From Meloidogyne chitwoodi (lineage: Eukaryota > Nematoda > Chromadorea > Rhabditida > Meloidogynidae), in the NCBI GenBank assembly GCA_015183035.1, contig JACZZP010000014.1:992001-1056000 (forward strand): a stretch of DNA of 64,000 nucleotides, given 5' to 3'. Positions 1 through 64,000 of this stretch are shown one piece after another. Each line of letters starts with the position of its first letter. The stretch's first letter is position 1. Both the position numbers and the translations under genes were made by a program. Under the pieces are notes generated by a model, which did no database searches, was not told where the DNA came from, and saw only the letters and a program-made list of their open reading frames with translations.

Positions 1-1503
1 AAAACCTCCAGAATAGACCGCACCACTACGCAAAGGACCAATAGGAATTCCAATTTTAAGGGCGCCAGTTTCCGTATTTACCTCACGAAAAACAGTTCCT
101 TCGCCAAACCACAATGGTTTTCTAGCATCTACAATTATTATATCAAAAAGGTCCCTCCAATTATCACCAAGAAGAAATGTCATAACGGCCTAAATTTAAA
201 AAATAAAGATACAAATTATAAAAACCTTTGTATAGTCGTATTCACTGTTTGTAAGTAAAAACACCTTCCGCCCAGAGATACGCAACTGAGCTAGCAATTT
301 TCCAATTCGCTGATCTTTTTCAACAAACTCAGCAATATTTGCAATGACTTTTTTCTTCAAATCAGCTCCTGCCTAAATTAATAAAAAAAATTTTTTATTT
401 TAAAAGAAAAACACTAACATCATGAATATAATCAACTGCTCCTCGAATGTCCTAAAAAGCAAATTTTAAAGTTTTATGATAAGAAAAACTTGAAAGATAG
501 ATTTATATGACATGATGGCATCTCCATGTCGCAGGCCTGTCTTATCTTGATTTCTAAAATAAATTTAAGTAATGCTAAAAAAATATTATAAAATTTGTTA
601 CAAAACAAATAAAAAAATGTACAATTGATATTCTTCAGATTTGTCAAAAAAATCAACAAGAAGAGCAATTAAGTTGGTCTCTGGCAAATTGAAGAGCGTA
701 TTCAACACATAAATTCTTCTGTCCGAAAGTTGAATGAATTTGTTCGGATAAAAATTTTCAATTTCGGCTCTTGGTTTAAAAGTATTATTATTTAATAAAG
801 AGAATAACGTTTTTTAACAAACCCTGTAAGAAAAACAAGCCCATGGGCAGCAACAAGGATATTACCAAAACCATCAACTTTTAGTAAGTTACCATACATT
901 GTATCGAACCAAAGACCACGAACGACAAAAGCAGGATCGTATTTAAAATTACGAATTTCTTTTGGATATCTGCAAAAAATATCTTATAAAATTTTTAACG
1001 TAAAAGCTGGAAATAAGAATAAGCATACCCAATATAAATCAGCCTTTCAATAACAAGACTGAAAGCTTCTGACTCCATCCTCGGTGACTTATAAACTAAA
1101 AATAATGTACTATTAATCAAAAGTAAAAATATGTATATTAAAAAATAATTTTACCTGCTAATGTGTAATCCATGTCAAATCCGAAGAATTGTATTTTATC
1201 AAGCTTCATCGATCGATTGACAAAAATTCTCAAATTGTTTAAATAATTATTGTAAAAGGTAATTTTTAACTATACGCCTAAAAGTCCGCAATTTTTATCA
1301 AGTTTTTTAGATAATTTTTGAGATGTATGGCCGTATAAAGAACCGTAAGATTACATTTATAGGGTTAATTATAATTAAAATTTGGTAATTCGGAATTTAA
1401 AATATATTACATACCTCTTCTCAGGATCTCTTTTGTACATAACAGAAGTCTGCGATTTGTACTTTTGAGCTTGTTGTTTCTCATTAATCGAAGAGGAAAG
1501 CAT
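1..1503 (-). CDS. Cytosolic purine 5'-nucleotidase (NT5C2 type), 3' end outside window
   Basis: HAD-superfamily nucleotidase that dephosphorylates IMP/GMP in the cytosol. The ATG is at 1503 (minus). I can follow about nine exons: 1415-1503, 1155-1228, 1029-1095, 823-969, 623-769, 490-553, about 421-451, about 230-374, and one running from about 189 off the left edge. The second exon gives [20 protein letters not shown], the HAD motif I with the nucleophile Asp in FDMDYT. Later exons give [47 protein letters not shown] and [13 protein letters not shown], all in the order found in the NT5C2 family. The C-terminus is missing because the gene is cut by the window. Splice phases agree at the junctions checked. 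Confident of family; the exact paralogue is not determined. Confidence 0.93.
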
Positions 1504-1748
1504 TATAAAATTTCAAATTAATATATCACTATAATTTTATTTAAATGTTATATAAAAGTAAAAAGAAAAGGTAAATACTGAAAATTCAATCAAAGTAAAA
1601 TATTTAAAAACAAATATTTTATCAGATAAATTTTTTTATTTAAATGAGTTGATCCCACTAGCATGATTATGTTTAAAACTATACAAATAACAAAACAAAA
1701 ATATCGAAAGCACTGGACCAATTCTAAAAAAATAAGAAAAACAATGCA

Positions 1749-2918
1749 TTATATCCTCCAGCCAATCCATTTATTTTCCGGATAATGGGGCTCCAACGGT
1801 TTTTCCTCATCTTTCTCCAATGGGATGACTTCGCTAATAACACCTTTTTTAAGTTCAGATATAAGTTCTTCTTCAAAGACATTTTTCAATGGTATAGGTT
1901 CCTCACTATCCTCAAGGTCTTGAAGCTTTCGGCATGCGGTATTTAAATCAAGTCCATACCATTCTGCTTCATTCAACGGGATAACAAATCGAATGTACTT
2001 CTCATTGATATACTCTTGCCGGACGGGGTCATTGGGATGATATGTCTTTAAATAAAATTGTAATTAGCTATAGAATCAAACTTGATCAAAAACGAAACTT
2101 TGATAATAGTTTCCAAATACTTAAAAACAAAAATAACGAACCTTATTTGCTAACGTTATCAAAAGTTGTCTTTTCAAATCAATTCCAAGTTTTGAATTTA
2201 TATCAACGTCAGGAGTTTCTAGTAAATATAAATCAAGACCAAAATGCTGATCAATAAGCCTTTGAACACGATCAGTAATATTAATTTTCATATAACTGTC
2301 CAAAATTTCAGAATAAAGCAGAACGTTTTTGATTTCTGGGATCCATAATCTAGGTATCCAATGTCTAGGAAGTATCTTCTTTTTCAGTTTAGGTTTTGAC
2401 TCACGATAGCCTTTCACAACTCCTTCACCGCCCCAAAGACCTTGATCTTGCTCAGGACAATGTAATGGAAGAATTGGATAATCCTAAATAACGATATCTT
2501 AATAATACCAGATAACGAAACCTAGTCCCTTGTTTATAAGGGGAATTAGTCAGATTTCGTTATCTAGTATCGATGTAAAAAGAACATAAACTAGATAACC
2601 AACCTCAGTTTCAAACTGGACATTCCTTTTCGTATCCCAATAAAAACGAAACTCAGGTGGAGTATAATGAACTGGAGTAGGCTTCGCAAGTACAAAGTTA
2701 TTCCAGTATCTCTAAAAAACATAAGTAAATTAACCAAAGTAAATTGATACTCGTTGATAATGCTTTGGCAATCTGTGGACAATTGAGTTCGAATCATCCC
2801 ATACCTCTTTATTTCGCCTAATTTTCTCATGCATATTCCATGTCAATACAGTTCTTGGTGCCTTTTCCGTCAAAGGTATTAAATTTTTTGTAAGAGAACA
2901 CGACTTTGTAGGTATCAT
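1749..2918 (-). CDS. mrpl-28: Mitochondrial ribosomal protein L28 (bL28m)
   Basis: Structural protein of the mitochondrial large ribosomal subunit. Four exons splice in phase 0: 2751-2918, 2604-2711, 2142-2483 and 1749-2045, giving about 304 aa, somewhat longer than the human protein. Family signatures in order: RLPKHYQR near the N-terminus, TPVHYTPPEF, QGLWGGEG, the block YSEILDSYMKINITDRV followed by GLDLYLLETP and LGIDLKRQLL, and the C-terminal EAEWYGLDLNTACRKLQ. The start is the first ATG upstream of the conserved region and the following residues are basic/hydroxylated, compatible with import into mitochondria. It is tail-to-head with the 5'-nucleotidase gene on the same strand, with about 245 bp between them. 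Confidence 0.93.
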
Positions 2919-3367
2919 TCAAGAAGTTGGGAAGTTTAGTTTATCAATTTCAAATACAATAATTCTTTTAACATTCAAAGTACTAAACATGGCATCTATA
3001 TATACCATACAAATAACAAAACAATGGGAATCAGCGGTTTATCAGTAAAATAGTGAAAAAAGCAATTAAAATTTAGATGTTGAACAAGTCATATAAAAAT
3101 AGTTTTACCAATTTGTTCAGAATTTTGTTTTACATTTAAGTTTATGATACGCTTCTTTATAAGAATGTGGATTAAAGGAAAATGCGCGGAAACTTTATAA
3201 AGTTGAAGCAATAAATATAGGTACTTAAGTAAAAATATCGTAAAACTAGTAACGAAAACTAAAAACCTTAATATATTTAAAACCTCAAATTATAAATAAC
3301 CGCACGAACACAACACTACTAAAGGGGCAAAAGGTGTCGATGAAAGAAAATCATTAGATTTAAACAT

Positions 3368-3937
3368 CTATGATCCTGTGCCCAGAATCAAGGCTACAAT
3401 CATTCCATAAAGTCCGAGCACCTAGAAAGAAATTAATTACATACGCATATTAACAAAAAAACCTCAGAGAAAATAAGGATAAGAATCATCCCAACGAAAA
3501 GACGCGGTTGTTGTGCAGTTCCACGAACACCAGCATCTCCAACAATACCAATGGCATATCCAGCACCAAGTCCACAAAGTCCGCAGGTAAGACCAGCAGC
3601 TAAATGTGAGAATCCCTTTTCAAGTGTGTATCCAGCACTAGCTGGTCCCACCTTTCCCTTCAGAACCATCGCGACGACAAGACCATAAATACCGATGATA
3701 CCTCAAAAGATTTATTTATTTAGCATTAGAAAAATACAAACCTGCCATAATCACAGGGATTACAGATTTCATAATAAGTTCAGGTCGCATTACACCCATG
3801 GAACAGATACCAACCGCAGACTTAGCAGTTCCATAAGCTGCACCAAAAACCGTGAATATTTGGGCAGATGCTGCTCCAATATATCCAAAAAATGGCGCAT
3901 ACGCTGCTCTTTCTGCTGCATCAAGATCGAAGGACAT
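3368..3937 (-). CDS. V-type H+-ATPase 16-kDa proteolipid, subunit c
   Basis: Rotor-ring subunit of the vacuolar proton pump. Three exons (3742-3937, 3463-3701, 3368-3421) give 162 aa, the usual length. Four membrane helices are evident: [40 protein letters not shown]; the glycine-rich [20 protein letters not shown]; and [20 protein letters not shown], which holds the essential proton-carrying Glu in FSEV. The last exon ends LGTGS. The N-terminus [17 protein letters not shown] is typical of nematode vha proteolipids. C. elegans has several near-identical vha genes, so no symbol is given. Confidence 0.96.
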
Positions 3938-5402
3938 TATTATTGAAATGCAAAAATAAGTCAGGAAGATTGTTCAACTTAATAAATCTATGAAAAAAAT
4001 AATTTTAAAATCATAAATAAACGTTTAAAAAATTTAGTATCATTATATAAATAATAGAAAAATAAATCTGGAATGAGAAAAAACTAGAGAAACAGAAACT
4101 ATGAAACCAAAGACCAACTAATCATTGTGAAAATATGTCCAACAATTCAAAAACTAATATGTATGTTAGAGTAGCAGAAAAATTATAGCAATACTTGAGT
4201 AAATTCATTTTGACAAGTATTACTATTTGAGTCGTTGAAAAAACGAATAGAGTAAAGATAAGATTACAGGATTTTGACTAATCCTGCCCTTCAAATTTTT
4301 AAAATCCAATCTCAGAATCGTGTAAATTTTCTTGGATTTACTAGGATTTCTGGCAATAATCGCCAATTAACAATCACTATTCTTTTTCTCTTAATTTTTT
4401 CCTAAATTTGAAAAAATTCGTAAAGGCAACTATCGAAATCGATGCTAAAAAATGCATTTTTTGCTCAAATCTATATTTTTTCCCCGGTTAATGGTTTACA
4501 AGATTTTTAGAGAACCGTAAAAAAATTTTAGGGCTTTTTCAGCGCCGCAGGCGAAAATTTTTGAAATAAATTTAACTCTAGTTGCAAAAAATACACATTT
4601 TTAGCACCGCAGGCAAATTTTTTTGAATTATTGCCTTCTAGTTGCCAAAAATTCATCATATTATTTCCAGAAGAAAATTTTAAAGTTTAATTTTTGTTTT
4701 GAAAATTTAAAAATGAACAAAAGGCATGTCCGCATATTTTTATGTATGAAATACAAGTCATTGCTGCTATTTTTTTATTTCTCTGCCGTTTTACACATTT
4801 TTAACATTACGCCAAAAAATAAAATTTAAAAATATCAAAACTTTTGAAGCCGGACCAGGTCCGTTTTGTCGGGTAAAAAAAGCCGAGTCCGGTTCCGGAC
4901 TAGATTTTTAAGCTTGAGCCGGACCGGACCAGGCCGGATTTTTCGGGATTTAGTCCGGTCCGGAATTAGTCCGTAAATATTGAAAAAACCTGGATTTGGG
5001 ATCCGGACTCCAGAAAAATCCGGCCGGGTTCGGTCCGGCGCCGGTCACTAGTATAGATGAAAAAATTGTGTAAAAAATTAATCTCAAATCATTTGAAATA
5101 TTATATGGGTTAATTCAATTAAGTGTTCTAATTTCTACAAATATATGGATCTAGAGCAATAAAGCTGATAATTCCTCAATAGTAGAAAAATAAAATTTTA
5201 ACAAATATTAAACACCATAAAATTTATTTTTTTTAATATATAATTATATTTACAAGAATTTTATGAAAAAACATTAACGAAAAAAATGAAGTATTATAAT
5301 TTAAATTTGACGAGGAATTTTTTAGTAAAACTGGGATAATTAGAAATAAATAATACACTATTCATTGATCTGCGATTTTATACAAAATATTTAATTTTTC
5401 AA
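3938..5402. other. Intergenic gap with two small repeat clusters
   Basis: No gene recognised between the V-ATPase c and SLC6 genes. About 4530-4665 is an imperfect tandem repeat of roughly 65 bp (shared words GCCGCAGGC / ACCGCAGGC, and CTAGTTGC). About 4845-5047 is a GC-rich patch built of CCGGACC-like words in both orientations. The short open frame at 4623-4829 lies over these repeats and looks non-coding. Confidence 0.6.
4845..5047. repeat. GC-rich CCGGAC/GTCCGG dispersed-type repeat
   Basis: Many copies of GTCCGG, CCGGACC and CCGGATTT in direct and inverted orientation within about 200 bp of otherwise AT-rich DNA, so the strand can fold on itself in several ways. It is probably a degenerate mobile or satellite-type repeat; no coding potential was seen. 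Confidence 0.6.
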
Positions 5403-8400
5403 TTAAACACTAGGTGATTGTTGTTGATGCATATTAATGAGATAATCACTTCCATTCTGAGAGTTTTTATGGTCAGCTACTCGCAATGTGGAAGCTGTTG
5501 AATTGTCACTTTGTTGTTGATTGATAACTCGGCTACGCGCACTACTTGGGTCAACAACATCATCACTTTCTGGTTGTGCCTAAAAGTAAATAAAAAATTA
5601 AATTAAAGCAAATTTGGATTCAGAAAGAATAATAATTTGATTTGATGGTTATAAAACTCCCTTTATTATTGAAAATCATTTAATTAAATAAATACCAAAG
5701 GTGCTTGAGACAGTAACATATATCCAGTAGAGGCACCACGGTATGATGAATTATTATTTTGGTGTATATTTCCACCTGAATTCATCAATCTATGTTGAAC
5801 AGTACTTGATGGACGTTCATTGCTTTTAATTAATTCATGCTTTAAAGGAGAGCGAAATGCCATTGATAAACGCTTAAAATAAAATTTTAGTAAATAATTA
5901 TTTAATTTTTTCTATTTAATTTACCCTAAAAAGGGGAATTCTTTGTGTATAATTACAACTTTTTAAAATAGCCATTAATGACCAAATCAAAATTGGAATT
6001 AATGGAATTATTGCAACACCAATACCAGTCCATTCACTCCAAGACCAAGCTTTGACTTGAGAAGAATATTTAGCAAAAGAATATCCCATTAAATTAACAA
6101 CAGCAATTGCCTTAAAATAAATTTTTTTTTAATTTATTAAAAAAAAAATAAACAAACAATTGGAATTGGAGTTAAAATACAATTAAAATATAATATAGCA
6201 TGTCCTATAACCCAACTTGTTGTAGAGGCAATCATTGATCGAAGATCCAAACCCAATGTATGTGCCCAATAAATCCAAGCAACAGAAAGTAGTTCAAAGA
6301 AGAGAATAATCATTAGAGTAGCATATTTAAGATATCCACTAGCTAATTCATAGACATGTTTTCCTGCCTTTTTTTAATTTTAGTTAAAGATCTTATATGT
6401 TTTTATATATTCTAATAGTAAGAGAGTGACTGTAAAAACTAGTTTAATTATTAGAAACACTGTAATACTACTAACTTATTAACCTTTTTTTTAATATTTG
6501 TTCCATTCTTCTAATTTTACAATATTAAAAAATTAAATAAGACAAATACCTGAGTTGCAAAAATAATGCTTGAAGCTGCACCAAAACAACAAATTAATAA
6601 AGAAATAAAAAAACGAGGACAACACTAAAAATAAATTTAAAAAAATATTTAAATTATTTGAAAATCCTTACTCTAGACCATTTTTCCCCTAAAGCATCTT
6701 CTATTGTTGCAAGAACACCAAATGATAAAATAAACTTTAAAAAAATAAATAAATTTAAAATTTAAAATTAAAATAAATATAAAAAAACATACTAAAATAT
6801 TTAAAAGAGTAAAAGAAGCTAAAAATAAAAGTATTCCTGTAAATATTTTTGTATATGAAATAAAAGAGAAATAAACAAGAATTTGACGAAATTGGTTTTC
6901 TCCTAAATATTATTAAATTTTAAAAATATTTTTATTTTTTAAAATACCTTGAAGAATAATTTCATTTGCTGAAAGACCACTTTTATTGCTGATATGTCCA
7001 ACTAATGATAAAATAAAAAATATTTGTAAAGAAACAAGAATAATATGTCCAAATAATAGAAAAAAAGTATCTCTGTTAAAAAAATATATTTTTTTAATTA
7101 AAATTTAATTTAAATAAAAAATAAACAAATTATTAGATATAATTAAATAATTCTTTTATTAAAAAAATAAATCTACCAACTTTACTAAATTATTTGATTT
7201 TTTATTATAAGATCCTAAAGTACAAAAAGCTCCAAATCCAAGTCCTGTAGCAATAAAAACTTGTTCAATAGCTTTTTTCCATAAATTCCATTCTTTTAAT
7301 CTTTCCCACCATTCATGTTCATTAAATAAATCATAAAATAATTGAATTGATCCAGAAAGAAAAAAAGTTCTTCCACAAAGAATAAAAAGTAAAATTAAAG
7401 AAATTGATAAAGAAAACTGAAAAAAAATATTTGACAGTAAATAATAATTAATTTAAATTAATTACCAAAAGAATTTTACCAAGCCATCTAACACCAAAGC
7501 AGATTGAACAAAAAACTAAAGCCCAAATTATGCATTGAACAATTAACCAATAAATTTGAATTTTACCAATTTGTGAAATATTTTCACTTGTTACATCAAT
7601 AATACTTTAAAAAAATAAAATAAATAAATTAAAATATATTCTTTTATTTTTTATAAATAAAATTACTTAATAAATTGTTCAAAAGCAGAATCTTCATCAA
7701 AAGTAGCCAATCTATTTTGAGAAAAATTACTAATATTTGCTGGCAAAATTGAAGAAGATTCAATGCAATTTCCAAATTGGTATTCAGGAAAGTTTTTACA
7801 ATTTAGCCAGGGAAGACCTTTTAAAAAATTTAAATAAATAATAAATTTAATTTGAAAATTATATTAAAATTTAAATATTAAAAAAAAACCAGGTCTGTCA
7901 TCTGTAATTGTCCAAAATAAATGAAAAATATAAAGAAATATAGATCCGAGAAAACGTGTCATCATAGCCTTTAATTAATTTTAAAAAATTTAAAAATTAA
8001 AAATAAAGTACCATTAAAATAATTGAAAAAATAATTTGTGAAATACCAACACCTAATTTAAAAAATAATAAAATTAAAAAAATATTTAATTATTTTTACC
8101 CTTAAAAACAGGACAAATATTATAAAATGTTTGTATAGGTCCTCTTCCAGTTAATTGGCCAATAGAAAATTCAAGTAAAAGAATAGGTAAAATAATTAAT
8201 AATAAACTAATTAAATAAGCCAATAAAAATGCTGCTTAAAAATTATTAAAAAAAAATTAAAAAAAAAATCTACGTCCTCCATTGTCCAAAATAAGACGTG
8301 GAATATTTAGAAGATTAGTAAAACCAAAAAGATATGCTAAAGCTGCAATCATAAATTCCCCTTTGGATGACCAAATGTCACGCCATTCTTCAATTATTAA

Positions 8401-8654
8401 AGAAGACAACTTCAAAAATTTAAAATATTTTTTTTAAAGAAAAAAATAAATTTAGTCAATGATGGTAAATTTGAAACAAAAATATCAAAAATTTAATTTT
8501 AAAAATAACCAATATTTATTTAAATTCCAAAACTTAAATTTTTTGGTTATTATTATTATTTTTAGAATTTTTATAAAATTATGGGAAAATAATTTTAAAA
8601 ATATTAAAATAATCCAACTTTCATGTTTGATAAGCTTCTATCTTCAAACCACAT
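5403..8654 (-). CDS. SLC6-family sodium:neurotransmitter symporter, atypical
   Basis: Na+-coupled plasma-membrane transporter of the SLC6 (SNF) family. About a dozen exons run from about 8409 down to the stop at 5403. A candidate first exon is 8619-8654 (ATG, 12 codons, phase 0), less certain than the rest. TM1 contains FTNLLNIPRLILDNGG. TM3 region: LLLEFSIGQLTGRGPIQ and NICPVFKGVGISQ. The large extracellular loop has LPWLNCKNFPEYQFGNCIE with the usual Cys pair. TM6: QVFIATGLGFGAFCTLGSYN. The cytoplasmic tail is Ser/Asn/Gln rich. Against the family pattern GNVWRFPY in TM1, this protein reads TNLLNIPR, so the conserved Trp-Arg is absent. Family assignment is firm; substrate is unknown. Confidence 0.88.
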
Positions 8655-8699
8655 ATTTTAAATTAATTAAATAAATAAATAAATATATTTCTTCTTTTT

Positions 8700-11600
8700 T
8701 ATTAAAAAATATCATTTATTTATTAAAAATAAAAATATAAAATTATTTAATATAAAATCAGATTTGTCACCAATTTATTGAGGAAAATAAAATAAAAAAA
8801 AATAAAAAAGAGTAAAAGAAAAGTAAATCGAATTAACAGGAAAGGAAAAAAAAAAGAAAAATGCGCACACAAATAAATTAGAAAAAATGTACATATTTAC
8901 TGCATTAAATTATAAACAAAAATATAAGAAAATTAGAGCCAGAAAAAATGTTGAAAAAAAAAATTAGAAAAAAAAGAGAGATATACCCAAATATATATTA
9001 AAGTACAAAAAATATTAATAATTAAAAATATTTATTATTAAATTAATTATTAAATGTATAAATTAAAATAAAAATTGTCCAATATATTCCCTTATATATA
9101 TTTACTCATAAAATTATTAAAAAGCCCCTGAATATAAACTTACCCTGAATATCGATAAACCTACATATCAACTACTTTTTGATCAACATATTTTTTTCTT
9201 TCTAGCACAAACTTAGACCTATTGGGAGTTTTTTATTATTTTTCATTTTTGAGTCCATGGCTTGTTGGTCTTAGCACAAACTTGGACCTATTGGAGGTGT
9301 TTTATTACTTCAGTGGTAACATTCGACTAGAGTTATTCACGGGACGGTAATACCGCGGTAATTTTCGGTATTACCGCGGTAAAATTACCGGTTTACCGTT
9401 ACCGTTTACCGTACCGGTCGATTATAAAAATTATCGGTAATTTTCGGTACCGGTAAATTACCGAATTTACCGTTACCGTTACCGGAAAAACGCATATGAA
9501 TAACTCTACATTCGACTTAGATCGTCGATACAAATTGCTTGTTATGATTTTGATAAGAAATTTTACCACCAGTATAATACATATACTACAGGATGATCAA
9601 AAAGTAGTTGATATTCAGGGGTGGACCCATAAAAGGTAATAATACTTTTTTTAGGAAAATTATAAAACTAATTTAATAAAATAAATAAATAAATTTAAGT
9701 AATAAATCAATTTGCGCAAATATAGAAATAAAACAAATAACTTCTTAGGTATATTAACCTAAACATTTTAAAAAATAATTGGATTATTGAGAAGGAAAGA
9801 AATTACCTATATATTTATTTAATAATATAATTATTATATAAATATTTTTTTATTAATTTTTATAAAAAATAAATATTTATATTATAAATAAATAAAATAA
9901 TATTTTTAATTATAAAATTCTTTTTGTCAAAACTTTTCTAATAATTAACAAAAAAGCTTTAAGAATAAAAAAAATTAAAAAAATAGAGAGGGTAATTGAC
10001 ATATAAATAAATAAATAAATAAATAAATTTGCAGAATTTATTTTCTTTTTTTATTAGAAAATTGACAGTTGGAGGCTTATAAACATATTTTTAATAAGAA
10101 ATATTGATATACATATATTTAAAAAAAACAAAGAATAATTATAAGATTGTGGAGTAATTTAAATATTTTTAGAAAATTAAATTTTAAAGAATTAAAATTT
10201 ATAAACTATAAAATTTATACATACAATTTTCTTTTTTATATTTAATTATAATAATTTAATATTATTATTATTAAATATTGCTTATATTTTTACAATTTAA
10301 TTATAAAAATAAATTTATATAAAATAAATTAATTAAATTTATTTTAAAAAATAATGAGAAAAAAAGTCTCATTTTGCAACAAAAACAATAATAATAAAAT
10401 GATTATATTTTTAAAAAAGAGTAAAATATAAATATAATGGGTTTTAGTTTATTCAAAATATGGCTATAAATGTCCCTAGAGTCATTAGACTTAAAAAGAA
10501 GAGAAAAGAGATGACCTCTAGAAGAATAAAAAGAAAGAGAGAAGCTTTTTATTTATTAAATATATATTTCTTTTTATTTTAGTGGAAAGTGAGTCAAAAA
10601 TAAAAAGGAAAATAAAATGAAAAAGAATGAAAAAATTTTGGGAAAATACTAGAAAAGAGGCCAAATAAATAAAAATATAATGGAGAGAAAAAAAGTCAGA
10701 AAAAAGCGGCAGCTTTTTAAAATTTTTATTATTGTCAAGTGGTCAACAACTGACTGACCATTGCTTTTATTTAAATAAATAAAGAAGACTAATTATTTAT
10801 TCTTTTATTTTAACGTTATTTTTGTTATTAATTTTTAATTAATAATTTAATTAATTGGGAGAATATTAAATAATATAAAAATAATAATAAAATTAATTTT
10901 TATTTAAAAAATAAATTATTTTTCTTAAAAAAAATTTTAAAGAGACTAACGGCAAAATCTTTATAAATATTAAAATATTTTATTTAATTTTAAATATATA
11001 TTTATTTGTTTATTGCTTTTCTAAAATTTAAATTAGTAGTTTGCCTAAAGGGCAATTATCAAAGAATAAATAAATATTCTAAATAAAGAGGAAAGCATGC
11101 AATCTCTGTCCTCCAATCCCCCATTTATATATGAATTGTCGATTTCGCGCAAAAATAAATATATAATTAGTTGGACTATTTTTAAAAAAATATTCTCTAT
11201 ATAAAGCTTTACTCGACCTAATTTAAATAATAAAAATAAATAAAAAGTATTTATTTAAAATAATATTAATTATTTTTTTAATTTAAAAAATTATTAATAA
11301 AGAATATACAAACATAAAATTAAAAAGTAAATGAAAATATTAAAGAAATAAGTGTCAAAAGATATTAAAAAAATAAAAAAAGAATAATATGTATACCAGT
11401 TTGGAATAATTAATTATTAAATATATTTATTTATAAATAAATAATATATTTTTAATAAAAAATAAAAAGAAAAATGATCTTTTTAATTTAAATATAAATT
11501 AATATTTTTAGAGAATTAATTTAAAAAAAATATTTTATTAAAAGAGTAATAGCCATAAACTAATTAAAATTAATATTAAAAAAATGTTTCAAACTTTTTG

Positions 11601-12208
11601 CATCTTAATAACTTAAGTTTTAAAATAATTTATCTGGTTAACTTAAAAAATCCAGTTTTTAAAAGAAAAACTATTTAAATTAATTCTTGATAATTATCTC
11701 AATTTATATTAAATAAATAAATAAATAAATGACCTAAAAAGGAAGAAATAACAACAACAAATCTCTAAATAAGAGCTTTTAATAAGAGGAATAGAAAATC
11801 TAAAAAAAAGAAACATATTTATGAAAAAAATAATAAAATGAATTAATTGTTTTATTTGTTGTTGAATAAATTATTTTATATATTTTGATTGTTATTTATT
11901 TATTTATTATTATTATTTCAATATTTGGAGTGTGAAAAAGAAAATAATAAAATAAAGGTTTTTTTACATTTGATGAATATTTTATATTTTTTAAAATATT
12001 TTTGACTTTAAATCTAGTTAATAGAAAAACAATTAAAAAAAGAAATATTAAAAATATTAACTTTATCAATTCTATCATTATATAATTATTAAAATTAAAA
12101 AAATATAAAATTATTAATAAAAAGTAAAAAAAATATATAATAATAATAAATAATATTTATAGAATTTGTTTAAGGGTGAGAAAAAAGTTTTTTTAAAAAT
12201 AAATTAAT
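8700..12208. other. AT-rich intergenic region
   Basis: About 3.5 kb with no supported gene: A/T homopolymers, ATTT/AAAT simple repeats and TAAATAAATAAA tracts. The only distinct object is the inverted-repeat element near 9124-9626 (separate entry). A 40-codon basic open frame starting near 10460 and a 60-codon frame at 11896-12078 (minus) have no recognisable features. Confidence 0.6.
9124..9627. mobile_element. Decayed fold-back / MITE-like element with GGTAA-rich core
   Basis: The outer arms are inverted: CCCCTGAATAT and ATCAACTACTTTTTGATCA on the left (about 9124-9183) are matched by the complement of the right end (about 9590-9627), with extra sequence inserted in the left arm. Inside are two direct copies of a roughly 38-bp unit beginning TAGCACAAACTT (9203 and 9271), then a GC-richer palindromic core (about 9340-9490) made of ACCGCGGTAA, TTACCGG and CGGTAA words. 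No transposase is present. A target duplication is not clear, so the superfamily is unknown. Confidence 0.6.
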
Positions 12209-15200
12209 TTATAAAGTAAATGTTTGTTCTAAAATATTTAAAATTTCTTTTTCATGTATTTCAGTAATTGCTGTAGCTATCCAAGCCTGTTCTGTTCTAC
12301 CAGCATATTTAAGCTTAAAAAAAGTAAAATAAAATAAAAAAATAAAATATATATGAGGTAAAGGAGGTTATAAAAGGTGTGATAACCTCTTTTATTATTT
12401 ATTTATTTTTAATATTATTTAATTCTCGATCCAACCAGGGGCGTTGGTTTTTATAAGTTTGTTTTAATTTAGCAATAATTTAACTAGTAAAAAGTTTTTT
12501 CTAAAATCTCTTTGCCCTTTAATTTAATTAATTTTTCAGCAATTTTATAAAATAAAAATAATATTATTATATTATATTATAGTTAAATTTACATTAATTC
12601 CAAAAGCATTTTTAAATCTATTTTGAATAAAAGGCCAACATCCAGCATTTCTAGGTTCTTCTTGAGACCAAATAAAAGCTAAAAAATTAAAAAAAAAAAT
12701 ATTTAAAAAAATTACATTTAGCATTAAAATAAATGTCAAAAATTTTCGCCAATTCAAAAACAGGAAATGGACAAATTCCTTCTAAACGTACAATTGCAGT
12801 GTCTGAAATTCTTCTTTTATTTCTTTCATTTAAAAGTGTTAAAGAATGTTTTCCAGAACAAATTATAACCTTTTAATTATTTAAAATAATTAATTAATTT
12901 AATTAAAAAAACCTTTTTAATATTTTTAATATCTTTTATTGTTTTATCAAATAAAACTGGTTGAAATGTTGTTCCTTCAATAAAATCTTCAATTGATGAT
13001 GATGAAAAAGAATGTCGAAGAAGTATTTTAGGTGTTATTATCTTAATATTTTAAAACTAATTATTTTGATATAATTATTTTAAATATTTTTTTAAATAAA
13101 TACAAACCACTAAAGGCTTTTTATAGGGAGTGACAATCTTAAAATTATAAAAAAGAAATTAAATAATTTAATTTTTGCCTGTTTTCTTAAAAGATGAAAA
13201 TATTGTGCACTTGTAGAAGGATTTGTTATAAAAATATTAATATTGTCACTATCAGCTAATTCTTGGGATTCACTACTGTCAGTTAATAAAAGAAAACGTT
13301 CAATATGTGAACTACTGTGATCTGGTCTTTTTTTAATAATTAATTAAATTAATTTATAAAATATTACCCAGCTCCATCATAACCATGTGGTAATAATAAA
13401 ACTAAACTATTTTGTAAAAACCATTTACCTTAAAATAAAAATTAATTTAAAAATTATAATTTAATTTAAAACTTTCTCCACTAGCAATTAATGTATCAAT
13501 TTGTGTTTGTGCACCATTATAAAAATCACCAAATTGTGCCTTAAAATTAAATTTAAAAAATAATTTTTCTTTTTAATTTAAAACCTCCCAAATTACTAAA
13601 CATTTTGGATTTTCAATTGAAAAACCATATTCAAAGCCAACAATAGCTGCTTCAGAAAGAGGAGAATTAGCTATCTATTTAATTAATTTAAAATTTAATT
13701 TAAAATAATAATTTTATTATTTTTACCTCAAGAAAATGTTTTTGTTCTTTTTGTATATTATTTAAAGGAATATATATTTTATCAGTTTGTTGACAAACAA
13801 GCATTACATGTCTTTGACTAAAAGTTCCTCTACCTACATCTTGACCACTTAAACGAACATCAAAGCCTTGAAGAAGAGAAGAACCAATTGCCAAAGCTTC
13901 AGCAGTACTCCAATCAATCTATTATTTTTATAAAAATATATTTTTAAATATTTTTTACATTTCCATTTTCTATTTTCTCTAATCTTGAAGCAATATGTGT
14001 TCTTTGTAAATTTGGATGAATAAACTAATAAAAATTGTTTATTTATTATTAAAAATTATTTAAAAAATACAAAATCTTTAGGAACATTAACAGAAGAAAT
14101 ACCAATTAATTTAAGTAATTCTTTATTTAAACCAGTATCCCATTTAGTAATAACACTTGAATTTGCTTGTTTAAATTCTTCCATATTTTTACAAAGATGA
14201 TTAATGCTAAATAAATAATATTTATTTTTTATTTTAATTTTTTTAAAAACTTTGGAGGTATTTTTCCATTATCTACATTTGTCAATATTTCATTTAATTC
14301 ATTTTTATATTCTTTTATAAAATTATCTGAATTTTCTTTAGTAAATATTCCTTCATTATCAAGTTTTTCTTTAAAAGAATTTACCATACATTTTTGTTTG
14401 TCTATAATATTATACATTTTCTAAAATTAAAAATAAATAAATATTATTATAATTAATATTCCCATCTAATTACAGGTTGTGTTAATCTAGGTTCATCTAA
14501 TTCATTATGGCCGTAACGCCTATAACATATTAATTCAATAAAAATTTCTTTTCTAAATTTTTGTTGATAGGCTATAGCAATTTTTGCTGCTTTAATAACA
14601 TCCTAAAATATTATTTTTTAATATTTAAAAAATTATTAAATAAAAAAATAACTAGAATATTTTCAGAATTAACACAAATTAAAGGACAATCAATAGCTAA
14701 AGCAATATTACCACAATGAATTGAAGAACGCCCAATATTTTTGTCAGCAGTAAATGCTATTTGATTCTTTATTTTAAAAAAATAAAATATATAAAAATAT
14801 ATTTTTAATTTATTTACATTAACTATAAGATGTATAGAACCACCTATACGAAAATTAGGTACTTGAGACATTGATAATGTTTCCCATACAATTCCCTTAA
14901 AAAATAAATATATTTTTTAATTAAATAGAACATTTATTATTTACCATTTAATATTACTTAAAAACACAATTATTATCCAAAATTATACAATTATAACCTC
15001 TAAAATATTTGCAAAAAAACACATGTTTTAATAAAACATTCGAAAAAATTAGTATTTATTTTATAAATTAAATGCTATCTAACACTCATTTTCCCATTTT
15101 TATTTATTAACTTTTTTACTTGTCCAGTAAAAGCTCCATCCCCATGTTGTTGCACAGCAAGAATACCCTTTTTAAAATAATTATTATTTAATAATTTTAT

Positions 15201-16678
15201 TTAAATTTTATTTACCTCTCCAACAATATTACCACCATAATCTCCATTTCTGAATAATTAATTTTTAAATATTTATTTATTTTTAAACCTTAATATTTGT
15301 GATTTAGCTCTAGCTTTACCATAAAGTGTAGCAATTGTTGCTTCTAAATGTGAAGGATTTGGTAAAGTACTTACATGAACATTTTCATTATTAATTGTTT
15401 TGTAGATAAAATCAGAATACTTTTTATTTTTTGAGAATTATTATTTAATTTAAAAAAATTACTAAATGAGTAGGTACATCACCAATTCCATAAATATTTT
15501 CAGGAACTTCTTTTAATCCTCTCAACTTTTTTAAATAATAATTTAATTTAAATAAATTATTAAAAAATAAACCTTTCGAAAAAGTTGACCAGTGGGATAT
15601 TTAAAAAGAATATTATTTAATGCTAATCTACCTCTATGAGCACCACCCCAAATAAACTTTTTTAAAAAAAATAAATATTTTAATTAATATTTTAAAATTA
15701 TTTTTACTTCTTTAATTTCATATTGGGGACATTCTTCAACTAATTGATTAAAAAATATAATTTGTGATTCAGCACCCTTAATAATATTATATAATTAAAA
15801 TTAATTAATTAATTAATTAAAATAAAATAAATTATATTTTTTATGAGAGAAAAATAAAGAAAATTTTAAAATTCTAATAATCACAAAAATGATATATTTA
15901 ATTATTAAAATCCTCTCTATAAAATAATTAATTAATTAAAAAAAACCTCTCCAGAATATCTTTTTAATGTTGGAAATTTTAATGCCAAAAATTGATCAAA
16001 AACCTTTAAATAAATATTTTAATTAAAATTAATTATTTTAATATATTTTTACCTTCATTTTAAGCAATAATTTTAAATTAATAATTTTTTCATTAATATT
16101 AATATTAAATTCTTTTAAAGAATTTTCAAATATTTTTATAAAAAAGTTTCTTTCATTTACTGACTAAAAATTTAATTAATTATTTTTTAATAAATAATTA
16201 AAACTTTTAAATGCATAAATTCAACTCCAATATTATTTGAATAAATTTTATTTAAATTTTCAATTAAAAATAAAATTTCTTTTTCATCTTCTTTTAATCC
16301 ATATGTTTTTGGATTTAATTCAGAAATTCTTTAAATTAAAAATAATAAAAAATAAAAATAAAAAATAAAAACTTTTCTTTAAAATTTAATTTTAAAGGAT
16401 CAATTTCTGCCTTTAAATGTCCATATCTTCGATAAGCATTAATTAATAAATTAATATTATTATTTACTTTTTCTTTTTTAATAAAAAAATGAATTATTAT
16501 AATTAATTATAATAAAACCTTCATTTTCAAAAATTATTTCTTTATTTATTTTTTCAGAAATTTTAGGTTTATTTAAAGCTGAACATCCAAAAATATCATT
16601 TCCTGTCCAATAATAACGTTTTAAAATTATTTTTAAATATTGTTGATTTAAATAAATATATGGGGGAAATAAAAGCAT
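12209..16678 (-). CDS. 2-oxoadipate dehydrogenase E1 (DHTKD1 type), mitochondrial
   Basis: Thiamine-diphosphate E1 enzyme that decarboxylates 2-oxoadipate in lysine/tryptophan breakdown. The gene has many short exons on the minus strand, with the stop at 12209. Conserved blocks in order: [166 protein letters not shown] and the last exon [19 protein letters not shown] and the overall layout match DHTKD1 better than OGDH. The start at 16678 (an ATG followed by an aromatic, hydrophobic stretch) is the best visible choice, but a further 5' exon is possible. Confidence 0.9.
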
Positions 16679-16924
16679 TTAAATAATTAAAATAAATATC
16701 TTTTTAATAAATATATTTTTTAATTACATAAATTTATTCATCAAAAGAATGTGATTGACAATATGATAAAATTTAATTAATTATTTTTTTCTCCTCTTAA
16801 ATAATATTTTAAATACAAATATTAAATAATAATCAATAATAAAATTAAAAAGAAATTTCACTTTTATCATTTAAATAAAATTAAAATATAAGTAATTGAG
16901 CAATTAATTAAATATTATTTAAAA

Positions 16925-19900
16925 TTAATTAGAAGAATTATCTTCTTTTTGTAAAGCAATTTTATAAGCTAAATTAAATGCTTCTCCAAGTGTTGTAATT
17001 ATTTCTTTTGCTATTAACTATTAATTAAATAATAAATAAATAAATTAATTAATTAATTTAAATAAACTAACAGATGTTAAAACACAAAAACAATGACAAT
17101 AATTTTGTTCATCATTTTTAAAAATATATGAAAAAAAATTTAAATCTAAATCATCTTGACAAACAATTTGTATTTGATTAATTGGATGACGATGAATAGC
17201 TGTTTGCTAAAAAAAATAATTAAAATATTTAATTAATTAATTAATTAATTAATAACTGTTAAACAATCAAGTATATTAACACCAGAAATTGAAATATCTA
17301 ATAATATTTGAGGTACTCCATTTACTTGATTAGCTTTTAACTAAATTAAATATTATTAAAATAATTAAAATAAAATATAAAAAACTTTAATTGAATTCAT
17401 TATTTGTTTAAATTCATTATCAGAATTATTATTTAAAATTTCAATAAAACCAAGATAATGAGCAGAAAATCTAACACATCCTTTTTTAAGTTTAATTTGA
17501 AGTGTTGTTAAATCTAATAAAAGTGGTGAAGAATTAGAAGAAGAAATATTATTATTATTATTAATAATAATTGATGTATTATTAGATTTTAGTTCAATAT
17601 TATTATAAATAGGTGATGAATTAGTTGTTATTGTACTAATAAATAATTATTAATTAATTAAAAATAATAAATATTTATTTAATTACTTTAAAGTTATTGC
17701 TATATCAATTGATTTAATTATTCTTGAAATATATCCAATTTTATTTATTCCCATTTTCTAAATAAATTTTATTTTATTTTTTAAAAATAATTTAATAACC
17801 TCTAAATCTTCTCTATTTAATTTAGAATTAATTAAATCTTTAATTGAGGTAATATTTTCTTTTGAAAATTGACAAAATAATTCAGACAAATTAAGAGAAT
17901 TTAACCAATCAAAAATTGAATTAAATATTGCTATAAAATTATTTTAAAAATAATTTTAAAATAATAATAATAAACTAACATGCATTAGGTATTTTAATTA
18001 AAAATGAAGGTTCATCTAAATGACAACAAATATTTAATTGTAATTTTCGTTCAATTCCAATTTCAGTCATAAATTTTGTATTTAAAGAACCTTTCTATTA
18101 AAATTAAAAAATTTATTATTTTAAATCTTTTATTTACTAACAATATTTTAAATAATTTTTACCAAAAATTCAAAGTAATCAAAACCATTATTAATTAATA
18201 AATGCCCAATCTTAAAAGCTAATTCTTCTTCTAATTTTACTTCCATTTTAAGCCATTTAATTATTTTATTTTCTGAAGATATAAAATTATTAGTTAAATT
18301 ATTTTTAATAATAATTGCTGGAGAAGAAAAATAATTATCAGAAGAATTTGGTTTAAAAAATGAATTTCTTTGAAAAGAATTGAGCATTTCATCTATCTAA
18401 ATAAATAAATTAATTAAAATTTAAAAATCTTAAAATATATTTAATTAATTTAAATAAATATATTAATTTACTTCTTTCCATCTAAATTCTTCTTCTTCTC
18501 CATTATTATTATTATTATTATTTAATTGTTGTTTTTGGTTATTTATTTTATTATTTCCTTCCATTGAATAAAAAGGAGAATGAGTAATAATAGAATCAGA
18601 TGAACAAGAAGGAGAAGGAGAAGGAAAAGAAGAAAGAGGAATAAAAGAATTAGAAAAAGATTTTTGTTTATTATTATTTTCAAGTGTTTTTACTTCTTCT
18701 TTTTTATTATTAAAAGAATTTAAAATAAACTCTTCTTCTTCTTCTGATAATAATTGTTGAGGAGATGGAGAAGAAGAATTAAGTACAAAGTGCTGATTTT
18801 TAGTAGAAAATTTTCTTTAAAAAAAATAAAAAGGTTTAGGTAAATAATTTAAAAAATAAAAACTTTTTAAAAGATTTAGGTGATGAATTATTTGAATTTT
18901 CTAAATTTGTAATATAATTAAATGAAAGAACAGGTAATGAACTAATTTCTTCTTCTTTATTTTTTAAATTTTTAAATTCTTCATTTTTGTCAAAAGAAGA
19001 AGGAGATTTTGTAATTTGAGAAAGAGGAGAATTAATATTAGATGAATTATTTGGTTTTATAATATTACAATTATGTTGCCATATTCTAAATATAAAATAA
19101 TATAATTATTTAATAATAATAATAATTACTTTCTTCCAGCAGCTGATAAAGGTGCATTATCATATAAACAATTATTATTACTTTTTGGTAAATTTTGATA
19201 ATTATTATTATTATTAACTAATTTTAAAGTAATTTCATCAGGTAAAGGTTGGTAAGGACAACAACTAATATCACTTGAATTATTATTAGTATTATCTAAT
19301 AAATTAATTATAAATTAATAAAAAAATAATTTAAACTTTTTTCATTAAAATTAATATTTTTTAATTCTTTAGAATTATTTGTTTGAATTCTCAGAGATTT
19401 ATTTTTAATAGAGGTTGTTGAAGGCATAGAAGAAGAAGAAGAAGTGACAACAGAAAGTGATGGAATTTCCTTATAAATTTAATTAATAATTAAATATTTT
19501 TTAAAGAAATTTAACCTTCCAACCATTAGGAATAAATGAATTTTTTAAATTATCTTTATTATTTTGTTGTTCTATTTTAGATAAATATTTTAAAATAATA
19601 TTTCTACACTCTTCCCATTTACTTAATATTTTTTCATTTTTATTATTTAAAGAATAAACAAATAATAATTTATTTAATAATTCTAAAACAGTTTGACCAT
19701 TATTATTTTTTATATTAATTGAAGATAATAAATCTAAAAAATTTAATAAAAAAAGTTTTATTCTTTTCCTTTAATAAAATAATCTAAATAAAATATTTAA
19801 AAAAAAACCTTCATTATCAAGAAATATTTTTAAAGCTTTTTTATTTCCATTTATTGCTGCAATATGTAAAGCTGTCCCTTCTTTTCCCAAATATTTTATA

Positions 19901-20863
19901 TCAAAACCAAATTCAATTAATATTTTTAAACAATCTTCATTTCCAATTTGAGCAGCCCTATGTAATGGATAAATAATAGATTGTGATGATATTGTTGAAT
20001 AATTATACTTAATTATTATTTTATTTAAAATAAATTAAAAATATACTAAAAGAGGTAATTCTGGATAATTTATTAATAATAATTGACATAAATTTGTTCT
20101 ATTTGTTTTAATAGCAATATCAAGTGAATTTTCTTGATTGGCATTACGTATTTTTGGATCTGCACCTTTCTTTTAAAAAATAATAATTAACTTTAAAAAA
20201 TAAAAATAAAAACTTTTAAAAGAAAAAGTACTAAATGACCATGTCCTTTTTGAGTAGCTAAATGAAGAGCAGTTTGTAAAGAATTATTTGTAGCATTCTA
20301 AAAAAATAGAAATTATTTTTAAATATTTTTTAAAAAAAAACCACAATCTCAGGATTATTTTCCAATAATATCTTAAATATATTAATTTATTTATAAATTA
20401 TTTATTTATTTTTAAAACCTCTAATATACTTAAATGTCCATTCCAAGCAGCTAAATGTAAAGGAAAACAATTACGACGATCTAAGCATTTAATTAATTGA
20501 TTATCATTTTTTATTAAAATTTTAACAATTTCTGTATGTCCATAAAGTGAAGAAATATGTAAAAGAGTATATAAAGTATTTGGTTGACGAATATTGCAAA
20601 GCCATCCATTTGGGGTTGTTTTAGAATTATTATTATTAATAAAAGATGAATTAAAAATACTAAAAAATAATAATTAATATTACTATTTAAATTTAAATAT
20701 TCTTCTATTATTTATAAAATTAATTTAATTTACTTAACTCAAAATTAATTATATATTAAAAATACCTTATTAATGGAAATTTTTTCTTTTTATTTTTTTT
20801 AAATAAAAATAATTGAATATTTTGAGTATAACCTAAACGACAATTTTTAAATAATTCTTCCAT
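16925..20863 (-). CDS. ANKS1-like ankyrin / SAM / PTB adaptor
   Basis: Scaffold protein with the domain order of ANKS1A/B (Odin family). ATG at 20863, stop at 16925, many exons. After MEELFKNCRLGYTQNIQ come at least five ankyrin repeats, for example LLHISSLYGHTEIVKILI, PLHLAAWNGHLSILEV, ALHLATQKGHGHLVLFLL, PLHRAAQIGNEDCLKILI and ALHIAAINGNKKALKIFL. A long Ser/Asn/Glu-rich linker follows (exons around 18480-19480). Two SAM domains follow, the second with FDWLNSLNLSEYCQF and MGINKIGYISRII. The C-terminal PTB domain has CVRFSAHYLGFIEIL, the ISISGVNILD strand, and ends with YHCFCV-type and AYKIALQKE segments. It probably acts downstream of receptor tyrosine kinases at the membrane, as known for the family. 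Confidence 0.88.
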
Positions 20864-22640
20864 TATTTTTGATGTAAATAATTAAATATTTTATATAATT
20901 AATAATTAAAAAATAAATAAATTATTTTATTTTTTTTCTCCTAAAAAAGGTTGTCAATAATAAAATAAAAATATGTCAAAAAGAATGAACAAAAACATTT
21001 ATTCTATTTATATTTAATATTTTTAAATAGTCATCTCTTTTTACCTAAAAATACTGCGCAGCTGTCAGTACTATAGGTATGACCATTAATTGTTTTTTTC
21101 TTCTTTTCTTTTGATTTATTTTTACTTATATAACTTCACGCTATATAAACAAATTTTATTTAATTTTATTTTAAATTAAAAAAAAATTAATTTAAATATA
21201 AATAAATAAATAATAATAAAATACTAAAAATATTTTAAATTTATTTTAATTTTTAAATTGAAAACTGAATTTTTTAAGTAAAAATAATATTTAATATTTT
21301 TACATAAAATATTTCAAATTTATTGCTTCCATACAATGCAAAAATAAACTTTTAGGTGTTCCCTTGAGAGAGTAAATAAATAAATAAATATCCAAAAATA
21401 TTTTAATTTTTTAGTCAGTTTATTTATTTTAGTTATAATAATATTTAAATCGAGAAATAATAAAATAAGTTTTAATTAAAAATTAAACTGTCACAAATAT
21501 GTAAATATTATTTAAAAAAAAGATTACAATTGGAATGTATTCCAGAAGATTAAACATTTAAAAAAAAATAAAAATTGTAAATATATTTAAAAAAATATTT
21601 AATTAAAAAATGTTTAAATATCAGAATAAGAAAAATACTAATTAACTTAAAATAAATGTTATATTTATTAAAAAAAAGAAATCTTTTTCTAATCGATTTG
21701 TAAAAAAAGAAAAATGTGAATGTTGATTTATATACAAATAATACCCAATAATAATATAACAATAATAAATAATGTAAATATATTATTAGCTGATAAATAA
21801 AAATATATTTATTTATTATTGATTTTAGTACAAATAAATAAAAATATTTATTTATTTTAAATTGATCAGAAAAATAAAAAATTATTTAATTTTTAAATAA
21901 ATTTAAATAATTTTTAATTTGTTTAAAAATAAATATATTTAAGTAATTTGAAAATATTTATTTAAAGAATAAAACTTTTATTGCAAGTAATTAAATAAAT
22001 AATAGATTTAATAAAAATTTAATTAAAAAATTAATTAAAAAATTAATTAATTATTATTTTTAATTAAAAAATATTCAAAAAATTTAAAAAAGAATTATTC
22101 AATTTATGTAAATATTTAAATTTTTATTTGTTTACCAAAATAAATAAATGTTTGATTAACTGCATTATTGACTGAGAAATTTAAGAAATTTGAAGCAAAA
22201 CCGAGTTAGAATTATTTAAAAAATTAAAATATAATATATTAATATATATTAAAAGTGTTAATAAAATAAAATAAAATTTTAAAATTTAATTTAAATTTTT
22301 AAAACAAGTTTAATTAAATAAAACTAGTTTTCAAGGAGAAAAATCTTTTTAAATAAAACATGTTCATTTTCCATTCTATAAAATACGTAAAGATTTATAT
22401 TTATATAATTGCTATATATATATATTGATCATAAAATAATAAATAAATAATTTATTTATATTTTAATTTAAATAAATAAATTTAATTTAAAAATAAAAGT
22501 TTAAATTTATTTTAATTATTTTTATTGATTTTCTCAAACCTTTTAATATATTTTATTTATAAGAAATAATAAAAATAAAGGTTTTTACATTTTTTTAAAT
22601 TTTAATTAATCATAATTTTTAATTTTTTAAAAATAAAATT
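20864..22640. other. AT-rich divergent promoter region
   Basis: About 1.8 kb between the divergent ANKS1-like and MFSD10-like genes. It is almost all A/T-rich simple sequence. A short GC-richer word, GCGCAGCTGTCAGTA (21055-21069), contains an E-box (CAGCTG) about 190 bp upstream of the ANKS1-like ATG. A closely similar word occurs near 55871. No gene is supported; the frame at 21550-21762 (minus) is low complexity. Confidence 0.5.
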
Positions 22641-24481
22641 ATGAGTGAAAAATTAATTATTTTAATTTTATTTTTGGATTTAATATCTTTTACATTAATT
22701 CTTCCTTTATTTCCTTCAATTCTTGAACATTTTTCTAAATTACAACAACAAAATAATGTTTGATTATTTTTTTAATTAATTAATTAATTTTTAAATATTT
22801 AGGATATTTTATTTAAATTATTTTTAAAATTATCTAATTATATTCAATTAATTTTAAATGTTCCAATAATTAATCGTTATAATAATGTTTTCTTTGGTGG
22901 AATTCTTGGTTCTCTTTTTTCATTTCTTCAATTTATTTCTTCACCAATTTTTGGATTTTTTTCTGATTATTATGGAAGGAAACCTCTTTTATTATTTTCT
23001 GTTTTTGGATCTCTAATATCTTATTGGGTTATTATTTTATTTATAATTTTATTTATTTATAATTTAAGGAAAGAGAATTTTAAATAAATAATTTTAAATT
23101 AAATATATCTTTTTTAAATAATTTAAAGCTTTGGTCTATTTCTGGAAATAGTTTTTTATTATTTTTTCTCTCTCGTTTTATTGGAGGTTTAAGTAAAGCT
23201 TCAATTTCTTTGGCTATTACAATTATAACAGATATATTACCTGATGAAAAAAGAGGAAAAGGAATGGTAATAAATAAATAAATATTTAATTTTTAATTTT
23301 AAAAAAGGCTTTAATAGGTGTTTGTTTTTCTTTTGCTTTTATTATTGGTCCTTCAATTGGTGCTTATTTATCATTAAATGAACAAAATAAAGAACAACAA
23401 TTTAATTATAAACCTGCACAAATAGCTATTTATTTAACTTTAATTGAAATTATTATTTTATTATTATTTTTACCAGAAACATTAAAAAATAATAATAAAG
23501 AAAAAAAGAAAAATGTAAGTTTTTAAAATATTTTAAATTAATTTTAAGTACTTAATTATTTAATTATTTATTTATTTTAGCAATTTTCTTCAACTTTTTT
23601 GAATTGTATTAATCCAATAAAATATTTAAATAATTCTTCTTTTTCTAATAAATATTTATTAAATTCAATTTCAATTATTTATTTTATTTTTTTACTTCTT
23701 TTCTCATCATTAGAATTTACTTTATCATTTTTAACATTTATTCGTTTTAATTATGATAATAAACAACAAGGAAAACTTTATTTAATTTCTGGACTTTTTA
23801 TGATTTTAATTCAATGTTTTTTTAATTTAATTTAATTAAATTAAATTTAATTAATTAATTTAAAGGTTGTGTATTTTCTCGTAGATCATCATCATCTTCT
23901 TCTTCTAAATTTCAATCTAAAGTAGCTCTTTTTGGTTTAATAGCAATTGTACCTGGTTATTTATTTATTGCTTTTGCTAATTCTGAATATTTATTATTTA
24001 TTGGACTTTTATTTTATTCTATATGTAATTTTATTTAATTAATTAATTTATATTTATTTTTATAAAAGCTTCGGCAACAGTTGTTCCTTCTTTAACAGCT
24101 TTATTTTCGAGACATTGTGAACAAACAAAAAGAGGTATTATATTTTAAATAATTATATATCCCATTCTTTTAAATAATTTATTTAAATTCAAAATAAATG
24201 TTTTATTTTTATCAAGGTGCTTTTCTTGGTGTTTTTCGTTCTGTTGGTGCATTAGCTCGTGCCTTTGGTCCTTTACTTGGTTCTACTAGTAAATAATTTA
24301 ATAATTAATTAAATAAATAAAATATATTTTTAAAGTATTTTGGCTTTTTGGTCCAACATTAAGTTATTCATTTGGAGCAATTTGTCTTCTCATTCCAATG
24401 TTTATGTTTATTAGATTACGAAATATCTCAAAATGGAATTATGAAGAAAATATAATTGAAGAAATAAAAAAAGAAAAATAA
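22641..24481 (+). CDS. MFSD10-like major facilitator transporter
   Basis: Twelve-helix organic-anion-type transporter related to human MFSD10. About seven exons, from the ATG at 22641 to the stop at 24479-24481. TM1 region: ILFLDLISFTLILPLFPSIL. The signature RYNNVFFGGILGSLFSFLQF leads into ISSPIFGFFSDYYGRKPLLL, the MFS motif A between TM2 and TM3. Then come FIGGLSKASISLAIT, FLPET at the end of the N-half, FLLLFSSLEFTLSFLTFIRF and DNKQQGKLYLISGLF in the C-half, and GAFLGVFRSVGALARAFGPLLGS near the C-terminus. These match MFSD10 along the whole length. The tail ends in Glu/Lys-rich residues. Confidence 0.88.
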
Positions 24482-25282
24482 AAAAATATTTTTTAAATTA
24501 ATTTTATTTTTAAATTACATATATATTTTTGTATTTATTTTAATTTTTTAAATAAATATTAAAAAATAAATTATTTTAATCATTTTTTTTAATTTTATAT
24601 TTTTTGTCTCGTGGTTTTAGAAAAGGTGTGATCAATGATTTTTAAATAAATATTTATTTAATTTATTTATTATTTATTGTTCTTGCGCACAAATATTTTC
24701 TCAAATTCCAAATATATAAAATTAAATATATTTATTTTATTTTCTCTTATTACACTTACTATATATTAATAAAAATAAAAAAAATTTTAAAAGAAAGTAC
24801 AAAATAAATAAATAAATTTATTTATTTTAATTTTATATTTTTTATACAAAAATTTAAATAAAAAAACAAGTTTTCATTAATAAATTATACATAAATATGT
24901 ATATACGTAAATATAATTAGTTAAGAAATCTTTGCCCAATTTAGAATTTTTTAAATAATTTAAAAAGAAAAATATTTTTTTAAATAAATACCAATAGATA
25001 AACTTTAATAAAAACAATATTTTTATTTTTCAAAAAAATTAATAAATTTTTTATATTTTTTGTTGTTTTAATTAAATTATAATATAATATATAATATAAT
25101 GCCAATTACTTTTGTTTTATTTTTTTAATAAATATTTATTTAATAAAAAAACACTCTATATTTTAAGTAAAAATATTATTTATAAGGTCAAGGACCTTTT
25201 TTTATTTTACTCAATTTTTATTTTATTTTATTTTTATTTCTTTAAATATTTATAATCTTTAAAAATTTTAGTAGATAACAAA
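24482..25282. promoter_or_regulatory. 3' flank of MFSD10-like gene and native upstream region of the SDR gene
   Basis: About 800 bp of AT-rich DNA between the MFSD10-like stop and the ATG (25283) of the interrupted SDR gene. If the SDR promoter lies directly upstream of its ATG, it is here and is now 25.6 kb away from most of the coding sequence. No discrete motif was identified. Confidence 0.45.
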
Positions 25283-25306
25283 ATGGAAATTTTCAAATCA
25301 AATAAT
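25283..25306 (+). pseudogene. First eight codons of SDR gene, cut by Polinton insertion
   Basis: ATG at 25283 followed by seven in-frame codons ending AAT AAT. The last six bases (25301-25306) are the left copy of the target-site duplication. The frame resumes at 50925, directly after the right copy, with AAT ATT ACA. The combined length of the two exon pieces without the second duplication is 115 nt, phase 1, which fits the splice to the exon at 51538. This is therefore the broken 5' end of the dehydrogenase gene. The upstream ATG context (AACAAAATGG) is reasonable for initiation. Confidence 0.8.
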
Positions 25307-25487
25307 AGTAGTTACAGGGACTGGACCGTCGTGGCTGTCAATAACTGACCTCACCTTTAAGCTGTTGATCAAAGGATACCGCAAAGGATTAGGGGGATTT
25401 TTTAATTAAAATTAAGTGATTGGGGCAGTCGCGACGCGGTAAAAGCTTTAATCCTTTAATTAACTAATTGATACCTAATCCTTTAAT
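25307..25487 (+). repeat. Polinton left terminal inverted repeat (181 bp)
   Basis: Read base by base, it equals the reverse complement of 50737-50918 except for one extra base in the right copy (near 50766-50768). It contains the GC-rich box GGGGCAGTCGCGACGCGG. Just inside, a 27-bp unit (TTTAATTAACTAATTGATACC plus TAATCC) is tandemly repeated twice at 25455-25508 with a degenerate third copy to 25535. The right end has a single copy. Confidence 0.96.
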
Positions 25488-25756
25488 TAACTAATTGATA
25501 CCTAATCCTCTAATTATGTAATTGATACCTATTAAATTAAATCTTTTTAAGCTGTTGAACATAATTAAAACTTATTGAATTAAATTGTTAAATATTTTTT
25601 AAAAATTAAACTGTTGATTTTCACACTTATTATTTTCCATTTATTTTTTTAGATTTTATAAATACAAAGGAATAAGTTCAATGTAGATAATCATCTTTTG
25701 GCAATAATAAACAAATGATGGTGGGTTTATGTAAAATTATTTTTCTTATAAAAGCG

Positions 25757-26186
25757 GGCAATCCTTAACAATTGGGGCTCCACCCCAAATAATCGCAGTG
25801 GCATAGTAAAAACGTGTTTTTAGGGGTTATCGAGGTCGCTAATCACGAATCTGATCTTATCACCAATCCTTATCATTTTATCACTAATTTTTAAAATCAC
25901 AGATTTTATCATGGATCTTTTCCAAATTACTCAACTTATTAATACAAAAGAATCTGCTATTCAATAGTTACAACAACGTAACATTTTACGGTCTGTAACT
26001 CCACTATGCCCATCATGTAATCAGCTAATGAGCGAAAATTTTGATAAAATCTGTGATTTTAAAAATTAGTGATAAGAAAAAAATGATATCAGATTCGTAA
26101 TCAGCGACCTCGATAACCCCTAAAAACATGTTTTTACTATGTCACTGCGATTATTTGGGGTGGAGCCCCAATTGTTAAGGATTGCC
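25757..26186. mobile_element. Nested Merlin-type MITE (430 bp) with 8-bp target duplication
   Basis: The termini GGCAATCCTTAACAATTGGG and its complement head inverted arms of about 150 bp (25757-25912 and 26040-26186). Both sides carry TAAAAGCG (25749-25756 and 26187-26194), an 8-bp duplication. TIRs beginning GG and 8-9-bp duplications are known for the Merlin (IS1016/IS1595-related) superfamily, and the core holds a transposase N-terminal remnant (next entry). It sits inside the Polinton, so it inserted into a Polinton copy. Confidence 0.85.
25911..26069 (+). pseudogene. Merlin / IS1595-like transposase N-terminal fragment
   Basis: A 52-codon frame from ATG 25911 to TAG 26067, broken by an in-frame TAG at codon 19. 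The pattern MDLFQITQLINTKESAIQ, then a LQQRNIL helix, then a CPSC pair matches the N-terminal helix-plus-zinc-ribbon start of eukaryotic ISXO2/Merlin transposases. The catalytic DDE part is absent, so the unit is non-autonomous. Confidence 0.7.
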
Positions 26187-26332
26187 TAAAAGCGGCAATA
26201 AAATAAGATCAAAGAAGTATTTTTTTGTTTTTTGAAAACTAAAGGGGTGGGTGATGATATTATGTAGGAAAAAAAACTTTTTAAGCATTCATTTATTTTT
26301 CTGATTAATTTTACCGCAAAATTTTAGAAAAA

Positions 26333-26930
26333 ATGCAAAATAATATTCCAACAAAATTTTCTTGGGTTTTGGCTGAAAATTGTACTTGTCCTGTAGTGGA
26401 AAATTTCTGCTATAGGCCAGAGGCTTATACTAAACCTCTTGTCTGCGTCCATAGTTCTATTATGGACATTGGCAAATATCTTGAAAGGCCAAGTAGTGAA
26501 AGTTTTTTTTGGATTTATTTTATTTTGTTCGCTATTATGGCGATTCAGGTTAATTTTTAAATTATACAAAAATTATTTCTTTTATTAAAGTTTTGTTCGA
26601 TTCTGGTCTATGGTATGGAGCGTGTCCTCTTCATTAAAAGAGGAAAACAACAATTAAAAAGAAAGAAAGAGGAAAATATTTTTGCGCCAGATTTGCGACC
26701 TCATTGCCGCAAATGTAAGATAATTTTATTTTTGAATATTTTTTTTTACATTTAAAATTTTAGCTCATCGACCAATAACTAAAAAGGAAATTGGTCCTCC
26801 TCTTCCTTTGCACTGTCGTGTTACAAAAGAACGAGTGGAGGTTCATGAGTTAAAAGAAATGGGAATTGAAGAAAAGAAGAAGATTAGTGGAAAGGAAATT
26901 AAAGAAGAGGTGAAAAGAACTAAACTTTGA
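26333..26930 (+). CDS. Polinton single-pass membrane protein, Cys-rich ectodomain
   Basis: Not recognised as a named family. Three exons (26333-26548, 26591-26714, 26764-26930) give 168 aa. The N-terminal part has Cys at about 17, 19, 26 and 38 (CTC, FCYRP, VCVHSS). One strongly hydrophobic helix (FFWIYFILFAIMAIQFCSIL) spans the first exon junction. The following segment (FIKRGKQQLKRKKEE) is very basic and the C-terminal part is Lys/Glu rich. By the positive-inside rule the Cys-rich part would face outward, like a small virion or cell-surface protein. There is no signal peptide. It lies first after the left TIR and is transcribed inward. Confidence 0.7.
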
Positions 26931-27110
26931 AAAATTAAAAAAATAATAATTAAAAAAAAAAAACATTTATTTTTCATTAATTAATTATTTAAAAAAATTT
27001 TTTTTAATAAATATTACAAAATAAATTGTTTAAAATAAATATTAAATAATTTTAAGCTTAGGATGTTTTAAAATTAAGTTAGGAAAAAAATAAATTAATT
27101 TCCAAAAAAC

Positions 27111-27920
27111 TTATTGGTAATTGAACAAATTTCCATCCAAATTGTTGTCCAAATAATATATTGGAAGAAATTCAGGTGGTGAGTCCATCATTGGTGGTGA
27201 GTAGTAAGGTGGGCCAGAAGATTCTGCTGATGATGATAAACTCTTAAAATATTATAAATATATAAAAATTTTCAATTTAAAAAATTACCTCTTCCATATC
27301 GCTTTCTTCACTTTCAAATATTTCCAAAATTTCACTTCGTTCACTTTCCATATTTTCAACATCATTTTCTTCACTATCCATCGATTCATCAATAAAATTG
27401 CTGCCTTCACTTTCCATAGGTGTCTCAACTGTAGACTCGCTGCGCACCTCACTTTCGTTCTCTTTGTTAAACCTTTTGTAAAAAGGTTCTTGAATACCAT
27501 CTTCTTCGGTTACACAAAGCATATCTGCAAGAGCTTTGACCATATCCACAAATTTTTCCCTATTAAATCGCACCCAAAATGTCTAAAAATTATAATTAAA
27601 AATTATAGAAATAAAAATTTTTAGAAATATTACCTCTGGGAGAGGATCAATGGTGGATATTAAAAAATCGTCCGTTAGGACATTTCTCAAATAACCACAT
27701 TTCTCTTTAATATATGGGTTAGGTACTGTGAGGAGCCATGGAGCATGCTCCAAGAAAATATGGGAAGTTAAATTATCAGTTTGAATTGACATATCACACT
27801 AAATTATATACATATAAAATATTTATTTTTAAAAATAAGGATACTCACTTTATTTTTTAAAATAAATTTCGAAATTTTTAATTGCTTCATTTTGATCTGC
27901 TTAACTTTTAAATTCTTCAT
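27111..27920 (-). CDS. Polinton accessory protein, basic N-terminus and acidic C-terminus
   Basis: Unrecognised, 220 aa from four exons: 27849-27920, 27634-27798, 27289-27582 and 27111-27242, all phase 0 with good GT..AG ends. The first exon is added because its donor AAA/GTGAGT and the next acceptor keep the frame open into CDMSIQTDNL. The N-terminal 24 residues are Lys-rich. The middle (SHIFLEHAPWLLTVPNPYI, FWVRFNREKFVDMVKALADM) looks globular. After it come about 50 Glu/Ser/Met-rich acidic residues in a loose MESE repeat, then a Pro/Tyr-rich tail. Charge polarity suggests a regulatory or nucleic-acid-associated role, which is inference. It is divergent from the gene at 28329. Confidence 0.65.
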
Positions 27921-28157
27921 ATTAAGAAAAGAAAAAAGTTATGAAGGAGTTTAAAAGATTTCTTTAAAAAATAAATATTTATAAAAAAATAATAAAAAAT
28001 TAAAAAAAGGAAAATAAATACAATATTATTTAAATTTAAAAAATAATGAAATTTTAACATTAAAAATTAAAAACGAAAAAATAAAAAATTGGCAAAAGGA
28101 TAGTAAATCCGGCGCGCAGACTTGCAAAATGAGGAAAAAGGAACGAGAATGAATATC

Positions 28158-28246
28158 TATTTATACTCACTCTCTACTCCGCCTACCAAAATTCATTTTT
28201 ATTCCATGCACTCTTTCTAGAAGCAGAAAGTAGGCGTGGCTTAATT
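28158..28246. promoter_or_regulatory. Divergent promoter in Polinton (TATA and GGCGTGGCTTAATT box)
   Basis: A minus-strand TATAAATA (28158-28165) faces the gene ending at 27111. On the plus strand GGCGTGGCTTAATT (28233-28246) precedes the ORF at 28329. The identical 14-mer occurs at 37506-37519 before a TATAAAA and the polymerase gene. This gap is less AT-rich than the element average. Confidence 0.55.
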
Positions 28247-28328
28247 TTACTTACTATATTTTCAAATAAAACTGAATTCTAGCAAAAATTGAAAATCATT
28301 TTAAAAAATTTTCTAAAAAAAAAAATAT

Positions 28329-29216
28329 ATGGCTCTTAATATGTCCGACAAGAAATCTCTAATGCAGCAAATTATTCCTGAAGTAGATTTTAATATTACA
28401 GCAAATGGCCTTACTATTTCTGCATCTAAACGAATTTCTACACCTCGCTTTGTCCCATTTGATCATGCAGGCCGCTGCCGAGAATGTAAAAGCTCAGAAG
28501 TCGAGCTCGACTTTATTGTCACCAAAGAAGGAGTGACTATCTATTGTACACGCATCAAATCGCCAGCGTTCATACCATTTGATGCAATATATGATCTTCC
28601 CGGTCATTGTTTTTTCAAGGTTACTTTGATTAATTTAAAATTAATTTATTCTAATTTTCAGATAAAAAACAAGGGTCGCGTTTTCAATATTCAACACGGA
28701 GTTCCTCCTTGTGCAGCAATTCCTGTAATTCAAAATATTCAGCCAGATAAGAAAGATATTTTATTACCTATTGAGCAACCACAATCACCACCTGCAAAAA
28801 AGATAAAACAACAAGAAAATACAACATCGGTTGAGGAATTTGAAGATATTCTTGATGAGTTTTTTGTTAATATGGGTAATACTACTACACCAAATATTCA
28901 GTCAGAAAAGAAAGATATTTTATTACCTATCGAATCATCTCAAGAACCACCATTAAAGAAGATAAAACAAGAAGAAGAAAAAACAACACCACCTGAGGAG
29001 GAATTTGAAAATATTCTTCAAGATTTTTTTGACAATATTGGCACTAATGCTAATACTACTCCAAAGGAACTTAGTGCTGCTAAGAACATTGAGGAACAAG
29101 AAGTTAAAAATCGTGAGAAGCGTAGTGTAAGTGAACCACTTCCATTTACTGAAAATTTAGATAATTCACCTTTATCTTTTCATTTTTCGGATGCTGTAAA
29201 CCCACAATCCGTTTAA
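28329..29216 (+). CDS. Polinton hypothetical protein with duplicated acidic/NLS module
   Basis: No family recognised. The frame is open for 295 codons, but 28620-28661 has intron form (AAG/GTTACT .. TTTTCAG) and is 42 nt, so it may be spliced without frame change, giving 281 aa. The N-terminal part repeats a motif: ISTPRFVPFDHAGRCREC and IKSPAFIPFDA. The C-terminal half contains two copies of a roughly 55-residue module: EKKDILLPIE, then a PP-KKIK basic cluster, then an acidic EEFE-IL-FF segment. Such a layout (basic cluster plus acidic amphipathic segment) resembles regulatory proteins, but function is unknown. It is upstream of the packaging ATPase on the same strand. Confidence 0.7.
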   Translation: MALNMSDKKSLMQQIIPEVDFNITANGLTISASKRISTPRFVPFDHAGRCRECKSSEVELDFIVTKEGVTIYCTRIKSPAFIPFDAIYDLPGHCFFKVTLINLKLIYSNFQIKNKGRVFNIQHGVPPCAAIPVIQNIQPDKKDILLPIEQPQSPPAKKIKQQENTTSVEEFEDILDEFFVNMGNTTTPNIQSEKKDILLPIESSQEPPLKKIKQEEEKTTPPEEEFENILQDFFDNIGTNANTTPKELSAAKNIEEQEVKNREKRSVSEPLPFTENLDNSPLSFHFSDAVNPQSV

Positions 29217-29265
29217 TTTATAATAATAATAATTTTTCAATTTGTATTTTTTTAATATTTAAATA

Positions 29266-29922
29266 ATGGATTCACTTAATTTTTCTAATAAAGAATTAAA
29301 ATTAAAATTACCATTTGGTTTAATTATTTCTGGACCTAGTTCCAGTGGAAAGAGTACTCTTCTTCTTAACTTTATTTCTCAAGCAGCAGAACTAATCGAT
29401 CCCCCTCCTAAAAGTATTTTATATTGTTTTGGTGAAATGAGTAATATTGTCCCCGTTCTTCAAAAATCGGGAATAAGTGTTTTTGCTGGTGTACCACCTG
29501 AAGATGTAATAAAACGACTTCCAAAACCATCTCTTGTTATCCTAGATGATTTACTTCTTTCTATTGATGAAAAATATTTATCTGAATTATTTACTAAAAA
29601 ATCACATCACCAAAAATTTTCTATAGTATTTGTCACACAAAATTTATTTGAAAAGAAAATTAAAGTAGCTCGTCAAAATGCACAATATTTAATTATTATG
29701 CGTTCTCCAAATTCAGTGCTTTCTGTAAGAAATATAGGTTCTCAGCTTTTCCCAAAGAAATTAGACTATTTTCTCGATGCATATCGTCAAGCAACTAATG
29801 TTCCTTATGGATATCTTTTAATTGATATGCATGCTTCTTCAGATCCAACACTTCGTCTTCGTACAAATATATTTAAAGACGATTTAGAAAAAATTATATT
29901 TATTCCTAAAAATGGCATCTAA
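29266..29922 (+). CDS. Polinton packaging ATPase (FtsK/HerA, A32-like)
   Basis: Genome-packaging ATPase, 218 aa, which pumps DNA into capsids in related viruses. Walker A GPSSSGKST is at residues 23-31 and Walker B LVILDDLL around 89-97, followed by the sensor region SIVFVTQNLF with the Gln-Asn typical of this family. Length matches Polinton ATPases. The stop overlaps the next ORF by 11 nt, so the two genes are tightly linked. No intron. Confidence 0.92.
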   Translation: MDSLNFSNKELKLKLPFGLIISGPSSSGKSTLLLNFISQAAELIDPPPKSILYCFGEMSNIVPVLQKSGISVFAGVPPEDVIKRLPKPSLVILDDLLLSIDEKYLSELFTKKSHHQKFSIVFVTQNLFEKKIKVARQNAQYLIIMRSPNSVLSVRNIGSQLFPKKLDYFLDAYRQATNVPYGYLLIDMHASSDPTLRLRTNIFKDDLEKIIFIPKNGI

Positions 29923-30292
29923 TAAATCCAAGTGTAATATTAGTCCACTTATTATTGAAAATGGAAAATTTTTAAAATTATTATCAAAAACTCGTTCAGA
30001 AAAGAAACGCCGCCGTCTTTTAAAACAAGCAAATAGTCAACATCTCCTTGCTATTGCAGAAATATGTTTGAATATTGTTAAAGCTAAATATAATTTAACT
30101 ACTCGCCAAAGGAAACGTCTTTTACCGTATGCTAATTTTGTTCGTCGGATGAGTCGTGCTAGAAGTGAAAAAGGAGCTAGAAAAATTCTTACACAGAAAG
30201 GAAGTGGGGTTGGTGGTGTTTTAGCAGCTTTACTTACACCAATACTTATTGAGCTTGGGCGAAATATTATAAAAGGCAATAGTGATAGTTAA
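29912..30292 (+). CDS. Polinton small basic virion-type protein
   Basis: 126 aa, Lys/Arg rich, overlapping the ATPase stop. Segments FLKLLSKTRSEKKRRRLLKQ, then LLAIAEICLNIVKAKYNLT, then RQRKRLLPYANFVRRMSRAR, followed by ARKILTQKGSGVGGVLAALL and a short hydrophobic C-terminus. This pattern, two basic helical blocks then a KG-G linker and a hydrophobic end, recurs in Polintons and adintovirus-like elements, where it is regarded as a minor virion/core component. Exact role unproven. Confidence 0.75.
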   Translation: MASNKSKCNISPLIIENGKFLKLLSKTRSEKKRRRLLKQANSQHLLAIAEICLNIVKAKYNLTTRQRKRLLPYANFVRRMSRARSEKGARKILTQKGSGVGGVLAALLTPILIELGRNIIKGNSDS

Positions 30293-30351
30293 AAAATTTT
30301 TATTTCATTTATTCATTAATATTGATATTTAAAAAAATTTTTCATTAAAAT

Positions 30352-31411
30352 ATGGCAAATAAATTTATTCTTGTTCCAGAAGATATTTATAGAGGTCTTA
30401 CGACAGCGGATGTAGGTGAACCTAATCTCGATTTTACCAAACGTACCTTAGAAAAAACTAAAAGAAAAAAAGAAAGCGAGTCTTCTAAAAATGTTCATTA
30501 TAATCAAGAGTTGAGGCGTTATTTGAATTTGAGAAATGAGAGAGAAAATAGACCAGTTAAAGTAGAAGTTGTAAATAAATCTAAAGGTGTTATTGTGCCA
30601 AAAAATAATTCAAGACCTGCAGCGTATGTTTCATCGCTTAATGATTATGATGGTGGAGATGACGATGACAATAACTATTGGATGAGTGATAATTTTTCAT
30701 TTTCTTCGTATCCTAGAGAACCTCGAAATAATGAGTATAATATTGTACCTCCTATTTCTGAATCCTCAATACATTCGTCTTTAGCTGCTGGACCATCAAC
30801 ATCACATGTAACCCGAAAAAGAAATATACAATCAAATAAAGAAGATTCAAAAAAATTTAAAGCAAATAAAAATATAAGAGTCAAAAATTCCGATTCCAAA
30901 GAAAAGAAAACAAAAGAAAAATGTAAGACCAGACTCAAATATTATCGAACCTTTAAGTCCTCTTCCTCCTATTCCTCTTCAAAGTACTAAACGACGACCA
31001 ACTGAGTCTGAAGAATTTAATGGGTTAAAGAGAAGACAAGTCGCAGATCCAAATATTGAGCCTGAAGATGAATCAAAAGATGTACAACAAAACAGAAAGT
31101 TGACACAACAAAAAATACGTGCTCGAGTTCAAAAGAAAAAAGTACTCCTAAGGAGAAGAAGAGCTAGTCAAAAGTTTAAAGCTCCACTTGATCAGCATGC
31201 ATTACTTCAAGCTCATATTCAAGATAATATCAATAGAAATAAAAAATTAAAAAGAAAAAGAGATGGTCCACCCGATAGAGAAGAAAAAAGAATTAGAATG
31301 TCTGTTACTAAGAAACAATCAGAAATAGCAGGAATAAAGTGGATGAAAAGACTTATAAATGCTAAACGTAAAGAAGTAAATACAAAACGATTTAAACCAT
31401 CACTTTGGTAA
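30352..31411 (+). pseudogene. Polinton virion-type protein gene split by a frameshift
   Basis: The first frame (30352-30990) starts MANKFILVPEDIYRGLT, an N-terminus of a type seen in Polinton minor structural proteins, and ends in a meaningless Ser/Tyr tail. A second frame, shifted by +1, is open from about 30885 through 31411, shows continuous Lys/Arg-rich sequence and has no ATG near its beginning. The reading must therefore switch between about 30885 and 30987. No intron with correct phase explains it. It is either an inactivating indel, a sequence error or a programmed shift. The product would be highly basic with several nuclear-localisation-like clusters (TRKRNIQSNKEDSKKF; LKRKRDGPP). 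Confidence 0.65.
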
Positions 31412-31432
31412 TTTTATTCATATTATTTGTAA

Positions 31433-32518
31433 ATGGCAGATTTTACAAAACTCCTTGATAAACTTTATAATGATCCTGAGTCTCCTTCAGCATATGCAGG
31501 TATAGATAGTTTATGGAAAGAAGCAAAGAAAACATTTAAACATATTCCTAGAGATGTAATTAAAAATTATTTGGAAGGTCACCGCACCTATACTCTTATG
31601 CGCCCCAAAAGGGTGCACTTTCGTAGGAGTAAAACTATTGCAGCAGGTTTTATGACTGACGTACAAGTAGATTTAGCAGATATGCAGGCACTTTCTAGGC
31701 ATAATAGAGGAAATAAATATATATTATTTGGAATTGATGTTTTGTCCAAACAAGTCTTTACTGTCCCTTTAAAATCAAAGAAAACAAGTGACATGCTGGA
31801 AGCTTTTCATATTCTCCTTGCACAAATGCCTATGAAACCTCACAGAATTTTTTCAGACAAAGGGAAAGAATTTATAAATCATCAATTAAAAGAATTATTA
31901 GAAAAAGAACAAATAGAAAAATATCAACCAACTCATTCTATAGTAAAAGCATCTTTAGCTGAAAGAGGAATTAGAAATTTAAAACAAAGACTCTATCGGT
32001 ATTTCTCTCAAAATAAAACACAAAATTGGATTGATATTTTACCAAAAATTGTTGTAGGAATAAATAAATCTTTTTGTCGTGTACATGGCTTGCGTCCAAT
32101 TGACGTCAATTTTAAAAATGCTCAAAAAGTATGGAAAAAAATTTATGGCAATATTTTCTTTAATAAAAATAAAAAGAAACCAAAATTCAAAAAAGATGAT
32201 TATGTAAGAATTAGTAGAGATAAGGGTAATTTTGAAAAAGGATATCTTCCAAACTGGGGTGATGAAATATTGGAGGTTGAAAAAGTAAAAGGTCATGTTA
32301 ATCCTATATTATATAAATTGCGCGATGATAAAGGACAAAAGTTTAAAGGTTCTTTCTATGAAGATGAAATATCTAAGGTGAAAAAAGATGCGGCAACAGA
32401 GTACCGTATAGAAAAAATTGTTAGAAAAAAGAAAAGAGATGATGGAACATATGATGTATTAGTTAAATTCATTGGTTACCCAGAAAGAGAATGGATTCAT
32501 GAATCACAATTAGTATAA
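31433..32518 (+). CDS. Polinton integrase (DDE, retroviral type) with chromodomain
   Basis: Inserts element DNA into the genome. 361 aa, single exon. The N-terminal region LYNDPESPSAYAGIDSLWKEA is typical of Polinton integrases. The rve core has catalytic D80 (VQVDLADM), D142 (FSDKGKEF) and E177 (LAERGIRNLKQRL), with the usual 35 residues between the last two. The C-terminal 40 residues (YRIEKIVRKKKRD, then YDVLVKFIGYPEREWIHESQL) form a chromodomain, expected to bind histone tails and guide target choice. All three acidic residues and the frame are intact. Confidence 0.95.
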   Translation: MADFTKLLDKLYNDPESPSAYAGIDSLWKEAKKTFKHIPRDVIKNYLEGHRTYTLMRPKRVHFRRSKTIAAGFMTDVQVDLADMQALSRHNRGNKYILFGIDVLSKQVFTVPLKSKKTSDMLEAFHILLAQMPMKPHRIFSDKGKEFINHQLKELLEKEQIEKYQPTHSIVKASLAERGIRNLKQRLYRYFSQNKTQNWIDILPKIVVGINKSFCRVHGLRPIDVNFKNAQKVWKKIYGNIFFNKNKKKPKFKKDDYVRISRDKGNFEKGYLPNWGDEILEVEKVKGHVNPILYKLRDDKGQKFKGSFYEDEISKVKKDAATEYRIEKIVRKKKRDDGTYDVLVKFIGYPEREWIHESQLV

Positions 32519-32546
32519 AAAGATATCTTTTTTAAATATTGTTTCA

Positions 32547-32559
32547 TTTATAAAAATTT
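32547..32559 (+). promoter_or_regulatory. TTTATAAAAATTT box before penton gene
   Basis: TATA-like 13-mer directly upstream of ATG 32567. The same word is at 34634-34646 before the ORF at 34659, and TTTATAAAAATTG at 36517-36529 before ATG 36557. Three occurrences immediately ahead of structural genes suggest a shared late-type promoter element, although AT richness raises the chance rate. Confidence 0.4.
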
Positions 32560-32566
32560 AATAAAA

Positions 32567-34585
32567 ATGTCAAATAGTTTTTTCGTTTTTCTTCCAAGTA
32601 ATGTTCCCGATTATTCTTCAAATAAACCTAATAAATTCCGCGTTCATTTACCAAAACCACTTTATTTTAATGGAAATTGGGTTTGCGGATTACATAGTAT
32701 AAGCTATCCTTATTCTTGGCCATCAACTATTGGCACTCTAGATGAACAATGGTTAAAAATTCACTTCACAGACGATTTGGGGCAAAAACATATTCTTCGT
32801 GTACCTATACCAAGAGCTTCACATACAAATGTTGAAAAATTAAGAGATTTTCTAAATTCTACTCTTGAACAACAATTTAATGCTATTGATTTATTTTTCG
32901 ATCAAAAAGGGTCATCTAAGGTTTTAATTGCTTCTCCACCAAGATTAGAGAAAATAAAAAGAGCTGCGCAATCTCCTCCACCATATATTTCGAATAAAAA
33001 AACATCCGCAGATGTTCAAGAAGGAAAGAAAAAGGTTATTATTCAATCCCCGCCAAAATTTTTCAAAAATAATAGTAGTCAAATATTAAATGATGAAATA
33101 AAAAATAAAAATGATGAAGAAGAAAAGAAAAAGGTCATTGTTCAATCTCCGCCAAAATTTGTCAAAAATAATAGTATTCAAATATTAAATGAAGAAAATA
33201 AAAATTTAAAAAATAAAAATGATGCAGATGTTCAAAATAATGAAAAAATTAATAAAGGTGAAAAGGTCACACAAAAAATAGAAAAAGATGTTGCGCAAGA
33301 AACCAAAAATATTATTTCACCTAAATCCCCAACAAGAAAAGAAAATAAAAATTTTACAAATAAAAATGAACAAACAGCTAGTAAAAATAATAATATTACG
33401 CAATCACCTACATCTTTTCAAAATCTTGCAAATAGGGAATTAATAAATAAAGAGAATGTTATTATAAAAAATAAAAATGATGCAGATGTTCAAAATAATG
33501 AAAAAATAAATAAAAGTGAAAAACAACCAAGTAAAGGTGAAAAGGTCACACAAAAAATGGAAAAAAATATTGCGCAAGAAAACAAAAATATTATTCCACC
33601 TCAATCCCCACCAAAAAAAGAAAATAAAATATTAAATGAAGAAAATAAAAATTTAACAAATAAAAAAGAACAAACAATTAGTAAAAATAATAATAATATT
33701 ACACAATCCTCTCAATCATCTCAAAACCCTAGCGATAAAAATTTATTAAAAAATGAGAATTTAATTAAAAACAAAATTGATGCAGATGTTCAAAATAATA
33801 AAAAATACAAAAATGAAAATGAAAATGAACAAACAAACATAGGTCAAAAGGTCATTCGTTCACAACAATCTTCAGTATTAGATAAAAAAGTTGCGCAAGG
33901 AGAAAATATTTTTAAAAAAGACACTATACCACCTATCATCAGTCCTTTATTTTCATTACAATTTCCAGAAAAAGAAAAAAATAAAACAATCATAAAAGAT
34001 GAAGAGTTAGAATTTTCTATCGAGAACGAAGAAAAATATGAAAATAATACTACCAAGTATAATTCAAAATTTTTATTATGGAGAGAAGGGGATCGTCTAA
34101 AAGGAAATTTAACAATGCTGAAAGACATAATAGATTCAATAGTCTTTGAATATAGTATAGACTTTGCACGTTTTCGACTTATATTTACACATGAAAATAT
34201 TGACCATATATCTTTATCACCTCAATTAGGATATGTTCTTGGATTTGAAAGCTCACAAAATATTCAACATATGGAAATTGCAAAATATGGATGTGACTTA
34301 AGAGGAGGATTTTCTAGCTTTGCTGTGTATGCAAATGGACTAACTGAGAATATGATTATTGGTAATACACTAAGCTCTTTACTCAGAGTTGTTTCTGTTT
34401 CTGGTGCAACGCCGGGAGAATATAACGAAAAAATTTATGATACTCCAATTTATGCTCGAGTTTTACCAAGAGAAATAAATGAAATAGAGATTGAACTAAG
34501 AACTTTAGATAATGGAAGACTTGTCCCTTTTTCATATGGAACAGTTTTAATAGTATTAATATTCAAGAAAGTGATAAATTTTTAA
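32567..34585 (+). CDS. Polinton penton-like minor capsid protein with large N/K-rich insert
   Basis: 672 aa, single exon. The N-terminal segment (FFVFLPSN, FRVHLPKPLYFNGNWVCGLH, SYPYSW) is the hallmark of Polinton/adintovirus minor capsid proteins that form the capsid vertices. The C-terminal part (residues about 505-672: RFRLIFTH, LSPQLGYVLGFE, ADLRGG-type and RVLPREINEIEIELRTLDNG segments) completes the jelly-roll region. Between them about 370 residues are Asn/Lys/Gln-rich and built of loose repeats: KKKVIIQSPPKF and KKKVIVQSPPKF; KNKNDADVQNNEKINK twice; KGEKVTQKIEK / KGEKVTQKMEK. The insert is probably disordered and surface exposed. The frame is intact. Confidence 0.85.
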   Translation: MSNSFFVFLPSNVPDYSSNKPNKFRVHLPKPLYFNGNWVCGLHSISYPYSWPSTIGTLDEQWLKIHFTDDLGQKHILRVPIPRASHTNVEKLRDFLNSTLEQQFNAIDLFFDQKGSSKVLIASPPRLEKIKRAAQSPPPYISNKKTSADVQEGKKKVIIQSPPKFFKNNSSQILNDEIKNKNDEEEKKKVIVQSPPKFVKNNSIQILNEENKNLKNKNDADVQNNEKINKGEKVTQKIEKDVAQETKNIISPKSPTRKENKNFTNKNEQTASKNNNITQSPTSFQNLANRELINKENVIIKNKNDADVQNNEKINKSEKQPSKGEKVTQKMEKNIAQENKNIIPPQSPPKKENKILNEENKNLTNKKEQTISKNNNNITQSSQSSQNPSDKNLLKNENLIKNKIDADVQNNKKYKNENENEQTNIGQKVIRSQQSSVLDKKVAQGENIFKKDTIPPIISPLFSLQFPEKEKNKTIIKDEELEFSIENEEKYENNTTKYNSKFLLWREGDRLKGNLTMLKDIIDSIVFEYSIDFARFRLIFTHENIDHISLSPQLGYVLGFESSQNIQHMEIAKYGCDLRGGFSSFAVYANGLTENMIIGNTLSSLLRVVSVSGATPGEYNEKIYDTPIYARVLPREINEIEIELRTLDNGRLVPFSYGTVLIVLIFKKVINF

Positions 34586-34658
34586 AAAGTATATAAAGCG
34601 ATATTTTCGTAAATTGTATTCATTATTTATTATTTTATAAAAATTTTTTAAAAAGAAA

Positions 34659-35153
34659 ATGGTACATATTATATTCGATACTTCGACAGTCGGTTATGAC
34701 GACTTTATCCAAAATCCTTTATTAAATATTCAAGAAGGGAACGGTCTAGGTGAAATAGGAAATACATACTTCAAAGGAGCATCGCCATTTCAAAGAGGTT
34801 ATGGTTTACAAGGTGGTGCAGGTGTAGGAGATGTTCTTCGAGGAATTTGGCGTTTCTTTCTCCCAATTGTTAAGCGTGTGGGAACAAATGTAACTGCAGA
34901 AGCATTGAACACAGGACAGAGAGTGTTAGAAAGAGTAAATCAGGGAGAACCTATTAAGGAAGCTTTCACATCCGAGGGGAAAAAAGGTTTAGATACATTA
35001 CTTGAAAAAGGAGGATTACCAAAACAGTTTGGCACTGGCCGTCCAAGAAAAAGTATAAAAGGCGGTAAAAAATATTCTTCACCAAATCATAAAATCATTA
35101 TTGGAAAAGTTACTAAAAAAAGAGTTAGATCAGACGCATTCGGTCTTTATTAA
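34659..35153 (+). CDS. Polinton minor virion protein with adenain-type cleavage site
   Basis: 164 aa. Residues 46-56 read RGYGLQGGAGV; LQGG followed by A fits the adenoviral protease consensus (M/I/L)XGG-X, with cleavage after G53. Downstream is an amphipathic helix (GDVLRGIWRFFLPIVKRVG), then a helical EALNTGQRVLERV segment, then a basic tail (RPRKSIKGGKKY, KKRVRSDAFGLY). A cleavage site directly before an amphipathic helix is the layout of the adenovirus membrane-lytic protein VI, so an analogous role in endosome escape or capsid assembly is inferred. It lies between the penton and major capsid genes. Confidence 0.78.
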   Translation: MVHIIFDTSTVGYDDFIQNPLLNIQEGNGLGEIGNTYFKGASPFQRGYGLQGGAGVGDVLRGIWRFFLPIVKRVGTNVTAEALNTGQRVLERVNQGEPIKEAFTSEGKKGLDTLLEKGGLPKQFGTGRPRKSIKGGKKYSSPNHKIIIGKVTKKRVRSDAFGLY

Positions 35154-35171
35154 ATAAAAAAATACTACAAA

Positions 35172-36500
35172 ATGGCTTATCATAAAATAGATAAAGATAG
35201 TATTAATTCAATAACAAATGCTTTGGATTTCTTTCAAATTCCTCCAACAAATGTGAGCATTTCATCCGCCAAAGTTTTTGAAATTTTACCAAGTAATCCT
35301 CTTACAGATACTCCCTATCACTTTAAAATTCATTCTAGTCAAAATTATATTGATCTTTCAAAATGTTATTTATTTACTGAATTTCGTATACGAAAAGAAA
35401 ATGCGAATGGTGTATTAGTAAATTTAGTAGAAACCGACGATGTTGCTCCTATACAATTAATTGGACATACTTTTATTAATAATATGAGAATTAGTATAAA
35501 TGGAAGAGAAGTCTTTAATTCCAATTCGTTAATGGCATACAAATCATATCTTTCTCATGAACTAACTTTTTCATCAGCTGCTAAAAGTTCTCACCTAAAT
35601 GTTTCAGGATATTATGGAGACAATGGATTAAGTTTGGAATCGGGTGCAGGATATGAATCAAGAAAATCTCGTTTTAGTTTAAGTAATACAGCCCAGTTTA
35701 TTTCGAAGATAGATGCAGATCTTTTCAATCAACCATTATATTTAATAAATCAATGTGAAATTGATATAGAAATTCTCCCTAATGATTCGAATTTTGTGTT
35801 AATTGCACCTCCAACAGCGCTAGGAATACAACAAACGAACCGTTACCATTTTGAGGTAATAAATTGTAAATTATATGTGAAAAAAGTGGATATAATGGAT
35901 GGATTGGCTCTTGATATTGCAAGAAAGTTAGACATTCACCCTGCAAGATATGCTATAAGGAAAACAATGATGAAACCTCTATTTATTAGTCAAGGGCGCT
36001 ATGAATTCAATGCAAATTTATTTATGGACCAAATTCCTAGAAGAGTTATACTTGGTCTGGTCTCAAATCATGATTATGTGGGAAATGTAAACAGAAGTCC
36101 TTTTAATTTTCAACCTTTTAATTTGAGAGAAATTAGTATAATTGCAAATGGTCGATGCTATCCTCAAGCTCCATATGATTTCGATTTTCCTCGTGGAAAA
36201 TTTGCTAGAGCTTTTAATGATATGAATGAGGCTATAGGTTTTTCAAATTCATTAGAAAGTAATGGAATAACTTTCGAACAATATGCATTTACACATTGTG
36301 TTTTTGTATTCAATCTTACAAATAGTGGTGAGGATCAAGGAGGACTTTTCGATTTAATTAGAAATGGAACAACCGCCGTCAATATAAAATTTAGTCAACC
36401 TATTCCGGATGGAGGGGTAATGCTTATAGTGATGGGAGAAGCGGATTCTCTAATAATGTTAGATAAAAACAGAACAATAAGTAGTGATACAACAATCTAA
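35172..36500 (+). CDS. Polinton major capsid protein (double jelly roll)
   Basis: 442 aa, single exon, 18 nt after the preceding gene's stop. The N-terminal region ISSAKVFEILPSNPLTDTPY and FKIHSSQNYIDLSKCYLF is characteristic of Polinton and adintovirus hexon-type proteins. Later segments: HTFINNMRISINGREVFNS, YKSYLSHELTFSSAAKSSHL, and the C-terminal half FISQGRYEFNANLFMDQIPR with PFNFQPFNLREISIIANG. Its length is shorter than adenovirus hexon but usual for this class. It should trimerise to build the icosahedral shell. The frame is intact. Confidence 0.92.
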   Translation: MAYHKIDKDSINSITNALDFFQIPPTNVSISSAKVFEILPSNPLTDTPYHFKIHSSQNYIDLSKCYLFTEFRIRKENANGVLVNLVETDDVAPIQLIGHTFINNMRISINGREVFNSNSLMAYKSYLSHELTFSSAAKSSHLNVSGYYGDNGLSLESGAGYESRKSRFSLSNTAQFISKIDADLFNQPLYLINQCEIDIEILPNDSNFVLIAPPTALGIQQTNRYHFEVINCKLYVKKVDIMDGLALDIARKLDIHPARYAIRKTMMKPLFISQGRYEFNANLFMDQIPRRVILGLVSNHDYVGNVNRSPFNFQPFNLREISIIANGRCYPQAPYDFDFPRGKFARAFNDMNEAIGFSNSLESNGITFEQYAFTHCVFVFNLTNSGEDQGGLFDLIRNGTTAVNIKFSQPIPDGGVMLIVMGEADSLIMLDKNRTISSDTTI

Positions 36501-36556
36501 TAATTTTATTAAATCATTTATAAAAATTGTATTTATTTTTAACTTTAGAAATAAAA

Positions 36557-37027
36557 ATGTTATCTAAAAAATTTTCGATTATTATTTTTTTATTACGAGT
36601 TTTTCTTCCTATAACTTCTTTAATTAATAATGAAGAATTGCCAGAGTATTCCGAATATTTACGGAAAATAGCAGAGAGCCAAATAAATATTCCAACTACT
36701 GAACAGACATTAACAAAGTCCGCTGTTGGTCCATTCGCTAATTTTCCATCTATCCAACTGTGTAAGGATGCACCATCAACAAGTGAAAATTACTATACTC
36801 ATTTCTATTGCTGGGTAATGCTCTTTCTCTATGCTTTACTAGTGCTAAGTCTAGTTATATATCAATTACGCTCAATTGTTTGGCTGGGAACTACTATACC
36901 GAAAAGAAAAAATAAAAAGGAAAATAATATTGAACTGACTTTAATCGATGAACAGCTTACAGATTACAAAAATCTTGACAACAAACCCAAAGACGAACCA
37001 AATATTTCAAGGGTGCTTACCGTGTGA
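36557..37027 (+). CDS. Polinton membrane protein with signal peptide
   Basis: 156 aa from ATG 36557; the frame is open further upstream but has no ATG there. The N-terminal MLSKKFSIIIFLLRVFLPIT looks like a signal peptide. An ectodomain of about 75 residues with few Cys (IQLCKD, FYCWV) follows, then a hydrophobic helix (WVMLFLYALLVLSLVIYQL) and a basic then acidic cytoplasmic tail (PKRKNKKENNIELT). Its 3' end overlaps the protease ORF by 80 nt in another frame. Possibly an envelope or host-membrane protein; no fusogen hallmarks were recognised. Confidence 0.7.
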   Translation: MLSKKFSIIIFLLRVFLPITSLINNEELPEYSEYLRKIAESQINIPTTEQTLTKSAVGPFANFPSIQLCKDAPSTSENYYTHFYCWVMLFLYALLVLSLVIYQLRSIVWLGTTIPKRKNKKENNIELTLIDEQLTDYKNLDNKPKDEPNISRVLTV

Positions 37028-37415
37028 CAGTCTTCCCAACATAAACAGTATAAGATATCCGGCAGCATTTGTTTTAAATTTAGATCCACATCAGCAAGGA
37101 GGATCACACTGGGTATCTATTTATGTACAAGGAAAAGAAAAACCAGTATATTATTTTGATAGTTTAACACTTTTTAATCTTCAAAAATCAAAAGATGGAT
37201 GTATAATAAATAATTTTCTTGAAAAATTTCCACAAATAATTAGAAATTGTCATCCTTACCAATCCCCTTTATCTAATACATGTGCCCACCATTGTATATC
37301 CTTTATTTATTTTCTCTCGCAAAATTTTACATTTACCCAATATTTAAAAATACTCTATAGTGAACATAATCCAGATGCATTTGTACGAAAAATAGTGAAT
37401 AAATTAATTAAATAA
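36948..37415 (+). CDS. Polinton maturation protease (adenain-like cysteine protease)
   Basis: 155 aa, C5/Ulp1-clan protease that cleaves virion precursors. Catalytic set visible: H54 in GGSHWVSIYV, D71 in YYFDSLT, Q105 (oxyanion) in PYQSPLS and C112 in NTCAHHC, with the Gln-to-Cys spacing of 7 seen in adenain. The N-terminal IFQGCLPCDSLP is typical of Polinton proteases, which supports real overlap with the upstream membrane-protein gene rather than a later start. A likely substrate is the LQGG-A site in the product of 34659-35153. Confidence 0.92.
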   Translation: MNSLQITKILTTNPKTNQIFQGCLPCDSLPNINSIRYPAAFVLNLDPHQQGGSHWVSIYVQGKEKPVYYFDSLTLFNLQKSKDGCIINNFLEKFPQIIRNCHPYQSPLSNTCAHHCISFIYFLSQNFTFTQYLKILYSEHNPDAFVRKIVNKLIK

Positions 37416-37824
37416 TGTTTTTTCTTTTTTCTATATAGAAATCCATGATATTTAATAGATATGGTAGCATCCAAAAGCAATACTGTAATTAGTTTTTAAA
37501 AAATGGGCGTGGCTTAATTGAAGTATAAAAGGTAAATTTTTAACTAAAAAATAAGTCATTTACACTTTAGTGAAATATACGGCCTTTTATAAAATATGTT
37601 ATATTTTTTTAATATTTATTCTTTAATATATATATATATATTTTCATTTCATTTGTTTTTCAATTTATTAATTACCATATTTTTTAAATTTTCATTATAT
37701 AATAATATTTTTTATTTAATTTTCCCTATTTAAATTCATTAATAAAAATTTAACATTTATTAAATTTTTCATTCATTTCTTATATTTCCACAAATTTATA
37801 GATAATTTTATTAAAATATTAAAA
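37416..37824 (+). promoter_or_regulatory. Polymerase gene promoter region
   Basis: About 400 bp without a gene. It contains GGCGTGGCTTAATT (37506-37519), identical to the box at 28233, followed by TATAAAA (37524-37530). The remaining sequence up to ATG 37825 is AT-rich and may be 5' untranslated sequence. Confidence 0.55.
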
Positions 37825-40800
37825 ATGAGTCCTCCTCCAACCAAACGAGCAAAACTCTCTAGTGAGAATTTTCGTTCTTTTTTTATTGAAAATATTCTTT
37901 TAAACACACCGTCAACTCAACCAAACCAATTAATTAATTCACAACAATTTGGAAATGGAAATCCTGAAAAATATATTACAAAGTTAGACGAAGATGTTGT
38001 TCACAATAAAAAATTCCGCTATACTAAATGTCAAAAAAAATTTCAAATTAAAAATGTTCCCGCCGAACCAGAAGGCCTTCTTGCCGGAATATTTCAGTAT
38101 TGTATTGATGCAGCAATTGCAGAAAGTCGTAAGAACGGAAATGAAGCCGACCACCTTGGATGTGTAATAAGTAGTGAATTACTCGACCCTCATGTATGGA
38201 TTCCTATACGCCAAATTAATGAAAATACAATTGATGCAATTATGAACCAATTTCTAAAGGTTGGTCAGAGTAAGAAACAACAAGGAATAACGCTTTGGGG
38301 AAAGCCATTCGATGTAATAGTAACAACTATTGACACTAAGAATTTACCAGATAAAGAAAAGCTTGTAGGAGGTGGTAAAAATCTTGCTCCAACTCATCAT
38401 AGAATTAATCAACAATGTTTGATCAAGGTAATTTAAAAAAATTTTTCAATTTATTTTTTAAATTTTCAGATAAATAATATTGATGGAAAAAATCATTGTC
38501 TTTTCTTTGCACTTCAAGCAACATTTGTTCACCATATTCGCGGACTTACTCGTTCTCAGTTTTATGATTATTTACATAGTCGCTATGGATCAAGAAATCA
38601 ATTCAAAATTGAAACTTACGAACTTATGAAAAAAGTTGGAGCACCTTTTGGATTGAAGGGTTATGCAGCCGAGGATTGGGTTGGAGCGGTTGTGGATTAT
38701 TGGAACAACAAATATAGTGGCCAATTTTCTTTTAAAGTATTTATTTTTGGTTCGTCAGGACACTATAAACCGATCTACAAATTTGGTCCAGAGATCTATG
38801 ATACTGCAATTATTCTTTATTTTAACAACAAACATTTTGATGGAGTACAAAAGGTTGGAAACATTTTCGGAAAGCCCTATTGCCTTTCATGTGAAATGGT
38901 CTATACCAGACCTAGTAATCATAGAACAAAATGTCAATCACGATGCCTGAATTGTTCTCGGATAGGACCAAAATTCCCCTGCAAAAAAGAAGAAAATTAT
39001 ATAAATAAATGTCAACGATGTTTTAAAACTTTTAACAACACCGACTGTTTCAATCATCACTTAGTAAGTGGATTTTGTAATAACTCTAAACAATGCGAAA
39101 AATGTGGAGAAATATGGAGAGTAGAAATAAATAATCAAAATGGACGCAAAAGACATGTATGTAATGAAAAATATTGCGGTAGATGTGGAGATTTTCATGA
39201 TCCGAAAAGAGGATGCTATATCAGACCTCTCAAGCCTAAACAACAAGAAGCTTTCCGTCTTATTGCATTTGATCTGGAGACAATGCAACATAAATTTTCT
39301 AATCCTACAAAACAACATAGAATACACGAACCAAACTTTATTGCAGCTAAAATTGTCTGCCCACATTGTATATCAACAGGAGAATGGAAAAGAAGTTTGA
39401 AGAATAATGAGTGCAAGGTTTGCGGTCCTCACCGTACCATCACGTTTTCACATCAGCCATACAATGAGACAACATGTGATAAACAAATAATTACACAAAA
39501 TCCTTTGAATGAATTTTCAAAGTGGATACTCTACGATTTGTCTAATAAATATGATACATACGCCTACTCTCATTTTGGTGGAAGATTTGATATGGTCCTC
39601 GTCTTTGAAAAATTATATAACGAGAAGTTAAATCCTGATTTGATAATGAAAGGCAACAAATTATATGAGATGAAAGTGAAGAAACGACCAAATTTAAACG
39701 GCAATATTATTTTCCGTGACTCATACAATCTTATGCCAATGGCTTTGGCGGCTCTTGTACCAACATTTGGTTTGGAAGTAGAGGACAAGCCCTTCTTTCC
39801 TCACTTATCTAATAGACCAGAGAACTATGGAAAGAGAATTTACCCAGTAAAAGAAGATTATTTGGCAGATGGAATGATGCCTGCAAAGAGGAAAGAATTT
39901 GATATATGGTATGAAGTAAATAAAACAATTCCTTTTTTATTGGATGAGGCATTGGCTAGCTATTGTAATAATGATGTTGAAATTTTAATGTGTGCTTTAA
40001 TTGCTTTTCGCCAAGAATTCTTTGAAACAACGAAGCGTCCATCACATAATGGAATTGATGTATTAAGAGAATGTATGACAATTGCTAGCGCATGTATGAA
40101 ACATTTCAGAATAAATCATTTGAAAGAAGAACATTTAGCAATTGTTCCAGAAAGAGGATATGAAAATATTGAGAATCAAAGTTTATTGGGATTAAAATTT
40201 TTACAATGGTATGCAGAGAAAAACAACGTTAAAATACAATCTGCACACTGGAAGGGAGAGAAAGCAGTTGGGAAATATAAATTAGATGGATGGATTGAAG
40301 AGCAGCAACTAGGAATAGAGATTAATGGGTGTGGATGGCATGGATGCCCAAATAAAGGATGTTATCCAGGAGACAATATGTTACTACCGAATGGAATGAC
40401 TGCAGGAGTTAAAAGACAAAAAGATAAAGAAAGAATGGAATTTATTTTGACAAAAGTGCCACGAGTGGATGTATATTGGCAGTGTGAAATAGAACAAATG
40501 TTAGCAAGAGATAGAGAAATGAAGAAAAAGTTTGACAACTATTTAGATGAAGGACCACTAGAAATTAGAGATTGTTTCTTTGGAGGGCGTACCGGACCTT
40601 TGAAGCTTTTTCATCAAAGGAAGTCTGGAGAAAAAATTTCTTATTACGACGTGACATCACTTTATCCATACACAAATTTTATTACCAACTACCCGATTGG
40701 CCATCCAAAAGTTCATACACTTAATGAAGAAGTGTATTGGACAAGAGCAGCAGACAACGCTTATTCTTTTGCTCTTTTGAAAGTATTTATTGTACCACCT

Positions 40801-42036
40801 AAGAAGATCGACATTCCAATTATTCCTGTAAAATTAGATGAACAACGACTACTTTTTCCTCTTTGCGCAAAATGCGCCAAAACTTATCCAAAAGGAGGAA
40901 TAAAAGAGAACTACAATTGTTCTCACAATGATAGAGAAAGAGGCTGGGTTAGCAGCTGCACTTCTATTGAATTAAATGCAGCATTAGAAGAGGGATATAT
41001 AGTTACAAAACTATATAGAGTGTTAGAGTATACCAAGTCTGATGATGAATTATTTCGTCCTTATATGCGGGAATTTTTAGCTCAAAAAATCCACGCTTCT
41101 GGTTTTGATGAAAAAATAAAAGGAAATAAAGAAGAAGAGGAAAAATTTGTGCAAGAGTGTTTGGAAAGATTTGGAATGAAAATAGAAAGAGAAAAGATGA
41201 TTCATAATAAAGGAAAGAGAGCTATTGCAAAGCTTGCAGTGAATAATTTATGGGGAAGATTTTCTTTGCGAAACAGTGGTCTTTCTCAAACACATATCAC
41301 AAGCGATCCAGCTGAATTATGCGAGTATATCAACAACAGATCAATTAAATTATCTGCAATAGATGAATTAAATGTAGAAACAATGATGTTGCGTTATGAA
41401 AAAAAGAAGGAATGGATTGAAGAACACGATAGTTCAAACGTTGTAATATCTCTTTGGACTACATCTGCAGCGCGTTTACATCTATTAAAATTGATGCAAA
41501 AGGTGGTACGCACTCCTGGATGTTCACTGCTTTACACGGGTATCTTTTAATATAATTTATAAAATTTATTTTAAACTTTAGACACTGACTCGCTCATATT
41601 TGCTCATCCAGAAAACAACAATCCTCTTGAGCTAGGATCTCATTTGGGAGATCTGACCGATGAGTATCCACAACATGAAATTATGGAATATTGCAGTGGT
41701 GGTGCTAAACAATATGGACTCAAATTGAAACGAAGAAATGGCTCTGATCAAGATGAAACAGAATATGTTTTGAAGGTGAGAGGAATGACTTTAAATTATG
41801 ATGTAATTAATAATCAAGGTCTTAGATATGAAACATTTAAGAATTCTGTACTTGATTATGTAAATTCCGGTGAACCTAATCCCATTCATATTGTATATCC
41901 CAACTTTTTAAAACCTTCTATTAAAAATAGTTCTATTACATCCCAACCTTTTCATAAAATGTATAACCCTTTTGTTGGCAAAGGCATTATTCGCCCGAGC
42001 GATTTCTCTGTATTAGATTTTGGTTTTATTTCATAA
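37825..42036 (+). CDS. Protein-primed family B DNA polymerase (pPolB)
   Basis: Replicates the linear element. Three exons (37825-38427, 38470-41539, 41582-42036) give about 1375 aa. The N-terminal 370 residues hold a Polinton-type region (HCLFFALQATFVHH) and a Cys-rich zinc-binding block (CLSCEMVY, CLNCSRIG, CQRCFKTF, CEKCGEIW). Exonuclease motifs: Exo I FDLETM, Exo II region YSHFGGRFDMVL, Exo III YCNNDVEIL. Polymerase motif A YYDVTSLYPYTNF, motif B KLAVNNLWGRF and motif C YTDTDS; the intron at 41540-41581 splits motif C inside the first Asp codon. The later KVRGMTLN matches the KxG-type contact motif. All catalytic residues are present. Confidence 0.95.
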
Positions 42037-42105
42037 TAATTTATTTTGTTTAATTATAATTATTTTAATCACATTTTTTAATTGTATTTTTTAACTATAA
42101 ATTAT

Positions 42106-43165
42106 TATTTTTTAATAAAAATAGAAAATACAATTTAAAAAAAATAAAGTATAGAAGTTAACAATTTTAGGGGTAAAATTACATAATTAAGGATGAGAAG
42201 ATACAAATTTTAAAAACTAACAAATAAAAAATAAAAATTTATAATTTTTCGTTGAAAAATTAAGATTATGGTAATAAAAAATAGTATTTATACATAGAAA
42301 GAAAGATAGGTCAAGTTTTAAATAATTAGAGAGTATAATGGAGAAAAGTGTACAGGTAAGGTTATTATACATATATTTAATAGTGCAAATTTATCTAAAG
42401 AATATAACTTTTTTTATGCACAGCGATACTTTTCCCTCATTCAGTTTATGAGGTATATATATGTGTAATTTTTATAAACATTTTCAGGAGCAGGCCTCGA
42501 CCATATTCATGTCTGATAACTCTACATCATAGCGCTATGATGTAGAGCTGTCAGATAAGAATACGGCGGAGCTTTCTTCATTGCACTTGGAAGATTTAAT
42601 TTTTAATTAATTAAAAGAATTATATTTTTTAATTTAATACTTTATTATAAATTTATTATTTCTAATAAAAATAGAAAATACAATTTTTAAAATATTAAAG
42701 TATAGAAGATAGCAATTTTAGGGATAAAATTACATAATTAAGGATGAGAAGATACAAATTTTTAAAAATTAACAAATAAAAAATAAATTAAATAATTTTT
42801 CATGGAAAATGAGAAGATTATGGTAAGGAAAATAGTATATATATAGTGATAGTGAGTGGTCAATGTTTGCATGCAAATATAGATAGTGAGAGGTCAAAGT
42901 GTATGCAAGTAGAGAAAAAAATATGATTAAAGAGTGAATTAATTATTGAGAAATATAACATTTTTATATAAACAGCGACACTTTTCATTCATAAAAATTA
43001 TGAGGTATATATAATTATGGAATTTTTATAAGTATTCAGGAGCAGGCTTCGACCATATTCATACTGGGGGATCTTTGAGGTTCGTTCATCAGCGAACCTC
43101 AAAGATCCCACAGTTAGAATACGGCGGAGCTTCTTCACCGAACTTGGTAGATAAAATTCATATTT
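42106..43165 (+). repeat. Two direct repeats of about 550 bp, each with one hairpin cassette
   Basis: Unit 1 is about 42106-42604 and unit 2 about 42656-43168. Common landmarks are offset by 550-552 bp: ATAGAAAATACAATTT (42121 and 42671), a shared box around TACATAATTAAGGATGAGAA (about 42180 and 42730), CAGCGA(T/C)ACTTTT, TATGAGGTATATATA, GAGCAGGC (42488 and 43040) and CGGCGGAGCTT. The stretches between landmarks have drifted. The repeats lie between the convergent polymerase and PAZ genes. Confidence 0.88.
42485..42604 (+). ncRNA. Candidate hairpin RNA gene 1 (pri-miRNA/VA-RNA-like)
   Basis: Long imperfect stem. The apical arm 42511-42533 pairs with 42534-42557 over about 24 bp, with one A-C mismatch and two G-T wobbles; the apex AGCGCT opens as the loop. 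It sits on a basal stem (CAGGCCTCGACCATATTC against GAATACGGCGGAGC) with regular mismatches. TATATATAT at 42454 lies 31 bp before the stem base (CAGGAGCAGG at 42485), and a conserved CAGCGATACTTTT box is at about -65 to -50. A run of five T at 42600-42604 could end a transcript of about 120 nt. Transcription is inferred, not observed. Confidence 0.62.
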
Positions 43166-43168
43166 TTT
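43037..43168 (+). ncRNA. Candidate hairpin RNA gene 2 (pri-miRNA/VA-RNA-like)
   Basis: Same architecture as hairpin 1 and nearly the same basal stem, but an unrelated apical stem. The arm ACTGGGGGATCTTTGAGGTTCG (43062-43083, quoted as ACTGGGGGATC plus TTTGAGGTTCG) pairs with 43092-43113 with one G-A mismatch, around the 8-nt loop TTCATCAG. TATATATA at 43006 is again exactly 31 bp before CAGGAGCAGG (43037). Conserved sequence follows the stem (GGAGCTTCTTCA, ACTTGG), and a T6 run at 43163-43168 may terminate the transcript. The wholesale, compensated change of the apical stem implies that pairing is maintained by selection. Confidence 0.62.
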
Positions 43169-43201
43169 ATTAAAATTTTTTGTGTAAATTAATATTTAAA
43201 A

Positions 43202-43759
43202 TCACCATCCATTCATATAATCAAAATCATTTTGAGATAAACTAAATTTTCTTCCTCCATAACAGAGATTTTCATCATAATCCGAGAGTGGTACTGGAGT
43301 TGTTACATCGAAGTCTTTTTCTGATTCATCAGGAGTCGAATTTGTTTTTATATCCTTAAAGATATTTGTCATCCAATTTGATTTTTCTTCATCAACAATT
43401 TCAAGAAGTTCCAAAGGGTAAAAGCGATCCTCTCCTTTAGTAAAATGTTCAATAACACATAGATGGAAAGGATAATTGAGCCGTATACGATGACGAGCAT
43501 AAAAATGTGCTGCTACACTTATATTAAACGTTTTTGAAAGCTTTCCATATGCTTGTAAAGTATTAGACCCTTGTCGGGTTAAATCATCAAAAAATAAAGT
43601 TTTGATTTGACCATTTTGATCCAAATAAGTAGTTTTCAATTTTTTTCCTTTTAATTCTTTCAATATTTTTTCTCTATTCGAAGGATGATTGAGTTGATCG
43701 CGCAGTGATTTAACACTGCATTTTAAAATTTTTGCACATTCATCAATAAGAAGAACCAT
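43202..43759 (-). CDS. Stand-alone PAZ-domain protein
   Basis: 185 aa, single exon, inside the Polinton. Residues about 5-124 read as a full PAZ domain, the fold that holds the 3' end of small RNAs in Argonaute and Dicer: REKILKELKGKKLKTTY; KTLFFDDLTRQGSNTLQ; then ISVAAHFYARHRIRLNYP with FHLCV; and the closing DRFYPLELLEIV. The RH pair, NYP and YPLE strands fit nematode Argonaute PAZ domains best. No N, MID or PIWI domain is present: the upstream 198 bp is a divergent promoter and the ORF ends after an acidic tail (STPDESEKDFDVTTP) finishing MNGW. The terminal GW could imitate Argonaute-hook motifs, which is speculative. Likely captured from a host Argonaute; a decoy or silencing suppressor is inferred. 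Confidence 0.8.
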   Translation of the reverse strand: MVLLIDECAKILKCSVKSLRDQLNHPSNREKILKELKGKKLKTTYLDQNGQIKTLFFDDLTRQGSNTLQAYGKLSKTFNISVAAHFYARHRIRLNYPFHLCVIEHFTKGEDRFYPLELLEIVDEEKSNWMTNIFKDIKTNSTPDESEKDFDVTTPVPLSDYDENLCYGGRKFSLSQNDFDYMNGW

Positions 43760-43957
43760 TTTACTTAAAGAAGGAGTAATAATAATAATGCTGGTTTAAA
43801 ATAGAAATATTTTAAAATGATTTTAAAAATATACAAGGTTTCAAAACCCTTGCCCCTTCCTTCAAATTAAAATACACCATCAAATGTTAGCCCCTACCAC
43901 CCATATAAATCCTACTTCCTCCAATTTATTAAAATCATTTTCTGAATTTTATAAAAA
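43760..43957. promoter_or_regulatory. Divergent promoter between PAZ and Cys-rich genes
   Basis: 198 bp separating two divergent ATGs. It contains a GC-richer segment (CCTTGCCCCTTCC, CCCCTACCACCC) and no clear canonical TATA. Short spacing implies shared control. Confidence 0.4.
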
Positions 43958-44570
43958 ATGAGCCAATTTAATTCTGCTATTCCTCCTCCTTCTATTGAGG
44001 AAGCAAATATTGCTTTAAAATTAATTGAAAAACATGAACAGCTTTGGAAATTACAAAAAATAAATAATGTACTATATCATCTTTGCTATGGTAATTTTTT
44101 ATTATAATTTTAATAAATAAAAAAAATTTAGAATGCCAAAATCGACTTTTCCACTCTTCTGATAAGGTGGTACGCAATGGTGATAAAGTGATTATCAAAA
44201 TTGAACTTTGTAACAACTGTGTGAATGATAATTGTTGTGCTACTGATTTGTTATTTAAGAAAAAAAGAACGCAGGAACCAAATATTGCTTTAAAGCAAGT
44301 GGCAAATCCTGAACAACTTTGGAAATTATTAAAAGGAAAAACTGTACTACAATACTTCTTTTGCAACGGTAATAATTATAAATTATTATTTTAAAAATTT
44401 TTTTTAATTTAGAATGTCAACAACAGCTTTTCAATTCTTCTGATACGGTGGTGCGTTATGAAGATAAAGTGGTTATTAAAATTGAACTTTGTAACAACTG
44501 TGTGAAGGAAAATTGTTGTGCAACTGATTTGCTCTCGAACAAGAAAAAGATTTTTGAAAAGAAAATTTAA
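43958..44570 (+). CDS. Polinton Cys-rich protein with tandemly duplicated zinc-ribbon-like unit
   Basis: Unrecognised family; 175 aa from exons 43958-44090, 44132-44368 and 44413-44570, all phase 1 junctions. The second and third exons encode a duplicated unit: ECQ then (L/Q)LF-SSD-VVR-DKV-IKIELCNNCV--NCCATDLL. The exon ends also repeat (EQLWKLQK and EQLWKLLKG; HLCY and FFCN before ECQ), so each unit carries C-x2-C and C-x2-C-x4-CC, enough to bind zinc. Exon-unit duplication with matching intron phase explains the structure. Role unknown. Confidence 0.72.
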
Positions 44571-45112
44571 TTGTTTAATTTAATTATTATTGTATGTATT
44601 TATTTTAATATTTGATAAATTAATTAAAAAATTCTTTTTTATTTATTAACGATAGTCCCTTTGAACAATAGTTATTAGATATTATTTATAAGAATTCAAA
44701 TTTTTTGAATTAATCCTTTATTGAACAAATATTTTTTCTTGTTAGTAAAACATCTGCTTTTTTATAGTTTTATTAATTCTTTTTATTTCTTCGACTTATA
44801 AATGAATAAACAAATATGAGTAAAGTGCCGAATTAAAAACATCATGTAATGAATATTTAATAGTAAAAAACGATGGAATCTTAAGATTAAGACCGAAAGT
44901 AAAGGAATAGAATTAGAGATATACAAATAAATAATAAATAATTTTAACATTGTTTTTTTAATTCTCGCCATATAACCTCTCGTCGTCATCTTCAGTTTTT
45001 GCACCAAGCCTTTTTTTATTATATTTTTTAATTTGTTATAATATTTATTTTTATACAATTTTTATAATTTTAAATTGTAATAATATTTTTAAGCGTTTAA
45101 TAAAATTTTTAA
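44571..45112. other. Gap within Polinton, doubtful minus-strand ORF
   Basis: AT-rich. A 91-codon minus-strand frame (44783-45058) starts with ATG and reads as a basic N-terminus plus one or two hydrophobic stretches (KLFIIYLYISNSIPLLSVLI). With no neighbour, motif or codon signal to support it, I leave it as possible only. Confidence 0.35.
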
Positions 45113-46066
45113 ATGTCGTCTCAACCTTCCTCTTCTTCTTCCTCTTCTTCATCATCAGCTGCATCCCCTGCAGCACGGCCTTTTTATGGGCCTAAAACTT
45201 TTAAAGAAACTGTTCGCGAAGCAGCTGAACAACGTAGAGCTGCTGAAGAGCAAGCAGAAAGGAGAAATTCCTTTCTGCTTGGCTTAAGAGAACGTCGCCA
45301 GCAAAACATGGCGAGTAGAAGAGGGATTAATATAGTAGAAGGTAATTTTTGAATTGTTTAAAATTTTTATAATTAAAAAATTTTAGTCGCCCTTCCGGAC
45401 GACGAGTATTTTGATTTGTTAGCGGGAAACTCTATCCAACAGAGTCCCGCTTCACCATCCTCATCCGAGGATGGTGAATTATTAATACGTGTCCCGATCA
45501 GGGATAATTCAACAATTAATAGTAAGTTAATTAATTTAGATAAAATTTTAATAATATTAAAGATAATGGCGGTGGGAATTTATTCCCTACCCAACCATCA
45601 CTTCTTGCTGCATCAGCTAATCAACAGCAGCAACAACAAGAAATGCAACAAGCTGTTGTAAATGCTAGAATAAATCGTAATTTTTATAATAATTTTAATA
45701 AAATATTTTTTTTTTTAAGGGGATAGCTGGCCAATAGGTCTTCGACAGAAATTCCTGAGGGAATTCAATAAAAAGAGAAGAGAAGGAAAGATTTTAATAA
45801 ATGAAGTATTTAAATGGGAAGAGTCTGAGCAACTTACACCAGAAGACCAAATAAGTTGCACAATATGTTTTGATGATGAAGTTTTGCTGGGATATGGAAT
45901 GTGTGGACAGAAAATAATTTGTGAAAATTGTGTTAAACAATGGAGTTTAACATGGCTTAAGGAAAATAAGTACCCAACCTGTCCTGGTTGTGGTCTTCAG
46001 ACCCCTTATTTTAAAAATATTTTAGGTGAAATAATAAAGGTTGAAATACCTAATAATCTTAATTAA
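45113..46066 (+). CDS. Polinton RING-like protein (non-canonical E3 candidate)
   Basis: 274 aa from exons 45113-45341, 45387-45521, 45563-45676 and 45720-46066 (all phase 1). The N-terminus is a Ser run and Ala/Pro segment, then an Arg/Glu-rich helix (REAAEQRRAAEEQAERR), then a Gln-rich stretch. Near the C-terminus is a RING-like array C206-x2-C209, C221, C227-x2-C230, C247-x2-C250 (CTICFDDE, MCGQKIICENC, TCPGCG). The His expected between C221 and C227 is missing, so it is degenerate or uses another ligand. It could redirect ubiquitination of host proteins, as other viral RING proteins do; this is inference. Confidence 0.75.
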
Positions 46067-46499
46067 AAATTTTTTAGCATAATATATATATTAACAACCT
46101 TTATTATTTTAAATTATTTTACCTTTTATTTTGAATTGTTTTTTTTTTAAATTAATTTAAATATTTTATAATTTACCGAGGCACAATCCATTATTATTTA
46201 TTTTTAAATTAATTTTTAACATACCGACTGACCATACTTTTATTATTTATTATTTTAAATTTATTTTAATATTTAATAACTGTACCGATTTTATGTAATA
46301 CCCTTATTTATTATTTCAAATTATTTTTTTTCTAATTTTATTTTAAACGAATAAAAATAAAACAAATTAATTTTCAATTTTATAAGTAAGAAAACAAAAA
46401 TAAATAAATAAATAAATAAATATATTTTAAAATAATATAAAGAACGAAACAAATCTTTAAAAATTTCAAATAAAATAAAGACAAAAAAATATTCTGAAC

Positions 46500-48852
46500 T
46501 TAAAAAAAGATTTGTTTAAACAAAATAATAAAAAATATATGGTTCATTATTTTCCATGCTAACAAATAAAAATACTTCTTTTGCTGTCTTCGCTTACGTT
46601 TTAAACGACGCATTCTCTTCTTACGCTACTGAAAATTTTATAAAATATAAAATTATTTTATTTAAATAAAATATTAAAAATAATCTTAAAATAAATTATT
46701 CTGTTCTAAAACTTTTTATAATTTTTCAAATTAGATAATATTTTTTATAAAAAAAAACAAAATAATAAAAAAAAAAATATTCACCCTTTTTAAACATTTT
46801 GATTTGCCGCCTGTTCGCGCAACTTCCTTTTTTTTCTATCTCTTTTTACTGATCCATTTCCATTTCTCTAAAAATATAAAAAAGTACATTCAAAAGAATG
46901 TAGTTGGTTTTTATTATAAGTTTAAAATTAATTTTCTAATTTGTAAATTTTTAGTCTATTTTTTAAAATGTAAAATTAAGAATAAAGTATAAAATATTTT
47001 GTTAAATAGTTAAAAATAAAAATTTTGAATAATTTTTATTCTTCCCCTCTTCCCATCCATTCTCTACTTTTCATCCCATGGAACGTTCATCCCATGGAAC
47101 GTTCATCCCATGGAACGTTCATCCCATGGAACGTTCATCCCATGGAACGTTCATCCCATGGAACGTTCATCCCTTGGAACGTTCATCCCATGGAACGTTC
47201 ATCCCATGGAACGTTCATCCCATGGAACGTTCATCCCATGGAACGTTCATCCCATGGAACGTTCATCCCATGGAACGTTCATCCCATGGAACGTTCATCC
47301 CTTGGAACGTTCATCCCTTGGAACGTTCATCCCTTGGAACGTTCATCCCTTGGAACGTTCATCCCTTGGAACGTTCATCCCATGGAACGTTCATCCCATG
47401 GAAAAAGGCTGGATGGGAAGGAGGGGAAGAATAAAAATTATTCAAAATTTTTATTTTTTAAATATTTAACAAAATATTTTATACTTTTATTTTTAATTTT
47501 ACATTTTAAGAATATTTTATTTATTAAATTAAACAAATTTAATAAATTATAAATAAAAACCAACCCTTTTTAGTGCTACTATACCATGCACCTCTTCATG
47601 AACAACCTGATCATATAATAATTTTTTATTTTAATTTTTAATTTTTATAAGAACCAACCTCAACTCTATTATTATTATTATTTTGTTGTTGCTGTTGCAT
47701 TTGATGATTTTCTTCTTCTTCTTGATTCTGAATTAATATATATATTTTATTTATTATTAATTTTTATTTTTAAAAATTCTAATAAACTTAAAAAAACAAA
47801 CTATTTCTATTTCGCCTTCTTCTAATAAATTTTCATCTTCTCCCACAGCTCTTACCATAACCATCTCCTATAAATAAATATTTATTTTATTTGCAAATTT
47901 TATAATTAATTTTTATTTTTAAAAACTAACATTATTATTATTTTCTTCTTCTTCTTCATTCTGAAAATAATTAAATTTAAATTAAATATTATTAATTTTT
48001 ATTTTTAAAATACTAATATTTAAAAAAACTTACAATTTCGCCCTCTTCTAGTAAAATTTCTTCCTCAACTCTTACCGTAACCATCTCCTATATTGATTAA
48101 AATTATTTTATTATATCATTTATTTTATAAAATTAATAATAAGAAAAACTAACCTCAACATCACCCACAAGATTTTCTTCTTCTTCTTCTTCTTCATCTT
48201 GTATCTTAAAGAAAATATTTATTTTTATTATTATTAATTTTATTTTTTAAATTTCTAATAAAAATTTTATAATTTTAGAATAAAAACCAACTATTTCTCG
48301 ATCTTCTAATGTAGTCTATAATAATTAATTTTATTTTAAATTAAATTTTATATAAATAAAACAGAAGAAAAAACAACCTCAATAATTTCATGAAATTGCA
48401 CATCAAAAATTTCATTTTCTTCTTCCTCCTCTTCATTCTGAATTATTTAATATTATTTATTTTAAAGTATTATTAATTTTATTTTTTAAATTAATAATTT
48501 TTAAATTTTAGAATAAAAAACAAACTATTACTCCAAACTGATTATTATTATTATTTTGTTGTTCATTTATTCCATTATGAACTAAAATAAAAAAATAAAA
48601 TTTTAATAATTAAATAATGAACCATTATATATATTATTTAAAGCATCTCCTATTTGTTGAAGATCTACATTATTATTTAAAATATTATTATTTATTTGTT
48701 GTTGTTGATTTTCTTCTTCTTGTGGATTCTAAATTAATATATATATATATATATATTTTAATTTATTATTAATTTTTATTCTTAACATCCTAATAAAAAT
48801 TTTTAAATAATAAAAAAACTCACATAGTCCTCATCCATATCCTCATCATTTA

Positions 48853-48886
<34 letters not shown>

Positions 48887-50336
48887 TAAATAATTTAAAT
48901 TATTATTTTCTTCGATGAATATTAATTCTCTTACTAAAAATTTTTTATATTTATATTAATTAAAATTATTTACTAGCTGCCCTCCTCTTTGGAACCCTCG
49001 TAGCAGCAGTTGTAAGACGTTTGTTTCCGCTAAATGGGTGCCAACGAGGAGGTCTCTGAGCTTCATTTCCAAATATATTATGGCAATCCCTCCTTGGGGT
49101 GCAGCCCACAATATGTTTTCCTGCCCAGATCTGAACAGATTCAGCACAGGACTCTTGCTAAATTATTATAAAAACTTATTTACATAAAATTATTAAATAA
49201 TATAATAAAAATAATCAAAAAAAAAAAACTCACTGCGTCAATAAAATTTTTATTTTCCCAAGAACATTCACCATTTATCCATCTTATATAATATCTACTC
49301 TCATTATATTGGTTGCAAGTGCAAAAATAATTACACATTGTTATTATTTTATTAATTTCATATTCTTAATAAAATAAAAATTTAAAAAATAATTCTATCT
49401 TTAATCATACGTTCGCCATTATTATGTAATTCAAGAGGGTAATTATGATGATGATGATGATGATGCTGATTATTATTATTATTTAAATTATTATTATTTA
49501 ATTGATCAATTTCTTCTTCTTCTTCTTCATCAATAATTAAAGGATTTAAAAAATCATCATTATCTTGTTGATCATTTTGATTATTATTATTTTGTTGTTC
49601 TTCTCTCCCTCTCCTCCTAGGAGGTGTTACGGGTTGATGAACTGCATTTTATTATTAAAAATATAAATTTAAATAAATAAAAATAAATAATTAAAAAAAA
49701 AAGTAAACATACTAATATGTTGAATTATTTGAATATCATCATCTAATTGTTGTCGTTGTGGTTGTTGTTGTTGAATATTATTAAGTTGTCGTTGGGGTGC
49801 AGGCATTGGTCTTGGCGGTGTTTGTTGTTGTCGTGGCAGTGGTGTTACTATTCAATATAATTATTTAAATTAATTAAATATGTAAAATATAATCAAATTA
49901 AAAATTACCACGGGCTACTGGGCGAATAGAAGCTACAGGTATTATTATTTAATATTGAAGAATTAGCTGAAGAAGAAGTTGAAGCATCTGTTGAAGGAAT
50001 ATTATTATTATTATTATTATTTAATATTGAAGAAGAATTTGAAGTAATATTATTATTATTTAATATTGAAGAAGTTGAAGGAATATTATTATTATTATTA
50101 TTTAATATTGAAGAAGAAGTTGAAGGAATATTATTAGTAGACGATTTATTATTTGAAGAATTTGAAGAAGAAGCTAACATTGTATTAGCAATAGTAGTAG
50201 AATTATTATTATTTGAAAATGAATTAATATTATTTATTATAAAATAGTGTATAAAAAAATAAAAAAAAAACTTACCAGTAATTGCCTGATCTATAATATC
50301 CTCCGCATTTATGATAAGCGCAGGAATATGTGCCAT
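46500..50336 (-). CDS. Polinton many-exon low-complexity protein with Cys domain
   Basis: Unrecognised. ATG 50336 (MAHIPALIINAEDIIDQAIT), last stop 46500-46502. I follow about 17 small exons in a consistent frame. Early exons are Pro/Gln/Arg-rich (TPLPRQQQTPPRPMPAPQ). A Cys domain follows (CNYFCTCNQYNESRYYIRW, INGECSW, ESCAESVQIWAGKHIVGC, RRDCHNIF). Next are repeated acidic exons in two types, EMVTVRVEEEILLEEGEI / EMVMVRAVGEDENLLEEGEI and NEEEEEN-like, with matching intron ends. The last two exons (46796-46867 and 46500-46625) are strongly basic (GSVKRDRKKRKLREQAANQN; RKKRMRRLKRKRRQQKK). Exon boundaries in the Asn-rich part are uncertain. It faces inward from the right TIR. Confidence 0.55.
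46903..47564. repeat. Fold-back inverted repeat with central minisatellite
   Basis: The arms (about 46903-47060 and 47415-47564) are inverted copies of each other with few differences, from GTTGGTTTTTATT at the outside through TAAAATATTTTGTTAAATA to TTATTCTTCCCCTC next to the core. The whole structure sits in one intron of the minus-strand gene. The right arm begins at that intron's donor, so the arms look like an inverted duplication of intron sequence. This intron is about 700 nt; the others are about 60-90 nt. Confidence 0.8.
47074..47402. repeat. 16-bp minisatellite, about 20 copies
   Basis: The unit CATCCCATGGAACGTT is repeated head to tail without spacing changes. Six copies carry CTTGG in place of CATGG, five of them consecutive (about 47298-47376). 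Each unit includes the palindromes CCATGG and AACGTT. Because 16 is not a multiple of 3, all three plus frames stay open, producing spurious ORFs. Confidence 0.95.
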
Positions 50337-50736
50337 TAAATATATTTAATTATGAAATATATAAAAATAATCTAAATTTTTTATAAGTAAAAATTTTATA
50401 ATAAAAATATATATATAATATATGTGGAAATGTAAATGAGTGAATAGTTGTGATGATGAAAAATGTGAAGAAGAAAAATCAATGAGACATTTTTCATAGA
50501 AAAAATGTCTGGGTCAACTCTTTTCCTCTTCTAAGAAAAATTGGTAGGTCATTAAGAGAGAAAAAAGCGCGGGCAAAAAGCGCGGGCACCTTATGGTCAA
50601 TAATCAACAATTTGAATTATATTTTTTAAAATAAATATTTTTTGCGAATAAATGGGGTGTGTACCTAAGTATAAAGAAAATTCCAATTATTTCGCGCACT
50701 CCTTAAGTTCACACCTTTAAGTTTAATTATTTACCT
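50337..50736. promoter_or_regulatory. Right subterminal region of Polinton
   Basis: Upstream of the minus-strand gene. It contains a short hairpin (AGACATTTTT-CATAG-AAAAAATGTCT, about 50486-50511) and a 13-bp tandem AAAAAGCGCGGGC repeated twice (50562-50587). AT-rich TATA-like tracts lie at 50395-50425. No gene is supported here. Confidence 0.45.
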
Positions 50737-50918
50737 ATTAAAGGATTAGGTATCAATTAGTTAATTACAAGGATTAAAGCTTTTACCGCGTCGCGACTGC
50801 CCCAATCACTTAATTTTAATTAAAAAATCCCCCTAATCCTTTGCGGTATCCTTTGATCAACAGCTTAAAGGTGAGGTCAGTTATTGACAGCCACGACGGT
50901 CCAGTCCCTGTAACTACT
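50737..50918 (-). repeat. Polinton right terminal inverted repeat (182 bp)
   Basis: Mirror of 25307-25487 with a single-base insertion. It ends CCCTGTAACTACT at 50918, followed directly by the duplicated AATAAT. On the plus strand the last 100 bases have no stop in the frame that continues into the host exon, but no ATG either. Confidence 0.96.
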
Positions 50919-50924
50919 AATAAT

Positions 50925-52742
50925 AATATTACATTACAAAATAATAATATTACAAATATTAATCAATTAAATAATAATAATAATACAATTCCTTCAATTT
51001 TTATTTTATTTTTTGGTAAGTTATGTATTTAAAAAATAATTAATTTTAAAAAATATTATTATTTAATTTAAAAAATTAAAGTTTATGTTTTATTCTTAAA
51101 TATTTATTTACTTGTTCTGATAAACATATTTATTTATTTATAAAATTAATAATAAATCTTTTTGTTTTCTTTTAATATTTTTATCAATAAAATTATTATT
51201 TAAAAATATAACAGTCAGAAAAATAAAAAAAAATAAAATTTATTTTTTCTTGATAAAAATATATACATATGCCAATTGCTAAGTATTTATGAGCTAGTTA
51301 ATATATTTATTGACTGACATTTACTTATAATAAAAATAGTAAAGAGAAACAATTTGCCTTTTTATTTGATATTTTTATTGATTATTTTTCTGCTATTTTT
51401 ATATTTTATATTTTTACATTATTGTGCCATATTATATATTTTAAAAATTTATTAAAAATTTAAAAAATTATTAATTTTATTGGAAAGCACTGACTTGAAA
51501 ATTTCCTAGAATTTACATTTTTATTTTTAATTTTCAGTATTTATATTATTTACTGGTGGAATGTTTATGCAACGATTTCCTCATTTTTCTCGATTTTTTA
51601 ATCTTCTTTGGACTTGTTCAGTTTTATCTTTTTTGGCTATAATTAAATCAATTTTACCAACACGATTTTTGCCAAAAAAGTCAATAAAAGGAAAGACTGT
51701 TTTAATTACTGGATCAGGAAGTGGAATGGGAAGATTAATGGCTATTGAGGTAAATAAAAAATAATTTTATTTATTTATTTTTAGTTTGGAAAGCTTGGGG
51801 CAAATATTGTTCTTTGGGATATTGATGAAAAGATGAATTTACAGACAAAAGGAATACTTAATGATTTGAACATTAAAGTTAGTTTATTTTAATTTATTTA
51901 AAATAAAATATATTTTATTCTTTAAAGTCTGAAGCATATAAAATTGATTTGAGTGACAGAAAAGAAATTTATGTTTTAGCTGCCCAAGTAAAAAAAGAAG
52001 TTGGGGATGTAGATATACTTATTAATAATGCTGGTATTGTTAGCGGTAAAAATTTTTTTGATTGTCCAGATGAATTAATGGAAAAAACGATGGCCGTTAA
52101 TTGCAATGCTCTTTTTTATGTAAAATAATATATTTTACTTTGATAATTAATTTATTTTTAGACAATAAAGGCATTTCTTCCTGCAATGATGGAGAGACGC
52201 CAAGGCAAGTTTAAAGACTCAATAAAATTAAAATATATTAGGACATATTGTTAATATTGCTTCAATGGCTGGATTAGCTGGAATTAGTGGTTTAGTTGAC
52301 TATTCTGCTAGCAAACATGGAGCTGTTGGTATTAGTGAGGCAATCCGATCAGAATTATTAAGTAAAGGACTGCCAATTACTGTGACTACAGTTTGCCCTT
52401 ATTATGTAAATACTGGAATGTTTGATGGAGTTAAGACTTTGTTAGTTATTTATTTTATAGAAAATAAAATAATTAATTAAGTATTCCTTCTTTATTTCCA
52501 ATTCTTGATCAAAATTATGTTGTCAGTAAAATAATAGATGCAGTATTGACTGATGCAGATGAACTTTATTTACCTAGAGCAACATATATAATGATTGCTT
52601 TAAAAGGGTAAGAGAATTAAATAATAATAAAATTTAAAAATAATTTTTTTAAAGTATTTTTCCAACAAAAGTTGCAGATGTTTTCAGTGAATATGTTGGA
52701 TTTAACCGTACAATGAATACTTGGACAGGGAAAAAACAATAA
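50925..52742 (+). pseudogene. Short-chain dehydrogenase (SDR16C/retinol dehydrogenase type), separated from its start codon
   Basis: NAD(P)-dependent oxidoreductase of the SDR16C (RDH10 / HSD17B11-like) group, membrane-anchored. The remainder of exon 1 is 50925-51015 (NNNNNTIPSIFILFF, anchor start); the next exon begins at 51538. The Rossmann motif is TVLITGSGSGMGRLMA, then DILINNAG, catalytic Ser in NIASMAG and YSASK with catalytic Tyr and Lys. About seven exons run to the stop at 52740-52742. The native ATG with eight codons lies at 25283, beyond the Polinton. Translation might start at ATG 51561 (MFMQRFPHF), losing about 46 residues including part of the anchor but not the catalytic core. 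Hence it is disrupted at the 5' end rather than clearly dead. Confidence 0.85.
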
Positions 52743-55700
52743 ATTTAAAAGGAAAAATAATTTAAATTGATTAGAATATTTAATGACCTTCCAAAATTAA
52801 TTTTTTAAATATTCCATTTTTTATTGCTCATTTTTTTGACAATTTTGTTTTATTTTTTGGACATTATTTAACATTAGAATTATTTATAATTACTATTTAT
52901 TTATGTATTTTATTATTAAAATATAAATATTTAGATATTTATTTATTAAAAATAAAAGTAATTTATAGGTAATGATTATATTAAATTAATTTTCCTTATA
53001 ATTATTAAAACTTATTTAAATAAAATGAAATTAAAACCACCTATTCTGGTCTCATATTTGACTAATTTTTGATTATATTAATATGTAATATTATTAACAA
53101 ATTAATTTTTAAATTTAAAAAAAACTATTTTTTCTATCAAAAAATTATAACCTAAACTTTTTATTTTAAAAGGCTAATTATTTTCTTTTAAATAAAATAA
53201 CTGTGAGAATAAATACATTTATTTAAAAACTCTTTCCGGTCTCTGTTCTCCTTTCATTTTTAAATTTTTTAAAATAAATGAGTGAGAATTCCAAATAAAA
53301 ATGAAAAAACCTTTTTGTTAAATTTAAAAAGACTAAAAAAATAATATTTAAAATAAATAAATAATATTTATATATTTATTTTATATTTTTTAAAAGAAAT
53401 TTCTCTTTCCTTAGAGATTAACTAGATATTATTATTTATAAATATTAGTTTATTTTTAGACATTTTTTTCATTCAAAATATCTTTATTTATATTATTATT
53501 TTTGTTGTAAAACATAAAAATTGTGAATTTAAATTAAAAAATTAGAATCTATCTTTTGTCTATATTTAATTGTATTAAAAATATACTCATCAAATTATTT
53601 CAAAATAAACAATTCTCAATCAAAAAATTTTAAATTTAAAAATCTTCACACTTTTTATTTTTTTAATATATTTGACCTTCATTTTAAACATTTTTAAGTG
53701 CATTTTACACAAAATTTAATAAGAGAATAACAAAAAAGAGAATTATTGCGCATGCGAATCCTGTAAATTTTGACAGTTGAAAACAGGTTTTAAAAAAAAT
53801 AAATAAATTAAGGCATTACAAATGTCAGAATGTGTGGTAATAACCTATAAATGTACACAACTGAAAAATCAATTAATATGAGAAGTGTGGTAAAGAAGGG
53901 ATGGAGCCAGCCATTTATGTGGAAATAATTATATATTTACAAAAGTAATGACAATTATTTAATTATTATTTATTTAATATTTTTATAACATTTTTTATTT
54001 TATTTTTTCTTTATACGACACATATTTTTCAATTTAAACCCGACTTGTTTCTTTCAAAGTTTTCTTTTTCTAATCCTCATATGTGTACCTAATATATATA
54101 ATCCAAATAATAAATTGTTCTAATGCCGCGGCACATATTTCTTTGGCCAGAGGCCATTTCTCTGCCAAGAATATATAAAAAAGGTCAAATCCTTATATTC
54201 ACGGTTGTTCTTTTTTACTTTTATTTTTCTCTCAAACAGTAAAGGAAATCCCTAGCATTAACTACAACTACTACTACATATATTCTCATTCTTTTTTTCT
54301 TCCTTCAAAATTCTCGATATTTCACAAAATGCCGGTCATTCTCGTCTTCTTTTACTTCACAACGGTCATCTTCTCTTCTTCTCTATTCTTTTTTCAATTC
54401 TTTGCTTAGAAAGGTCGTTTGCACAGCAAAGCCCCAAAACAATCCTCCCTTCACATAAATGTCCCTCAAATGCACACTCAATCATTATAACGGCCATCGA
54501 TCTCTTATTTATTTTCAAAGCATTCATTTATCCAACTATACGATGCCATAGGTTGTACTTTTTCTAAAGCGTAATAATTTTTATAATAAAAATATTTTAA
54601 TTTATATTTCTCTTTAATTGACTTAAAATACTTAAAATAACTAACAGATACAAATTTATTAATATTTACTTTCTACCTATATAACCTATTTTTAAAAGTG
54701 TAAATTAAAAAAAAACTTTTTCGAATTTTTAAATAACAAAATATAATAATTGTACAATTTAATTAATTAAATTATTTTACTCCCTTTTGTTTTTTCTTTT
54801 TTTATACATCAAAGATTTCTTTTTTTTTTAAGTTTAAATAATTAATTCATGCAAATAATAAAAAAAGCATCTTTGTGAAAGAATTGTTTTGTGTAATGTG
54901 AGATGTTATATAAAAATAAAAACTTTGGATATTTTATGGATGTTTAAACAAAATAAAAAGGTTTTTGCGCTATATCCATTGTTTTTTATAAATAAATATA
55001 TTTATTTATTTTTACTTTAAATTTTCTCACCAATTATTTATTTATTTCTTTTAATATTAAATGTTTTTTGTAGAAAATTAAAAAAAGTCTTTTTACTCCT
55101 AATTTTTAGATTTTTAAATAATTATTTATAAAATATGTATATTTAATTTTATATTGATTTTATTTTTATTTTAACTCTTTCTTGGCTAATAAAAATAATA
55201 AATATATATTTTAAAGCAATGCTTTTTTGCCAATAAAAGCGTGAAAGCTTAGTGAAAAATAAAAGAGTAAATAAAAAACGAGCAAAGAATGAATAAAAGG
55301 AGAGAAAATTTATTTTTCTCTCTCATTTATTTGACAGGTTTTTTTAATTTTCTTTTGGCCAAAAAAATAACTTTAAAGGAATATTTATTTATTACTTTTC
55401 TTAGCCTTTCCTTTAATTTAATATTATTTTTTTGAATTATTCCCTAGTTGATTAAATAATAAAAAATTATTTTTATTTAAAATTTATTTATTTATTTATT
55501 ATTGGAAGGGAGAATATCCATTGACGCATATAAAAAATAATCTAATTTGCTTATTTACTAACAAATAAAACAAAACTTTAACAAATATTTATTTTCTTTT
55601 TTAAATTTATTGGTGTTGGAAAATTTAATTTTTTATGTTCTTTTTTTTAATATAATATTTGTATTTAAATACCAAAAACCAATAATTTTATTTGGTAAAT

Positions 55701-57293
55701 AATTTAATTTTTTTTTAATTTCCAAAATTTTAATTTAAAAATATTTACGCATTTACTTATCTCAATAATATTTTTCTAAAAATTTTTTTAATATAGCAAC
55801 AATATTTTATTTATTTTTAAAAATTTATTATTTCAATGTATTAAACAAAATTAAATATTTAAATAACAGAACGCAGCTGTCAGTAATTTATATATTTTTG
55901 TCTTAGTGCGCAGCTATTTATTTTATTTAAAATTTTTATTTATTTATTAATAATTATATTTAATTAATTAAATATATCTTTTTATTTCATCTTTTATTTG
56001 AATTAATTCTTTTATATAATTATTTATTTATTTATTTTTATATAATTTTATTTATTTTTCTTTCTTCTTAATCATCTTTAACCTTTTTAATAATAAATAA
56101 AAATAAAAAAGTGCATCGAACTGTGCAAATCCCGCGCATATTTATAAATATAATTAAATAAATATAAAGGGACAAAAATAATATTAATTTAATAATAAAT
56201 AACCTTTAAAAATATTTTTTCCAAATAAAGATTTTTAAAATAAAAATTACTCTTTTAAAAGGATAATAAAATATATTTTAAATTAATTAAATAATTAAAA
56301 ATAAAAGCAGAAAATAAAAAGATTTTCTCTTTTAAATAAAAGTATAATAAACTTCATGAAAAAGTACAAAAATAAAATTTTTTGATGGGAAAGATTGAAA
56401 GAAAAATATTAAAAAAAACAAAGAGAAAAAATTCTATTTATTTATTTGATTGATGACAAATGTACTTACTTAATAATTATTATTTATTTATTATAACAAA
56501 ATATATTTAAAAATATATTTTTTTTATTTTAATTCAGAAAAGTATAAAATCTCCAACTGATTTTTCTTTTTTCAATCCGTTTAGCCATTATCTTTTTATT
56601 TATTTATTTTTCCTTCAATATTAAGAGATAATCATAATTGCAAATAAAAACAAATAATTATTTTTTTTTATTTTCACTTAAAGGTAATAAGCCAAAATAA
56701 TAATTTACTCTATAATTTTATTATATTTCTTTAATCTTTTTATATTTTCCATAATTTTATCAAATTTATGCATATAGTATTTATTTATTTGGTTTAGAAA
56801 TAAAAAATAAAATGGTAGAAAAAGGTTTGGAGTGTTTTTGGGCTATTTTTGGGGGGTACTAAAAAGAGAGAATTTAACAAAGGTATAAATATATGAATGA
56901 ACACATTTAAGAATGTAAGAGTGAACGATAGATAGAAGGTAAAGATAATAGAGGGTGGAAGGTTTAGGAGAAGAAGAAGGTTATTGGGTGGAACCGATCG
57001 ATTTATGGCTGTTTGTGTTTTGTCTGGGAATATATAATATATTTATTTATTTATTTACAATTAGTCATATGGATGGATGGATTGCTAGGTCGAGATATAC
57101 ATATTATTTTATTTTAAATAACTTAAAAAATGCGCAAAAAATGTATTTATCTTATCATTTTCTTTTTCTCAATCCTTTTTATCCTTTCACTTTTTTATTT
57201 TTACCTGTTGTAATTTTTAAAAATATTTGTTATTTACTTATTAAATTTTAAAAATAAATATATTTTAAAAATAAATTTTTACATTTTTCCGCC
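52743..57293. other. AT-rich intergenic region with one GC-richer patch
   Basis: 4.5 kb. The section 54050-54560 is clearly less AT-rich: it has GCCGCGGC, a GGCCAGAGGCC palindrome, a TATATAAAA box (54172-54180) and a 26-codon hydrophobic ORF (54329-54409, MPVILVFFYFTTVIFSSSLF...). It may be a small RNA or short secreted-peptide gene, but nothing identifies it. ACGCAGCTGTCAGTA near 55871 resembles 21055. The frame at 56955-57251 before the TTYH gene is probably 5' untranslated sequence. Confidence 0.5.
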
Positions 57294-59939
57294 ATGAGCG
57301 GAAGGAATTTCGCTGATCAACTTCTACTTTTAATACATAATTTACCTCATTTTGATTTTCGTTTTAATCGACTTCGGCATGATACTCCTTTTGATATTGA
57401 TCCAAATGGAGAATATATGCAGGTAATTTTTAAATAAAAATTAATTAATTTTTTATCTAAAAGTTATCAAAATAAATTAAAATATTATTTTTTTAGTCTC
57501 TTGTTTTATTTTGTGCATTTGGATTAGCATTAGCACTACTTTTTCTTTTGGCTACAGTTATTGTTTGGGTAGCTCAATGCTGTTTTGCACATCGTTCTAA
57601 TAATGGACCACAAAGAAATTCTCATAAAAATATTGATCGACTTTCATTAGCTTTATTTATTGTCAGCGTTTTGTGTTTTTCACTTATGGGTGCTTGTTTA
57701 TTTGGTAATGAAGTTTTTAATAAAAGTGTTCAAAGCTCTCTTGATGGACTTGGACATTTAACAGATGGATTAAGAAGAGCTTCTTTTCAAGTTTTTTTAA
57801 CAATTCTAATAGATTTATTTTTATTTGTTTTTAGACACAAAAATTAAATCATTCACAATGGCAATTAAGTGAACATGTTGATGAATTAACAGTTTTAATT
57901 GAAAGAAAAAGCAGAGTACATAAAAATATTAATCAAACAGTTAAATTAAAAAATAAAATATATTTAATTATTTTTTTAAAGCAAATAAGAGAGGCTGATG
58001 CTCTTTTAACAGAATTATCTGATAAAATAGATGAATTAAGACAAAAATTAATAAGAACTGCAATTATTTTAACTGATATTCATTTTCTTGAAACAACTAA
58101 GCGTAATGGTGAACGTATTGAATTTGAAAGGTTTTTTTGTTTTAAACACTTTTCAATTTTTTATTTAAAATTTTTAGATGGCTTCTTTGCCTCTTACTTC
58201 AATTAATAATGTGTGCCGTACTTTTTGCTGGGGTTATTGCATTTTGCCGTCAGTCTCGAAAAGGAGCTATAATATTTTCTGGTCTTGGTTTAGTTATTTT
58301 TTTAGTTTCTTGGTTACTATTTTCTGCTGTTTTTCCTTTGACAGTGGTTAGTTTTGTTTAATTATTATTTTTTATAAAAAAATTTTAGGCCCATGCTGAT
58401 TTTTGTTCTGGTGGTCGTACATTTCTTCGAAGTCGTTTAAATGATGAACTTCTTGAATTAACTCAATTTTATTCTGAATGTTCTCCAGATGAAGGATTAC
58501 CTTCAGTACTTCCATTAAATCTTTTAAATCAATTATCAAAAGACCAAGCTGGAGCTGAACAACGTTTGGCAACTTTACTTGCAAAAATGTTTAATGAAGA
58601 AAAAGAAAAAAGAGAAGAAAATGATGATAATAATAATAAAGATTTTGATTTAATTTTACAACAAACTCAATCTGAATTAATTTCTTCTTCACGTTATTTG
58701 GGTGCTTTACAATTTTCTCTTCAATGTGGACAACTTCATAAAGATGTTTTTACTTTACGTATTGGAATGTGTAGATATGCTTTGTTAGTTAATATTTAAT
58801 TTTTATATAAAAATTATTTTTTTTTTTAATTTTAAATAACATCCTAAACTAAAATACATATAATTTTAAATATTTTTTTCATTTTTAAGTCTTGGGTCTG
58901 TGTTAATCTCGACTGGACTTTTTCTTCTTGGTTTAACTCTTTTTTTGTTATTAATGCTTGTTGCTAAATCATGGTATATGTTCTCCAGGTATCAAATTAA
59001 TTATTTAATTTTAATTAACATATATATTATTATCTTTTTTAGACTTCCAACTGATTATCTAGAAGTCGGTGAAGAAGACCAATTTTCACCTAGAATTCAT
59101 GATACAATGCCTGATAATATTTATGATACAAATCTTTTTAATCCACGTGCTCGACAACATCTTGGTGGTGGTGGAGCTGAATTGAACAATGCTGATCGAA
59201 TGCCGTAAGAATATATACTTTTGTTTATTTAAATATATATTATACCCATTTTTAATTAAAAAAACAATTCTGTTTTATTTAGTTTCCAACCTAACATAAG
59301 TAACAGAAAAATGATCAACTCTCATAGTCATCTAAATTTTTGAGTAATTAAAAATTTATTTCAAGACTTGAAATATTCTTAGTCTCCTTTTTTTTTAATT
59401 TTTGCTTTTTCTTTCTTAATTTGTTTTGTTTTTTTGTATTTTTTGCTTTGTTTTTAAGTAACAATATTAATCAAAATGGTTTAAATATTGTTCAACAACA
59501 ACAACCACTTTTATTAGGAGGAGAAAGACAAAGTTGGCAACAACAAATGATGTCACATAATGCTGCTATAGCTTCTGCACCACCTGCAACAATTGGCACA
59601 GCTGGTGGTACTCTTAGAGGAGGAACTTTAAATAGGTAAAGAATAAATATATTTTTTAATTGTTTTTGTCTTTTTTACTTTTTTTTGGCTCATTTTGTGC
59701 TTTTTTTTATCCTTTTTAAATATTGTTAATTTTTTTAACATTTTATAACGTTTATATTAATTATTTTTATTCAAAATTCCAGTATATCAAATTGGTTAAA
59801 AAATTTTTTTTAATTAAAATTTAATATTTAAAAATATAGGAATGGAGGTTTACGTGTTCATTCTGCCAATTATCAACAAATGAATGGTGCTAGTGGAGGT
59901 GGAGTTTATGGACGTTTTCAAGAATATGGAGATGCTTAA
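57294..59939 (+). CDS. Tweety-family (TTYH) anion-channel-like protein
   Basis: Five-helix membrane protein of the tweety family, linked to volume-regulated or Ca2+-dependent anion currents and lipid handling. ATG 57294, stop 59937-59939, about nine exons. The N-terminal IHNLPHFDFRFNRL, then DPNGEYMQSLVLFCAFGLAL starts TM1. LSLALFIVSVLCFSLMGACLFGNE is TM2. Then RWLLCLLLQLIMCAVLFAGVI and FSGLGLVIFLVSWLLFSAVF. The loop has DFCSGGRTFL and ALQFSLQCGQLHKDVFTLRIGMC, with the conserved Cys pair, before TM5 LISTGLFLLGLTLFLLLML. The tail has DYLEVGEEDQFSPR and Gln/Gly-rich exons ending FQEYGDA. Order and spacing follow TTYH. The first exon context GCCATGAG fits initiation. Confidence 0.9.
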
Positions 59940-61084
59940 ATTTTAATATTTTTTAATTTTATTGTCTTAAATTCTTGCAAATAAGCTAAATTTTTGAATT
60001 ATGACAGAAGGAAAGGGAAAAAGGGATTATAATTTAGATAAATTTAAATGTGAATTACAATTATTTTTGACAATATTTTAATCGAATTTTCCAATTTTAT
60101 AAATATTTAAAAAAAGAATTGCCATTATAAATAAATTTATTTAATTACTTTTGGCGTTCCTTTTTAAATATAAATAAATATATTTTATTTAAATTTATCA
60201 GCCATTTTTAAAATATAATTTTTTAATTAATTATTTAATATATTATTATTATATGTTTTTTGTCTTTTTATTTTTTGGATCTCTTTTTAGTCTTTATTTC
60301 CCTCATATGTATATTATATGTTCAATTATTTTTTTGAAAAGTTCAATAATTAATTTAGATTTTCACAAAATATTGCATATATATTTTTTTAATTTTTGTT
60401 TATAATTTAAAAAGAATTTTATATTTCCTATCTTTATTTAAATAATTAAATATTTTTTATAATTTTAATTTAAAGTCTTTTTATTATAAAAATATAAGTA
60501 TTTAATAAAATAAATAATAAGGTAATTTGGATTTTATTTTTTTAAATTAAATATACATACTATTAAATAGCCAATAAAAAATGTTTTCATTATATAAAAT
60601 ATCAAAGTTTGCTTTAAAAAAACAGTTTTCATTCATTACTTTTTTTATTCTTTATAGCAATTTTCTTATCAACAATTAATGGCCAATTTTATATAAAAAG
60701 TATTTATTTATTGCTTTTATTTTATTTATTTATTTGATTAATAAATAAAATTAGATCGATGAAGAAAGGATTTTATTTTTTATTTTCTTGAGAATTTTAA
60801 AAGATATTTACCCTTTGGCCCATTTTTAAAACTTTTATTTGATTTAAATTAAATTATTATAAAAAATATTATATTTTCTCATTTTGGTTAAATATATATT
60901 TACATATAATACATAAAACATTTTATAATAATTTTATTGTATATCATTTTTAAATTAAATAATAATAAAAAAATATAATATTTATGTATTTAGGTATATA
61001 TTTTTAAAAGTAAAGCTAATAAATTATAAAATAATAATAAATTAATTTAAAAAAATTATTTTAAATTTTAAGCTAATAATAATA
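59940..61084. other. AT-rich intergenic region
   Basis: About 1.1 kb of AT-rich sequence between the TTYH and carboxypeptidase genes. No open frame or motif of note was seen. Confidence 0.6.
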
Positions 61085-63257
61085 ATGAAATTACTATTTC
61101 AATTTTCTTTTTTAATTTTTATTTTACTTTTTAATTTTATTTCATTGTTTTTTTGTATTATTCCAAAGAGTTGGCATCGAAGGGATCCTGTTAGTTTATC
61201 AAAAAGATTTCAATCTTATAAGCAAATGGAAAATTGTATTTCAAAATATAAATGGACAGAAGAATGGTTTGAAAACATGCCAATAGATCATTTTTCTTTT
61301 GTTGATTCTAGAAAATTTAAATTAAGGTTAAATAAATAAATAAATAAATAAATTTATTTATTTTATTAAAAAAAAAGATATTTAATTAATACTGATTATT
61401 TTAAACAAAATAATGCTCCAATATTCTTTTACACTGGAAATGAAGGAAATATTGAAGGATTTGCTGAAAATACAGTAATAAATAAAATAAATTTTATTAA
61501 ATTATTTTTTAGGGTTTTATGTGGGATATAGCCCCAGAATTTGGTGCTGCAATAATTTTTGCTGAACATCGTTATTATGGAAAGACTTTACCTTTTGGAA
61601 ATGAATCTTATTCGAATATTAAAAATTTGGGTTATTTAAGTTCAGAACAAGCACTTGCTGATTTTGCTATTCTTATTAATTATTTAAAAGAAAAAAGATT
61701 ATCTAATGCTAATAAATCTCCATTAATTGCTTTTGGTGGTTCTTATGGTGGAATGTTAACTGCTTGGATGCGTATTAAAGTATTTATTTTAATTTAATTA
61801 ATTTAATTTATTTATTTTAGTATCCTCATTTAATTGATGGGTTTGTTTGTTTTTTTATTTAATTAAAGAAATATAATTTATTACTTTTTTAGAGGAATCG
61901 CAGCTAGTGCTCCTGTTTTTTGGTTTGAAAATGTTCCTGTACCGCCTGAACATTCTTATGATGATATTGTTACCAGAACATTTATTAATAGCGGATGTAC
62001 TTTAAATTCAATTTCTTCTAGCTTTGAAATAATTCGAAAAATGGCTGATAGCTGTTTGAAATTATTTAAATTAATTTTTTAAAATTAATTTAAGCAAATG
62101 GTCGAAAGTTTTTAAATAAACAATTTCATCTTTCATCAGAATCACAAGTAAATAATGCTAATGATGGAGAAGAATTAATTTATGCTATTCAATCTGTTTT
62201 AGAGGTTGAAATTATTTTTAAATTAAATAAATAAATTTATTTATTTAGACAATGGCAATGGTTGATTATCCTTATTCTTCTAATTTTTTGGCTCCTCTCC
62301 CAGCTTGGCCAGTAAAAGTTGTTTGTAAAGAATATATTTTTGCTAAAAATCCTGAGCAGATTGCTTTAGCTTCATACAAAGCAATCAATTTGTTTTACAA
62401 TTATACAGGATCTGAGAAAAGTTTTTGCCTTATTGGTAATAATTGTCCTGGCCCTTTTAGTGCCCTTGGTGATCCAGATGGTAAGAAAATATTTTAAATG
62501 GAAATTATAAAATTTAAAAAAATTAGCTAGGTGTTAACAATAAAGGTTATCTTATGAGACATAAATAGTTTTTATTTTTTAATTAACTAAAATAAATAAT
62601 TAATACTTTTCCTTTATTTAAGGCTGGCCGTGGCAGGTTTTTATTTAATTAAAAAGAATATAATTAATTAATTCCTCTCAGGCTTGTACTGAAATGATTA
62701 TGCCAATGTGTAGTAGGGTTATTAATTTATTTTATTGAATAATATTTAAAAAAATTATTTTAAGGGTCCTCCTTTTGATCCATTTAATAAAAGTTGCCCA
62801 TATAATGATCAAGATTATATAAAATATTGTACTAATTATTTCTCCAAAATTGGTTATAATAAAGATCTTTTTCGTCCTAATTGGGCAATAACCAATTATG
62901 GTTTGGAATTCCCTACAGCAACAAATTTAATATTTACTAATGGATGGTTAGACCCTTGGTCTGGTGGAGGATGGAGATTGACTCCAACATTTGAGGGTTC
63001 TATTTATTCTTTAATTGTGGAGGATGGAGCACATCATTATGATCTTAGAGGAGAACATTCAGATGATACACAATCAGTTAAAGAAGTACGTCTTCTTGAA
63101 AAGTACGTTTAATTTAAATATATTAATAATATAATAATTATATAGATTACATATTACTCGATGGATTAAAGAAGCCCGTGAAAAATATAATAAACAAAAG
63201 AGTGTAATAAAAGATCGTATATTGTTTAATCAAATTACTGAAAATTCAATTTTTTAA
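61085..63257 (+). CDS. Lysosomal Pro-X carboxypeptidase-like serine peptidase (S28)
   Basis: Secreted or lysosomal peptidase that removes the C-terminal residue after proline. About ten exons from ATG 61085 to the stop at 63255-63257. The first 25 residues (MKLLFQFSFLIFILLFNFIS) form a signal peptide. Conserved S28 blocks: PIFFYTGNEGNIEGFAENT, FGAAIIFAEHRYYGKTLPFG, YLSSEQALADFAILI, nucleophile Ser in AFGGSYGGMLTAWMR, IAASAPVFWF, MVDYPYSSNFLAPLPAWPVK, CTEMIMPMC, catalytic Asp in FTNGWLDPWSGGG and His in VEDGAHHYDLRG. The catalytic triad is complete. One internal junction (near 62060-62095) has a weak donor but keeps the frame. Confidence 0.92.
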
Positions 63258-64000
63258 TTGAAATTGTTAATTAAATTAAATTTAAGAAAATAATAATTTT
63301 AATTAAATACATATTTTAAATTTATAAATATGTAATATTTAATTTAAAATATATTTTTAAATAAATCTCAATTGCAAAATCATGACTTTATTAAATATAA
63401 TTATACTAAATAAGAAAAAGACAATATTTTAATATTTATTTTATTTAAACAAAGTTTAAGATTAAAATACCTAAATTAAAAATATAAGTATAAATGCCTA
63501 AAAGAATACAAAAGTTTAGTAAATCGAAAAAAAGATAGATAAATATTAATTTAATATTAGAGCTTTTATTATAATTTTTAATTTTAAAGTGAAAACAGTT
63601 TTAAGAGTAAAATAATTAATTTAAAAATAATATTTATTTATTTTTGTTGGATTTTGAAAAATTTAAAATGGAAAAAAATTCTTTTATGAAAATTTATAAA
63701 AATATATTTAAAAAATAAAATCTAAACAAATTATTATATTTATTTAAAATAATTTATTATTAATCTTTTCTTTTTTAATTTATTTTATCTAAAATTAAGT
63801 TATTAATTTAGATTTAAATATAAATAGATAATTTAAAAATATTTATTTTTTTGTAGATTTTGCTTAATTTCTAAATTTTAAAAATTAAATAAAACTTTCT
63901 TTTATTTTTATTTTTATTTCTAAAAATATATTTAAATTAGGTAATGAATAATCTGTTCAAATAATAATTTAATTTGGCTTAGTTTTTTTAATATAAATTT
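63258..64000. other. AT-rich 3' flank
   Basis: About 740 bp downstream of the S28 peptidase gene. A/T-rich with no gene or distinct repeat visible. Confidence 0.6.

Follow-up and report, generated by a model that had tools for sequence, protein, structure and literature searches.

A Polinton of Meloidogyne chitwoodi carries two tandem cassettes that are very probably Pol III hairpin RNA genes. In both, a promoter matching that of the host's U6 genes precedes a hairpin in which a shared basal stem bears an apical stem of its own. The cassettes lie on contig C6, in a stretch of 64,000 nucleotides analysed here as a whole (the window). A preliminary description of this DNA had proposed tandem hairpin cassettes, and both motifs were indeed located, at 42485 (H1) and 43037 (H2), with a unit spacing of 551–552 bp. 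To our knowledge, no RNA gene has been described in a Polinton. The cassettes and their surroundings comprise the following features, in window coordinates:

25307..50918, no strand assigned: Polinton with both cassettes, 25.6 kb, both ends present
38626..41550, + strand: PolB main reading frame (PF03175, E 1e-38, 133.9 bits)
to about 42036, + strand: apparent last exon of PolB, called by eye
42420..42433, + strand: H1 PSE, one mismatch to the U6 PSE
42454..42459, + strand: H1 TATA box (TATATA; motif and spacing)
42486..42509, + strand: H1 predicted start and 5′ basal strand (fold, spacing, alignment)
42510..42558, + strand: H1 apical stem-loop, the exchangeable part (fold, sister comparison)
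42559..42579, + strand: H1 3′ basal strand (fold, alignment)
42580..42604, + strand: H1 conserved tail and terminal T5 (alignment of RNAs)
42972..42985, + strand: H2 PSE, identical to the U6 PSE
43006..43011, + strand: H2 TATA box (TATATA; motif and spacing)
43038..43061, + strand: H2 predicted start and 5′ basal strand (fold, spacing, alignment)
43062..43116, + strand: H2 apical stem-loop, unrelated to those of H1 and C26-H2 (fold, sister comparison)
43117..43136, + strand: H2 3′ basal strand (fold, alignment)
43137..43168, + strand: H2 conserved tail and terminal T6 (alignment of RNAs)
43202..43759, − strand: convergent open reading frame of 185 aa

The element that contains the cassettes ends in inverted repeats of ∼195 bp (97% identity), each with AGTAGT at its start, and is flanked by a 6-bp target duplication, AATAAT, at 25301–25306 and 50919–50924. 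Besides PolB, it gave matches above the Pfam cut-off to PF02456 (IVa2-type, packaging-type ATPase; 25.5 bits) and PF02902 (C48-type, adenovirus/Ulp1-type protease; 21.9 bits), and a match just below the cut-off of 32.6 to PF00665 (rve integrase; 29.8 bits); no capsid gene was identified among its Pfam matches. PolB, integrase, ATPase, protease, inverted terminal repeats and a target duplication of 6 bp together identify the element as a Polinton, in agreement with its earlier description as adenovirus-related. Polintons are regarded as close relatives of large DNA viruses, adenoviruses among them, and as vehicles that move genes from one nematode species to another. The cassettes are bordered by PolB on one side and by the convergent frame at 43202–43759 on the other. 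Further along the element, at 47070–47403, lies a 16-nt tandem repeat of 21 copies with CCATGG.

The conserved box that had been noted upstream of each hairpin starts at −66 and corresponds, by sequence match, to the host's U6 PSE. This PSE, ACAGCGACACTTTT, has five exact copies in the genome (47.48 Mb, 30 contigs): one at H2 of the window, one at the H1 cassette of a second Polinton on contig C26 (C26-H1) and three on contig C27, where one site heads a full Rfam U6 gene and the other two match that gene in promoter and first bases, the parts covered by the comparison. The PSEs of H1 and of C26-H2 carry one mismatch each. Measured from the start of the PSE, the A of AGGAG, at which the hairpin starts, lies 66 nt away in all four cassettes, and the first base of U6 lies 66, 65 and 66 nt away at the three U6 loci. 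TATATA starts 32 nt upstream of the A of AGGAG in both cassettes of the window, or 31 upstream of CAGGAG, which is the spacing previously reported. The gap between PSE and TATATA is 20 nt in the cassettes compared with 23–24 nt at the three U6 loci; a weaker U6 match has a PSE with two mismatches and TATATA 22 nt after it. U2 promoters, of which six out of ten matches were fetched, show at least five mismatches to the U6 PSE and no TATATA. Since TTATAA or TTATGA occurs near −27 in five of these six U2 genes, a TATA box alone cannot separate Pol III from Pol II promoters here. With the host's U6 PSE and a TATA box at U6 spacing before the predicted start, the cassettes have the type 3 (U6-type) layout.

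A genome-wide pattern of PSE plus TATA returned 38 rows, compared with 5 for a reversed control. Six rows correspond to the four cassettes, four to the three U6 loci and 22 to contigs C16, C17 and C25; the remaining six are scattered, and inspection of these revealed no comparable hairpin. When the PSE was searched with one mismatch, 47 rows were obtained versus 31 for the reversed control, indicating that many of these matches are due to chance. On C16, C17 and C25 (L076, L077, L080 and L081), minisatellite arrays with a ∼29-nt unit, TTTCAACAATAAATTGAAACACTTGAAATG, are preceded by a U6-like PSE and, after it, TATATA or TATATT; the four places read, some of them near a contig end, look like Pol III-type promoters ahead of satellite DNA.

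Downstream T-runs, also part of the preliminary description, begin 114 nt (H1) and 125 nt (H2) after the A of AGGAG. The first run of at least four Ts past each start is this terminal T5 or T6, but since 678, 355, 708 and 82 per 1000 shuffled transcripts of the four cassettes are likewise free of an earlier TTTT, the absence of an internal TTTT is weak evidence. None of the four transcripts contains an A box (at up to one mismatch) or a B box (at up to two), and the UUAUC motif of Y RNAs is absent. Rfam assigned the hairpins to no family at the gathering threshold and gave no Y RNA match at E up to 1; by Rfam and by the absent UUAUC, the cassettes are not stem-bulge RNAs or Y RNAs. Membership of a known Rfam miRNA family was also rejected: two matches, MIR3444 (29 bits, cut-off 80) and MIR7533 (28.4 bits, cut-off 230), are weak and lie far below their cut-offs.

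Both hairpins of the window fold more stably than all of 200 shuffled sequences, with −47.9 kcal/mol for H1 (z −6.9) and −63.9 kcal/mol for H2 (z −10.9). The values for the C26 cassettes are −48.7 kcal/mol (C26-H1, z −7.6) and −38.6 kcal/mol (C26-H2, z −4.6), the latter being the weakest of the four. When 8520 segments of 110 nt from both strands of the 64 kb were ranked, H2 came second and H1 seventh among non-overlapping sites; the stronger-folding sites are in the 16-nt tandem repeat at 47070–47403, in an apparent spliced gene (45376) and at 4921. Strong folds at 45205–45670 were set aside because the sequence there reads as a spliced gene.

The four hairpins combine one basal stem of ∼19 bp with three unrelated apical stems of 22–24 layers, and all four RNAs have the tail TTCTTCA..G.ACTTGG.AG in common. 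As described earlier, the apical stems of H1 and H2 have no common sequence. Their basal mismatches, on the other hand, had been considered identical in position and are not: H1 has an additional C·A mismatch and one additional U, and H2 has a U-A pair there. An alignment of the four RNAs has 31 pairs, 19 of them basal and 12 apical; 94.4% of its cells are paired, compared with a mean of 85.0% after shuffling, and both sides have changed in 12 of the 31 pairs (shuffled mean 4.8), a number reached by none of 500 shuffles; considering that there are four rows, two of them close kin, and that the structure was drawn from these same rows, this test describes more than it proves. Shifting the partner by one to three columns lowers the paired cells to 42–58%. 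Between the basal stems of H2 and C26-H2, 7 of 44 sites differ, three of them unpaired and four within three pairs, all of which remain paired, one through a change from C-G to G-C; in simulations with seven random changes, all 19 basal pairs were kept in 470 of 200,000 sets. A duplex stem of ∼22 bp, of the type found in miRNA or shRNA precursors, is present and covaries between copies. Folding and covariation in another Polinton copy had been suggested as checks, and both came out in favour of structured RNAs; taken with the comparison of U6 and U2 promoters, the covariation strongly supports dedicated RNA genes of the U6 promoter type.

The Polinton on C26 contains both cassettes and is 92–96% identical to that of the window over long aligned pieces. 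C26-H1 differs from H1 by four apical changes and one change in the promoter, with none in the base and tail. Taken together, promoter, base and tail of H1 differ at 1 of 137 sites between C6 and C26, compared with 55 of 647 sites in two spacers (p 0.0004), indicating a conserved H1 scaffold, and the H1 tip has changed at 4 of 49 sites, about the spacer rate. The promoter, base and tail of H2 differ at 18 of 142 sites and are not more conserved than the spacers (p 0.15). C26-H2 shares the scaffold and bears a third apical stem, unrelated to the others, so that the H2 tips differ at 41 of 55 sites; of the flanks, the spacer is 91% identical and the gene end has one change in 189 sites. Between the sister elements, the H2 tip has been replaced as a block. 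The diversification of apical stems proposed earlier is supported in the sense of sequence turnover among copies. An element on contig C2 has kept a promoter-like stretch and has no hairpin.

Genome-wide pattern searches with the 5′ basal strand (up to three mismatches), the 3′ basal strand (up to two) and the tail (up to three) yielded no further cassettes. The 3′ basal strand pattern gave 11 matches compared with 12 for its reversed control, and seven further weak matches to this strand had no model match. A tail match on C29, with one mismatch, lacks both a hairpin of this kind and a PSE, and it scored 14.2 bits (E 0.017) with the model that gives the cassettes 129–140 bits. In 30 PolB loci, scanned out of 60 PolB matches with ∼1.5 kb on each side (flanks that reach H1 and often not H2), the two basal motifs occur together at the C6 and C26 loci only. 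Seven other PolB loci yielded nine strong folds, which were rejected since they look coding or like simple palindromes; a PSE within two mismatches is absent from these loci except for one in L045. This locus, on C28, has a long near-perfect palindrome at 4369–4488, at the end of the PolB frame; its PSE-like site, with two mismatches, lies elsewhere. In L026, a Polinton on C24 with a PolB 77% identical, the small palindrome GCGTGTGAAATATATTCGCACG is present without a PSE in both PolB-flanking spacers (344–445 and 5240–5335), the downstream one at the place of the window element's cassettes. L046 (2700–3300, C11) has a PolB copy 98–99% identical to that of the window and, near its 3′ end, sequence resembling the window's RING-like gene in place of hairpin cassettes. 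Pairs of equal-score PolB matches in opposite orientation, 3–9 kb apart, were seen on C12 (2245931–2257861), C6 (110368–119270 and 132565–141461) and C26 (1779057–1790264), suggesting large palindromic Polinton arrangements. IMG/VR contained no match to the basal motif or to an H2 arm, and five matches to a degenerate 18-mer of H1 were taken as chance.

The apical arms (a 22-nt arm from each of the three stems) had no match outside the hairpins on either strand of the genome at up to three mismatches; no transposon family is therefore seen, and a transposon or MITE origin of the tips was rejected. In the Polinton DNA searched, the best match of six apical arms and two basal strands never exceeded the largest value from 25 shuffles in any of four banks. 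The search for targets of the apical arms, which the preliminary description had put forward, was thus negative in both settings, and the interpretation given in that description is, as a whole, partly supported.

We favour, somewhat more than we doubt, the reading that the cassettes are U6-type Pol III hairpin genes whose transcripts are cut by Dicer, the apical duplex giving rise to guides of ∼22 nt. Each cassette would be a stand-alone type 3 gene, with the PSE at −66, TATA at −32 and a T5 or T6 after 114–125 nt, and transcription would begin at the A that immediately flanks the base of the stem. Pol III would then produce, from the stem base onward, an RNA of 119–131 nt that folds into a nearly closed hairpin of ∼42 layers. 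The hairpin has two parts of roughly Dicer length, one basal and constant, the other apical, exchangeable and 22–24 layers long. Considering that the basal strand measures ∼24 nt and the tip 22–24 layers, host Dicer working from the open end, or Drosha followed by Dicer, would release the apical duplex as a small RNA of ∼22 nt; judged by duplex length, Dicer-sized products are plausible. Such a small RNA may act on host, rival-element or viral RNA; the basal stem would be a constant platform for processing, and a new tip would bring a new target. Tentatively, we also entertain a natural re-programmable shRNA system, in which ∼22-bp guides are swapped while U6 promoter, basal stem and tail stay fixed, giving the Polinton RNAi triggers of its own against RNAs of the host, of rival elements or of viruses as these change. 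The lack of a target (within three mismatches in the genome, or above shuffles in Polinton DNA) counts against guide function, and the confinement of the four cassettes to two sister elements counts against the main reading, as do the H2 scaffold, which is no better conserved than the spacers, the comparatively weak fold of C26-H2 and the C2 element with its promoter-like stretch.

The main rival is a decoy similar to VA RNA: the Pol III hairpin, left intact, would shield the Polinton from RNAi by engaging or saturating Dicer, ADAR or dsRNA-binding proteins of the RDE-4 type; the apical sequence would be free to change because duplex shape alone matters. The shape is indeed kept while apical sequence is replaced, the H1 apical part changes at the spacer rate (4 of 49 sites), and the arms found no target within three mismatches in the genome or above shuffles in the Polinton DNA searched. 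However, neutral drift alone does not explain a wholesale swap of the H2 tip between flanks at least 91% identical, and the apical length is constant at 22–24 layers. We consider a decoy clearly less likely than guides. The shared tail and the H1 base and tail, unchanged between the sister elements, would also suit a scaffold RNA that serves the element, its constant base and tail binding a Polinton or host protein (e.g. in replication or packaging) and its tip merely stabilising the fold. This is improbable, as no protein partner is known and the cassettes occur in only 2 of the 30 scanned PolB loci, and hence would not meet a general need of Polintons. Least probable of all is an absence of RNA function, the hairpins being artefacts of the assembly, or small inserted palindromes, next to a U6 promoter that had been captured. 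Simple palindromes at other Polinton loci, such as L045, and the C2 element with its promoter-like stretch and no hairpin are consistent with such an origin, but it is difficult to reconcile with four hairpins on two contigs, all 66 nt from a PSE, with covarying basal pairs and with arms that have no other genome match within three mismatches.

Should small RNAs be made from the cassettes, the Polinton would represent a transposon that brings along exchangeable triggers of RNAi, together with a Pol III promoter compatible with its host. This would be a testable way in which mobile DNA acts on the RNAi of the host, and it would parallel the VA RNAs of adenoviruses independently. For this lineage, the U6-type PSE with the spacing determined here would also serve as a compact promoter for Pol III.

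The likeness to adenovirus VA RNA I/II that was suggested earlier, two tandem and highly structured small RNAs, probably made by Pol III, in an adenovirus-related element, may hold for their role. It does not extend to the promoter: VA RNAs have internal A/B boxes, which were not found here, whereas the cassettes have an external U6-type promoter and, by promoter type, are not VA RNAs. The Pol III pre-miRNAs of bovine leukaemia virus and the tRNA-linked ones of gammaherpesviruses are, like the cassettes, compact hairpins with a ∼22-bp miRNA-like duplex, but they use type 2 promoters, while the cassettes are of type 3, with an unchanging base on which the tip is exchanged. Nematode stem-bulge RNAs and Y RNAs are likewise small Pol III RNAs with PSE/TATA promoters and a conserved base; the cassettes differ by their long near-perfect apical duplex and by having neither an Rfam Y RNA match nor UUAUC. 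Laboratory U6-promoter shRNA cassettes, a closer likeness than VA RNAs and the viral pre-miRNAs, resemble those described here in their PSE/TATA promoter, start at the stem base, exchangeable duplex of ∼22 bp and end at a T-run, whereas the Polinton cassettes are natural, reside in a transposon and possess an extra conserved basal stem and tail.
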